In this document: positions 1-64,000 of the stretch, in pieces
How positions within the stretch are numbered: position 1 is the first letter of the stretch
How the letters are laid out: each line of letters starts with the position of its first letter
From: Tubulanus polymorphus
Lineage: Eukaryota; Nemertea; Palaeonemertea; Tubulaniformes; Tubulanidae
NCBI RefSeq assembly: GCF_964204645.1
Contig: NC_134033.1
Coordinates: 3,159,631 to 3,223,630 of the forward strand
Direction: 5' to 3'
DNA: 64,000 nucleotides
Translations under genes and position numbers: made by a program
The notes under the pieces: generated by a model
Told to the model about the DNA's origin: nothing
The model's input: the letters and a program-made list of their open reading frames with translations, nothing else
Database searches by the model: none

Positions 1-24
1 TCCTAACCACTAGACCATATGGGA
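1..24 (-). tRNA. tRNA-Glu-like gene, 5' part only
   Basis: Read on the minus strand, the first 24 bases are the 5' acceptor strand and D arm of a tRNA, containing the A-box-like ATGGTCTAGTGGTTAGGA typical of animal tRNA-Glu. The tRNA 5' end is at base 24; the anticodon, T arm and 3' end lie outside the window. It could instead be the head of a tRNA-derived SINE, which only the missing sequence can settle. Confidence 0.6.
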
Positions 25-157
25 ATCATGGCTACAATACAGCGCACGTGGTTCTTATTGCATATTCGATATTTCAAATAATCTTTCCTAACGATAACCC
101 GTTATGTCTGGAAAAGCAAACTACTTGCGATTAGTAAACACGCAAGATACGTTTCAG

Positions 158-849
158 AATCGTACGCCCAGGTGTCGCTAGTGAACGCGGATAAACAGGT
201 AAAACTAGGTCGTCTGTACAGCCCGACGATCCCAGCCGACCCCCGGGGATACAAGATCGAATTCACCGGCTACGCTACAGGTCAGAAATCTCGTATCTAC
301 ATCACGGCGACCGGAACCGAAGTCTCTAAAGTTCTCCGCAACGACGAAAGGACGAACGCGGGTTGGTTCAGCTTTAACCTACCCCTAGAACGACCGGCTA
401 GCGATTTTAAGGTTCGTTCTACCCGTAATCTAAAATTTCTGGTTGGTTTCATGTTAAACCACGGTCTTTTTTACGCAAAATTTAAGGATTTTGTAACAAG
501 TCAATTCTTTTAAAGTCAAATGCGTTCTTAATTTCAATCAGTTACATTATCATTCATGTAATTAACCAATCAGCGCTCCTTATATTGAAGTCGTACTCTT
601 ATTGGCTAGTTAATTGAAATACCACTGCGCAAGACCAATCAGAGTGATTTTTATTTACAGCGCCACCTAGTTTGTCATTTTTGGCCCATTGCCTAATTTT
701 GTGACGTTTTATGCCTCCGAAATTCATTTGTTCATTTAATACGATAATCGATCTACCTTTTTTTCCAGTTGAAATTCGCCGTTATTGCTGAAGAGGGCGC
801 TGCCGGCGTTTTCGCTCTGTTTCATGTCAAAGTCACGGCGCTTCGATAG
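158..849 (+). CDS. MAM-domain-like protein, last two exons (partial)
   Basis: Two exons join in frame: 158-411 (acceptor gtttcag, donor AAG|gttcgt) and 769-849 (acceptor ttttttccag, stop TAG at 847-849). They encode about 110 residues at the C-terminus of a larger protein starting left of the window. The pattern fits a MAM domain: a strand ending GRLYSPTIP, a hydrophobic KIEFTGYATG stretch, a Trp (NAGWFSFNLPL), then FKLKFAVIAEEGAAGVFALFHVKV where MAM domains have the fxlvFeg..G..g.iAlDdI strand. The usual acidic ALDDI ending is replaced by ALFHV, so the match is imperfect. MAM domains are extracellular adhesion modules; here the domain ends the protein with no following membrane helix, suggesting a secreted product. 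An AATAAA near 1075 could be the poly(A) signal. Confidence 0.6.
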
Positions 850-1109
850 ACCGCGCGTATCAATCGAAACACGCTTTTAGCTTTCTTTATAAACTTTCAC
901 CAGAAAAATCAAAACTACAAGACCCAATTCCACAGTTCTGAGCGGAGATACGTGGTTGTCGATTCGAAGAGCTAAAACTCAACAATATTGAGACGAACTT
1001 AACCACGCGGATACTGTGGAATTGAATTCAAATCTATTGTCTTGGATGTTCATGCGACATTTGTCAAAAACTGAAATAAAATACCATTCGACGTGTTACA
1101 TGTTTCTTT

Positions 1110-1113
<4 letters not shown>

Positions 1114-1201
<88 letters not shown>

Positions 1202-1228
1202 TATATATATATATATATATATATATAC
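1114..1228. repeat. (TA)n microsatellite
   Basis: A run of alternating TA about 115 bp long, broken once by CAC near 1199-1202. The poly-YI open frame across it is a by-product. Confidence 0.95.
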
Positions 1229-1390
1229 ACTATCGCGCGGTGTAATGAAACGTGGCATTTTCTCCGATTTACCCGTATTGGGCTATAGGTACGTTTTCTC
1301 CATCCTCGCTTGCCAGGGTTTGATTGCCTTCCACCGAAGCTCACCGCAAACATACCCCGTCTTATGCTAAGCTATGGTGTATATGTTCTA

Positions 1391-1828
1391 CAGGGTCCGT
1401 ACGACTCCCTGATTCCTTGAAAACTTCTTCTAAACCAAAAATGTTTTTCAAGTCCCTGAATTTGCCAATGGGCGAAATGATTGGCAAAATGCCCAAAAGT
1501 CATTGAAAACTCCTTGAATTTACAGAAATTTGAAAATTTTTAGGTTTCAGGCCTAGATAGTAGTCATAGGCCTAATACACACAGGTTCCCCAAAATTAAA
1601 TGTTTTAGGCGAAATTACTGAATTAGGAACCGAGTTTAGTAAGTGTAAAGGATTATATTTGCTTACTGAAACACCGAATTAACGGTTTACAGAGATAAAC
1701 AGTTACCGATTTAGGAGGTGTCTACAGTAATTGAGATATAAAAGTGATGCAGACGCTTCCTCGAAATTTGAAATTTTCTCCTTGACAAGTCGTTGAATTC
1801 TGGAATGACTTATCTGTAGGGACACTGT
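1391..1828. mobile_element. Non-autonomous DNA element, TIR CAGGGTCC
   Basis: The left end reads cagggtccgtacgactcc and the right end gtagggacactgta, which are near reverse complements. A second member with the same ends and similar interior (repeated 'cttgaaaactcctt' phrases) lies at 53307-53772. No coding capacity. Class unknown. Confidence 0.55.
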
Positions 1829-2207
1829 AACTATGCAAATCAAAGCAGCATATTTGACACGTCATAAACCTTTATTTTTGCCATTTGAAACATGAAGAGC
1901 CGGTATTTAAAGCAATACCGATCGTCTTAACTATAAAACAGTTATTGTGATTGATCAGCGGCGCCTAACATGCAAAGGACACAGTGATAAAATCGGACAT
2001 AAATTTGAATATGATTTTTATTACCTTGTATTCTATTTAATTAGCAATCGGTTTTACCGATTTCCCTGAGTAGAATCATAAGCGCAATTATTGTTTAAGG
2101 CCCGTTTGAGGATTATAGTCGGTTGAGTTTGAAATTGATTCATTTCTAACGGCTTTACCCTACGAGTCCATATTTGAACCGAAATCTGTGAAGCAGGGTA
2201 TAACCAG

Positions 2208-2493
2208 CAGTGGCGGATCCAGGATGGGCACGCATTTACTAGAGCACAAATAAATGAAAAGGCATATATACCAAAAAGGGCAAAATAAGTCTAAGGGTCT
2301 AGAAAATATTCTGAATTTCCATTGCATTTTTCAAATAATTTCTAGGCACTTGAGAGGGAAGCTAAATTACGTACTGAGGACTGCTGTGTCATTAGTTGCG
2401 GGTAGAAAAAATGCCCCGATTTTCAAAAGGGCATGGGGATAATTACGACAGGAGTCCGCGTGCTCCTTGCGCTCCAGTCTAGATCCGCCCCTG
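2208..2493. mobile_element. Short TIR element, CAGNGGCGGATCCAGG ends
   Basis: Begins cagtggcggatccagg and ends with the inverted form (agatccgcccctg). The 286-bp interior is non-coding with several short 'gggca' phrases. The same termini bound a larger element at 29894-30743, so this is a family of non-autonomous DNA transposons. Confidence 0.7.
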
Positions 2494-2716
2494 ACGAGTG
2501 TCTTATAACCCAGCGGTAGACTCCCACCCACCCCTTCTGCCCAATTCTGTAGGTCCCACGAGATCTGAAGCTCCGAACCTTAAAAATTAGCAAGGAAACT
2601 ATTCTCCAAGATTGTATCAGTTACACTTACAGACAAATAGTACTTTGAAGGTTACCTAGATTCATTCGCAGTACTTTTATATTTCACTTGAATATCTATA
2701 TCGCCATATGCACTAA

Positions 2717-2920
2717 AGTGGAACCTCGTTATAACGAACTCGGATACAACGATTCATCGGATATGACAAATATGAAATTGAGTGCCGAGTAAGATCAAAA
2801 TCAATTTCATACTGGATATAACGAACTAACGGTTATAACGTACTCGAAACGTTTGAGAGTCCGTGGTTATAACGAACAGACTTTCTAGGCCCGTGAAGTT
2901 CGTTGTAACGAGGCTCCACT
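2717..2920. mobile_element. pogo/Tigger-like MITE
   Basis: Left end agtggaacctcgttataacg and right end cgttgtaacgaggctccact are inverted copies. The interior repeats the phrase 'ataacgaac'. Such ends are typical of pogo/Tigger-type MITEs. About 204 bp, non-coding. Confidence 0.65.
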
Positions 2921-3178
2921 GAAGTAGCGAATGCTCGTACCCTAAATATATCTACAGTTAACCCTCAAAGTCTATCTTTACATGTTCACACCAGCGTCGG
3001 GTATCGAAGTTAAAGCTTACAAAGCGGTTCAGTTTGAATCGTTGCCGACATTGTAAACACGTACTAGTCACCAGTACAGCAACTAGACCAAAAATACGAG
3101 TCTTTTTCGCGACAGGTTAACAAGACAGGTTAACAAGACTTCATCACAGCTGCCTCTCTGCTAGATTGGACTAATCTT

Positions 3179-4147
3179 TCAATCGCATATAACCGTCCGA
3201 TCAACGGGTACGCCTTCCATTTCAATCGAATATCTCCACGTATCCAAAATCAGTTTACCCACCTTAAGAGTTTCGGTCATAATTCCGGCGCTACATGTTC
3301 TATTAACGAACGCGAAGTGCTCGTGTAAAGCGGGACAATCGACGTTCATCACAATCGCGTACCGCCACGTTCTGTGCGACAAGTGCAGTGACGTGCATTT
3401 CTTCTCGATATCCCCGTAACGATCGAGGATTACCTTTTTCCACCGACGAGGCGCCGGCAACATCATTCCCATGAACGGAACTTTTATCAACGGGAAAATA
3501 TCCACGTAGTCCCTTCGCACCCAAGGTTGGTAAGTACTGTCCTGCATGTAGACTCCTTTGTCGGCGTACGGCCAAATATCGACGAACGGCCACGATCCTT
3601 GCGGCGAGAACGACAACTTCCACGGACGTTTGTACGGCTGGAGTAAGGACATGTTTCTGACTTGCGGGTGTTTGTCGTCGAAAACTTTCTTTATCTTCGC
3701 CAAGTCCGTTTCTGGCACCTGGACGTCGAAATCGTCGTCCCAGGGCACCGGCCCGTGGTGGCGATAGGCGCCGATCAGCGTCCCGGAGAACAGGAAGTAC
3801 GTCACGCCGAGTCTGCGCATCAACGCATCGAACTGTTTAACGAGTAATCTGTATTTGGCCTTCTCTTCCGGTTTCAGTTTTGTTTCGACGAACCTCTTAT
3901 TGATATCGGCCGACAGAACACTGGACACTGGTTTTATCGGGTTAGCGTCGCCGCGGTGATATTCGTAATAACTGTTCACCGGTCTCGGTGTCGAAGTCGT
4001 CTGCGGTGCCGACGAGGCGGCGGCGCGCGGGGCTAAACCCATCCGTTCGCGGCCGTGCAATATCGCAAAAACGACGAACGAAGTCGTTACGATAACGGCG
4101 GCAGAAACTCCGAATAAAAACATGCAATATCTCGCCGACGAAACCAT
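3179..4147 (-). CDS. LicD-family type II membrane protein
   Basis: A complete uninterrupted frame of 322 aa on the minus strand. Residues 7-29 form one hydrophobic helix after a short N-terminus, so the protein is probably a type II membrane protein of the ER or Golgi, followed by a Ser/Thr/Pro-rich stalk (about 40-58). The LicD signature is at residues 122-141: GTLIGAYRHHGPVPWDDDFD, with the Asp cluster that characterises the nucleotidyltransferase-like fold. LicD/fukutin-related proteins transfer phospho-sugar or phosphocholine-type groups to glycans; the actual substrate cannot be read from sequence. There are no introns. Lophotrochozoan genomes often carry several LicD-like genes; this copy looks intact. 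Flanks hold a MITE downstream and ATT microsatellites upstream. Confidence 0.85.
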   Translation of the reverse strand: MVSSARYCMFLFGVSAAVIVTTSFVVFAILHGRERMGLAPRAAASSAPQTTSTPRPVNSYYEYHRGDANPIKPVSSVLSADINKRFVETKLKPEEKAKYRLLVKQFDALMRRLGVTYFLFSGTLIGAYRHHGPVPWDDDFDVQVPETDLAKIKKVFDDKHPQVRNMSLLQPYKRPWKLSFSPQGSWPFVDIWPYADKGVYMQDSTYQPWVRRDYVDIFPLIKVPFMGMMLPAPRRWKKVILDRYGDIEKKCTSLHLSHRTWRYAIVMNVDCPALHEHFAFVNRTCSAGIMTETLKVGKLILDTWRYSIEMEGVPVDRTVICD

Positions 4148-4392
4148 CTCGTCGCCGCGCGCAGGTTCAGGCTATCCACTGACTGATCTGAACGCAATCT
4201 GTTTAACTACTGCCCTGCGTGTCCCGCTGCGGTTTCCAGATTTCTGGACGAAATCGATTATAACTATTACCGTCACATGTTTGCGTCCAATGACCGAAAT
4301 GTGGAAAATGGACATTTTTGTGATCAAAAATTTCATATTTTGTACATTCTCGTTTATCTCTTTAGGACATGTGATTTGTTGTGAAAATGAAA

Positions 4393-4580
4393 TTATAATA
4401 ATGATAATAATAATAATAATAATTATTATTATTATTATTATTATCATTTATTATTACTATTATTATTAAAATACGCGACCAACGTCAAAATGATTGATGC
4501 GGACATTGAACTTTATCTAATTCATTACGTTTTTATCATTATCATTACTATTATTATTATTATCATTATCATTATTACGT
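4393..4580. repeat. (ATT/AAT)n microsatellites
   Basis: Two tracts, about 4393-4470 and 4530-4580, of trinucleotides. The first runs AAT repeats into ATT repeats and so can form a hairpin. It lies upstream of the LicD gene. Confidence 0.85.
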
Positions 4581-4797
4581 TTTCTATAAGAAATATGTCA
4601 ATTTCCAATAATTATCCGGATTAATTAAAAGTCATTTTCTTGTATGTTAATGAACAAATAGACCGCAAATAAGGTCCTGATTAGAACAAAACCCGGATTA
4701 AGCCGATCCGGATTAAGCAGGTTTGACTGTACTTTTAAAAATGTATGCCAATCACTGAACATAGATTAATTGTATATTTGGTGGGTCCTCGGATTCG

Positions 4798-4922
4798 GGG
4801 GCCAGTTGCACAGTCGTGGTCTTAAATCTTAAGGCCGGTCTATAGTTGTTAGATTGGCTATAGAACTAAGTATGTCTTACACTGGTCTTAAGTCTAAGCC
4901 ATGACTACGCAACCGGCCCCGG
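4798..4922. mobile_element. Palindromic MITE, family A
   Basis: Ends gccagttgcacagtcgtgg and ccatgactacgcaaccggcc (approximate inverted repeats), with interior phrases cttaagaccagtcta and gattggctatagaac. The same family recurs at 9919-10056 and, expanded, at 46908-47420 and 50735-51050. Confidence 0.7.
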
Positions 4923-5857
4923 GAGCGTAAAAATCCATTTCAAAGTTTATTGCTTATGACGTTCAACGCTGAGGGCTTTTCACGACACATGGCCGGATTG
5001 CAAGAGTAACGATTTCCCGTTTAAACGTTTCAACGAAAACTAGAACCATTTTCACAGTCGCGGCGCTTAGAGTGAATTAAGGTCAGCCTGTCCAAGGCCA
5101 ACTTAGACCTATAGCCAAAACTACAAATTGAGACCACAAGTTGTTTCAATATATGCGGAAACCAATTTCGGACTCAGAGTCACAACTGGGCTCTGGGCCC
5201 GTATCCAGCAATGGACTCTAAACCGTAAGTCAATGGTTTAGCCTTTTGACGCGTGGCGTTTTGAGACATCGCTCAGTGACACTGCTGTTGCCGCGAGTTT
5301 TTCTGGCCATAATCCTCGGCTTCGAATTCGAACTTGACCACGGGTCTTTTTACCTGTATTTCATAAGCTCCTAATTGGATAACAAGATCATCAAAATGCC
5401 AATATCTATAAATATGCGTGAATTTTTCTTCGATCGCCACTTTTGTCGAACAGATTTCGGACGCACTTCGAGAGTACATTGATCGGGTAACGTTGCCTAA
5501 CCGAGTGCAAATATACAGCAATACAAAGTACACGTCAATATATCAAAATCGGCTATAGGCCTAAACAAAATGTTTGTCCAGCTGCCGAGTTTGCAACCGG
5601 CGTCATATAGAGAGTTATTAAGCTGTTAACAATTATAAAATGCACCAGCTGCCTCAGATTACAATACATGTACATTTATATTGACGGATATATTCCCTGC
5701 CCTTTGATTTTCGAAATTAGTTGTATTTTTTACTAGCCGGAACTTGAAAGCTGAATTCGTTTTACAACCGATCAGTCATAATATTCTTATTGACCAAGAA
5801 CCTCTCAGTGTCTCGCTGCCGTAGTGGGGGGTGGGGGCAGTAACTGTTGCCCCCCAG
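4923..5857. other. Intergenic, no supported gene
   Basis: A decayed family-A fragment is visible near 5050-5130 (cttagacctatagcc). An 86-codon minus frame at 5273-5533 has no domain, splice partner or start context that I can support. Nothing else recognised. Confidence 0.5.
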
Positions 5858-5962
5858 GATCCAGTTCCACAGTCATGAGTTACAGTTAACTCTGAGTCGA
5901 AATTTGTTCCTTTTCAATGAGTTAACTCAGAGTCAAATCTTAAGTCAGAACTGTGGAACTGG
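5858..5962. mobile_element. Palindromic MITE, family B (copy 1)
   Basis: Starts atccagttccacagt and ends cagaactgtggaactgg. The interior is built from gagttaactcagagtca and its complement around a 'ttcaatgag' centre. About 105 bp. Other copies: 6895-7004, 46389-46488, 49993-50101, 50148-50258. Confidence 0.8.
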
Positions 5963-6079
5963 AGATTTTGGAAAAGTGCCCTTCTTCCAAAATTATTGTT
6001 GTTTCCTTAAGAACTGGCCTTTTCGGGTTTCTCTAACCCACCACCCCCCCCCCCTCCCGCCACAAACATTTAAAAGCTG

Positions 6080-6253
6080 GTACGGCCCGAATATAGTTCT
6101 TCGTAACGACCGATCTATCGCGTGGAGCTTTCACGATCTGGTGCACGCACCGTGGAGACGCGTGTATTAGTATCGGGTGATTCTAGACTGATTAGTTTAC
6201 CCCTGCGCTTGTAAATTGGAAGCTCAATCTTTGCCGGTGACATTTGCGCCCGA
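6080..6253 (-). pseudogene. Decayed copy of the last exon of the 7.8-10.6 kb gene
   Basis: Minus-strand sequence starting after a ttttatttcag acceptor aligns by eye with exon 4 of the cysteine-rich secreted gene at 7831-8026. RAQMSPAKIEL corresponds to WAHRLPVKIRL, and HQIVKAPRDRSVV to LQIVCMKAPYNKMV. Matching these needs frame changes, the cysteine-rich middle is lost and stops interrupt it. Flanking intron sequence (ccggtgacatttgcgccc with its polypyrimidine tract) also matches. I infer an inactive tandem duplicate. Confidence 0.6.
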
Positions 6254-6589
6254 CTGAAATAAAAAAAAAAAATATGTGCCCTTTTGACGAATCGCTATAA
6301 AAATGTCGCAGGTTTATATTATCGTAGGTTTTATGGTTGAGCCACACGAATGGCCTATCGAAGATCGATTAAAACCACGCGATCGTTTGTCGGATTCAAT
6401 GAAATGGCGCGGGCTTCATTGAGAAGGATATAAAAAATGAAATCGAATTCATCGTCACCGTAAACATTACAAGCAGAACACAACCTATCGTTTCGATCTC
6501 ACGGATGAAAATGATTCTTAAAAAGAAAAAAATTCTCTTTGTATTTTCCAACTTAAGATGTAAAAATATCTAACTTTAAGAGGTTTCGA

Positions 6590-6800
6590 ATTCTGCACTA
6601 ATTTATTCAGTAAGCTTCCACGCTCACACACGAAAGCAATAAGCTTACTTTGAATTTGTGAAACGGCTTTTCCTGGATATCTAATCAGTTGTTGTTGAGT
6701 AAATTTGTAGCATTGATTATTGACTCGAAGTCGACTACCACTGACAGAATGCTAATGTTTAACTGGCTTCTCATATATCTATTAGTCAGAGACAGCTGTG
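6590..6800. repeat. Segment duplicated at 10960-11170
   Basis: The block from agcttccacg to cagctgtgcaca matches 10960-11170 by eye (for example gtaaatttg, tgattattgactcgaa, acagctgt). The second copy lies just upstream of the intact secreted gene, so this is probably the 5' flank of the decayed duplicate. Confidence 0.45.
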
Positions 6801-6894
6801 CACATGGTGTCAACCGTACGATTTTTACCATTCGAAAATTCACGATAGCAACAACAGTAAAAACATCGTTTTCTGATGAGTAGAATAGAGCTCT

Positions 6895-7004
6895 GGGTCC
6901 AGTTCCACAGTTCTGAGTTAAGATTTGACCCTGAGTTAACTCATTGAAAATGAACTAACTTTAACTCAGAGTCAACTCTAACTCACAACTGTGGAACTGG
7001 GTCC
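6895..7004. mobile_element. Palindromic MITE, family B (copy 2)
   Basis: A nearly complete copy: gggtccagttccacagttc at the left, its inverse aactgtggaactgggtcc at the right, with gagttaactcattgaaaatg in the centre. Confidence 0.85.
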
Positions 7005-7009
7005 AGTAA

Positions 7010-7211
7010 GATAAAAACCCACTACGTATAAATTAAAAAAATTTCAAAATCGATATTTAATTTCTAAAATGTGAAATACACGACGATTCGATCTCGCCCA
7101 CACCTGACGATGATCTCTGCGGTGAGGTCGTAACGTCGTGTATTTTACATTTAGAAATAAATTCTCGATTTTGAAATTCTTTTGATTTGTACACAAAGTG
7201 GATTTTTATCT
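7010..7211. mobile_element. Inverted-repeat MITE, about 78-bp arms
   Basis: The left arm runs agataaaaacccac ... gaaatacacgacg and the right arm cgtcgtgtattttac ... gatttttatct. The arms are imperfect inverted copies around a roughly 45-bp spacer. It abuts the family-B MITE at 6895-7004. Non-coding. Confidence 0.65.
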
Positions 7212-7339
7212 CATTATCCGTGCACCACGTTTGAGTGTGGTTATCGTACTAGATTAGAGCTATTATTGCGAACGTTTTCGGGATTTCGGTCATGGTGTAT
7301 ATAACTGAACCTTGAAAGCATACACCCTTCATTGGTGTA

Positions 7340-7690
7340 TTACATTGCCCAACATTTCTTGGGCGGACGGGTTGCCGTTTAGCTGTTGGCAGATGCTTTG
7401 ATAGTCACCGGTAGTTCCGCTACGGATCCGATAAGCTAGATATATGGACTGGTTGCCGTTCAGCGGCGAACTGTCCGCCCAAGAAACTTTGGCCAAACTT
7501 TGTAATTTACGGCCGGGTTTCGTGTTGGCGTGAGTTTCGGCGGGCGGCGGTCAAACCCTGGCAATCGAGGATGGCAATGCTTAGACAAAACAAAGCGAGT
7601 CATTTCCGGGACCAGTCTTTGGTCAGGCCAAACGAGCACAGGTTCATTTGGCAACCGTAATGAACGGTTGTTCCCGGGCCAAAGTTCATT
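7340..7690. repeat. Inverted-repeat rich intergenic DNA
   Basis: Contains ttcttgggcggacgggttgccg and its inverse cggcgaactgtccgcccaagaa (7356-7490), then a second set of inverted phrases (ggaccagtctttggtcaggcc). It looks like decayed palindromic elements. No gene seen. Confidence 0.4.
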
Positions 7691-7773
7691 TCAATGACTC
7701 CCTAGCCGAATCGTAACTCGTCGAACCAGTAAAAGAATTTAAAAAAACTGTTTATTTCACAAGTTAGAATTAC

Positions 7774-7779
7774 TTTATT
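7774..7779 (-). promoter_or_regulatory. Poly(A) signal for the cysteine-rich secreted gene
   Basis: TTTATT on the plus strand, AATAAA on the minus strand, about 52 nt past the stop of the gene ending at 7831. Another lies at 7751-7756. Confidence 0.55.
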
Positions 7780-7830
7780 CGCATTTATCTGGACACAGAA
7801 GAAAAAACCCTGATTTTTTTAAACCACAGA

Positions 7831-10557
7831 TCAGTCATAATACGGCCTAGTGTTCACCATTTTATTGTACGGGGCTTTCATGCACACGATCTGTAGGTAA
7901 CACCCGCCGTACAGACACGTGTATGAACCGCCACGGAACGAAACCGGTTCTACCGAGCAACTGTTCGAGTACTTTCTGCCGTCGAAATTTCCGAGTCTAA
8001 TCTTAACCGGTAACCTGTGCGCCCAGCTGAAATAGAAAAAGAAAATGTGTGCACCAGATGGCTCGCAAAAAAAAAATCCTGTTTGATTGTCGGATATATG
8101 AGTTAGCCGCCCGAATGGGTTACCGACACGCTACGCCGCTACTTCCACTGGGCTCCACCAGGTGCGCTAGTGTACATCGCAATAAATGTTTTTTTCTAGT
8201 ACAGCGACGAACGTAAAAAATGTCAATCATTGTGTATGCTGCGTGAACGTATTTCTATAGCACGTGAATGTATGTTAGCATCTTTATGTTTTCAAAAGCT
8301 TTTATGATGATGTTGATGATGATGATGATGATGATGAAATACTATTGACATAGCGCCAATTTTACTGGTTCAATGTCCAAAGGTGCTTTAATTTAATGTA
8401 TTAAGCAGGTTTGTTTTTGGGAGTTGTCTGAATACATCCAGATCGGGTTCAAGACGAATATTTTAGGTAGAGCATTCCAAATGTCATGAGCAAGAAATCC
8501 GACGAAGGATCGTCCGCCAAAGGTGCCAAGTTCATAGTTTTAGAATGTTCCGATCCAGATCTAAGTTGACGAGCAGGTGAATATTTTTGGAGAAGTTTGT
8601 GGAGATAATCGGAAGCTAATCCACGGTAGCATTTGAAAGCGATCAGGAACAGTTTAAACTTGATCCTTTTTATTGCTAACTCAATTAGAATCCAACCATC
8701 CTTTCTCACATTCTTTGGACGGAACGGTTGGTCAAATAATGTAGACAAGTAATTTGTATCTTTTTTTGACGCGAAGGCTTAGAATTTACGTCTGGATGTT
8801 ACAGTGGTGCCGTCTGGCGGGCTAGCTGGTGTGCTAGAGGAAGCACTTTTGAGCACATGGAGATTCCTCCCGTGGCAATCGAGGGTCCGGTAGGTGCGCT
8901 AGTGTATAACGCGCGTCTGCTCTATCCATCGGAAAAATAAGATGAACTTACGGATAGTGGTACATGCATCCAACTAGTTGAAGGTGTGAAGGACAGCCGA
9001 TCATCGGCTGCTGTTCTAAAGATGTCGTCTGTAGAACTGTGTATCCTTTATCAAGCGGTATCTCTTCACAAATCGCTTTAGCCTATACAAATAAATACCG
9101 TAGGCCTGCATTACTTATTCGTGACATCATTCTGATTACAATTTTGGAGTCTTTATTTCAGTTCAGATTTTCAATCAAAACCTCAGGTGGCAGTATAGAG
9201 AATCGCAAACCCGGTTATGAATTGTATATAAATGTAGACGAATCACAGTGCGGATAAGATACATAGTCTCCAACCGTATCGTATGAGTGTGGAGGGAAAA
9301 AATTATTTTTTTCACAAAGGAAACATATAATCTTCAATATATGCACCAACACACTACAGGGGCGATCAGTTATTAATGTCAAAACCTTCTTAAAAGATTT
9401 GATAATTGACTACGAGGTATAATTGACTACTAGCGGATCTACATTCGCCGCAAGTGGAATCCTCGATTGCCGCAGAAGCATTTAAGATTCCCTAATTACG
9501 GGCTGATTCAGTGATCCGGCTTACCTTAGTTCTTCCTTTCCCATTCATGTGAAAGGCGGTACAGGTTCGACCGTTGTTTGAAATGACCGCGCCGTCGCAA
9601 GTTCCCAAATCGTGACACGAACAGGAGGTAATCTTGAAACCCGACGGGCAGTGGACGGCGCTAGGCGCATCGTCGCGCGAGCCGCTTTGCGGGCCTTCTA
9701 CGGTCGTAGTCCGAGCAGATACCACTGAAAAGAAAACATGGAAATAAGTATTCAAGAAACTTGTAAAGTTCTGGCGTGACCATCTTAATTTAGGTATCAA
9801 TCTACAATCTATTTCCCCTTCAGACAGTGAGATTTTTATTTGAAATTGACTGGTTATAATGTCGAATGTCTGGTGTTTGTAGTTCATTTCAATTGAAAAT
9901 GTCTTAAGTGAAGTTCATGGGCCGGTTACATAGTCATGGCTTAGACTTAAGACCAGTCTAAGACCAAGTTAGTTCTATAGCCAATCTAACAGCTTGAGAC
10001 CGGTCTTAAGATTTAAGACCACTTTTGAACCTAAGTCACGACTGTGCAACCGGCCCCCGAACACATGCGAAGTGTGGACGATCAGCTTTTGAAAGTGCGC
10101 TGATAAAATGTCTAATTCTAGTGGTTTAGTTCATTTTCAATTGAGAATGTCTCATAGTTAGTTCTGAACACATGTGAAGTGCGAACGATCAGTTTTTGAA
10201 ATTGCGCTGATAAAATTTCCAATGTCTGGTGCTTTTAGTTCATTTTCGATTAAAAATGTCTCAGTCGAAGTACTGAACATATGTGAAGTGTGGACGATCA
10301 GTTTTTGAAAGCGTAAGCTACCGATAATATTTATTTCTAATATTTTATTTCGAATGTCTAAACCGGGTACTGCAGGACGCAGACTTGCGGATTCATATCA
10401 TTGATATAAAGTTACGGTCACAACGTCACGCAAAATTATCGTTCTTTTTTGAAATCGAATGGTAATTGAACTGTTTTGCATACTTACCAGACGGCCGCGG
10501 AAATAATGCAAGTAGTGCTACAGCTGAAATACAAGCAGATATACTATATGGTTTCAT
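7831..10557 (-). CDS. Secreted protein with two PCSK9-C-terminal-like Cys modules (4 exons)
   Basis: Assembled from four minus-strand exons with canonical sites and matching phases: 10557-10488, 9724-9525, 9082-8952, 8026-7831, giving 198 aa. Exon 1 encodes a signal peptide (MKPYSISACISAVALLALF). Module 1 has cysteines 49, 58, 60, 66, 78 and 95, opening CPSGFKITSCSCHDLGTCDGA. Module 2 has cysteines 120, 129, 157, 171, 176 and 182, opening CPSHLQLVGC. Six cysteines per module and the CPxG..xxCSC...CDGA pattern recall the modules of the PCSK9 C-terminal domain, but no protease domain is present. The role is unknown; secretion is the only firm inference. A family-A MITE lies in intron 1 and a LINE fragment in intron 3. 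A decayed duplicate of the last exon lies at 6.1-6.25 kb. Gene structure is confident; family assignment is tentative. Confidence 0.75.
8306..8336. repeat. (GAT)n microsatellite
   Basis: About ten tandem GAT triplets inside intron 3 of the secreted cysteine-rich gene. Confidence 0.9.
8440..8748 (-). mobile_element. LINE fragment, C-terminal end of the RT ORF
   Basis: A 99-codon minus frame ends a non-LTR retrotransposon polyprotein: IKFKLFLIAFKCYRGLASDYL, then the Arg-rich YSPARQLRSGSE, then LMTFGML. This order (hydrophobic 'fKal.GlaP.YL', 'yxPxRxLRS', 'F....LWN') is characteristic of the region after reverse transcriptase in CR1/Jockey-type LINEs. The fragment is 5'-truncated and sits in intron 3 of the secreted gene. 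Confidence 0.65.
9838..10320. repeat. Family C repeat, three local copies
   Basis: Phrases gtgaagtgtggacgatcag, tgcgctgataaaatgtc and tcattttcaattgaaaatgtc recur about three times, interrupted by a family-A MITE at 9919-10056. The same family is present inverted at 48000-48190 and 54120-54275. Confidence 0.65.
9919..10056. mobile_element. Palindromic MITE, family A (copy 2)
   Basis: Begins gggccggttacatagtcatgg and ends cacgactgtgcaaccggccc, near-perfect inverted termini. It is inserted within the family-C repeat in intron 1 of the secreted gene. Confidence 0.8.
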
Positions 10558-11386
10558 TATGTCAAAAAATTAAGGCCTCGACCATAGTTACTAAAGTTAC
10601 ATGTTTACCGTACATGATAATAGATTTAGATTCATGAATTACTAAGTATAATTTCTAATATATATATATATATCGGAAGTTCCACAGTCCTTGATTTTGA
10701 ATATAGCAATTAAAGAGAACATTTGGGATAAACCCGAGCATGTTGAACCCTGAAACCCGTTCACCGTTGATACTAATGAATATCGTCCTAATATGTCCTA
10801 AATGACCCGTACCTGCAAGAATGATCGATTTAACCTCCATGATGAACCGAAAAAAGAAATTCCTTGAAAGAAAAAACTATTTTCTAGCCGCCTTTTTCGA
10901 CTTCAAATTTAAAATGCGTAGTTTTAAGACTAAGATTTAAAATTCTAAAGCATTGATTAGCAAGCGTTCAAGCACTAATACACTAAAACAATAAACCTGC
11001 TATTTTCATGCACGTTTTCGTGGATATTTAATCATTCGTAATTGAATACATTTGTAAATTTGATAATTGACTTCAAATCAATCACCATCGACAGCATGTT
11101 AATATTTAATGAGTCGCTTCTGGAATATCAATTAGCGAACAGCTGTTTTAGACGTATATTTTTCGAATTCGAGAAGTCTTTGAACTCGATACGATGTTCG
11201 ATCTACGTCTCATCCACAGACCCTATCGTCCACGCACAACCTTTAGAAATAATAGGCGAATTTATCACATATCAAATTAAATTTGATTTTAAGTAAAATC
11301 GTATTTATCTTGTCATAATCAAATTTTATTTGGTCTAATCTTTGAATATAACACGGCATCGAATTCAAATCGATTTGTCAAATCAT

Positions 11387-11410
11387 CAAATCACCTCGAG
11401 AGGTGATTTG
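11387..11410. repeat. 24-bp perfect palindrome
   Basis: caaatcacctcgag followed by its exact inverse aggtgatttg, self-complementary over 24 bp and centred on an XhoI-like CTCGAG. It lies in a region rich in AAATCAAATT phrases and may be the centre of a decayed foldback element. Confidence 0.8.
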
Positions 11411-12261
11411 ATACGATTTGAAGATGGTGGACTCAAAAATCTTTTTCTCGAAGAACTAATATGATGGCCAAAACTGGAACAGAAACTGAAACTCATTCAT
11501 AGGAAATAATACTTTAGAAATCGGGGCAGTATTTTCTTGTCAGCTGTTTGGTGAGCAAGTCATCAAATTCACCCAGTTGTGCAAATCCTATTTGATTAGA
11601 TTACACGTGACTAGCAAATTATGATTAGGAAAATCAAATCTGATTTGACGAGATAACTTCGCTTATGCATTTTCTCGCGAATACGTTATCATTTGGATGC
11701 TATGAACAACCTGGGCCAACATCGGTTTTCGGAGTTAGTCGACTAACTAAGTGAAACCGAATGTTAATTACATGTTGTCGGAACTATATTCTGGAAATAG
11801 TTCGGAAATTAGGCGCATTCGGTGTTTCGTTCCGTCCACTAGATACGAAAACCGAATTTGGCCTCGGATGTAAAAACAGTACTCGATTTTTGCATATGTT
11901 AATATATAGTTCCTGTCTGTTACGATAGATGGCGAATTGGTAGAAACATATTCGCAAACGGGCTCGAATCCCAGCCGAGGAAAGGATGATGTCCAATACA
12001 GTTTTTACGATTTGATCTAATTACTCCTTGCCTGCCAGGCCTATTTTTTCAGGAAATCCTGCGCTTTGCCAGGATTTCCGTGTTTTTCAGAGATTGATAA
12101 AACAAAAACTTGAAGAGATATCTTCATCAAATTTGTTTTATTTTGCTCATCTGGTCTTGCTGTCTCATGTAGAATAAGCAGAATTTCTTCTAAGAATGAT
12201 AAATCTGCAGCAATCACTAGTGCAGAGGGGGTATTTTGCAGAAAATATGCCCATCATCCAT

Positions 12262-12338
12262 GCGTGTTCAGTCCCCATTTCAATAGATGACGTCACTAAC
12301 TTAGTGACGTCATCTATTGAAATCGGGACTGAACACGC
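12262..12338. repeat. 77-bp near-perfect hairpin carrying two CRE sites
   Basis: Arms of about 37 bp (gcgtgttcagtcc ... gatgacgtcacta and the inverse) differ at one base and are separated by about 3 bp. Each arm contains TGACGTCA, the CREB/ATF palindrome. A 74-codon frame reads through it but looks accidental. Confidence 0.8.
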
Positions 12339-13329
12339 AAAACACTGCGTAGAAGGACTGATGACACTTCAAAAAGCATTCAACTGTTTGTACGGCGAGG
12401 AATTCGCCATCTATCGTTAGAGTTAAGAACCGAGTCAACCGTCCCAGTACGTTTTTTGCAGACGAGATAATAGCCAAACACACTCAGATAAAGTGCTTAG
12501 CCGAAGGCCTGCTCTTATTTTACGATTATTTTACAAAACACAGCCCATCATCCATATTGCTATATACATGTAAACTGCATGCGTTGGTACTAGTTAGTTA
12601 CCTAATCGTTGGTGGTAAGCTTTTTTTATAGTCGGATGGGCTTATGTGGTTTGTGAAAATATCCGATCGTGAAACTTAACCACAGACAGGTTACTGACTA
12701 GCGTTGGTACCTGCCTTCAAGCCGCAGAAATCAAGCTCACCTTACGATAACAACAGAGATAAAAAACAAACCAGAAACAAAATTCATCATACTGGTAATC
12801 ATAATAATTATTATTATCATTAAAATATAATAATTGAACATATAATCATTAGATATTTACACAGAAAGTTTGTTTTCTTGTACAAGTAAAAAATATATAC
12901 ACATAACAGGTACCAAGTTAAATAGACTCAAAGTTGCAACTTTACAAACAGCTCTATTTTAATCATTCCTAGTTTTCACCAGCGCCCCCTAGTTCCCACT
13001 ACAAATGTAAAGACGGTCAGATGCGCAGTTTGCTATAGTAATACATCGAAACCTTACAGTTTTTGCCACTAATTTCCATAAAAGTTTAATCATCGGTTCA
13101 TAATTTGAGTTTAAAAAAAACAAACGAAACACTTTAAATACTGCAAGTGACAAATCAGACGTTTTCTACGCTCAACATCAAACGACGATTTCATTTTTTG
13201 GAACACAGGCCGGTAAAAAACATTTGAGGCAGGTTTCAATTTCGATTCGGGAATTCTCTTCAGGCACATTCAATCATTTCAACCGGAATACGCTCAACCT
13301 ACGGATCCAAGATTTTTTTTGTAGAAGAA

Positions 13330-13616
13330 CCCTTTCAGTGCTGACTAATCAATACCCCATAGTGCTGGAGGATAATTTGAAATATTCGAAAATTCCACCC
13401 TAGTGTGTTTAATAACGGGAATACCGCTATAGTGCGTCTACACCTCGGTGCGGTGTTTCGTTAGTTACTAGTATTTCACTATGTTTGACATGCGCTGCCA
13501 TCTTTAATAGAGATAAAAACTAATTACAATTTACATCAATAAACTGCAGTACGGTGTACTAGCAAAATCCATCACCGATTCATACACCGCACTGCGGTGT
13601 AGACACACTGAAGGGG
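13330..13616. mobile_element. piggyBac-like MITE, family E (copy 1)
   Basis: Left end ccctttcagtgctgactaatc, right end tagacacactgaagggg. The interior holds acaccgcactgcggtgt-type palindromes and the phrase attcaatagagataaaaactaatta. TTAA flanks are not preserved in this copy (they are at 51524). Confidence 0.75.
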
Positions 13617-14028
13617 ATAAGGATCCTTGAAAAGACATATTAGTAAATAAGGCATCACATTCGAAAAATCATGGATGGTAAATTTCAAAGCATTTCCAAG
13701 TTAAGTAAAACAATTTTCATAATCCTACTCGAGTTATTCATATAATTCAGAAACGCAAAACTGAAAACATTTGAGGATCTTGCGCATGGCGCACACGACT
13801 CGGGCTCTGCGCATGACCTATTCCAGAAGGGTATCAGAAAACCTGATAGAAGCGACCCGTAGAGAGTTCGGCAGATTTTGATCGGTCTCTGCCGATTCTG
13901 AAATAGCTGTAAACCTGATAGCAGTTTGTAATCGAATATTGATATTCCTAAACCGGAATACGTCCGATCGAAACCTGCCTTCCGGAAGAATTCCGAAAAA
14001 AAAAGAAATCCTCGAACTTCCGCGACGA

Positions 14029-14319
14029 TCAATGAGTGACGATGTTCAACGGTTCAGCTTTGATCGCCGCGAAGTCCAGAGCGCCGTCGATACCGTCGTC
14101 GATCTCGCCGACGACGGCGACGTTGTCGCCGCGTATGATGTACAACCCGAGCACGACCTGCTCCATGCCCTGCGTAGTGCTGAACACGCGTTCGTGTGAC
14201 TCGTCCAGAATCAGGTTGATCGTCTGATCGAATCCCTTCAGCTGCCCGACGATGATTCGTCCGTCCGCCGTGATCACCGAAACCGTTTTGTTGACGTATT
14301 TCTCCAAATCGGACGCCAT
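14029..14319 (-). CDS. LSM8: U6 snRNA-associated Sm-like protein LSm8
   Basis: A 96-aa protein recognised directly. It opens MASDLEKYVNKTVSVITADG and contains GFDQTINLILDESHERVFS (Sm motif 1) and VVLGLYIIRGDNVAVVGEID (Sm motif 2), ending AEPLNIVTH. This length and these motifs are those of LSm8, which makes the nuclear LSm2-8 ring specific for U6 snRNA 3' ends. The frame extends upstream of the chosen Met, but Met-Ala-Ser is where LSm8 starts elsewhere. No intron interrupts the coding region. A polypyrimidine-AG acceptor (minus strand, exon from 14352) suggests an intron in the 5'UTR, which argues against a simple retrocopy. Confidence 0.97.
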   Translation of the reverse strand: MASDLEKYVNKTVSVITADGRIIVGQLKGFDQTINLILDESHERVFSTTQGMEQVVLGLYIIRGDNVAVVGEIDDGIDGALDFAAIKAEPLNIVTH

Positions 14320-14483
14320 TTTCTTTCGATTTTTTTTGCTTTCGACCGGCGACTGAAAAAAAAAAAAACATCGAAATGAAAACGTGAGGATTGTAATAAA
14401 GATAATCACGGTGCACAAGACAGGCCACCGAAGTCGGAACAGAAAAAGTTAAATCGCAACAAAAATATCCCCTGTCCGTTCTA

Positions 14484-14651
14484 AGGAACATTCATTACGT
14501 ACGCATTAGGGGAGGGGGAAGGGGGTGAAGTTCTTTGCGTACTGTAATGCTTAATGTTTATGAAAAAAATGGCCGATTTACGTACAGGGGGGGAGGGGGG
14601 GTAGGTAGAAAAAGTCAAATTTCATGCGTACGTACTGAATGAATGATCCCC
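14484..14651. mobile_element. Short MITE, family D (copy 1)
   Basis: Ends gaacattcattacgtacgc and gcgtacgtactgaatgaatgat are inverted; G-rich interior (ggggaggggg). A second copy is at 59556-59655, where both ends read gggatcattcat and its inverse. Confidence 0.65.
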
Positions 14652-15237
14652 AAAGCATATCTGAAATTTCACTTGCCCCCTCAAAAATCAACTTGCCCTA
14701 AACAGGCAGTCCGATTGGTGGCACTATCATCCATAGTATCGAGTGGGAAAAAACCTTTGATATATGATATTGCTGCGCGGACAAGTGATAATTGTAACCT
14801 ACTTGCCCTCATTAAAATATACTCACCCCGGGCAATCGGACCCTGCATGTAAATCTGATTTCGCAAAAGGAAAATTCATGTTTTCCTACTTTGATGTCAA
14901 AACAGGGATTAAAAACCTCGATTAAAAAATAAACAGGGAACCATAATCCTTTTTATCAAATAGGCTGGGGGAGGTCCATAGATGTCTAACAGTGGCAGAG
15001 GTCTACTAACAGTGGCGGATGTAGGGCACCTCACATGCCTCGCGTGAGGCACTCAAAAAAATCCAAAATGCCCTTCGTGGAAAGAAAAAAAATTTCGAAA
15101 TAATTTGAAAACTTTTCAAATGTCTTATCAGGCAAAATGTCCCGAGGGTTTGCCTCTAACAAATGAGTGGCACTGGTACCATAACTGCAGCTCCCTGGCG
15201 ACGAGGGACACCTAGCTGCAGTTTCGCGACTTAGAGA
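14652..15237. other. Intergenic with decayed TIR-element remnants
   Basis: cagtggcggatgtagggcacc at 15010 resembles the CAGNGGCGGATCCAGG ends seen at 2208 and 29894, and the following text (ggcactcaaaaaaatcc, tgcccttcg) matches the start of the 29.9-kb element. No gene seen. Confidence 0.45.
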
Positions 15238-15455
15238 ATTCAAGGAAAATGTGGAGAACAGAGTAAGAGAAAATAGAGCGGATAGAGCGAGACTCGAACC
15301 CGGGCCGGTAAATTACTAGCATAACGTCTGCCCACTAGACCACCGAGCTCGCTGAAAACCAACCGAATGTTTTAACTAGATATAATACCTCACCTTACCC
15401 TTATCCTATCCCTAGGGGTAAAACGGAACCCTCTGGACCCTCTTCTCACCCTCTC
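15238..15455 (-). mobile_element. tRNA-derived SINE, family 1 (copy 1)
   Basis: On the minus strand the element carries an A-box-like gagctcggtggtctagtggg and a B box gggttcgagtc about 50 bp apart, with a body containing taagggtaaggtgaggtatt and ccctctggaccctc in complement. It is near-identical to 16040-16266 in the opposite orientation. Confidence 0.75.
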
Positions 15456-15790
15456 AACAGGGACTCGAACCTGATGGCATCGCTACACTCAGCCACGGCA
15501 CGAACCCCTGCACCAGTAGACCGGGTGCGCAGGTACATGCGCAGCTTTCCGAACGAAAACTGGCGGCACCAATCAGATTGCTCGTTGTATAATCGTTGAG
15601 GCAAATTTCAAGGAAGAACTATAAATGGGAAAACCCGGGCTAAAATAAAACGGGATTTCTGATTGGCTAAAAATCACATCATCTGAACTGCGCATGTATC
15701 TGCGCACACGGTCGATTATGGCAGGGTTTCGTGCCGTGGCAATCTCGATGCCATCAGGTTCGAATCCCTGCCGGGGGAGGATGTCTCAAC
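15456..15790. mobile_element. tRNA-like SINE, family 2 (copy 1)
   Basis: The left end on the minus strand has a tRNA-like head (cgcacccggtctactggtgc ... ggttcgagtccctg). The right end on the plus strand repeats the tail of that head (gatgccatcaggttcgaatc). The body includes gctaaaataaaacgggattt. A sister copy lies at 43385-43655. Both termini therefore carry the same B-box sequence inverted. Confidence 0.6.
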
Positions 15791-16039
15791 ACTAGCCCTA
15801 TCGAAACCCTAAACCTAAACTCAATATAATGATTTTATTGTTACTTTTATTCGTTAATACGATATATATAGTAATAATGTATGGTGAATTAAAAAAGTGG
15901 AAGCAAATACTTTGGATCGATTTAAAACAAAGTGGCTACATTAACGGCGTCGTAAAGCAGTCGTGAATTCTATATTTACGACGGTTTTATAATGAATTTA
16001 GGATTATGGTCTAGAGAAGAGAGGATTAGCGTCAAGCGG

Positions 16040-16266
16040 GTGAGAAGAGGGTCCAGAGGGTTAGGGTAAGGGTCCGTTTTACCCCCTAGGGATAGGATAA
16101 GGGTAAGGTGAGGTATTATATCTAGTTAAAACATTCGGTTGGTTTTCAGCGAGCTCGGTGGTCTAGTGGGCAGACGCTATGCTAGTAATTTACAGGCCCG
16201 GGTTCGAGTCTTGCTCTATCCGCTCTATTTTCTCTAACTCTGTTCTCCACACTTGCCTTGAATTTT
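16040..16266 (+). mobile_element. tRNA-derived SINE, family 1 (copy 2)
   Basis: Same element as 15238-15455 in plus orientation: gggtccagagggttagggt, then gagctcggtggtctagtggg, then cccgggttcgagtcttgc. A third complete copy is at 45038-45290. Confidence 0.8.
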
Positions 16267-16338
16267 TCACAAGTCGCGCACCCTAATGCACATGCGCAAC
16301 GTGCATAAGCCAATCAGAATGAAACGTCGTAAATATAA

Positions 16339-16886
16339 CTAATGTCTATTTATTAATTGATGAGACCTGTTTTTCTTGGATATTTTGCTTACTTTTTGGG
16401 GTACATACCTCATTTATGTCTTAACAGAATGCCAAAAATCGCGGACAACAACTGAATATCCGATATATTTCCAGTTCTGTACCAATTGGATGGATTGGCA
16501 AAAAGACTCCTTAAGTCCAGTTGAATGAGAGAGAAAATCCTCCATTTTGTCAAATTTCTTGGATTTGAACATTGTTACCATGCCTACGCCACCCTGATTT
16601 AGTTGTTGAGACCCCACAAGAAAAATAACTTCATTTCGTAGGCATGGTGACAATGTAAAAATTTAAGAAATTTCACAAAATGGAGGATTTTCTCTCTCAT
16701 TCAACTGGACTTAAGGAGTCTTTTTGCCAATCCATCTAATTGGTACAGAACTGGAAATATATCGGATATTCAGTTGTTGTCCGTGATTTTTGGCATTCTG
16801 TTAAGACATAAATGAGGTATGTACCCCAAAAAGTAAGCAAAATATCCAAGAAAAACAGGTCTCATCAATTAATAAATAGACATTAG
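16339..16886. mobile_element. Foldback element with two 250-bp arms
   Basis: Left arm 16339-16588 and right arm 16637-16886 are near-perfect inverted copies (only scattered differences by eye) around a 48-bp spacer. It begins ctaatgtctatttattaatt and ends with the exact inverse. There is no transposase, so it is non-autonomous. Confidence 0.9.
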
Positions 16887-17642
16887 TGTCATTCGTTTAC
16901 GGCGCCGTAAAAATAGCCTGAGCGATTTAAAAAACGAGAATTGGATTTGATTGATTTTCAAGAATCTGATTTCGACGCGATATTTCCATATTTTTACTCA
17001 CTTCAAAAACTTCCAACTGGTATGATCTATTTCTTCTCACTCTAAACTTTCTTCTGCGGAACTTTCGGCGTCTGAATGCTGTTTACCGGGTTCAAAATGA
17101 TGAATCTAAAACGTTTCGACGCCGGTTTCGATTTTTTGTCGATGGTAAAATGTACGATGTCGGCGGAAGATGTCTCGTTCCTGGGAACAATTCAAATTAT
17201 TTATTGATCAATCCAACATTAAATTAGTTTATTCTTCAACGGAAATTCAATGTAATTATATTGCTAAGCGGGCCGAACCCGATGCTTAGTTTTACGTTGA
17301 TTTTAAAAAGGGTTTTCTATTGTATTCTTAGTGAATTCATCTTTTTCCGCTTTGCAAATCCGTCTCCTACAGATTCGTAATAAAAGCTTGTAAGTAACAA
17401 TTTCCGTGAAAGCGCTCTGAACCAGTACTGGGACTTCCGTGCATTTGTCCATCTATTTCAAAACTCAAATTACTTACAAAACCGACCGCAACGCAGAACT
17501 ACTATGAATGGTAACGCGGTATGATTTTGATATTGTGCCGGATAAATGCGCCATGCGCGATTCCTGGCTAGAACCGGCTAGCTGAGTGGTGACGGTCTCA
17601 GCCCACGCGAGAAGTTGCAGGAGAGATTAATTAACTTGCGAC
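16887..17642. other. Unique intergenic sequence left of the LINE
   Basis: No open frame with recognisable content. The last 60 bases (ctgagtggtgacggtctcag) may be the truncated 5'UTR of the LINE. Confidence 0.4.
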
Positions 17643-20100
17643 TTGGAAAAGCTATCTATTATTTCACCTAATATCGGAAGCCTGAACAAAAATTTTAACT
17701 GTTTTACTGACTTTTTGACTTGCTGTAACGGCCAATTTTCGGTTATTGGTTTGACCGAAACTTGGACAAATTCTAATAATTCTAACTCCAATTTATATAG
17801 AATTAATGGCTACTCGAGTATTTTCAAGTCTCGCGCCAATGGTCAACATGGCGGTGGCGTAGCTTTATTTCTTAAAGAGAATTTCAATTTCAAAGTTCGG
17901 ACTGACTTGTCATCTAAGTATCTAAGCTTCGAATCTTTATTCATCGAAATTGTTTCAGAACATAAATCTAATATTACTATTGGAGTAATATACAGACCTC
18001 CAGGAGGAAGATTACCAGCGTTTCAAGATGAATCCGAAGTCTTAATGGCTGAAATTACTCGCGAGAACAAACTTTGCTATTTAATGGGGGATTTTAATAT
18101 TGATCTCATTGAATATGATATGCAAAAACATACGGATATTTTTCTCGAAACATTTTTCTCCTATTCCTTTTCACCTTTGATTGACAAGCCAACGCGAGTG
18201 ACTTGTGACTCGACGTCTTTAATTGATGATATATTTTTTGTAACGATTTGAGAAACATTCATAAATCTGGGATTTTTATCACCGACCTTTCGGACCATTA
18301 TCCAATATTTACTATTTGCAGTGGTGAAGAGCCTCTGTCTGATAAACAACCTTATAAAACTAGAATCTTTTCGCTGCGAAATATTTCTAAATTTCAAAGA
18401 TTATTAAACAATGTTAGCTGGAGTGAAGTTTATTCTTCTGATAATCCTTGTTCCGCTTACTTAAAAATTTCTTCAGTTTTTCATCAAGTTTTTCCTTTGG
18501 TATCTGTTAATCCAACCGATCCATCATTTCACAAACCTTGGATAAATCCTGGTATTGTCACAGCAATTAAAACAAAAAACAGCCTCTATAGGAAACTTGT
18601 TCGAACTCGTTCGGATGAAATAAAAACCAAGTATAATTCGTACGAAAATCTCATTTCAAAGCTTATTAACAAAGCTGAATCTGATTATTATTCTGAAAAG
18701 TTACTTGCTGCTGGAAATGATATGAAGAAAAAGTGGAATCTGTTGAACACAATTTTAGGGAGAAACATTCATTCAAAACTACCAAACTCTTTTATCTCCG
18801 ATCAACGCATTCTTTCTGGTGATACAAATATTGCCAACGAGTTCAACAATTTTTTTTGTTGTAAATATTGGTGAAAAGCTTGCTAGTCAAATCCCCGATA
18901 TAGGGCAATCTCCCATCAATATATGAATAATCGTGTCAGTGAAAATATCTTTTTTCTCCCAACCTCACCTAATGAAAGAAGTGATGTTTTTCGGGTCTTC
19001 CCTCAAAAAAGAGTGCCGGCGTTGATGTTTTTTTAGTATTTTTATCATTTAACAAGTAATTGATACCGTTAAGTTCCCTCTATCCCACATCTTTGTTCTT
19101 TCAAGTTTGTCCTTTGTTTAAATCAGGAGCCCCTAATTCTTTTGATAATTACCGCCCGATTTCTTTGCTTCCTAGCTTCTCAAAAATTCTGGAAAAATTG
19201 GTTCACAACAGATTAGTTTCATTTTGTAACAAACAGGATATTGTAATCCCCAACCAGTTTGGTTTTCGTCCAAAGCAAATTAACTGCCTTGGCACTATCC
19301 AAGGTCGTTGACAATCTTACTGAAGCCCTAGAAAAGAAAGTTATTACTATAGGATTATTCTTGGACCTTTCGAAGGCATTCGATACTGTTAACCATACAA
19401 TTTTGCTTAAGAAACTCGAGTTTTATGGTATGGGGGGGGGTTGTCATATTTGGTTAAAAAGTTATTTGACTGATAGGAGTCAAGTAGTTAGTTTTAATAA
19501 TACTATATCGTCCCCATTAAAGGTATCAATTGGTGTACCGCAGGGTTCCATTTTAGGCCCTTTACACTTATCTTATACATAAACGATTGCGATAATGCAT
19601 CCAAGTTGCTCCGATTTATTCTTTTTGCAGATGATACCAATTGTTTTTATAGCCATTCAAATATTAATGAATTGGTTTCTACAGTAAAATCAGAACTAGT
19701 AAAACTTGGTATCTGGTTTCAAGTGAACAAACTTTCTTTAAACATTAAGAAATGTCACCTCATGATTTTTGGTAATGAAAATCACTTCAATTTTTCCATT
19801 CGTTTAAATGGTGAATTAATCAAACATGTTCACAGTACAAATTTCTTAGGTCTTTTCATAGATGATTAATTAAATTGGGATGTCCATATCAAAAATTTTT
19901 GTTGTAAGGTTTCACGCTACATTGGAATTCCGAATAGATTTAAAAAACATTTCCCATCACATCTCCTTATAACCCTTTATTATAGTTTTGTTTATCCTCA
20001 TTTACAATATTGTAATTTAATCTGGGGTAGTAACTATGCAAATAAGCTCAATGCACTCTTTTTATTACAAAAAGGCGTGCGTGCGTGCGTGCGATAAGCC
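17643..20100 (+). mobile_element. CR1/L2-like LINE, degraded
   Basis: Order of parts: an endonuclease (EEP fold) from 17643 with SPNIGSLN, LTETWTNS, GGGVALFLKE, GVIYRPPGG and LMGDFNIDL; its end in the next frame (SGIFITDLSDHYPIF, 18263 on); then reverse transcriptase pieces FDNYRPISLLPSFSKILEKL (19138), [20 protein letters not shown] (19361), [10 protein letters not shown] and the catalytic FADDTNCF (19621). A stop at 19867 interrupts FIDD/LNWD, and recognisable sequence continues to about 20090 (YPHLQYCNLIWG). At least four frame changes or stops separate the parts, so the copy is dead. Domain order and the trinucleotide 3' tail fit the CR1/L2 group; clade assignment is tentative. Confidence 0.9.
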
Positions 20101-20211
20101 TTTTATAAGCCTTTGTTGGCTTCATCTAATCTCCCCCGCATTACATTAAAATGTCCCACACTTGCATATTTTTGTATATCCTTATGGTATGTTGTATTTA
20201 AATGTAGAAAT

Positions 20212-20370
20212 GAATTATTATTATTATTATTACTATTATTATTACTATTATTATCGCTATTATTATCGCTATCGCTATCGCTATCGCTATCATTATCACC
20301 ATCACCATCACCATCATCATTATTATTATTATTATTGTTATTATTATTATTGTTATTATTATTACTATAT
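20212..20370. repeat. Compound ATT/ATC microsatellite (LINE tail)
   Basis: (ATT)n, then ATCGCT, ATCACC and ATT blocks, directly after the LINE 3' region (aatgtagaaatgaattatt). Many CR1/L2-type LINEs end in short tandem repeats, so this probably grew from the LINE tail. Confidence 0.85.
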
Positions 20371-20941
20371 TGACTTGAATAGTGATAATATGTGAATCAT
20401 TTTGTGCTAACTGAAACCAAATTTTTGAAAAGAAAATATATTGTTGGACATTTCTTTTCCGATTTTCGAATTTTTACGCCATCTTGGAAGATACTAAGGC
20501 CAACGAAAGGGGTAGCACCGAAAATATCCATATACCCATATCCCTTGCATCCTATGCAAGGTAGATCTGTTGATCGTGTTCGCATTTGTTTTTTTGTCAT
20601 AATAAAGTAGAATGGTTAAAAAAGAAAATATCCATATCAGAGTATCCGTGGCAGCGCTCTCATAACCAAAACGGGTAATATCCGCGGAGGGGGAAGGAGT
20701 CACATAACATGCATCTATCGTTCACTTAAGCGCACAAATTTGATGAAAACTATTGTCAATAAAAACTAGACAGTGAGTAGTTTTTCAGACACAAAAAAAC
20801 CCAAAACTGACCCAACAATACAGGACAAAAACACCGTAACGAAATTGCGGCTAGCAACTGCAAAATGGTTTTATGCAGGTGCTTCACTTTTCAGCAGTTA
20901 AGCAGTTAAGGACGTTTTAAAATCGTATGTAAATATATAAA

Positions 20942-20948
20942 TATAAAA
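20942..20948 (+). promoter_or_regulatory. TATA-like box of receptor gene 1
   Basis: TATAAAA followed by ctgact, 230 bp upstream of the ATG. The same string with the same following bases lies 237 bp upstream of the second receptor gene (31893), inside otherwise diverged flank, which supports function. A CT-rich tract near 21066-21092 is also shared. Confidence 0.5.
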
Positions 20949-21163
20949 CTGACTACTGTATACGTCCTATATCGAATTATATTTTTAATCTCGTTAATCA
21001 TTACTCGGTTTTGTAAAGTATCGAATTTATTTTTAATGAGCGCCGTGTAGTCTGACTCATCCTCTCTACCGCTCTCTCTCTCTCTTTCTCTCACTCGGAA
21101 ACGCCCAACATTAATTGGATTAAAATCTATTCGCTGTAGTTAGAGTTAAACTGATCGAGGAGA

Positions 21164-21175
21164 ATGTCAACATGA
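21164..21175 (+). promoter_or_regulatory. Three-codon uORF overlapping the start of receptor 1
   Basis: atgtcaacatga: an upstream ATG opens Met-Ser-Thr-stop, and its TGA shares ATGA with the main ATG at 21172. Both ATGs have A at -3. The arrangement is identical in the second gene (32122-32133). Confidence 0.55.
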
Positions 21176-24100
21176 CGCGCAGTCTCTTAACGTTATTACT
21201 CATTCTACTAATGAAACTGTCGTCGGTTCAGACGACTGATCGGATCTCTACCGATCAACCGTCTGTAACTGTCAGTTCACGGTGTAACAATACGTGGTTT
21301 TCACTCGATTCTACGTCCGGTTACATCGTTTCACCGAACTATCCGTTGTTTACGCGCGGTGTTGAATGTCGTTGGTTCGTCAACAGCTCTTTACCGGGTA
21401 CCTTTCGCGTCCAAGTTTACTACGACATCGAGCCGTCTATATTCTGTAGAGATAACTATCTTCACATCAGCGATTCTGATAACTTACTGTGCGGTGCTGG
21501 AAAACAATTAGATATTTACCGCAGTAATTCATTATCGTTGATGTTTAAGAGTGATGTAAATGATGTTGTGAAAGGAAGTCGAGTTTATGTATTTTATCGT
21601 TTGGAGGAAAACCATCTAAAAACTGTTCACCACTGTTCGTCCAACCGACTAAAACAATTGCAAACTTTTGAAATTGGTTATAAATTTGCTATCGCCATGG
21701 GTGGAAAATTATGTCATTTCCTGCAGCTCGAGTGGTCCGGGTTACCAGAGGGTTTCGGCATGAATCTGACTTTTGAGGAAATAAACTTAAGATTAGAACA
21801 GGCGGGTTTAGATTTGACCGTTCAAATTTATGACGGATGGAACACAAGTGAACCTATAACGAATATACAGGAACAAACGGGACATCCGCCCATCTCTATT
21901 TACACTAAAACTAACAGAGCTATCATCACTTTTTCAATGAAACAGGCCGGATTACATTTTGAAACTAATCTATTTGTTAAACTGTATAGAATATCAGATT
22001 GGAATATTTCGAATCCATCGATTCCGATCTGTAAAAACAAATCCGGAGTGCTCATTCCTGGTGATAGGCCGCACGTAATAACTCAGTCTAAACGCTTATA
22101 CTGCTGGTCTATCACAGCTGAAATACTGCAGTACGTCGTCTTCAACTGGTCACGTGTTCTCGTCACTTCCGGTGACGTCATCGGTGTTTATAAACTGGAA
22201 GTTTTAACGGTTGTCGGAACTGATATTTTACTCGGCGAAAACTACCTGGAATCGTTAGGTGTAAAATCTGACGGATTTCTCGTGATATTGTGTTTACTGT
22301 TATCAGAGAATCTTTCCGGAAAATCGTTGAGGAATTCAACGTCGATCGATTACAAAATAGAATCATTGAAGGAAACAGACGTCAAAGTGGAAGATAAAAA
22401 AGTGAGTTAAAACAGCTTGAAAATATCTTTTATATTTATTGTATTGATTTGAAATTGTTTGATAACGATGAAATAATGTGTAGAATTCACATGAATCGTA
22501 ATTTTTTTAATCAAACCTTATCGAAAACAAGTCATTGACCCTTTAACGGCAGAGTTGCAATATTTTCGGTTAAATGGCAAAGAAAAATACGGCATGAACA
22601 TTTATTGATTATCGATGATTTACTCTATGTTTGCATCTATTGTAGGCTAGAAATGGTCATTTAGTGTCGTATGACAGTCTGTTCCCCCGTTATTCGAAAC
22701 GGAAGTTACAATATCGTATCAGTAGATTTGCACTCAGCTCGAAAATCGACATCTATGAGTCTGTATTCGGAACTCAGGAATTAAAACTAACAGTTTTATC
22801 AGAGAACTGTGATCGAGCTGGTTTTTATATATTTGATGGTAGTAATTTCACAACTAGACGCTATGGTCCGTATTGTCCTGGTTCATACTACGGTCGATCT
22901 GTCGTCAGCCTGATTACATCAGGTGGACCGGTTACTGTAGTAGCATACGCTTACAACTGGCATGATCTACTAGTATCTGGTTATCTCAAGTTTGTTCCTA
23001 CTGACTGTGACGGGTATGTTCTACAGGAAGGAGAACGACAAATCACATTGACGTCATATTGTCTCGTGATTACTCCTGAAAATCGACGCCTACCGGTAGA
23101 AAACATTGATGTATTATCAGAACACGAATATCAAATTGACAGATGTTATCGTACAGCTATGAATCCCTGTTCAGCGATAAGTCTCAATAGTCAATTGTTA
23201 AATACCAGTCTCGTAATAAACCATGTGAAATTATTACTCACTAAATATAGATTCTGGAGGACACCACTAATGATTGTATTACGACGTAAATGTCAGAAAT
23301 TAAAACAAAGTCTACATATTCCAGGGATCCGGGGTGGAAGGGATGCTATAGATTGTGGACTCGTGCAGTCACCGAACTTCCCTGGATTATCAACCTCTTT
23401 CTCAACTATATTCTTTAGTTTTTCTTTTCCTACTGACAAAAATATAAATCATTACATCAGATTCCTGTTTAAATTTATTGGACAAACATCATGCTCCGAA
23501 TCTGTTGGTACCCGCACAAGGGGATCAATATTACTAACACAAATTATCAAAATATTTGATGATCCGAACAATTTATTTTCCACGTTTACAGAAACCCGTC
23601 ATACAACAACAATATGTGAAAATAACGCAGTAGCAGGACTTGTATTGTACAGTCTACTCGGGTATGACTTGTATTTTGAGCTGTCAAAGTACATGCCAAT
23701 ATTTCGAATTCAATACACTTTAGAACAATCACCTTTAAAAAAACACCGAATCAATGGCTGCCGATCAGATTTTCTAGATTCAGGTGTTTCGTGTATAAGA
23801 TACATCAAACATGAACGTCTGAATTGGGAGAACGCTGAAATTTACTGTCAACAGAAATATGGAGGACATCTTCTCAGTATCAACTCTGAACAAGAAATGA
23901 TTGCCGTGAAAAAGCTGTTCGCTACAAAACTGCTTCATGAGGCATATTCACAGGTGGCGCTTATTGTGATGATTGGATTGAAATGGCAGGTAAAATACAT
24001 ATCAAATATTAATCATCTAATTGAGCTTTCATATTATGATTTATCTTCATGTCATGTGTATATATAAGGTATTAAAAGCTATTCCAGAAATGATTAGAAC

Positions 24101-27100
24101 ACAGAAAATAATCCAAAACAAGTTTTCACCAATGTAGGTATAACAAGTGTTTGTCTTTAAAGGAGTCCAGTGGTTATTACTCGTGGTCTGATGGTAAACC
24201 GTTCAGTTACACGGAATGGTTCGAACCCGCTGCTGTTAATGAAACGATACCAGAAGTTATTCGAGGATTGATATCTCCGCTAAGAAAACAACCGATAAAT
24301 GACGTCAATATGCCGTGTACGGCGATGATACTGAATAATCCACGAGGATCGGCGAACTGGGTTCGATTCCCGTGTCAAATCGAGGAGACGCACACGACAT
24401 TCATTTGTGAAACAGAAAGAAACGATTTTAATGCATCTTCACAAAACGATACAACTGGAATAAAGCGGAAAAACTTTGAACTATTTAACTCCACGTGTCT
24501 AAGAGGATGGATTCATATAGAAGCGCATTGCTATCAGATACTTACAGACTGGCAAACGCTCCAATCTGAAAGTGTAACAATCCAGACAGCCAGAGAAATG
24601 TGTCTTAAAATCGGTGGAGACATAGGTATAATAACATCTGATATCGAAATTCAGTATTTGATAAATGTTTTCCACTATCAGCATCAATATGGCGCTATAC
24701 TGACTTATCATATAAGCGGAAGAATTGTGGCAATAAAACCAGTTGTAATTAGAGATTGGATAACATATTTTCAAACAGTGAAATGGTCAGTGACTGCCTT
24801 CGATAATGTCACAGATGAAGCGCATTCCGTGCTATGTTCCTACGATGTAACTGGTGAAGAGTTAGCTTCTATAAGCGGTTGTAAATCGTGGCAGTTTGAA
24901 TGTAACGATCAAAGATGTATCAGCGACCATCGCGTATGTGATACCAGACACGACTGTCAACACGGTGAAGATGAACTCAATTGTACGGATATCAATTTAC
25001 ACAGTCAGTTCCGCTGTAACGATGGGCAGGTTATATCGATTAGCGGTTTCTGTGACTTTATACGAGATTGCGTCGATGGCTCGGATGAGAACTCGTGCTA
25101 TCATATTTCATGTTCCTCTGATCAGTTTAAGTGTAACGACGGACAATGTGTGGGTAAATATAAACGATGTGATGGACTTGCTGATTGTCAAGATAAATCC
25201 GATGAGATCGGCTGCTCTTCGGACGAATGTAACGGGTTTTTGTGCGTAAATGGCGAATGTATCAGTTCTCTGTTGTATCGGGATGGTGTTGTAGATTGTG
25301 GCGGGGACCTCGAAGAAGATGAAATAGTAACGACCGATATAACAATCAAACCACAAATTCACTGCACTACAGAGAACTACTGCACAACCAATTTCACTTC
25401 ACTCTGTACCGAATCGGAAAAACAAAGATGTTCATTCGATTCTCCTCATTGTTACGCGAGAAGAGATAGATGTATTTTAGAAAGAATGCCGACAGGTTTT
25501 CCTGTTTGTAGAAGACTCGAACATTTACTGAATTGTAATGAGTTTGAATGTGCAGCTGGTACAGTGAAATGTCCATCGTCTTACTGTATACCGATTAGAC
25601 ACGTGTGCGATGGTCGATCAGATTGTCCTAATTCAGAAGATGAACTCAATTGCGAAACGTTTTCGTGTCCGGGAATGTTTAAATGCGCTGACGAACATCG
25701 ATGTATTCCTCAGTCGGAAGTTTGCGATGGCGTCGTTAATTGTAAACATAACTCGGATGACGAGGCTTACTGCGACGTCACGTGTCCTAACTATTGTAAA
25801 TGTCAAGGTCGTTTCATCGATTGTGAAAATACTTTATTATCGGATATTTCTCGAATTTTTGCCGCTTCGACTCGAGTTTTGATTTTATCGAATAACCGAG
25901 TTAGATTCAATGAATCGACATTTTCCTCTTTTCTGTACCTTTTCTTGCTCAATATTTCCCGTAATGATTTATCTGACATTGTCTCCAACGCGTTTTCTAA
26001 TCTACGCAATCTAAATACATTAGATCTGTCGTATAATCGCCTAGTATCACTAGATACTGATACATTCACCGGTTTAAACAGTTTGAAACAACTTTTACTC
26101 GCTGGAAATCCGCTGAGATATTTGAACGACGGAAGCTTCAACGGTTTGACGTCACTTCCGGTAATGGATCTCCGTGAACTCTCTATATCGATTCTTACTC
26201 GTAACGTATTCCGAGGTTTACCAGCGCTGAAATATTTGAATATCAGCAGTAACGTAATCGAATCAATATCCAGATACGCGTTTACTGGGTTGAGGTCACT
26301 GGGAGTTCTAGATTTCACTAACAATTCTCGGATCATTTCTACGGAAAATAATATCTTCGATAATCTGACGTCTTTATATTTTCTCGCTTCGGACGCGTAT
26401 AAATTCTGTTGTATGGCGCCGAATATTGACCGGTGTCTCCCGGATCCTGATCAATTCTCATCGTGTTCAGACCTCATTGAGAACACTGTCCTCAGAGCTG
26501 TTATCTGGATCATCGCTTGTTTTACTTGCACTTCCAATATTACCGTTATCTTATTTCGTTTTAGGTCGATTCGAGTTTCGTCAGAAACGCAAAATAAATC
26601 GTCGGATATCCTCATCATCAATATCGCGCTTTGTGATTTGCTGATGTCTGTTTATCTGTTTCTGATCGCTGCAACTGATCACGTTTATAAAGGTGTTTAT
26701 TTTCTGAATTCTGAAACTTGGACTCGTAGTTCATTATGCGGTGTTGCCGGTATTGTGGTGACGATATCTTGCGAAGGTTCTTTAACATTTCTCCTTCTCC
26801 TCACGCGTTTCAGATATTCGAATATAATCGACCCATTTTCCGGTAACCCGGTTTTATCCTCAAATATCATTATGATTCTGTCTTGTTTATGCTGGATATT
26901 TCTGAGTTTAATCGCCTTTCTGCCGCTGTCTCGGTCGTCTTATTTCGGTGATAATTTTTACGGTAGTACGGGTATCTGTTTACCTATGAATTTAATATCT
27001 ATAGATGTCAATGGTTGGCAATATTCGTTCGCTATATTCGCTGTATTAAACGCGATCATTCTCACTCTGATAATGATGTCGTACGCGCAGATGTACAAGT

Positions 27101-27393
27101 ATGTATCCGGAAGCAGGTCCGGTTCGGGTAGAGCCGATCCTACAGAACTCGTTCTAGCTCGACGCAGTTTAGTCATCAATTTGTGTAATTTATTTTGCTG
27201 GTTACCGTTAATAATCGTTCAGTTTTGCGCCGTATTTTCGGTCGAGATACCGAACCAGGTTGCCGCTTGGCTGGCCGTTCTTTTCTTGCCGATAAACTCA
27301 ACTCTGAACCCACTTCTTTACACTATTCTAACTATCGATATGAAATCAATACGAGCTCGAAATAAACGCAGAAAACGACAACCAATCAAATGA
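21172..27393 (+). CDS. CUB/C-type lectin/LDLa/LRR seven-helix receptor, copy 1 (GRL101-like)
   Basis: Three phase-0 exons, 21172-22401, 22646-23989 and 24163-27393, encode 1934 aa. Order: signal peptide (1-20); CUB domain (about 38-145, GYIVSPNYPLFTRGVECRW); several CUB-like units to about 760, the clearest at 645 (CGLVQSPNFPGLST); a C-type lectin domain split by intron 2 (781-945); a second, weaker one (968-1085); LDLa repeats from 1098 (SDE/CDG calcium motifs), some degenerate; LRRNT and LRRs (1395-1600); the LGR hinge (YKFCCMAP, FSSCSDL); seven helices (about 1632-1920). FCWLP in TM6 and NPLLY in TM7 are present, but the TM3 DRY site reads TRF. LDLa+LRR+7TM is the type C LGR/relaxin-receptor plan, as in snail GRL101. 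It should sit in the plasma membrane; the ligand is unknown. A poly(A) signal is at 27588. The frame is intact and copy 2 follows in tandem. Confidence 0.9.
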
Positions 27394-27587
27394 TGATAAT
27401 ACTGATAATCTCTATACTGTGAAGACAATAATGATCAATAATTATCATTTATTTCCTCTATAGCACAGCGTTAAGGATAATCACAACACTTTACAAACAT
27501 TAAGATAAGATATTACACATAAACGATATTTGAAAATATGAATACATTTCATCGACCCACATTAAAGACTGCGCCGACCGCGGAGCC

Positions 27588-27593
27588 AATAAA
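27588..27593 (+). promoter_or_regulatory. Poly(A) signal of receptor gene 1
   Basis: AATAAA 195 bp after the stop codon, within the 3' flank where similarity to copy 2 fades. Confidence 0.5.
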
Positions 27594-27599
27594 GAAGTT

Positions 27600-28504
27600 T
27601 CCAGTTTCTAAGCGCCATTTTGTGGCGGTCCCTCGAGATTTCTCGAGGCTTCTGATTATCTCCTAACCCGTGATTGTAAACCATCGTCCATCCGACTTCG
27701 CTCTACCTCTGAGAAAATTTATTCTTTTCCCATTTTGAATCTTTTTTTTACAATTATCAATAATTAGACACTGGTGAGATTATACTGAATTTATTTTAGA
27801 ACTTAGAATTGCTCTGTTAATCTTCCCTTATCTGTAATGATCAATCCTGGTTTCATCAAAGTCATCTTTTCTATCGCTGCTTTCTTTTATAAGCTTCTAA
27901 CTATCGTTTCAAAGCCGTCCTTGATTTAATATCATTACAATTTTAATTTACTTGCTGATTCATTAATTCTGTAAAAATTTTTACCTCAAAATAATTATTC
28001 ATATCACCTCAACATTGTTGAGCACTATCACGGCTAATGATTTAATTCCGACATTCAGTATTCCTGAAGATGTCTATTACGATACGAGGCGAAACGTCAA
28101 CAATAAAACGTTACTAACCTTTTCGGGATCGTTTTGCTGCGCGAGAGCAGATAATTTATTTAATGCTCGATCACCGTTAAAGCTTCTCAAAACGCGCAGA
28201 CGAATAGGGCTGGAAACATGAAAATAGAAAATCAACAAATGTCACCAGCAAGTCGTTGAAGTATCTCCTATTATTCCGATACAGCAGAACCAGCCATGGT
28301 TTCGGCGTTGAACGTTAAACTCTCCTCGCAATGGGTAGAGAATGTGTAACCAAATACTGTATAAATAATAAAACAGTTTCCAGTAGCGATATCGGATCTT
28401 CTTCTATCGGTTTTGTGAAATATTCGACTACAACAAGCCAGAAATTTTGGGGAATCATCATTCAGTTCTGTTTAAGTTGTGAGGTGGAGTTTATACGTCG
28501 GAAA
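27600..28504. other. Spacer between receptor 1 and the lectin gene
   Basis: AT-rich unique DNA. A few short open frames lack recognisable content. Nothing else seen. Confidence 0.5.
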
Positions 28505-29723
28505 ATGAGGAACAAGTCGCTCTCATCCATCGTATTAGTGATCGTTATCGTGATCGCTCGCGGTATCAGTAAGTTCAGAATAATATTATATTACTTTCAA
28601 CACAACACATTCATTATTCACATTTTGCTGGAAGATATTCGACGGTCGCAAAATGATCAATAAACATCTTTTTAAAAAATCGATTTTTCTACTTCAAATT
28701 ATTCTTCCGTAAAATCTTCTAATCGTTTTAAACCAAACACATTTTCAGTGTTTTTCTATCGATGAAATACACGCATATCGGTTCGTGACGATGCAATGAT
28801 CATCGTCGGTACGCTGGGCTAGATATAGGGGTTAATCTCATGGGACCCCTGCCTTCCAGTCGAGTTCGCCTTCTTACCAGGACTGTTGGAGATTGCTAAA
28901 ACTTAACGATTTTACGCTCATCATTTGAAATCGTATCTATTCTGGTGGATTACTTCAAAAATACCTAGCGCCCCGATATCGTAGCCCACGTCGAGGCTGC
29001 TTCCATCCGACGAACGCCAACTCAGACCCCGCTTTCCGATTTTCCTAAAACTAGATCCTGATATTTTCGTACTCGTATATTGTATATTATATATTCGAAG
29101 TCTTGCGGAACGTCGCTTTGAACAAACCGGTATACCAAAGCTCCTTAGGAGGAAATGCTCGAAAAGCTGTCGACGGTAGTACTAACACTAAGTACGGAGC
29201 TGGTAGCTGTACCCACACCGCGGCCAAACCCGGAATGCATTGGTGGATGGTTGATTTACAGGCTGTTTATGAAGTCAAGGCGTTTACGTTGTTCAATAGA
29301 CAAATGGCACGTAATCATCTCGTTTTATGAAGTCTTTTTAGAAAATTTTGGAAATCGATCGAATCGAACGCCATGAGCGCTTAATTTACTTTTACCAAAT
29401 CAGAGGGCGCACCCACGTTCACGAAATCGTGGAGAAAGAGTTGTTAAAAATTATAAATGATTTAGTTCTTAGAAATCATAGCAAAAGGGGGGTTGTTTAT
29501 ACGTGGACTCTCAATGAATTATTCACGTACGTGACGTAATTGAACTCGAGTTTTTCTGATTTTTTGTTCACAGCTCAAAGACTCAGAAACTTTACGATCG
29601 TCGTTTTTGAACGCTAAGAACGTTACGGGTAATTTGGTACAAATTGACCCGTCCTCAATCTGTGCCTTTCAAAGTGAACCAATGGAATCCAGTGAGATGA
29701 AACAATTCGACTGCGCGCATTAA
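28505..29723 (+). pseudogene. F-type lectin (fucolectin) gene, probably frameshifted
   Basis: Three exons with matching phases: 28505-28568 (signal peptide MRNKSLSSIVLVIVIVIARG, phase 1), 29101-29310 (phase 1) and from 29574. Exon 2 carries the F-type lectin start NVALNKPVYQSS, AVDGSTNTKYGAGSCTHT and WWMVDLQAVYEVKAFTLFNR. Exon 3 continues QRLRNFTIVVF and then stops at 29615-29617. One base away the frame stays open to 29723 and contains spaced cysteines (SSICAF, QFDCAH) that resemble the rest of the fold, so a one-base change at the T run 29604-29608 likely broke it. Even then the C-terminal strands are short. The family binds fucose and is often a secreted immune lectin. A 105-aa short product cannot be excluded. 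It lies between the two receptors. Confidence 0.65.
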
Positions 29724-29893
29724 CTGGTCGCTTTATAACGGTCAAAATTAGCTTCATGAACAATAAATGAAATGAAAATCAAACAACGTCCTTTCGACTA
29801 GTTATAAACATAATTATCGTCACAACTACTACGACATATCTGAACTGTTCAGTTGGTTTTATTAAGAAATCGAGTGAATAGAAATTACCTTCC
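29724..29893. other. Short spacer
   Basis: Unique AT-rich DNA between the lectin gene and the TIR element; no feature seen. Confidence 0.4.
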
Positions 29894-30743
29894 CAGGGGC
29901 GGATCCAGGGTGCCTTCCATGCCTTCCGGAAGACAGTCAAAAAATCCCGAGGTCTCGAATTTTTAAGTGCCCTTCGAAATTTCACCGGCAATATTTTTGA
30001 CGGCATTATTTCAGCAACCGCTATTTCAGTGTCCGTAATCCGGGCATAACTATAAAATTAATCGGTATATACCGCTGCCGAGAAAGTGAGGAGAGATAAT
30101 CATATTTGTAAAGCCTTTAATCATGATAAATTAAAAAGGGCACTTTCCTTTTGCAAGGGGCACTCATGCTTTAGATGAGGGCACCTTGTCCTTGCCTTTT
30201 CAGGGAGGGCTAAAGGGGCACTCGTACTTTAGAAGAGGGCACTATACGCGGAAAAATGTTGAAGAAAAGGGCACTTTTTTGCCTAATTTTTAAAATTTTA
30301 GGGGCACTTTTGGTTTGGATGGCACACGACATAAGGATAAATGTGAAGACGGGGCAATTTTTGCCGATTGTTAACAATGAAGGGACACTTAGACATATTC
30401 TGTATAATTGTTAAGGGGCACTTTTAAAGATTATAGGGGCACTAGGCGAAGTTGGCGACAACCATTCTTTCATGGGTTCACCAGCTTCATTTTTTATCCG
30501 CATCTGTTGAAATCTTGTCTCGAATTCGTTTATTCTGGATTGCTCTGCTAGCCTCTAGAAGCCCCCTAAAAGCCTTTAAATGGTACCATATTTTCAAAAT
30601 TTTCTGGGGGTGGGACCCCCCTCTAAGGACTTCGCGCCTTCGGCGCTCGCATTAACCTGGATACTGGGTGTGCACTAAGATCAGAAAGGAGCCCTTAAAT
30701 TTCCTTCCAATACTGTTTACCCATCCCCCTGGATCCGCCCCTG
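29894..30743. mobile_element. 850-bp TIR element, CAGGGGCGGATCCAGG ends
   Basis: Starts caggggcggatccagggtg and ends cctggatccgcccctg, with long matching inverted termini. The interior repeats 'ggggcac(tt)' phrases many times. There is no transposase frame. A second right-like end (cctggatccacccctgc, 30812-30829) suggests nested or partial copies. Same family as 2208-2493. Confidence 0.8.
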
Positions 30744-30829
30744 GGGGTTACCCCGCACTCCCCCTTTGGGTGCCCTCATTTCTTTAGGAAGGCAATCAAA
30801 ATATGCCCCTGGATCCACCCCTGCTTCCT

Positions 30830-31892
30830 AACTTCGTAATGTACAGTATTCTCATCGGGTGAGAAGGGGAAAAAAGTTGATTACAGACATAAGACATATG
30901 AGCACGACATAAACTCATAATATATTGTGTTGTGCGATGATTCTATGGTGAGTTTTATCTATATATTATCCATGTTTTGAAATATCCTTCTAAGTACAGC
31001 ATTGGGTAGTTTACCTTCTTCGACGAGTTCCATATGGATTTTATCGGCTTCAGCATTGGTCGAAAACAAAGATACGTCGGAAATATTTTGCAACCCTACT
31101 ACTGGATCGAGCAAACCTCATAACTGGATAACAGCCTCTAAAGTGTTGCTCGAACTGCATTCAGCAGGACTCAAACTCTTGAGCAGGTATAATTCTCCAA
31201 AGCGCTGATAGCATCAGGCTTTGTTCCAATGAGCTTTTTTTGTGGTTCCTTTTTGAATGTCCAGCTCATCCATCCGTACAGATACTCCGGCATCCGCGAG
31301 TATTCTATGACGAAAGGATTTGTTAGATCTGTGAGTAATCGGACGCTGATTATGTCCTGACAGAAAAGCATTATGTCCTGAATGAAACAGCTTGATCCAC
31401 CGAGCCACGCCGCAAACTACAACAGGGACTAAAACTGTGGATACAGTGGAATTTCTGGATACGGCGAAATACTACCGCTAGCTGTATCGCAAGTTGCTGC
31501 CACTATGCTCTTTTAAGCGGGATTTTCATTCTAAAAATTAATTACATCGATTTAAACAAAAAATTCTGTAATTTTGACCGCCGATCACACGACTTTATCT
31601 ATACTTCGATTTCCGATTTCAAAATCAAAACCCCTGTTTCGCTACCGGCAGGTGTGGTGTGTTTATAAGGGACACCAAATCATAAAAATCAAACGAATAG
31701 CAGAGTCAATCCCTATTTTAAGATAAAAAGATATGAATCGAGTCTGGCAATCAACAAATCGATGGCCAGTCGACTCAAGTTGGTATCTAGAAAATCCGCT
31801 AACGATGAGGAGAACAGCACCTTACAACGAGCTAGAGGTAGTATTCGAAATAGGACGTTTTGAATTTAGAGTTTTGAAATTGTATGTACGTA
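30830..31892. other. Spacer upstream of receptor 2
   Basis: Overlapping short open frames at 31000-31400 on both strands lack a recognisable domain and may be a decayed coding fragment. From about 31850 the sequence begins to resemble the 5' flank of receptor 1 (gacgttttgaa, 20906 versus 31853). Confidence 0.45.
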
Positions 31893-31899
31893 TATAAAA
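31893..31899 (+). promoter_or_regulatory. TATA-like box of receptor gene 2
   Basis: TATAAAA followed by ctgact, 237 bp upstream of the ATG; conserved with 20942 although surrounding bases differ. Confidence 0.5.
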
Positions 31900-32121
31900 C
31901 TGACTCGGCACAAAATATCGAATAACATTTTTACATTTCATTTGAATCTCGTTAATCATTAATTCGGTTTCGTAGATTAACGAATTCAATTTTTAATGAG
32001 CGCCGTGTAGTCTGACTCATCCTCTCTACCGCTCTCTCTCTCTCTCACTCACTCGGAAACGCCCAACATTAATTGGATTAAAATCTATTCGCTGTAGTTA
32101 GAGTTAAACTGATCGAGGAGA

Positions 32122-32133
32122 ATGTCAACATGA
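32122..32133 (+). promoter_or_regulatory. Three-codon uORF overlapping the start of receptor 2
   Basis: Same atgtcaacatga string as at 21164, with the uORF stop overlapping the main ATG at 32130. Confidence 0.55.
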
Positions 32134-35100
32134 CGCGCAGTCTCTTAACGTTATTACTCATTCTACTAATGAAACTGTCGTCGGTTCAGACGACTGATCG
32201 GATCTCTACCGATCAACCGTCTGTAACTGTCAGTTCACGGTGTAACAATACGTGGTTTTCACTCGATTCTACGTCCGGTTACATCGTTTCACCGAATTAT
32301 CCGTCGTTTACGCGCGGCGTTGAATGTCGTTGGTTCGTCAACAGCTCTTTACCGGGCACCTTTCGCGTCCAAGTTTACTACGACATCGAGCCGTCTATAT
32401 TTTGTAGAGATAACTATCTTCACATCAGCGATTCTGATAACTTACTGTGCGGTGCTGGAAAACAATTAGATATTTACCGCAGTAATTCATTAACGTTGAT
32501 GTTTAAGAGTGATGTAAATGATGTTGTGAAAGGAAGTCGAGTTTATGTATTTTATCGTGTGCAGGAAAAGCATCTGAAAACTGTTCACCACTGTTCGTCC
32601 TACCAACTAAAACAATTGCAAACTTTTGAAACTGGTTATAAATTTGCTATCATCGAAATGTATGGAATATTATGTAGTTTCCTGCAGCTGGAGTGGTCCG
32701 GGATACCAGAGGGTTTAGGTATGAATCTGACTTTTGAGAGAATAGATTTTAGATTGTTACAAGCAGGTTTAGATTTGACCGTTCAAATTTATGACGGATG
32801 GAACACAAGTGAACCTATAATGAATATACGGGAACAAACCGGACATCCGCCCATCTCTATTTACACTAAAACTAACAGAGCTATCGTCACTTTTTCAATG
32901 AGACAGGTCCGAGTGACTCTCAAAACTAATCTATTTGTAAAACTGTATAGAATATCAGATTGGAATATTTCGAATCCATCGATTTCGATTTATAAAAACA
33001 AATCTGGAGTGCTCATTCCTGGTGATAGGCCGCACGTAATAACTCGGTCTAAACGCTTATACTGCTGGTCTATCACAGCTGAAATACTGCAGTACGTCGT
33101 CTTCAACTGGTCACGTGATCTCGTCACTTCCGGTGACGTCATCGGTGTTTATAAACTGGAAGGTTTAACGGTTGTCGGAACTGATATTTTACTCGGCGAA
33201 AACTTCCTGGAATCGTTAGGCGTAAAATCTGACGGATTTCTCGTCATATTGTGTTTACTGTTGTCAGAGAATCTTTTCGGAAAATCGTTGAGGAATTCAA
33301 CATCGTTCGAATACAAAATAGAATCATTGAAGGAAACGGACGTCAAAGTGGAAGATAAAAAAGTGAGTTGAAACAGCATGAAAATATCTTTTATATTTAT
33401 TGTATTGATTTGAAATTGTTTGACAACGATGAAATAATGTGTAGAATTCACAGGAATCGTAATTTTTTGACATCAAACCTGATCGAACACAAGTCATTAA
33501 CCCTTTAACGACAGAGTCGCAATATTTTTTGGTTAAATTGGCAAAGGAAAACACGGCATGAACATCAATTGAATACCGATGATTTACTCTATGTTTGCAT
33601 CTATTGCAGGTTGGAAATACTCATTCAGTGGACTATTACAGTCTGTTCCCCCGTTATTCGAAACGGAAGTTACAATATCGTATCAGTAGATTTGCACTCA
33701 GCTCGAAAATCGACATCTATGAGGATACATTAGGAACTCGGCAATTAAAACTAACAGTTTTATCAGAGAATTGTGATCGAGCTGGTTTTTATATATTCGA
33801 TGGTAGTAATTTCACAGCTAGACGCTATGGTCCGTATTGTCCTGGTTCATACTACGGTCGATCTGTCGTCAGCCTGATTACATCAGGTGGACCGGTTACT
33901 GTAGTAGCGTACGCTTACAACTGGTATGATCTACTAGGATCTGGTTATCTCAAGTTTGTTCCTACTGATTGTGATAGTTATGTTCTACAGGAAGGAGAAC
34001 GTCAGATCATTATGACGTCATACTGTCTCGTGATTACACCTGAAAATCGACGCCTACCGATAGAAAACATAGATGTATTATCAGAACACGAATATCAAAT
34101 TGACAGATGTTATCGTACAGCTAGGACTCCCTGTTCAGCGATAAGTCTCAATAGTCACGTGATAAATACCAGTCTCGTATTAAACCATGTGAAATTATTA
34201 CGCGATAAATATAAATTCTGGAGTTCACCATTAATGATTGTATTACGACGTAAATGTCAGAAATTAAAACAAAGTCTACATATTCCAGGATCATTTGGTG
34301 GAATTTCAAGGAACGCTGATCATTGTGGACTCGTGCAGTCACCGAACTTCCCTGGATTATCAACCTCCTCAACTATATTCTTTAGTTTTTCCTTTCCTAC
34401 TGACGAAAAAATAAATCATTACATCAGATTCCTGTTGAAATTTATCGGACAAACATCATGCTCCAAATTTGTTGGTACCCGCACAAGGGGATCAATATTA
34501 CTAACACAAATTATCAAATTATTTGACGATCCGAAAAATTTATTTTCCACCTTCACAGAAACCCGTCATACAATAACAATATGTGAAAATAACGCAGTAG
34601 CAGGACTTGTATTGTACAGTCTACTCGGGTATGACCTGTATTTTGAGTTATCCATGTACATGCCAATATTTCGAATCCAATACACTTTAGAACAATCGCC
34701 TTTAAAGAAACACCGAATCAATGGCTGCCGATCAGATTTTCTAGATTCAGGTGTTTCGTGTATCAGATACGTCAAACATGAACGTCCGAATTGGGAGAAT
34801 GCTGAAATTTACTGTCAACAGAAATATGGAGGACATCTTCTCAGTATCAACTCTCAACGTGATATGATGGCCGTTAAAAAGCTGTTCGCTACAAAACTGC
34901 TTCATGAGGCATATTCACAGGCGGCGCTTATTGTGATGATAGGATTGAAATGGCAGGTAAAATACATATCAAATATAATTCATCTAATTGAGCTTTGATG
35001 ATTATCATATATGTTCTTGTCATGTGAAAAGATAAGAAGTTGTTCAAAAAATGATTAGACCATAAAAAATAATCCAAAAAGAGTTTTCTGCAATAACAAG

Positions 35101-38100
35101 TGTTTATTTAATTAAAGGAGTCCAAAGGTTATTACTCGTGGTCTGATGGGAAACCGTTGAGTTACGCAGAATGGTTTGAACCTGCTGCTGTTAATGAAAC
35201 GATACCAGAAGTTATTCGAGGATTGATATCTCCGCTAAGAAAACATCCGATAAATGACGTCAATATGCCGTGTACGGCGATGATACTGAATAATCCACGA
35301 GGATCGGCGAACTGGGTTCGATTCCCGTGTCAAATCGAGGAGACGCACACGACATTCATTTGTGAAACAGAAAGAAACGATTTGAATACATCTTCACAAA
35401 ACGATACAACTGAAATAACTCGAAACAACTTTGAACGATTTAACTCCACGTGTCTAAGAGGGTGGATTCGTATAGAAGCGTATTGCTATCAAATACTTAC
35501 AGCCTGGCAAACGCTCCACACTGAAAGTTTAACAATCCAAACAGCCAGAGAAATGTGTCTTACAATCGGTGGAGACATAGGTATAATAACATCTGATATT
35601 GAAATTCAGCATTTGATAAATGTTTTCCACTATCAGCTTCAATATGGCGCTATACTGACTAATCATACAAGCGGAAGAATTGTGGCAATAAAACCAGTTG
35701 TAATTAGAGATTGGATAACATATTTTCAAACAGTGAAATGGTCAGTGACTGCCGTCGATAATGTCACAGATGAAGCGCATTCCGTGCTATGTTCCTATGA
35801 TGTAACTGGTGAAGAGTTAGCTTCTCTAAGCGGTTGTAAATCGTGGCAGTTTGAATGTAACGATCAAAGATGTATCAGCGACCATCGCGTATGCGATACA
35901 AGAAACGACTGTCAACACGGTGAAGATGAACTCGATTGTACGGATATCAATTTAAACAGTCAGTTCCGCTGTAACGATGGACAGGTTATATCGATTAGCG
36001 GTTTCTGTGACTTTATGAGAGATTGCGTCGATGGCTCGGATGAGAACTCGTGCTATCATATTTCATGTTCCTCTGATCAATTTAAGTGTAACGACGGACA
36101 ATGTGTGGGTAAATATAAACGATGTGATGGACTGGTCGATTGTCGAGATAAATCCGATGAGATCGGCTGCTCTTCGGACGAATGTAACGGGTTTTTGTGC
36201 GTAAATGGCGAATGTATCAGTTCTCTGTTGTATCGGGATGGTGTTGTAGATTGTGGCGGGGACCTCGAAGAAGATGAAATAGTAACGACCGATATAACAA
36301 TCAAACCACGAATTCACTGCATAACAGAGAACTACTGCACGACCAATTTCACTTCACTCTGTACCGAATCGGATAAACAAAGATGTTCATTCGATTCTCC
36401 TCATTGTTACGCGAGAAGAGATAGATGTATTTTAGAAAGAATGTCGACAGGTTTTCCTGTTTGTAGAAGACTCGAACATTTACTGAATTGTAATGAGTTT
36501 GAATGTGCAGCTGATACAGTGAAATGTCCATCGTCTTACTGTATACCGATTAGACACGTGTGCGATGGTCGATCAGATTGTCCCAATTCAGAAGATGAAT
36601 TCAATTGCGAAACGTTTTCGTGTCCGGGAATGTTTAAATGCGCTGACGAACATCGATGTATTCCTCAGTCGGAAGTTTGCGATGGCGTCGTTAATTGTAA
36701 ACATAACTCGGATGACGAGGCTTACTGCGACGTCACGTGTCCTAACTATTGTAATTGTCAAGGTCGTTTCATCGATTGTGAAAATACTTTTTTATCGGAT
36801 ATTTCTCGAATTTTTGCCGCGTCGACTCGAGTTTTGATTTTATCGAATAACCGAGTTAGATTCAATGAATCGACATTTTCCTCTTTTCTGTACCTTTTCT
36901 TACTCAATATTTCCCGTAATGATTTATCTGACATTGTCTCCAACGCGTTTTCTAATCTACGCAATCTAAATACATTAGATCTGTCGTATAATCGCCTAGT
37001 ATCACTACACGCTGATACATTCATTGGTTTAAACAGTTTGAAACAACTTTTACTCGCCGGAAATCCGCTGAGATATTTGAACGATGGAAGCTTCAATGGT
37101 TTGACGTCACTTCCGGTTATGGATCTCCAAGGTCTCTCTATATCGTTTCTTACTCGTAACGTATTCCGAGGTTTACCAGCGCTGAAATATTTGAATATCA
37201 GCAGTAACGTAATCGAATCAATATCCAGATACGCGTTTACTGGGCTGAGTTCACTGGGAGTTCTAGATTTCACCAACAATTCTCGGGTAATTTCTACGGA
37301 AAATTATATCTTCGATAATCTGACGTCTTTATATTTTCTCGCTTCGGACGCGTATAAATTCTGTTGTATGGCGCCGAATATTGACCGGTGTCTCCCGGAT
37401 CCTGATCAATTCTCATCGTGTTCAGACCTCATTGAGAACACTGTCCTCACAGCTGTTATCTGGATCATCGCTTGTTTTACATTCGTTTCCAATATTACCG
37501 TTATCTTATTTCGTTTTAGGTCGATTCGAGTCTCGTCAGAAACACAAAATAAATCGTCGGATATCCTCATCATTAATATCGCGCTTTGTGATTTCCTGAT
37601 GTCTGTTTATCTGTTTCTGATCGCTGCAACTGATCACGTTTATAAAGGTGTTTATTTTCTGAATTCTGAAACCTGGACTCGTAGTTCATTATGCAGTGTT
37701 GCCGGTATTGTGGTGACGATATCTTGCGAAGGCTCTTTAACATTTCTCCTTCTCCTCACGCGTTTCAGATATTCCAATATAATCGACCCATTTTCCGGTA
37801 ATCCGGTTTTATCCTCAAATATCATTTCGATTCTATCTTGTTTATGCTGGATATTTCTGAGTTTAATCGCCTTTCTGCCGCTGTCTCGGTCGTCGTATTT
37901 CGGTGATAATTTTTACGGTAGTACGGGTATCTGTTTACCTATGAATTTAATATCTATAGATGTCAATGGTTGGCAATATTCGTTCGCTATATTCGCTGTA
38001 TTAAACGCGATCATTCTCACTCTGATAATGATGTCGTACGCGCAGATGTACAAGTATGTATCCGGAAGCAGGTCCGGTTCGGGTAGAGCTGATCCTACAG

Positions 38101-38348
38101 AACTCGTTCTAGCTCGACGCAGTTTAGTCATCAATTTGTGTAATTTATTTTGCTGGCTACCGTTGATAATCGTTCAGTTTTGCGCCGTATTTTCGGTCGA
38201 GATACCGAACCAGGTGGCCGCTTGGCTGGCCGTTCTTTTCTTGCCGATAAACTCAACTCTGAACCCGCTTCTTTACACTATTCTAACTATCGATATGAAA
38301 TCCATACGAGCTCGAAATAAACGCAGAAAACGACAACCAATCAAATGA
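32130..38348 (+). CDS. CUB/C-type lectin/LDLa/LRR seven-helix receptor, copy 2 (GRL101-like)
   Basis: Exons 32130-33362, 33610-34956 and 35118-38348, all phase 0, give 1936 aa, two more than copy 1 (one codon more in each of exons 1 and 2). Domain order, intron positions and most residues match copy 1. By eye exon 3 is the most similar, with the LRR and seven-helix part nearly unchanged. Differences cluster in the second CUB-like unit (about 165-215), around 595-650 (including the start of the next CUB), and between the two lectin domains. DRY is again TRF; FCWLP and NPLLY are kept. The LDLa calcium motifs are intact. Similarity extends some 250 bp upstream and about 150 bp past the stop, marking the duplicated block. 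Both copies look functional. The 3'UTR has a 34-bp palindrome that copy 1 lacks. Confidence 0.9.
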
Positions 38349-38566
38349 TGATAATACTGATGAATGATTATAACTTACTTCTTCTACAATGCAGCTTTAG
38401 TGATAACCGCTAGCTACACTTTATAAAAATCACGATCAGACATTACAAAAAAATACGAATTTTGAAAATATCACGATGAACCACAGTAAAGACAGCACCT
38501 ACCAAACGAGGCTTCTGATGATCGTCTCTCCGGTAATATCCAGTTTACAATTATTGAAATTTTCCT

Positions 38567-38600
38567 AAGAAAAATCCCAAATATATTTGGGATTTTTCTT
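38567..38600. repeat. 34-bp perfect palindrome in the receptor 2 3' flank
   Basis: aagaaaaatcccaaata followed by its exact inverse, 17 bp per arm with no loop. It lies between the stop codon and the AATAAA at 38668, and would form a stem in the transcript. Confidence 0.75.
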
Positions 38601-38667
38601 TTCTAAATAAGCTCAGGCTGCACAAATTCGATCACTCTGTGCCTGCTTTTCGTTCGATTAAGACGCA

Positions 38668-38673
38668 AATAAA
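38668..38673 (+). promoter_or_regulatory. Poly(A) signal of receptor gene 2
   Basis: AATAAA 320 bp after the stop of receptor 2, downstream of the perfect palindrome. Confidence 0.45.
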
Positions 38674-39069
38674 CTAGTAGCAGAAATTGACGAAATCGTT
38701 CATATTTTCAGACTTGGAAAATAGCAACTAGAAATTCTGTTGCTTAAATGGTTGACAACCCTAAAATGTTGGAGAACCCGGGAGAACCTGGGTATTCTAG
38801 GGTTGTTACACCTAACTGATAAATCTTTATATCGGAGCCTTGTAACAAGGTTCCACTGTTCTAACTTAATCGGTGTATAACTCAAATTCTCAATTATGAT
38901 ATTGTTTCTATTGTGTACTTGAAATTAACTACGATACTTAATATTAATTTGCGTGCAGAAAATCCGAAAATAGATTTATTCCAGATGTTGAAATGCTAAG
39001 TTCTGCGCTCATATATGTCCCGTTAAAGTGACATTCGTCCAAGAAGTCTGTAAGGGTCTAAATCTTAAT

Positions 39070-39640
39070 CCTGGTGGGCTCGTAACGGTTCGAATCCTGT
39101 TTTTTTCTCAGCGTCCTAGAGAAATGGGTTTGAATCCTGCATTTTCCTCGGTGAACAAGAAAAATAAGGGAATGCACGGGTTCGAATCCTACATTTTCCT
39201 CGGTGTCCAAGAGAGTTGGGCATGCAATGGTACGAATTCTACATTATCTTTAACGTCCAGGAGAAGCGGCCTTTTGCGAGGGTTAGAATCTTATCCTCAG
39301 CGTACAAGAGAAGTGGGAATGCACGGGTTCGAAATCCTACATTTTCCCCAAGTGTCCAAGAGGTCCAAGGGTTCGAATCCTACATTATCTTCAGCGTTCA
39401 AGAGAAGTGGGCTTGCGAGGGTTCCAATCCAACATCATCATCAGCGTCCAAGAGAATTGGGTTGGCAAAGGTTCGAATCCAACATCATCCTTGGCGATAG
39501 AGAGAAGTGGGCTTGCAAGGGTTCGAATCCTGTTCTCCCCAGCCTCACAAGAGAGGCAGGCTTGCAAGGGTTTGAAGTCTAAATCATCCTAGGCGTCCAA
39601 GAGAGTTGGGCTTGCGAGGGTTCGAATCCTAAGTGTTCCT
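39070..39640 (+). repeat. Minisatellite, about 12 units of 49 bp, each with a B-box-like motif
   Basis: Units centre on gggttcgaatcctacatt, followed by (t/c)ctcggcgtccaagagaagtg and gggcttgcga. Twelve copies start at about 39076, 39128, 39179, 39228, 39280, 39327, 39368, 39418, 39470, 39519, 39568 and 39617. GGTTCGAATCC matches the Pol III B box (T-arm) consensus. No A box is evident in the unit. The 184-codon frame across it is accidental. Confidence 0.85.
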
Positions 39641-40004
39641 TGACGTCCAGAAAGGCTGCAACATACATAGTCCTTATCAGGAATACAATAAAACAGACGA
39701 ATCGAAATCAATATTATTTATTTCATTCCGAACCGCCACCTAGCGACACGATTTAACATCGAATATCAGAATGTAGCTCCTTTCGAGTCTTTAATGCTGA
39801 AGTGATGATGCAGTCATCTGTGATATGTCTCGTTTGCTGGAGCTGAAGATGTATAAAATAACCAAAAAGTTATCATCAGATATGATCACAGAATGGTCAA
39901 TAACCAAACTCCCAAAGTGGTCTTAAAACTATTTTAACTGGTTTAAGTCCAAAGTTTCACTGTAATACATCCGTCTTAAGTGTAGAGCAGTTCTAGTCAG
40001 ATCT

Positions 40005-40190
40005 CGGTGTTCTAGTCAGTTTTGCTGGTAGAGGTATTCTAGTCGGTTGTGGTAGCGGTGTTCTAGTCGGTTGTGGTAGCGGTGTTCTAGCCAGTTGTGG
40101 TAGCGGTGTTCTAGCCAGTTGTGGTAGCGGTGTTCTAGTCAGTTGTGATAGCGGTGTTCTAGTCGGTTGTGGTAGCGGTGTTCTAAATGA
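40005..40190. repeat. 24-bp minisatellite
   Basis: About seven to eight copies of ggttgtggtagcggtgttctagtc, the first two diverged. Confidence 0.9.
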
Positions 40191-40195
40191 CTTCG

Positions 40196-40390
40196 GCACG
40201 AAATGACTTCAAAATAAAACGGTGCGAAACGACTTCAAAATAAATCGGCGCGCGAGATGACTTCAAAATAAAACGGCGCGCGAGATGACTTCAAAATAAA
40301 ACGGCGCGCGAGATGACTTCAACATGAAACGGCGCGCGAGATTACTTCCTGCGCGAAATGACTTCAAAATGAAACGGCGCGCGAGACGAA
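40196..40390. repeat. 28-bp minisatellite, cluster 1
   Basis: Unit about gatgacttcaaaataaaacg + gcgcgcga, six or seven copies, directly after the 24-bp array. A second cluster is at 40852-41104. Confidence 0.85.
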
Positions 40391-40851
40391 GTTACTTAGT
40401 CTCTTCTTACGCCGATGTAGGGCAGACCTCATCGAAGTCTTCACAACCTCACTCGAAACTACTACAAGTCTCCAATGACCGATAGTTCACCTAATACTAG
40501 ATAATCGAACCAGAACAAGAGCGAACTCGTTAAAGCTACTGACACACTCCGAGCTATGTTTTTTTCTGCCAATGGAACAGTTTGCCAAATCAGGTCGCTA
40601 TCAGCACACATCAGTCGACTGTTTTAAAGCTGGATAAGCGTTGTAAAGGACTTGTACCGGGTTAAAAGCAATCGCATCGTGTACTACATGGCACTCCGTA
40701 CAGTTTAATAACTTACTGTGAATATATATGTTTCGTGGCTATAACTCAGGAAGAAGTCATCCATGCGCTCTCTCTCTCGCAGTTAATACTCCGTATCGCA
40801 CAAGACCCGAAAGGGTTATTTGTGGCACCTGTCGTTAGCTGGTAAAATGAA

Positions 40852-41104
40852 ACTTCTCGAGATGACTCCAAAATGATACGGCGTGAAAATGACTTCAAAA
40901 CAAAACGGTACGAGACGACTTCAAAATAAAACGACGCGAGATGACTTCAAAATGCGTGAGATGACTTGAAAATGAAACGGCGTGAGATGACTTGAAAATG
41001 AAACGGCGTTAGTTGACTTCAAAAAGTAACACGGCGTGACATGACTTCAAAATAAAACGGCATGAGATGACTTCAGAAAGTAAAATGGTGCGAGATGACT
41101 AAAA
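40852..41104. repeat. 28-bp minisatellite, cluster 2
   Basis: Diverged copies of the same atgacttcaaaataaaacgg unit with variable spacing, about nine units, 460 bp from cluster 1. Confidence 0.8.
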
Positions 41105-41650
41105 CGACTCAACGTGAACTAAATGGCTCGATTAAGACATCGCGCGCAAGAATCTCAAAACCAATCGGGGAAAAATCGACGCCTTTTAGCAAGCGGTTTT
41201 TGTCGATTCATTTTAAGAGTTTAACCAGACGAAGCTGTAGAGTTGAAAAAGAGAGCACCAGTATCAAACTGACAACAATTACACCCAAAAACTGAAAAAA
41301 AGTGGGACAGGGCGACGGTGCGAACATGAATATACAAGGTTCTCGGTTCTCAACCGGAGCCCAACATCAATCCGGATTCCAGTAAACCCGTTACAAATTA
41401 CCTTGAAACACCTGTCTGCCACTCTGGGAGTTTTCACTTTGGGCCTATAGGGGGCGCTAAATACGGGGTATTCGTTTAGAAGGAAAATCGTCAAATATAT
41501 TGCAAATTTACCTTAAAAGGTTTTTGATCTATTGTACGTCAGCATAGCATGGTTTCATATGTATACGCTTATGCATGAATCGTTTCCGATATGTTTTGCA
41601 AACTCAGGCAAGCTATACCCAAAAATGCCCAAAGATTGATTTCTAGACGT
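41105..41650. other. Unique intergenic sequence
   Basis: No gene or repeat recognised. Confidence 0.4.
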
Positions 41651-41667
41651 CATGCAGTCAGTTGGAT

Positions 41668-41835
41668 GGTTGACTAATACCAGTAACCTAGTGGCTAAAT
41701 ACCAGTCACCAGGCCCTGTTCGATGTTGGGTCTCTAATCCAACACTAAGCCCTAATACCAGTAACCGATTGACTAAATACCAGTCACCAGGCCCTGTTCG
41801 ATGTTGGGTCTCTAATCCAACACTAAGTCCTAATA
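41668..41835. repeat. Two-copy tandem duplication of about 84 bp
   Basis: gactaataccagtaac ... gtcaccaggccctgttcgat ... ccaacactaagccctaatac is followed at once by a nearly identical second copy. Confidence 0.85.
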
Positions 41836-41869
41836 CCTATACTTATCCAGGCGTATGAGTACCTAAATG

Positions 41870-43087
41870 TTCTAAGTTCAACCCATCAAATCTCACCAAA
41901 GTAACACTTAACTTACAAACTGTTAACTAATTCTAGTTTTTAGTGGGAACGAATTGTAAAGTACATTTATACAATAGGCAAGAAAAGAATTAACAACTGA
42001 AATTATGTTTTAGTTGAGGATCGACTAACTAGCTAAATTACTAACATCGATTCTATTCTATGAATCAGTGCAAATAGAAGAAGACATATCATACAGGTCG
42101 TACCGGAGTTTTTCAAGCCACTTTGTTATCTCGTCATTTAGCTTCGGGTTCGATCTTCCGTGGCCCGGGGGTCTTGTTCTTCTCACTGAAATCATGGACG
42201 TATCAACTCAGAGTTGATAAGTCCACGCTGGTTTATTTTTTACCTTATTCAATCCGGAACACTTTGTTTTTCGTCGCTCGGCGGTGAGGCGAGTCTGACG
42301 TATCGTCCATGTAGAGCCGTCAACCAATGACCTATATATTTTTGCAACCTAACCTAGGCTATTTTTTCCTAAATCTAAACCTATAAAACATAATTTCAGC
42401 CGCTAATGTTAAATAAAGTTCCACTTACCTTACAGCGACCTTGCGAAGCGATGAACCAGCGATTCCAGAAACTCGATTAATAATCCTCCAATTTAAGTCA
42501 ATTTAATCCTTCGATTTCGAGGCAATTTTGAAGTCATTTTTAAATTCCGTGTCCCTGAGTTAAAACTAGAATTGTATTTACATAAATAGTTCGCATGAGC
42601 TCAGTTGGCGAATGCTCTAATATTCCGTGAAATTTTTTTAAACGTATGTCCTGTGTACACAGGGCAACCACATAGACTTCACAAGATAGAATTTCTAAAA
42701 GTTCAATGACGACTTGTGCGAGCGCCCAACAACTTTTAACTGACCTCTCAAATTTTGTACGCGGTTATGATTGGCTGCATCGTCAATAACCGAAATATGA
42801 CTAAGGAGGGATTAATACAGGCCGCCGGTCAAAGGCATTCTCCGTTCGGGCCAGTAGAGAGACAAGTGTTTAGCGTAGCTGCGGATTTTAAAATTTTTCA
42901 TGAATCGATAAGCAGTAGAAATGCACATTCAAATGAGGGGAATAAGATTGGTTATAGAACTAAATTTTAAGTTTTAAGCCACTAGGCACTCAGCATCCGG
43001 CGCGAACCTTAATGCATTGCATTTTTCAATATAGCGCATTTACATTGAATTTAACCGTACGGTACTGCCACCTTCCTTAATATCACC
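41870..43087. other. Upstream flank of XRRA1
   Basis: No supported exon. A short inverted repeat 'gacgtatcaactcagagttgataagtcc' lies near 42197. No other structure found. Confidence 0.4.
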
Positions 43088-43101
43088 GTTTCCTTGGTTA
43101 C
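43088..43101. promoter_or_regulatory. RFX X-box-like site
   Basis: gtttccttggttac resembles the RFX X-box (GTTNCC-NN-GGNAAC) with one mismatch in the second half, 11 bp before the XRRA1 start codon. X-boxes are found near ciliary genes. Suggestive only. Confidence 0.3.
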
Positions 43102-43112
43102 GGCTATACAAG

Positions 43113-46100
43113 ATGGCGGCGAAACCAGGGATGGCTGGGATAAAATACGACGATGGTTCGGCTACTTTCGCCATCAACTGCTTCCCTGTTCGAACGATCT
43201 TGAAACAAAGCGAAGAAGGTGATTTTTAACTGGCGGAAAACTCTCCCGATAAATAAAACTGTCATCATCATAAGATATGTCAAAAAATTTTTAAAATCAA
43301 AAAGATAGAATTTATGACTGACTGGACTCCTTCAGTCCTTGCTTGCTGCTTAAGCCTTTGGTTGCTGACCAGACCTGACCATCCTCCGCTCCCGATAGGC
43401 AGGGATTCGAACCTGGATGGCATCGCTAGACTCAACAGCACAAAACCCTGCCACACTAGACTGTGACCGGGTGCGCAGGTTTGTCGCACGTAAACTTGCG
43501 GCACCAATCTCAGGCTGAGACAACTTTCACGGATAAACTATGAATGGCAAAATCTGGGCTAAAATAAAACAGGATTTCCGATTGGCTGGTAATGACATCA
43601 TCTTGGTTACGACTCGCTCAGGGCTTCCGGGTTCGAATCCCTGCCGAGGAGGTTCCTGACTTTTGCCCCCAACTCTGGGACTTTTCATCTTCTTCGACTT
43701 TTACCCTTGTCCGATCAGTCCACTCCATCCAGTCGCTAAGACAATCTGCGCTGGCGGATATAGGAATTTTAAGTTGGCCAATGTCTAAAGTTAATTTATT
43801 TTCGATTGGCATCAATTGTTTTGGGATATTTCTCTTCATTTTCGGCGCGCATACCTCAAAACGGTCTTAATCGGATCAGTTGTGCAGCTAGATCATCGTA
43901 ATTACTAATTTAAATCAATTCACCGCAGTGCAGTGTACTAGCAAAATCCATCACTGATTCGTACACTGCGGTGTAGACGCACTAAAAGGGTTAAATCTTA
44001 AGTTTTAGGACCAGTTTTGGACTTAAGTCTCAAGCCTAAGCGGTTGTTTCTAGTGTTTATGACCAGTTTTACACTTTAATCCGGTAAGGCTACGTATTTG
44101 TGTTTCATTTGAAGGAGCTCATCGAATTGATATACGATTGCCTTTCTCTCTCAGTATATGGTATTGATTTCACTGAAAATTGATTTACTAATCAGAAAAT
44201 TTGACCCGAATTTCATTGAAATGTAGAATAAAAGGAAGCGCGGTAACCCAGTGCCACTAGCGACACCTGGGGGATTATCGCGGAATCCTCGCTTCCCTCA
44301 GTAGCCTCGCCGGTATCCCATCGGTCGATTACGATTAGTTAAGTTCTTTTTCAATTTTTTTCGGTTCCAGGCGAAGGCGCGTGGTTAGTAGAACAGAGGA
44401 CCGAACAACGCCGTCGTTTCAAAGCCGTCCTCTGCACGAAACCGCCGAAAACTTACTCGCAAATAAGAGAGGAACGAAAACGTGCGGAACGTCGCGAGAA
44501 GCAGACGCAGGACGACGACGATGATAACGAAGAGGACGATGACGGCGAAGAGGCTAACGTTCTAGACGGATTTTTTTTAGTAGGTTTTTCGGTGTGATCG
44601 ATTGAGACTGCGTTCGGGGAGTCGATTGCCTTGGATAATTAATCCAAATCATTCGTGCGTCGTCTGCCCTGGAACAAATTGCGTTTTGAATCTTCTTAAT
44701 TTTTAACGTAGTGGATATTTAGCCACATATGGCAAAAGTATAAGTAACAATAAAATCATTTTATTGGATTTAGGTTTGTTTTTCGATAGGGTCAGGGTCT
44801 AGAGGACCCAGCGGGTTAGGGTTAGGATTAGGGTCCGTTTTACACCTAGGGATAGGGTCGGGGTAAGGTTGAGTTCTGTACGCCATATTGAAACTTACGG
44901 ATGGTTTGTAAGGAGCTCGATGGTCTAGTGGAAAGACGCTACGCAATAAAAGTGAGTTACGGTATACAATCCGCGATTCCGATGTACCCTATTGCGCATG
45001 CTCATACTTTGAAAGCAAAATGGCGGCTTTTTCAATCGGATTTAGGGTCTAGAGGTTCCAGAGGTTAGGGTCCGGGGGGTAAGGGTCCAGAGGGTCCAAC
45101 GGGATAGGATTAGGGTAAGGTGAGGTATTATATCTAGTTAAAACATTCGGTTGGTTTTCAGCGAGCTCGGTGGTCTAGTGGGCAGACGTTATGCTAGTAA
45201 TTTACAGGCCCGGGTTCGAGTCTCTCTCTCTATCCGCTCTATTTTCTCTAACTCTGTTCTCAACTCTTTCCTTGAATTTTCTAAGTCGCGCACCTCAGTG
45301 CGCATGCGCGGCGTAAATCAGCCAAACAGCGACGATGTACGGTAAAATAGCGAAGGTAAACACTATGCCGTATATGGTAAAATATCCATTGGGAATTTGT
45401 TAAGAGTCGGTTTTAATCTTATTATCTGCCAGGTATTCTCCGCGTCTGCCATTCGAATTGCGACGTTAATCGTTTGCGTATCGTTTTCTAGATGAAACAC
45501 ACGTGCGTACAGGATCCGTCCGATTTGTGCTCGGTGAATATCGTCGGTAAAGAATTGAGCGAATACAAAGAGGAAGATCTCGCGTTGTTCGACAACGTCG
45601 CGTACGTGAACGCCGCGGAGAATTACCTACCGCTCGGTGAGTACGACCGTCAGACTCCGCTCGAGTCGGATCTCAGAGAGAGAGAGATACCGTGTACTGT
45701 TCACAAACACAGTTTTACAAACAGGGTTAACAGGGTTTCTGTGCGTCTACACCGCAGTGCGGTGTATGAATCAGTAATTAATAATTAGTTTTTTTCTCTA
45801 TTGAAAGATGGCAGCACCTGTCAAACATAGTGAAATATTAGTAACTAACGATACACCGCACAACGGTGTAGACGCACTTTAGTGGTATTCCCGTTATTCA
45901 ACACACTAGGGCGGAATTTTCAAAATTTTTAAATTATCTCCAGCACTATAGGGTATTGATTAGTCAGCACTGAAAGGGTCAAACAAACAGTTAATAGACA
46001 ACCTGACGATCCCGCAGTGCAGTGTACTAGCAAATCCATCACCGATTCATACACCGCACAGTGGTGTAGACGCACTGAAAGGGTTAATGTACCCCCGATG

Positions 46101-49100
46101 ATTATTTGTTTTTGTAGAGGCGTTTAGAGGTTTTCCGATTATCCGAGAACTGGAAATGCCGATGAACGGACTTCGCGGAATCAAACTGCAATTAACCGAT
46201 TTTCAACATTTAGAGGTTTGTACCCGATTGTTATTTCGTGTAAATTCGTTATTTGAAGAAACTTGACCGATGACGGATTACCCAGATCTGTCCCGAGGCT
46301 ATAGCTAGATTGGTTTTATAAACTAGTATTAACTTTACCCGGACGCTAACTCCATTCATTTTTAATTGACTTAACCCCCGGGTGAAAGTTGATACCACAG
46401 TTGCGAGTTAGAGTTAACTCTCAGTTAAAGTTAGTGCCGTTTTCAATGAGTTAACCTAGAGTCAAATCTTTACTCAGAACTGGACCCAGGAGTTTATGTG
46501 GCTATTTTGCATTGTTTTCATTTGTTTGATGTAAGCCCTTTTCAAATATTGACTACCCTATCTAGCAGCCATTTTCAGCTTTCTTCTTGCTTCAAAAAAA
46601 AAAATGTCCACTTTTCTGAAAAACTTGAAGTGAATTCTTGTATGAGAAGCAATTGTCCTTAGTCCACCGGATTTGAGCCAGGAAATCGTATTTTTCTCAA
46701 TTACCTGTTTTTTTTTCAGATTCTCGATTTATCGTACAATAATCTATCGAAGGACGACATTCTGCCGTTGGGACTTCTGCCGGTTTTGAAAGTTTTACAT
46801 CTGACCGGAAACGGTTTCAGTTCATTGCCGCCTGAATTAGCTAAACCACTTTACTTTATGGATAAAAATGAGGAGTAAGTGAAATATATCGAATATTCGC
46901 AAGAACTAAGATGTTGTTAGACTTGAGTTGTTAGATTGGTTATAGAACCAAAATGAGTTTAGACTGGTCTCAAGTTGTTAGATTGGTTATAGAACTAAAA
47001 TGAGCTTAGACTGGTCTTAAGTTGTTAGATTGGTTATAGAACCAAAACGAGCTTAGACTGGTCTTAAGTTGTTAGATTGGTAATAGAACCAAAATGAGCT
47101 TAGACTGGTCTTAAGTTGTTAGATTGGTTATAAAACCAAAATGAGCTTAGACTGGTCTCAAGTTGTTAGATTGGTTACAGAACCAAAATGAGCTTAGACT
47201 GGTCTTTAGTTATTAGATTGGTTATAGAACTAAAATGAGCTCAGACTGGTCTTAAGTTGTTAGATTGGTTATAAAACCAAAATGAGCTTAGACTGGTCTT
47301 AAGTTGTTAGATTGGTTATAGAACCAGAATGAACTTAGAATGATCTTAAGTAGCTTAGATTGGCTATAGAACTAAAATGTTCTCAGTCTAAGACTGGTCC
47401 TAAATCAAAACCATGGCAACTGGATATATCAGTTTCAAATTATCTTCGAAAACGTATTTTTCAGATTCCAGAGAATTCCGCGATTTCCGATGTTGGAAAT
47501 TTTCATGCTAGACGACAATCGATTATCGGATTATACGACATTCGCCGCCCTCGCCGGACTGAAAAAGTAAGTGCTGCCCCCTGGGTGAAAGTCCCTAGAT
47601 CATTCGTGTGTCTCGGAAAAAAAAAAGATTTTTTCCAAATCTCCGTTTTTGATTTTCTTCAGGTTGAAAGTTCTCAACTTACAAAAGAATGAAATCCACT
47701 CGGTGCCGCACCTGAAGGTCACCGAGTGCGATCACGTGACCGAGGCTTCGACCAACGGCGACAAACGCTCGAAACGATCGAGGTCAAGAACGCACACGAG
47801 CAGGACGAACTCGTCGAGACGTAGTTCGGCGAGAGCGCCCTCTAGTCCCGTGAAAGAATCGACGAATACGACGGATCCAGATAATCAGATCGCTCCGCAA
47901 CCTTCAGCAGGTGAGCAGACGCCATGGATCCGGTTCCTCCGTTGTATCCTAGGATTTACTAATTTCCATTGAGTTAACTATGAGTAAAATCTTGACTTGA
48001 ACAATTGAAATGAACTACAAACACCAGACATTAGACATTTTATCAGCTCACTTTAAAAAACTGATCGTCCATATTTCACTTGTGTTCAGCACGTCACCTT
48101 AGACATTTTCAATTGAAAATGTACTACAAAAAACATCAGATATTAGACATCTTATCAGTGCACTTCAAAGACTGATCGTCCACACTTCACATTGCAATGA
48201 AGAATATCTGTATCAGTTTACAGGGAGGCACCACTGACTTGGAAAACTGGGAATCAGAAAAAAATCAGGGAATTTGACAAATTTTACCAAAAACCTCGAA
48301 AACTCAGGGAATTCGGATAATGTTATTGACCGCGTGTTTCTTTATCAATACGTGATTCATTAAAAAATGAATGAACATTTTAAACCTAGAAACTTCTCTT
48401 ATTCACTGAGGGAGAATTTTGTGTAATCACATGGAAAAATCACGGAAAACTCAGAGGATTTGTAAATAGGTTGAAAGTAGCGCCACCCTGGTTTAGTTCC
48501 TACGTCCTACAATTCTATCGAGTATCCTCCAAACTCGTCTCATTCAATCCGATTAATTCCGCAGAAGATGTAACCGTCGCGAAATCGCTAGCAGACGTGC
48601 GACCGGGTGAACTAGACAGCGAGCGTAAAACGGACCGCGACGGCGTCAACACGGAAACCGGTACGTCCGTCATATCGGCGAGATTGAACAAAATGATCGG
48701 CGACGTCAGAGAGCCGTCGTTCCCGCCGTTCCCGGAATTACGATCGGTCGATCTCTCGTTCAACAAGGTAAGTAAAACTCGTCGGCTAGTCGCTGTAAAC
48801 AGCGTTTATATTAACCACTGAATGAATACGCGGTATAATGTACCCTCGATGTATTCTAAAAGGTTTAACTGTCACACCTATCAATCTGTGTGAATAGTTG
48901 TTTACTTACTGGTGTGGTTTTATGCCCTTCTGTACAAAGTTATTTCATATATCCTAACCCTTTCGGTGCGTCTACACCGCTGTGCGGTGTATGAATCGGT
49001 GATAGATTTTGCTAGTACACCGCACTGCGGTGTATTGATGTAATTAGTAATTAGTTTTTATCTCTATTGAAAGATGGCAACACCTGTCAAACATAATGAA

Positions 49101-52100
49101 ATACTATTAGCTAATGATACACCGCACCGCGGTGTAGATGCACTATAGTGGCATTCCCGTTATTCAACACACTACGGTGGAATTTTTCAAAATTTTCAAA
49201 TTATCTCCAGCACTATAGGGTATTGATTAGTCAGCACTGAAAGGGTTTATAATGGTAATAATGAATGTCCCACAAATGCCGCTCAAATTCTGAAAGAGTG
49301 CTTTAGAAGATCTTTTTAATCGCATGATTCTATTCTGAAGAACAATTCATTTCCTAGCAATTTTCAAACAAGGTGACGATTCCAATTTCAACGGTTCTCC
49401 CAGCTTCAAACAATCCTAGATCGGCTCGCCTGGTTTTTCAAACCGTTATTCACGGTATTTTCGTTTGTTGGGTTGTATTTTAGATCGAACATGAGGAAGG
49501 TTTACTGGCGACCGCCGGTTGGCCGATGTTATCGGAATTAGTCATCCACGACAACCCGTTAACGACGCGTAACAGCGGCGAACCACCGTTACTGAAACGT
49601 TTCTTACAGCAGCGACTCGGTATAGAGGTCGTCAGGTAGGTAACCCCGACCTCCCCGTAACCCCGCCACTTCCCCTTGCATCAGAACCCATTGTCTGTTA
49701 TAAATCCACTGCTGGGATCACGAAACACATGATGTCGTAACAAATTCAGCGTGTCTTAAAGAATTGTACATTTTCATCGAATTGAATTAAATTCCGCCCA
49801 AATATTTTCTCAGAAAAGTTGATGAATTTGACTGTAGTTTATTTAGCCTTGCTAAATTTAGAAAATTCATTAAGGACATACAAAGAAATTGCCAATCTTT
49901 AACTCCCCGCTGAGATTTTTATTAGCAATAAATGATCTACGAAGTTAACTCATACCATAACAATGTCTCTGTAAATAATGAATAGGAGATATGGACCCAG
50001 TTCCACAGTTCTGAGTTAAGATTAAACTCAGAGTAAACTAATTGAAAATGAACTAATTTTTACTCAGAGTTAACTCTAACTCGCAACCGTGGAACCGGGT
50101 CATGGGGTCTAAAACACACCCAATCGAATCGGGTGAAATATGCCCCAGGGTCCAGTTCCACAGTTCTGAGTTAAGATTGAACTCAGAGTTAACTCATTGA
50201 AAATGAACTAACTTTAATTCAGAGTCAACTCTTAACTCACAACTGTGGAACTGGGTCCAGAATATTCCGTGGTTAAAGGGTTAATGTTTAAACTCTTGAG
50301 GGTCAAATTCAACTGTGGGACTGAATCATGATCGACGAATGTTTGAAATTTTTCTGATCTTCTGCAGAAAGAGAATCGAATACGGTAAAAAGCCGCAGAT
50401 AGAAATCGCCGACGACCCCGTACGCAAAGTGAAAACGATCGTGCCAAAAGTACCGAAGGTTCCCGTCGACGTCCTACTCGCTTTAGAAGCAGCTCCGCGC
50501 ACGCCGCCGGGTACAGCGCCATCTACCGGACACGAACGGGAACGACAGTCGACCCCGCCGAAGAGTTCGACCCCGCTTCAGACGCGGGAGGCGAACGAGG
50601 AGGAGAGACACGAGACGAATAAGGAGGAAACATTAGCAGGAGATCCGTTCTTCATGACTCAACCGGTAAAAATTGAAAATAATTTTCCAGTCGTCTTTCA
50701 TTTTAGATGTGTTGATTTGATGCATCAGCCGCGGCCAGTTACCGGCATGCGCAGTCATGGATTAGATTTAAGACCAGTCCAAGACCATCTCGGTTCTATA
50801 ACCAATCCGACCACTTAAGACCAGTCTTAACTCATCTCGGTTCTATAGCCAATCTAACAACTTAAGACCAGTCTAAGTTCATTTTGCTTCTATAGCCAAT
50901 CTAACAACTTAAGACCAGTCTAAGTTCATTTTGCTTCTATAGCCAATCTAACAATTTAAGACCAGTCTAAGCTCATTTTGGTTCTATAGCCAATCTAACA
51001 ACTTAACCACCAGTCTGAGACCATATTTGTTCTATAAACTATAGATGTCCGGTTTCACAAAGCAAAACTTGAATGAGGTTTCGGATCCGTTTTCTATTCT
51101 TATCGTCTCGTTCGTTTGTTAGGCCGATCAAGAAGCTGAAAAATCCGAGGAGCCCCGACAACAACAGAGAGTGCCGGTACCCCCGGCGGTCGCTAAGGAT
51201 ACGCGAAAGAAGCACAGACGACGTAAAGGGGTCGAAACTAGGTATAAAGGTTACGAGGATTTGTTGGACGTCGACGCTGATGACGAAGACGACACAGTTT
51301 TACCAAAAGGTAAATAGACGAAATATTCTCGCGAGTCCGAGCTCGTGATGGCATAATATGGAAGACATTTTTACGTCGGAATGTCGGCCGTCAAGAACTG
51401 AGCTTGGTTTGACATTCACGTTGGGCGGGGTTACTCAGCAAATGCCAGATCGGACTAACTTCGATATCTCTTAATCCTAGTTGCCGCCAAAATTGGCAGT
51501 GATTTAACGTTAAAAATAGTAGCTTAACCCTTTCAGTGCTGACTAATCAATACCCTATAGTGCTGGAGATAATTTGAAAATTTTGAAAAATTCCGCCCTA
51601 GTGTGTTGAATAACGGGAATACCGCTATAAGTGCTTATACACCGCGGCGCAGTGTATCGTTAGTTACTAGTATTTCACTATGTTTGACAGGTGCTGCCGT
51701 CATTCAATAGAGATAAAAAATAATTACTTATTATATCAATACACCACAATGCGGTGTACTAGCAAAATCTTTCACAGATTCATACACCACACTGCTGTGT
51801 AGACGCACTGAAAGGGTTAATTGAAAATGAACTATGATTATTTTGAGAGTATTTTGATATTTTTGGGAGTAGTTGAGCCGTTAAAAAGCATAGAAACTAT
51901 TCTCAAATAGTAGTCGTAGTCAGGTCCGAGAAACATCAGGAAAAGGACCTTTTTTCTGACGTAAGAAACATTGGTTTGATCGAAAATGAACTGTAAATCA
52001 TTCGTATTTTAAGAGGATTTTGATATTTTTGAGATCAGTAGTTTAGATAGAGAAATAACTGCTCTCAAAAAGTCATCGTAGTCAGGTCTACAACTCGAAC

Positions 52101-54561
52101 CGATTTCTATTGTAGACATGCAGGGAAGTGTGAGGGCGCTACAGTATACGCTGAATCATCCGTTAATGTTCCGCGATCCGGTTCAAGATTTACACATTCC
52201 TCAACCTCCGTATCAGAAATACAACAAAAAGGTAACGGCAACGATAATCAAAACAACCGCTAAAAACAAATCCGATCATAGCGAGTAGAAAAATCATTCA
52301 TTCAGAATCACGTAGTGTCAATTACTCCTCAGAAAATTCAAGGCGAAATCCGCGTTCATCGCGATACCGAATAGCTCATTTGCTGTTTATTTCCATGCGT
52401 TACAAGTTTTGATGAGGTGGGCCACGAAAATTGTGTCCTTTTGCCCCCCCCCCCCCGAAATTCATCCAAACTTACTTGGATTTGATGTGAGCGCTCAGAT
52501 CTGTCATGTTTACACTCGATATACTCGAGAAATGGAAATAGGCATTGGCGTTGGAAATTCAGCCGCGAAAGCCACAGCAATAATTTACTGAATGACGTTT
52601 CTTTTTCTTTGAATACCACGTTTTTGAAGCAATTAAGTAAATTCGCCGCGGCAATATTTACAATCTGTCCAAAATCGGCATTTAGCCTCGGCAATCAAAA
52701 ATTGCTTCCAACACCCCTGATAGGAGGAAGTGCCGGGGCGGATTTGGGCAGCTTGAGGAGTAATAGGCAGGGTGGATGCAGCTTGAGTGCTAATGGGTTA
52801 GACAGCTGTAATTGTTTTTCCTTACGTTTAGTGTAGAATCCTTCCACCTATCTTCAGAATTTATTTGAAACTGAAAGGATTCCACCTGCAGAAGAAAAAA
52901 CAATAACAGATGTTTGAATTGATTTTGTGGGTTTGTCTCAATGCGAGTATTCTGTCTTTGCCTAATCTAAATGTTTTTGAGTACGAGAGAAAATTTGACG
53001 ACCGATTTCCAGCGATTAACGTCGAGTGTATATATTCTATAGATGGTGATGCCGCCGGCGCCGGAGAACAAAACCAAGTCGGAGCGCGTGAAAGCCGTTC
53101 TACGGGAAGTCGAGGAACGGCAGACGATCGTCGAGGCTCCGCTTCCCGTCGTGTTGAAACAACGCAAAAAATATACGAAAGATTTCCCGGAAGCCGACAA
53201 ACTTTTACAACAGGTATTTCGAGAGAAAAAAAATCTAATCCATTTTCAAGCCTTCTTCAATTTTCTCTTTCATAAAATTCTTAGAAATATTTGAACTATC
53301 TTTACTAGGGTTCCTACGACTCCTTGATTCCTTAAAAACTCCTTTTAAGCAGAAAATGTCTTAAAAAGTGCTTGAAACTCCTTCAATCCAAGCAAAATGT
53401 CAGAAATTCCTTTAAAACTCCTTCAATTTTGGGAAATAGGCAACTTGCAGTAGACTAAACCTAAATCCATACTGTTTGGAACCAGGTTCTTTTTGTTACT
53501 CAATTAGGTGGTTACCTAGTAAGAGTTTATTAGTGTACTACAGAATGCCCAAAACCGAGTTTAGGCAAAGTGAAGGAAAAATAAATTTGCTGACAAAACC
53601 AGTCAAGTAATTGGGGTATAAAAGTGATGCAGACGCTCCCTTGGAATATGACATTTTCTCCTTGAAAACTCCTAATATCCAGGAATGACTGATCTGTAGG
53701 GACCCTGTATATCCAGGAATGACTGATCGGTAGGGGTCCTGTATATCTAGGATTGACTGATCTATAGGGACCCTGTAAATTGTCTTTCTACAAATTCAAA
53801 ATTATCTATAATTTTCAAACTGTCGTTCAGCTCGGTGAACAGATAACACTTGACTAAACTACGGCAAGTATTTCATCTAATTCTTTCACGTTTATTCTAT
53901 TTCATTCTGGTTCATATTTAGGTTCATTCTTCAAATGTTGTGGTTCGTATTTTCATCAGTTCGTTTTCAGCTTTTTTTCTTCAAAACTTTCTCTCTGTTT
54001 CAAAAAATTTCTGAATGTGGCTTTTTATACGTATTTGAGTCACTGGTATTCATTTATTAGTCTGCAGTCTGGACCCTGCAACCCCTCAGCCTGGGATGGA
54101 TTGGACCCGGCATTCCTTCAAATATTAGATATTTTATCAGCCAATCGCCTACACTTCACATGTGTTCAGTGCTTCACCCGAGACATTTTTAATTGAAAAT
54201 GAACTACAAACACCAGACATTAGACATTTTATCAGCACACTTTCAAAAACTGATCGTCCACACTTCACATAAATGATGAAAGTCAGAAGGGGTGGCTGTA
54301 CCAGGCTGTAGATTGATGCGTGCATGAGAATCACATCTCACAGCTAAGGAACTTTATCCAAAGTCACATCGAAGTCATAATCATTGAACAACTCAACCCC
54401 TTATTGACTGTTTTATGACTTCTTATTATTTTCAGATTCAGAAGAAATACAACGATGTCAGATTTGATTCATTGGCAGACGCAGAGGAAGTCAGATCATT
54501 AATACATAATACAATCAGTGATGTGCGGAAAAATGCTCAGAAATTAGAACTCCATGCCTAG
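43113..54561 (+). CDS. XRRA1: XRRA1, LRR protein, complete in 14 exons
   Basis: Exons: 43113-43218, 44371-44579, 45492-45636, 46118-46215, 46720-46874, 47465-47566, 47663-47910, 48565-48767, 49484-49635, 50368-50665, 51123-51309, 52116-52231, 53043-53213, 54436-54561. All joins keep frame with GT-AG sites; total 771 aa, close to the vertebrate protein. Diagnostic strings: GIKYDDGSATFAINCFPVR at the start, DPSDLCSVNIVGKEL, DNVAYVNAAENYLPL, LRR motifs LEILDLSYNNLSKDDILPLG and LKVLHLTGNGFSSLPPE, SVDLSFNK, and SVRALQYTLNHPLMFRDPV near the C-terminus. LRRs occupy roughly 118-300, interrupted by a Ser/Arg-rich insert (exon 7). The donor after exon 2 is chosen as TTA|gtaggt to keep the known DGxFL-MKxxC join. 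XRRA1 is named for an X-ray response phenotype; its biochemical role is unclear. Introns hold many MITEs and SINEs. Confidence 0.95.
43385..43655. mobile_element. tRNA-like SINE, family 2 (copy 2), XRRA1 intron 1
   Basis: Same layout as 15456-15790: cagggattcgaacctggatg at the left (minus), a body with gctaaaataaaacaggattt, and gggttcgaatccctgccgag at the right. Confidence 0.65.
43921..43990. mobile_element. Family E MITE fragment, XRRA1 intron 1
   Basis: The right end only: accgcagtgcagtgtactag ... gtgtagacgcactaaaaggg followed by TTAA. Confidence 0.6.
44785..44960 (+). mobile_element. SINE family 1, diverged copy, XRRA1 intron 2
   Basis: gggtctagaggacccag ... gggttagggttaggattag ... gagctcgatggtctagtgg; the B-box part is not clear. 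It is followed by a complete copy at 45038. Confidence 0.6.
45038..45290 (+). mobile_element. SINE family 1 (copy 3), XRRA1 intron 2
   Basis: Complete: gggtccagagggtcc, taagggtaagg-like body, gagctcggtggtctagtggg A-box region and cccgggttcgagtctctc B-box region. Confidence 0.8.
45731..45979. mobile_element. Family E piggyBac-like MITE, XRRA1 intron 3
   Basis: Left end diverged (gggtttctgtgcgtctacac), right end agcactgaaaggg. It contains accgcagtgcggtgt and the shared 'tttctctattgaaagatgg' core. A right-end fragment follows at 46008-46083. Confidence 0.75.
46389..46488. mobile_element. Family B MITE (copy 3), XRRA1 intron 4
   Basis: gataccacagttgcgagtta ... tcaatgagttaacctagag ... tactcagaactggaccc; a diverged palindromic copy. 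Confidence 0.65.
46908..47420. repeat. 47-bp satellite grown from a family A MITE, XRRA1 intron 5
   Basis: About nine head-to-tail units of ttaagttgttagattggtta + tagaaccaaaatgagcttag + actggtc. The unit is the interior of the family-A MITE (compare ttagattggctatagaacta at 4850). The right MITE-like end is near 47380-47410 (agtctaagactggtcctaa, ccatggcaactgg). Confidence 0.85.
48000..48190. repeat. Family C repeat, XRRA1 intron 7
   Basis: acaaacaccagacattagac, tttatcagctcac and actgatcgtccatatttcac, occurring twice; inverse of 9838-10320. Confidence 0.65.
48958..49245. mobile_element. Family E piggyBac-like MITE, XRRA1 intron 8
   Basis: A full-length copy: ccctttcggtgcgtctacac at the left, agtcagcactgaaaggg at the right, with three internal ACACCGCxxTGCGGTGT-type palindromes. 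Confidence 0.85.
49993..50101. mobile_element. Family B MITE (copy 4), XRRA1 intron 9
   Basis: ggacccagttccacagttct ... ctcgcaaccgtggaaccggg. Another copy lies 47 bp downstream. Confidence 0.8.
50148..50258. mobile_element. Family B MITE (copy 5), XRRA1 intron 9
   Basis: gggtccagttccacagttct ... tcacaactgtggaactgggt; nearly perfect inverted termini. Confidence 0.85.
50735..51050. repeat. Expanded family A MITE, XRRA1 intron 10
   Basis: The left end (cggccagttaccggcatgcg) is followed by about five units of ttctatagccaatctaacaa + cttaagaccagtctaagttc. The unit is the inverse of the 47-bp satellite in intron 5. Confidence 0.8.
51528..51816. mobile_element. Family E piggyBac-like MITE with TTAA flanks, XRRA1 intron 11
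   Basis: The best-preserved copy: TTAA (51524-51527), ccctttcagtgctgactaat, ..., gtgtagacgcactgaaaggg, TTAA (51817-51820). The TTAA duplication and CCCTTT terminus are the hallmarks of piggyBac-type elements. 289 bp, non-coding. Confidence 0.85.
53307..53772. mobile_element. TIR element CAGGGTCC, second copy, XRRA1 intron 13
   Basis: Left ctagggttcctacgactcc, right gatctgtagggaccctgt. The right end is repeated three times in tandem (unit about 47 bp, 'aggaatgactgatc'). Related to 1391-1828. Confidence 0.6.
54120..54275. repeat. Family C repeat, XRRA1 intron 13
   Basis: cttcacatgtgttcagtgc, tttaattgaaaatgaactac, accagacattagacatttta and aaactgatcgtccacacttc, as in 48000-48190. Confidence 0.65.
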
Positions 54562-54850
54562 TTCTTAACCTACCGAGCTGCCTAGTTCTTAACCTACTGA
54601 GCTGACTAGTTCTTACCCGACCGAGCTGCCTAGTTCTTAACCTATGAAGCTGCCTAGCTCCCTTCTGAGCAGCCTAGCTCTTAACCTACAGAGCTGCCTA
54701 ATATTTACGGGACTAAGCTCCTAGTTCTAGCCCTTCTGAGCAGCCTAGCTCTTACCCTGCAGAGCTGCCTAGTTCTTTAACCTAAGAAGCTGCTTAGCTG
54801 TCCTCCAACCTAGCGAGCTAGCAAGCTGCCTAGCCCTTACCCAGCTACCG
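54555..54850. repeat. 24-bp minisatellite starting at the XRRA1 stop codon
   Basis: Units of gcctagttcttaacctaccgagct with many variants, about 12 copies. The first unit contains the XRRA1 TAG (54559-54561), so the array forms the start of the 3'UTR. Confidence 0.85.
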
Positions 54851-54919
54851 AAATTCAGCAATTTTATAGATTTCATTCCTTATGTATAAAAACTCTATGG
54901 GTGAAAGCAGCAGGATCAA

Positions 54920-54925
54920 AATAAA
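54920..54925 (+). promoter_or_regulatory. Candidate poly(A) signal of XRRA1
   Basis: AATAAA about 360 bp past the stop. Another is near 56098, so a longer 3'UTR is possible. Confidence 0.4.
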
Positions 54926-55489
54926 CTTAGCCCTGTTGTTAATCTATGCATGCAATACGTAATTCCGTCCAAATACAGAAACCTCAATCTGATTATTATT
55001 CGTGATTATTGATTATATTGTTAATTCTATTCTATACTCTGATTTTTCTGTTATATTCTAATTATAGAGATTTATTTATACCTCGTCTATTCGTAAATGT
55101 GAGTGATGATATTTAAATCGATCGTTTGTTGTTGATATTTATGTAATAATTATTTGTAAATGAAAATTAATTTCTACCGTACGCGAAAATCTTTGTGATC
55201 ATTGTTTATCCACAGCAGACGACATTGTGTCATTTTAACAGGTTACAGTGTTCAAGGACGAATCTAGGATTCCTTGAAGGAGATCGGCCCGACAATCGAA
55301 ATGGACACTTGATTTGAAAAGGGCAGATTTGGCAATGCGTGGGCCGCTAGCACGAAAATTGTTCTGGGCTTCAGGCGGCCCTCTGGAAATGTAGGACAAG
55401 AGTCGCAAGGAAAATTTAGGACAAAAAACCGGGCTGCCAACATCTAAAATGTGCTATCGGTAACAAACTGAATTTTTTTCAGTAACATT

Positions 55490-55985
55490 TCATTGAAATG
55501 TTAAAATTAATCAGTAATCAATGGGGTAAGACCCTCGGTAACATCTTTCACATATCTATTCAAATTAATCAGTAATCAACAGTAAGACCCTCAGTAACAT
55601 CTTTCATATTAGTGTTCAAATTAATCAGTAATCAACAGTAAGACCCTCGGTAACATCTTTCACATATCTATTCAAATTAATCAGTAATCAAGGGGGTAAG
55701 ACCCTCAGCAACGTCTTGCATATTTCTGTTCAAATCAATCAGTAATCAACAGTAAAACCCTCAGTAACATCTTTCATATTAGTGTTCAAATTAATCAGTA
55801 ATCAACAGTAAGACCTTCAGTAACATCTTTCATATTTCTGTTCCAATTAATCAGTAATCAACAGTAAGACCCTCAGTAACATCTTTCATATTTCTGTTGG
55901 CCTACAAATTCACCAGTAATCAAGGGGGTAAGACCCTCAGCAATGTCTTGCATATTTCTGTACGCATCGAACAAATCAATCAGTA
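55490..55985. repeat. 55-60-bp minisatellite downstream of XRRA1
   Basis: About eight units: aaattaatcagtaatcaaca + gtaagaccctcagtaacatc + tttcatatttctgttc, with 'gggggtaag' variants. Confidence 0.9.
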
Positions 55986-58480
55986 TTTCTCGTTATTGAA
56001 CGGTCACAAACACTGAAAATCAGAAGCAGTTGACAGCTCTGCTTACACGTTTGCTGAATCCTAAAAACTAGATACCTCAAACAAACGTCCAAAAACAAAA
56101 TAAAGAAATGATGTGTTTTTTGTGTAGGTTAGATTGGACTGTCGTTTATTTCATACATTACACTGTACAATATACTGTTTATATATATATATATATATAA
56201 CACAGATTAATGAACTATCTTTTAATAGATTATACCTCTTTATACCTCCCTTATACGAGCGAGGTTACTACCTCTTTACTCATGCATACAATACACACGC
56301 ACTCGCGTCACTCACAAGATACCTCGCTAACAACCTCCTCATTCAAACTCGGTATATATTTACATAAATAGTTCTACCCTCACACTCCCTCGCAGCCCCT
56401 ATCCCCTCCCTCCCCCCTCCCCCAGCTTCTGTTGATTATAAGTGCACCGTGAAGCGAAGTCGAAGATCGTAAATATTCGTATTTGAAAATAAAATCAGTT
56501 TTCGTGGTCTCGAAACCATTCTTGTGTCGATCTAAAGCCTGGAACCCGCAACCATTCAGACATTCGCCATTGCAACTGTCGTTTCATTTCTCTTCAAGAT
56601 AATCGGGACAAAAACCAAAATTTGACTGAAAATATGTCTAACATAATAGAGGGGGTGAAGTCCTGTGAAATTTGGACGACCAAAAAATTGTTAAGACTGG
56701 CGATTATTACCGGTAAGTTTAGAATGTTCGACAGGTGCAGGATCCAGGCTGCAGATTGATATTTATGTTAAGACGAACTCAGGTTTTTACCGACTGGAAA
56801 CTAAAACTCGAGAAGACAGTTTTTAAAATTTGGCAGTTAATTCTGTGGCATCTCATCATAGTTACGGCGATGGTGATTAGTTTGATAAACGGCTCGGGAC
56901 CGGTCGCTGAAAAGTCAGTTAAAATCATTCGACGTTAACCGACTTTTGAGCGACGAGGCACTAGGTCCCGAGTTTTGCGCTCGGAGTAACCTCTTCACTT
57001 AGAATTTGTTGATTTTCAAAGACATTTCATTGGAGAGTGATCTTTATGATTTCAGCTGGATAAGTGCGTAAAAGTCGTCCGCAATGTCCCTAAGTTAATC
57101 AAACTCCATTGACTACATTTATCGCCATATTATAAACCAGCAATGCAGAAAACCCGTTATCGCAGCTTTGCAGCTATTTTCGATACTTTTTTTTTCTGTT
57201 TGACAAGTTTACTATTTCTAAGCTCGAATGCGAAGGGCGCAGCGATGCAGAAAACCCGTTATCGCTATATGTGTCGAATATGTTTAATTTTAAGTGAAAT
57301 CAAGCCATATCATGCAGAACCAGGTCCTTTCGATTTTCGTTAAGAAATGATGTTTTTTTTTTTCTAACTCACAATGTGCCTTCATAGTTGCTTTAATCGT
57401 GATTTCCTAATTAGAATCGAGAAAAACTTAATACACGGCACGAAAAAAAGCGGCGATCGATTTCTCTAAATAATACATTTTCAACAACAAAACACATTAT
57501 CATCGAATTTTCACATACACCGAAATAGGATCCATACGTATAAAAAACTGCGCGACTAGGGTACGATTTCGTGAAAAAGTTTCAGCTTCAAAACGGTTAA
57601 GTTTGAATTTGTTGTTTGTCCTCATCGGAAACATTAAGTGACCAAAATACAGAAACCCTTGCCCAACTTAGAGATGGATAACTACGATTTCACACGAACT
57701 TCGGACGAACTAACTTTTTAAGATTTTTCCAATTGTTGACTCGGATTTCTGTTTACCTTGTTTACCAATTTGGTTGGTGTCAGTTTGTCCGTTTACTGAC
57801 TACTAAACTGAAAATTTTCGTTTTAACTTTTTCACGGAACTGGACCCCGGCGAATGGAGATATCGTACTGGTAACAAAGCTGTCGTTTGGGGAGGGGCGA
57901 TCAAGCTAATTTAGGGCACAAGTTTAATAAACGTTTATAGATATTATATATTATCATATTTACATGAAAGATGTTTTTTAAAAACTATTCTGTCTTAGCT
58001 TCGAGGAACGCCGACGCGTCCATTTACGCTTAATGAGCAAAGATGAGAAATTCTATTTAAAAAAGAAGTTACATTTGATATGTGAATTGCTGCCTTATTA
58101 ACATCTATTATTACGTGATTAATTAAAAGATAAATCAGAGGCTTCGGTTTCAGGAAAGAGCTCGAAATGGTTGTTTCTTATTCGCTGTCCTCGAAATTAT
58201 GAACTAACGTACTATAGCGCTTACACCAAAATTCTAACTGCTTTAATTGTTGTCACTGGTCACCTACCGATCTCAACCCTACGAGATGCGAGCGCAACCA
58301 TTCCGTAAAACCGGGCCCTGAATGAATAACTGTGGTTAAAAAAAAAACAGACGAACACCTATCTTGGACGAACTCAATCAAAACGGTTTTCAAAGCCAGT
58401 TTCTGATAACGAGGGACCTTAAATTGGTTGCATTCAATGGGTCAAATGAATATTTGAAGTCACGAACAATAAAGCATTAA
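55986..58480. other. Non-coding, possibly 3'UTR of converging transcripts
   Basis: AATAAA on the plus strand near 56098 and on the minus strand near 56145 suggest convergent gene ends. A 110-codon-scale open frame is absent. A two-copy phrase gcagaaaacccgttatcgc occurs at 57144 and 57247. No gene seen. Confidence 0.4.
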
Positions 58481-58746
58481 CTCTTTCAGTGCGCGTACCC
58501 ACTATGCGGTGTATAATCCGCCTACCCATCATCGCGCTTACTCCAGTGCGGTGTAGCCATAATCATAAATCAGTTAAAATCTCTATTGAAAGATGGCAGC
58601 ATTAGTAACTAACGATACACCGCATTGCAAAGTTGTCACTAAATATCGGTATGCCCGTTATACACCGCACTGGAGTGCAATTTTCCAAAATGTTTTTCGA
58701 ATTATCTTTAGCATTTTAAGGTATGAAACTTTCAGCACTGAAAGGG
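58481..58746. mobile_element. Family E piggyBac-like MITE (diverged)
   Basis: Follows TTAA (58477-58480): ctctttcagtgcgcgtaccc ... ttcagcactgaaaggg. The internal core 'aatctctattgaaagatggc' is shared with the other copies. Confidence 0.75.
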
Positions 58747-58749
58747 TAG

Positions 58750-59555
58750 AAAAAAATTTACCAGACACAGCAAGTAGATAACCTAGATATAAATCACAAA
58801 TATACCAATTATAATATTCAAGGGGCGACCCCGCCCTCCCCGACAGCTTTGTCGCTACAAAGAGGAGTTAACCCTGAGGATGAGTCTATTACACGTTGAA
58901 GGGAGTATAGAAGGTTAATGCGAGATTTCTGCACAGAAAAACGAACGAACATTAATAATAGAAACCTACATAACAACGACACATTTATATCAGTCATAAA
59001 ACTAAAATTACATAATAATAATGGTAATCGTAATAATAATAATAATAATAATAATAGTTATAGAATGTTTATGACGCGGCGCACCACCCCCACCAACCGC
59101 GACCGTGGTGGGGGCGGGCGTTACGCGTCGTTTATCATTCAACGCAAAATAACCACCGAACGATCGTATCGACAATGCGTTTTTTAATCACAAGTTTATG
59201 CGTCGGAATTGATAAAACACGGGTCGTCACTTTCTCTCGGCCGTTCGTCCCGAGTTGAGGACCTAATGGAATCCTTAGCGTTTTTAATCTAAAATCAACG
59301 AGTTACACGTTCGACAGGGGTGGCTTAGAAAGAAGAGGCTATCACCTTGACCCTTCGCCCCTCCCTCTACTCTCAGCGGGTAGGGCTCTCCGCGATAGGT
59401 CAGTGAGACTTTGCTCCTACTAGGATGACAGGAATCCCTTTACATCTCTCATAACCGTTACAAGAGCTCCTTACCTAAATAGTGGTTACAGGGACTCAGC
59501 CCGGAAGGAAAGATTCCAACCCCGCCAGGGTGACAGGAAACCCCTTTCCTCTATA
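58750..59555. other. Non-coding, with AAT microsatellite
   Basis: (AAT)n at about 59030-59056; G- and C-rich stretches. No gene seen. Confidence 0.4.
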
Positions 59556-59655
59556 AGGGATCATTCATCTATTACGTACGCATGAAATTTGACTTTACAG
59601 TGCGCAATTGCACTTACCCCTCCCCTAATGCGTAGATAATAAATGAATGATCCCT
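59556..59655. mobile_element. Short MITE, family D (copy 2)
   Basis: gggatcattcatctattacg at the left, taataaatgaatgatccct at the right, with an inner catgaaatttgac shared with 14484-14651. Confidence 0.75.
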
Positions 59656-59719
59656 AAGGGTGACAGGATGTCTGTGAAGTGAAATTTACTGTCCAATCCC
59701 GCGAGGGCGACTCCACTCC

Positions 59720-59874
59720 CCCGGCCTTTCCATCCGTCTGCCTTTCCATCCGTCTGCCTTTCCATCCGTCTGCCTGTCCGTCCGTCTGCTCCTGTGAACT
59801 CTTGATTTCTTTCTACCTATCATCACAGTTCATTGAATGTTTGATTTTCATCTCAAGAAATAATAATTATGATC

Positions 59875-59915
<41 letters not shown>

Positions 59916-60429
59916 TAATAATACACGCTTTAAATATAATTAAAAACCCGTTTTGCGCGAAAATGAATGAGTCATTTACGAAGTGAGAATGTTTTTAGTA
60001 GCAAAGCAACGGTTTCTCAGACACCCTCAGAACACTTCACAGAACGACCCTAAATGAAATGTTCAGAACAAGATTTTTCGCCACGGTCGAATGTAAGACT
60101 CCCCCATCAAAACAGATGGCGGCCTACGCGAATCCCCCCATGACATCATCGAATTGCCCGAGAGGAATACTACAACGATGTCATAGGGAGATTACGCACG
60201 ACCTCGTTCGTAAAAAAAACAAATCTTCGATCACGTATCAATTAAAAACAGCTACGGTAATTAGTGAGACGATTAAACAATAATTAAATCATTTTGACAC
60301 GGAAAGACGAACGTTTCGTTTGACTCGAGAAATTTCTCGCGACGAAAAGAGAAATCTAGGGAGAGAAAGAACAGCTATCTTTTTTTTAGCACAAATCGCA
60401 TGAACTGAATCATGATAATACATGTAATT

Positions 60430-60466
<37 letters not shown>

Positions 60467-61080
60467 GTAACAACGTATGGACAGCAGCCATTATTGCGTC
60501 GTCTGCTAATGTTGAATATGGCCGGCAGACGGATCTCGGTTAAATCAATATCTATTCTATCATCTATAGTTCTGGAGTAGTAGTTCACTCCGACGTATCT
60601 ACTCCGTCCTCTCCTCCGACTTCCTTTCTCGTTTAGTTAAGCGTTTAATTTCTTCGATAAAAAAAAAAACGCACAAAATAAAAATCCCGATCCGATGACC
60701 TCCTCCACACGACCTTGGACAGTTCGCTTGACTACGACCGTCGAACGGCCAATCACAATTCAGCCTCAATACACGACCTCCCCACGACCTTGGACAAACC
60801 GTAGTTCGGCCTCGTTACAACCTCCACACGACCTTGACCTCGGATGAACCATAGTTCGGCCTGGTCGTCAAACGTCCGTCTGCGAATCGGTTCCGAAATA
60901 TAACGAGTTCTGGTCGGTAGAGGGCAGCACTAGACAGTGTCTGGTATTTTTGGAATTATTTTCACGTTCCTGTTTCAGATCTATATTGTCTGTAGACAGT
61001 TCATTATTTTACACATAGATTCCGGTTTTTATTCATCTCTAGGACGTCTTTCTGTAAAGTACAAAACGTTCAGAACAATT
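59720..61080. other. Non-coding with tandem and trinucleotide repeats
   Basis: Short tandem cttccatccgtctgcc (59727-59780), (AAT)n at 59876-59915 and 60435-60465, and three 'cacgacct(tg)gac' repeats at 60700-60850. No coding support. Confidence 0.45.
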
Positions 61081-61284
61081 AGCCGCCAACTTTTCTGTTA
61101 ATTTGACGATGTCATAGGGGGATTTCATGGAGGTAACCATGTTTTCTGGAAAGCCCGTGAATTCTGTATCAGCGTGGGTTCTAGTGACCTCATAAGGGGA
61201 ATTCGCAGAAGCAGCCATGGTTACATATCCACATATTGTTTTCTTAGCAATCATTTTCAGAACAGGTTAGGGGGAATCAGAACT

Positions 61285-61570
61285 AATATCAATGTATCGT
61301 GGTTTAGGGTATAGGGGGAATCTGAACCAACCTGCATATTTCATCTTTCATACCTGTGGCGTATGATGTCATAGGGGGATTCAGAACGCATAACCGTGGT
61401 CTATGATGTCATAGGGGGAATCAGAACTAATATCAATGTATCATGATCTAGGGTATAGGGGGAATCTGAACAAACCTGCATATTTCATCTTTCATACCCG
61501 TGGCGTATGATGTCATAGGGGGATTCAGAACACATAACCGTGGTGTATGATGTCATAGGGGGAATCATAG
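61285..61570. repeat. Tandem duplication of about 155 bp
   Basis: Two copies of a block with tatcaatgtatc, tatagggggaatctgaac, tgcatatttcatctttcata and gtatgatgtcataggggga. It lies just downstream of a coding exon of the minus gene. Confidence 0.8.
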
Positions 61571-61577
61571 GACATAC

Positions 61578-62737
61578 CCGCGTATTTTATTCGTAGCTTG
61601 TCGTAATTGCGTTTCGCTGAGCTCTTTGGCGCCGCACCGTTGGATGATTTCGATGACTAGTTGATCAGTTATACCCGGACACGATTTCTCAACCAGTTCG
61701 AACGCGTTTTGTAACTCTTCGATAGCGTCTCCCGTTCCACCGCCGCCGCCGCCGCCGCTACTGTGACTCTGTACCATCGACCGACGGTGTTTATCTTTTA
61801 ACTAGAAAAAAAAAACCACGAGTAAAAATACTTTCAGTCAGGGAAGTTTCTACAGTGACTCTATACATTTTATGTGTAAACGTCTAATGTAGTTGATGTC
61901 CTACAGCACGCAAGTGACACCTGGTGGATCATCACTTGCCACAAGTGGAATCCTCTACTGCCACAGTAGTTGATGTCATAGTTAGTTTGCACTAGCAACA
62001 CCAGGTGGATCCACACTTGCCACAAGTGGAATCCTCTATTGCAGCAGTAGTTGATGTCCTACTACACACTAGCGACACCTAGTGGATCCTCACTCGCCAC
62101 AAGTGGAATCCTCTATTGCAGCAGTAGTTGATGTCCTACTACACACTAGCGACACCTAGTGGATCCTCACTTGCCACAAGTGGAATCCTCTATTGCAGCA
62201 GTAGTTGATGTCCTACTGCGCACTAACGACACCTAGTGGATCCTCACTTGCCACAAGTGGAATCCTCTATTGCAGCAGTAGTTGATGTCCTACTACACAC
62301 TAGCGACACCTAGTGGATCCTCACTTGCCACAAGTGGAATCCTCTATTGCAGCAGTAGTTGATGTCCTACTGCGCACTAACGACACCTAGTGGATCCTCA
62401 CTTGCCACAAGTGGAATCCTCTATTGCAGCAGTAGTTGATGTCCTACTGCGCACTAGCGACACCTAGTGGATCCTCACTTGCCACAAGTGGAATCCTCTA
62501 TTGCCGCAGTAGTTGATGTCCTACTGCACACTAGCGACACCTAGTGGATCCTCACTTGCTAAAAGTGAAACCGTCTATTGGCGCAGTAGTTGATGTCGTA
62601 GTAACCCGTTAAGACGAGATAACCCGATCCCTGGACGGAGTACGACTTACCTCTGATATGATAGGAGATATAACAGAGTATAAAATGGTGGACGTTGATA
62701 CATTGAGACCAGAACTATGACGACTAGGATTTACAAC
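61578..62737 (-). CDS. Unidentified gene, two internal exons (partial)
   Basis: Two minus exons join in frame: 62737-62651 (acceptor ttgcag, donor GAG|gtaagt, 29 codons, phase 0) and 61801-61578 (acceptor tttctag, donor CGG|gtatgt, ends phase 2). The first is open in only one frame; the second reads LKDKHRRSMVQSHSS, then a Gly tract, then DAIEELQNAFELVEKSCPG and TDQLVIEIIQRCGAKELSET. The helix-rich end looks like a conserved helical module, but I do not recognise the family. Upstream and downstream exons were not found with confidence; the 3' part may lie in the poorly conserved stretch below 61.5 kb. The intron between them holds the 77-bp VNTR. Confidence 0.55.
61885..62605. repeat. 77-bp VNTR, about nine copies
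   Basis: Unit: agtagttgatgtcctactac + acactagcgacacctagtgg + atcctcacttgccacaagtg + gaatcctctattgcagc. Inner units are almost identical, outer ones diverged. It is wholly inside the intron of the minus gene. Confidence 0.95.
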
Positions 62738-62859
62738 CTGCAAAATACGTTATACAAAAAAACATCCCATTAATCATAAATACGAGATAACTATTTGACT
62801 ACGAAAAATAGAGCGGGAGATCAGTTCCACCTTGGAAAAGACCATCCTCGCAGAAAAGA

Positions 62860-63475
62860 TGGCCGCCATTGAAAAATCCCCTTATGACATCATTAGTGAC
62901 ATGTGCAACCACGTTCAAATCGATAGCCAATCAGCTTTTTGCTAAAATTAGTGAAACTTCTCCACGAATCATAATGATGATGTCATAGGGAGATTCACGC
63001 GAGCAGCCATCTTTCATGGAATATGTGGTTAAGTGGGATGACAACAATTCTAGAGATCCGTAACCATTTTCACTGGTTTTTTACATGCAATAACAAATCC
63101 TACAGAATACAAGAAACGAGAGACTGCGGCTCTACTAGGGACGGGTATTGAGTAGTCAGAGAAATTTGCGACTATCAAAAAAATCTAGAGATGAAATGAT
63201 AAACTGTTCAAACAAATCCTGAAAGAGGAATCTCGATGAGACAAGAAAAAAAAAGATGAAAAATTTGAAGAAATTCTAGAAGATCGAATTCATATCCGTG
63301 AAACACCGTTTATCAAAAAATACCCAGCAGACGAAAAAAACAGATATCGGCGAATTGTTTCAGACTTACATGATGACATATAGTACAGTATTGACTGGGA
63401 TAATAACTCATACACTGCAATACAAAATAATATCCCTGTATAGTGGCGACTCCTATCTAAAGCCCTGTGGTAGTG
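62860..63475. other. Non-coding with dispersed GATGTCATAGGGGGATTC motif
   Basis: Two inverted copies of a motif with atggccgcc / cccttatgacatcatt (62866-62905 and 62968-63010). No gene seen. Confidence 0.45.
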
Positions 63476-63499
63476 CTGCCCCCTATAGACTTATACCTC

Positions 63500-63718
63500 T
63501 CTAACTGTGAGCTTATACCTCTGTAAACTGTACAGTGGTGCCCCCTGTGGGCTTATACCTCAGTAAACTGTACAGTGGTGCCCCCTGTGGGCTTATACCT
63601 CAGTAAACTGTACAGTGGTGCCCCCTATAGGCTTATACCTCTGTAAACTGTACAGCGGTGCCCCCTGTAGGCTTATACCTCTGTAAACTGTACAGTGGTG
63701 CCCCCTGTAGGCTTGTAT
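63500..63718. repeat. 40-bp minisatellite, about five copies
   Basis: Unit: ctgtaaactgtacagtggtg + ccccctgtaggcttatacct; a diverged sixth copy precedes it. Confidence 0.95.
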
Positions 63719-63867
63719 CTCCTTCCTAATTCGTTATTAAATATTGGAATATAAGTATTTTTGTATTGTGTTATCCCCTATATAAAACCCCAGAATTACA
63801 TAAAACTGCTATAAATAGAGAAAAATGTCTTAAACATTGCTGGCCCTGTGTTACCCATATAGGATAA

Positions 63868-63966
63868 GCTGTATAACCACTGGCCAAGTGGACTATAGTT
63901 TGATTGGACTAGCCCAGTCTTTCCGCGTACGAGACCCGGGTTCGATCCCCGGTGAGTGCGCGAAAT
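63868..63966 (+). mobile_element. tRNA-like SINE head
   Basis: A-box-like tggccaagtgga at 63881 and B box gggttcgatcc at 63939, with a T stem ccggg/cccgg. The A-B spacing and the lack of a matching 5' acceptor strand rule out a normal tRNA, so I call it a SINE or tRNA relic cut by the window end. Confidence 0.55.
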
Positions 63967-64000
63967 TTCACTGTCACTTCTCGTAATGGTTACCATACAG

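Follow-up and report, generated by a model that had tools for sequence, protein, structure and literature searches.

Two adjacent receptor genes with CUB, lectin, LDLa and LRR modules ahead of a seven-helix core, predicted members of a family of roughly 200 copies in one genome

Genes A and B lie side by side in the window, as we call the whole 64-kb stretch of DNA analyzed, and similarity to the rest of the assembly predicts that they belong to a family of related gene copies numbering roughly 200 in one genome. One CUB domain, one C-type lectin domain, LDLa repeats, an LRR array and a 7TM core are firmly predicted in both genes, and a second lectin domain (CTLD2) is probably present. Constraint is graded, strongest in the 7TM and weakest in the CUB/lectin block. 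Moreover, ectodomain cassettes appear to differ between some sister genes, and there are signs of mosaic evolution.

The first-pass annotation described an adjacent, intact pair of 1934 and 1936 amino acids (aa), with three exons each and an uninterrupted last exon, and recomputing the coordinates and exon structure gave the same picture:

20983..21171, plus strand: leader of gene A, about 190 bp, conserved with gene B
21172-27393, plus strand: gene A, 1934 aa, three exons
21172..22401, plus strand: gene A exon 1, with signal peptide (by eye), CUB1, module 2 and module 3
about 21283-21606, plus strand: gene A CUB1 (about aa 38-145), within exon 1
about 21607-22035, plus strand: gene A CUB-like module 2, within exon 1
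about 22021-22401, plus strand: gene A module 3, within exon 1
22646..23989, plus strand: gene A exon 2, with ex2a, ex2b and the first half of CTLD1 (from about 23759)
24163..27393, plus strand: gene A exon 3, with the stop
to about 24462, plus strand: gene A second half of CTLD1, within exon 3
about 24478-24876, plus strand: gene A divergent CTLD2, within exon 3
about 24880-25773, plus strand: gene A LDLa repeats, within exon 3
about 25774-26463, plus strand: gene A LRR, within exon 3
26536-27321, plus strand: gene A 7TM, within exon 3
31941..32129, plus strand: leader of gene B, counterpart of 20983-21171
32130-38348, plus strand: gene B, 1936 aa, three exons
32130..33362, plus strand: gene B exon 1, content as in A
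33610..34956, plus strand: gene B exon 2, content as in A
35118..38348, plus strand: gene B exon 3, content as in A

All four introns of A and B are GT-AG introns of 161-247 bp that fall between codons (exon lengths are divisible by three), and the last exon of both genes runs uninterrupted for 3231 bp.

The remainder of the window holds other features. Upstream of gene A, non-LTR retrotransposon-like remnants occupy 17631-19866 on the plus strand, with an endonuclease-type domain (8.8e-9) and reverse transcriptase (2.8e-11 and 2.8e-5). Between A and B, an F5/8 type C (galactose-binding-like) stretch lies at 29103-29309 on the plus strand (F5_F8_type_C_2, 8.3e-10; F5_F8_type_C, 6.4e-8), and a possible signal-peptide exon was seen by eye ahead of it, near 28505. 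The minus strand carries an open frame with a LicD-family domain (3182-4171, 6.2e-18) and an LSM-domain open frame (14032-14448, 2.2e-20). Comparison of the window with itself revealed repeat arrays at 61889-62603 and 39084-39650, and Rfam found no match across the 64 kb at gathering thresholds.

The modules of the N-terminal block differ in how well they are matched. Neither CUB nor Lectin_C was matched by Pfam in full-length A at an E value of up to 10. When exon 1 of A was scanned alone, CUB was matched at 6e-10, and the same exon-1 CUB was found in 17/17 family members including A and B (E<=1). Moreover, a profile of exon 1 retrieved cubilin (2.1e-11) and complement proteases from the PDB through the CUB1 stretch. 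Module 2 matched CUB only at 0.0082 in A and in 5/16 members at E<=1, and its profile retrieved just four PDB sequences at E<=10, all of them C1s CUB chains (best E, 0.91). Pfam at E<=10 matched nothing in module 3, ex2a or ex2b of A (aa 284-410, 420-575 and 572-782). Profiles of ex2a and ex2b (aa 420-575 and 625-782) gave no CUB and no meaningful match in the PDB, with which module 3 was compared only as part of the whole exon-1 profile. Finally, profile-profile comparison between the modules linked only a short stretch of CUB1 and ex2b (40% probability, 13 columns). The several CUB-like modules of the first-pass annotation therefore reduce to one firm and one weak CUB, and three further modules have no Pfam match in A.

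The lectin domains likewise differ in how clearly they are matched. Lectin_C was matched in CTLD1 at 0.0027 with exon 2 of A alone and at 1.7e-8 with exons 2 and 3 joined (1.4e-5 for the joined exons of locus L055), and thus the lectin domain is likely completed by splicing out intron 2. The part encoded by exon 2 was matched in 17/17 members (E<=1), and Pfam places the domain N-terminal to the LDLa repeats in A and L055, as in the SudRes2-type receptors described below. CTLD2 had no Lectin_C match among 16 members at E<=10. It weakly matched UL45, a viral C-type-lectin-like family, in 4/16 members (best, 0.029), and all 10 distinct PDB sequences retrieved by its profile at E<=10 were C-type-lectin-like, with a best value of 3.4e-7 that was summed from weak pieces. 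Of the two C-type lectin domains originally claimed, one thus is firm, and the second is weak. EPN/QPD and WND are the sugar-binding motifs of C-type lectins. By eye, CTLD1 has no such canonical motif, and glycan binding therefore should not be assumed.

The C-terminal half is matched more strongly. In full-length A, Pfam found LDLa (1.1e-35) in six stretches, or five when exon 3 was scanned alone, LRR_8 (5.3e-23), and 7tm_1 across the whole profile (2.5e-19), in line with the LDLa repeats, LRR array and rhodopsin-type seven-helix core of the first-pass annotation. All three domains were present in 16/16 exon-3 members (E<=0.1; L063 left out), and LDLa-LRR-7TM was contiguous in all 30 loci, among them A and B, that were taken from the first list of 7TM matches. 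The predicted proteins thus resemble type C LGRs in having LDLa and LRR ahead of a rhodopsin-type 7TM, and they resemble type C2 (GRL101) in having several LDLa repeats rather than one. The Pfam domain order agrees with the earlier description of a type C LGR-like core with an added CUB/lectin block.

When the 7TM of A was compared with the PDB by phmmer, relaxin receptor 1 (RXFP1) was best at 155.7 bits, followed by LHCGR (71), FSHR (62.5), 8w1z_A (61.4), TSHR (53.3) and LGR4 (35.6). By this ranking of scores, without a tree, the 7TM appears nearer to relaxin receptors than to type A/B LGRs. In a search with the exon-3 profile, relaxin receptor 1 was again the top GPCR, through LRR and 7TM, and LRP2 chains scored above it through LDLa. 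In standard numbering, class A GPCRs have the hallmarks D2.50, D/E-R-Y, CWxP and NPxxY. D2.50, CWxP and NPxxY were kept in 17/17 members, as was the loop motif VSGSRSGSGRxDPTEL. R3.50 was also kept, and the acidic residue at 3.49 was replaced by F, H or Q in 17/17, as placed by alignment with RXFP1 (the site was located by pattern search in 15/17 and read from the sequence in A and L059, where the pattern matched elsewhere).

How large the family is was estimated from the assembly (267.8 Mb, 77 contigs) with four 7TM queries, each represented by its best 129-131 of 486-565 candidates. The union of the matches listed, from hand-transcribed lists, comprises 207 7TM loci, having grown from 191 to 203 to 207 as the last two queries added 12 and 4. 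As only the best matches were listed, the figure is a lower bound; as broken copies and possible assembly duplicates are counted, it is also an upper one. The listed loci form arrays on contigs C9 (73), C6 (58) and C12 (40) and are scattered over C8 (14), C10 (11), C22 (4), C4 (3), C11 (2), C32 (1) and C3 (1). All 129 matches listed for the first query are at least 71% identical to A, and 115/129 have a frame of at least 900 codons. The other 14, counted by hand, fall below 900 codons, and further loci have internal stops. We note that receptor matches with equal scores recur about 232 kb apart on C6 (19.82-19.87 and 20.05-20.10 Mb) and, as two matches, on C8 (near 2.36 and 3.17 Mb), and these copies may reflect segmental duplication or an assembly artifact.

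Whether exons 1 and 2 belong with exon 3 bears on the whole architecture. Among the first exons listed for an exon-1 query (the best 102 of 372 candidates), 90 are followed at a distance of 3.8-5.1 kb, judged by position and with 7TM direction unchecked, by a 7TM from the 203-locus union, and 12 are not. That 90 of the 203 7TM loci have a listed exon 1 says little, since both lists hold best matches only. Spliced alignment to A placed both introns at homologous sites in 15/15 further genes. The aligner allowed only phase-0 GT-AG introns, and the conserved phase therefore is partly built in. In most of the 15 genes, though not in all, the unspliced matches are interrupted close to these intron sites. 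Thirteen of these genes were picked among loci with exon 1-2 matches, and thus L055 and L060, picked on the 7TM alone, are the fairer intron test; the L060 model has a spurious tiny fourth (last) exon. L063, probably a broken gene, could be modeled only with a false intron of 55 bp in exon 3; it was kept in the 17-member alignment and left out of alignments A4-A8. Separate transcripts for exons 1-2 and exon 3 are unlikely, as the lectin domain spans intron 2, the introns recur in 15/15 genes, and 90/102 first exons have a 7TM downstream.

In agreement with the earlier view, both frames are intact, and they are under constraint, with a dN/dS between A and B of 0.42 overall. Computed per domain between the copies, dN/dS is 0.15 in the 7TM, 0.66 in CTLD2 and 0.75 in module 2. 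For CTLD2, dN/dS exceeds 1 in the pairs A-L056 (1.01), A-L049 (1.49) and B-L061 (1.13), on 3-7 synonymous changes each. Within the close clade, pN/pS rises from 0.18 in the 7TM through 0.27 (LDLa) and 0.35 (LRR) to 0.38-0.59 in the N-terminal domains, the N-terminal part being represented by 7 sequences and the rest by 17 or more. In this set, L013 and L030 are, judging from position, pieces of one gene, as are L014 and L033, with overlaps near aa 1128-1296; L021, L024 and L025, which duplicate L061, L062 and B, were excluded. No whole domain in the close clade has a pN/pS above 1, and thus diversifying selection is without support. Two 40-codon windows (aa 321-360 and 481-520) do exceed 1, on few synonymous changes. 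Weaker N-terminal constraint could be mere relaxation.

Between A and B, the exons are 93.5-96.8% identical and the introns 92.6 and 86.1% (piecewise alignment), and the leaders are 95.4% identical over 194 aligned bases (200-bp stretch compared). On the downstream side, alignment is already poor over the first 200 bp (78.1% over 151 bases, with 98 gapped columns), and the pieces beyond the leader and beyond those 200 bp hardly align at all. No shared A-B 3' flank of 400 bp was found. Instead, the 3' flank of A, near 3.18 Mb of C9, is 94-97% identical to those of four genes lying over 1 Mb away on the same contig (L026, L030, L032 and L033, at 4.23-4.74 Mb), and that of B is 79% identical to the flank of L031. 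Because the 3' flanks are unalignable past about 200 bp and the flank of A matches distant genes, the two do not look like simple recent tandem duplicates.

Coding and flank divergence were also compared among 17 close relatives (L013, L014 and L017 dropped). Mean dS is 0.074 in LDLa-LRR and 0.086 in the 7TM for the 38 pairs whose 3' flanks align over at least 400 bp, versus 0.071 and 0.089 for the 98 pairs whose flanks do not. Thus, coding divergence seems largely uncoupled from the history of the flanks, a sign of what would be expected under ectopic gene conversion. Within the 38 pairs, dS in LDLa-LRR is uncorrelated with flank divergence (Spearman, -0.01), and dS in the 7TM is correlated with it (Spearman, 0.39; P = 0.015; the pairs are not independent).

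Cassette contrasts point the same way. The sisters L055 and L058 share 75/130 third positions in CTLD2 (0.58) versus 1616/1790 elsewhere (0.90), a pattern repeated between L065 and L058. L058 carries an A-type CTLD2 and has 227/240 third positions in common with A over aa 905-1148 (0.95). The sisters L050 and L057 share 88/198 in ex2b (0.44) and 58/119 in CTLD2 (0.49) versus about 0.8 elsewhere. The segments were chosen after the profiles had been seen, and the Fisher P values for these cassettes are therefore descriptive only. Under a preset criterion applied to 17 genes and 10 domains, a single foreign cassette was flagged, the CTLD2 of L058, and comparisons of the neighbors L064-L057 and L065-L055 gave no cassette difference. 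Finally, in a run-length test for conversion, 0/1000 permutations reached the observed run in 31/136 pairs. Many of the runs lie in a single stretch (aa 1085-1145), where plain conservation might account for them, which weakens the test, and the case for conversion therefore relies on the flank test and the cassette contrasts.

What the family does we can only propose. The graded constraint, together with an intracellular loop that hardly varies, suggests that many ectodomains feed one output, as would suit receptors for a wide range of partners, and we give about even chances to a diversified recognition repertoire, of about 200 LRR GPCR copies, with one conserved output. The N-terminal CUB, lectin and remaining modules would bind macromolecules (surface molecules that are microbial, parasite-derived, foreign or self), contact would be relayed through the LDLa-LRR stalk and the hinge to the conserved 7TM in the manner of relaxin receptor 1, and the members would feed a common G-protein output via their near-identical third intracellular loop. 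The ligand class, tissue, G protein and role in recognition or defense are what we infer. More tentatively, the repertoire may be one of innate GPCRs in which the signaling core is locked and gene conversion moves the lectin and neighboring cassettes, generating new binding specificities. Its logic would resemble that of other immune families that have expanded in invertebrates, with a GPCR as the scaffold. If true, GPCRs as a diversified system of pathogen or self recognition in invertebrates become testable. Moreover, sister genes that differ naturally by single ectodomain modules while the signaling core stays constant would be suited to mapping ligand binding.

Large tandem GPCR families can be chemosensory, and about 200 clustered GPCR loci are among the matches listed. 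Perhaps, then, the proteins serve sensory cells as contact receptors, with macromolecules or peptides as the cues and one or few genes expressed per cell, and we consider this unlikely. Classical odorant receptors vary in the helical pocket, whereas the 7TM is the least variable part here, although contact chemoreception via the ectodomain would still be compatible. A GRL101-like gene is overexpressed in sensory tentacles relative to tube feet in starfish (PMC6267866). GRL101 has also been proposed as a second insulin-like growth factor (IGF) receptor (PMC8286064), and the 7TM here is closest to relaxin receptor 1, at 155.7 bits versus 71 for the lutropin receptor. An expanded set of GRL101-type endocrine receptors for insulin/IGF-like peptides, with the CUB/lectin block as a passive stalk, is nevertheless very improbable in our judgment, as about 200 copies with mosaic ectodomains contrast with the ambulacrarians, in which each such receptor has one orthologue per species (PMC8286064).

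Alternatively, the amplification might be mostly nonadaptive, with duplication and gene conversion inflating a family of which few copies matter. The coding divergence does look homogenized, and there are broken copies, such as the 14/129 listed loci below 900 codons, those with internal stops, and L063. The frames of at least 900 codons in 115/129 listed loci and the pN/pS below 1 in every domain speak against it, and we find this account improbable. A diversified recognition repertoire remains the reading we prefer, and it has a described relative.

In Biomphalaria sudanica, the SudRes2 region, associated with schistosome resistance, holds clustered GRL101-like paralogues with 7TM, LRR, LDL class A and an N-terminal C-type lectin, and the authors suggest pathogen recognition (PMC12297450, 2025). 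To those authors' knowledge, such receptors had not previously been tied to gastropod immunity (PMC12297450). The cluster has ten lectin GRL101-like genes and two incomplete ones, with six elsewhere, and the validated and top outlier variants sit in a neighboring non-GRL101 gene (PMC12297450); the receptors thus are tied to resistance only by position. Compared by description only, the likeness lies in lectin, LDLa, LRR and a rhodopsin-type 7TM in clustered genes, and this lectin-bearing GRL101 cluster is probably the nearest described system. The family here differs in its 207 listed 7TM loci, in an N-terminal block of about 780 aa that includes CUB and, probably, in a second lectin domain.

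RXFP1, a type C1 LGR that we take to be LGR7, is the best solved match to the 7TM of A, and it reads E-K at positions 3.49-3.50, whereas the family reads F/H/Q-R. LGR7 and LGR8 have a single LDL-A module (PMC2396169). Lymnaea GRL101, a type C2 LGR, combines several LDLa and LRR with a rhodopsin-type 7TM (PMC8286064, PMC11863921), namely, twelve LDLa and six LRR, with no CUB/lectin block mentioned in the parts available (PMC8286064). A lineage-specific expansion in Ciona, LDLRR-GPCR, has 14 members with a relaxin-receptor-like 7TM and LDL-A repeats and, unlike the family here, is described without LRR (PMC2396169). In amphioxus, CUB, lectin or LDLa modules are found on adhesion GPCRs (PMC2246102). 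For choanoflagellates, LRR and LDLa are tabulated for rhodopsin-type GPCRs, and CUB is among the domains of adhesion GPCRs (PMC12716839). The available SudRes2 text does not mention CUB (PMC12297450). In the literature searched, outside of which most subscription papers lie, we found no CUB domain on a GRL101 receptor and, in titles and the starts of abstracts, no description of a GPCR with CUB, lectin and LRR. What is apparently new here, then, is the CUB-bearing N-terminus, the size of the family, and the signs of mosaic evolution.
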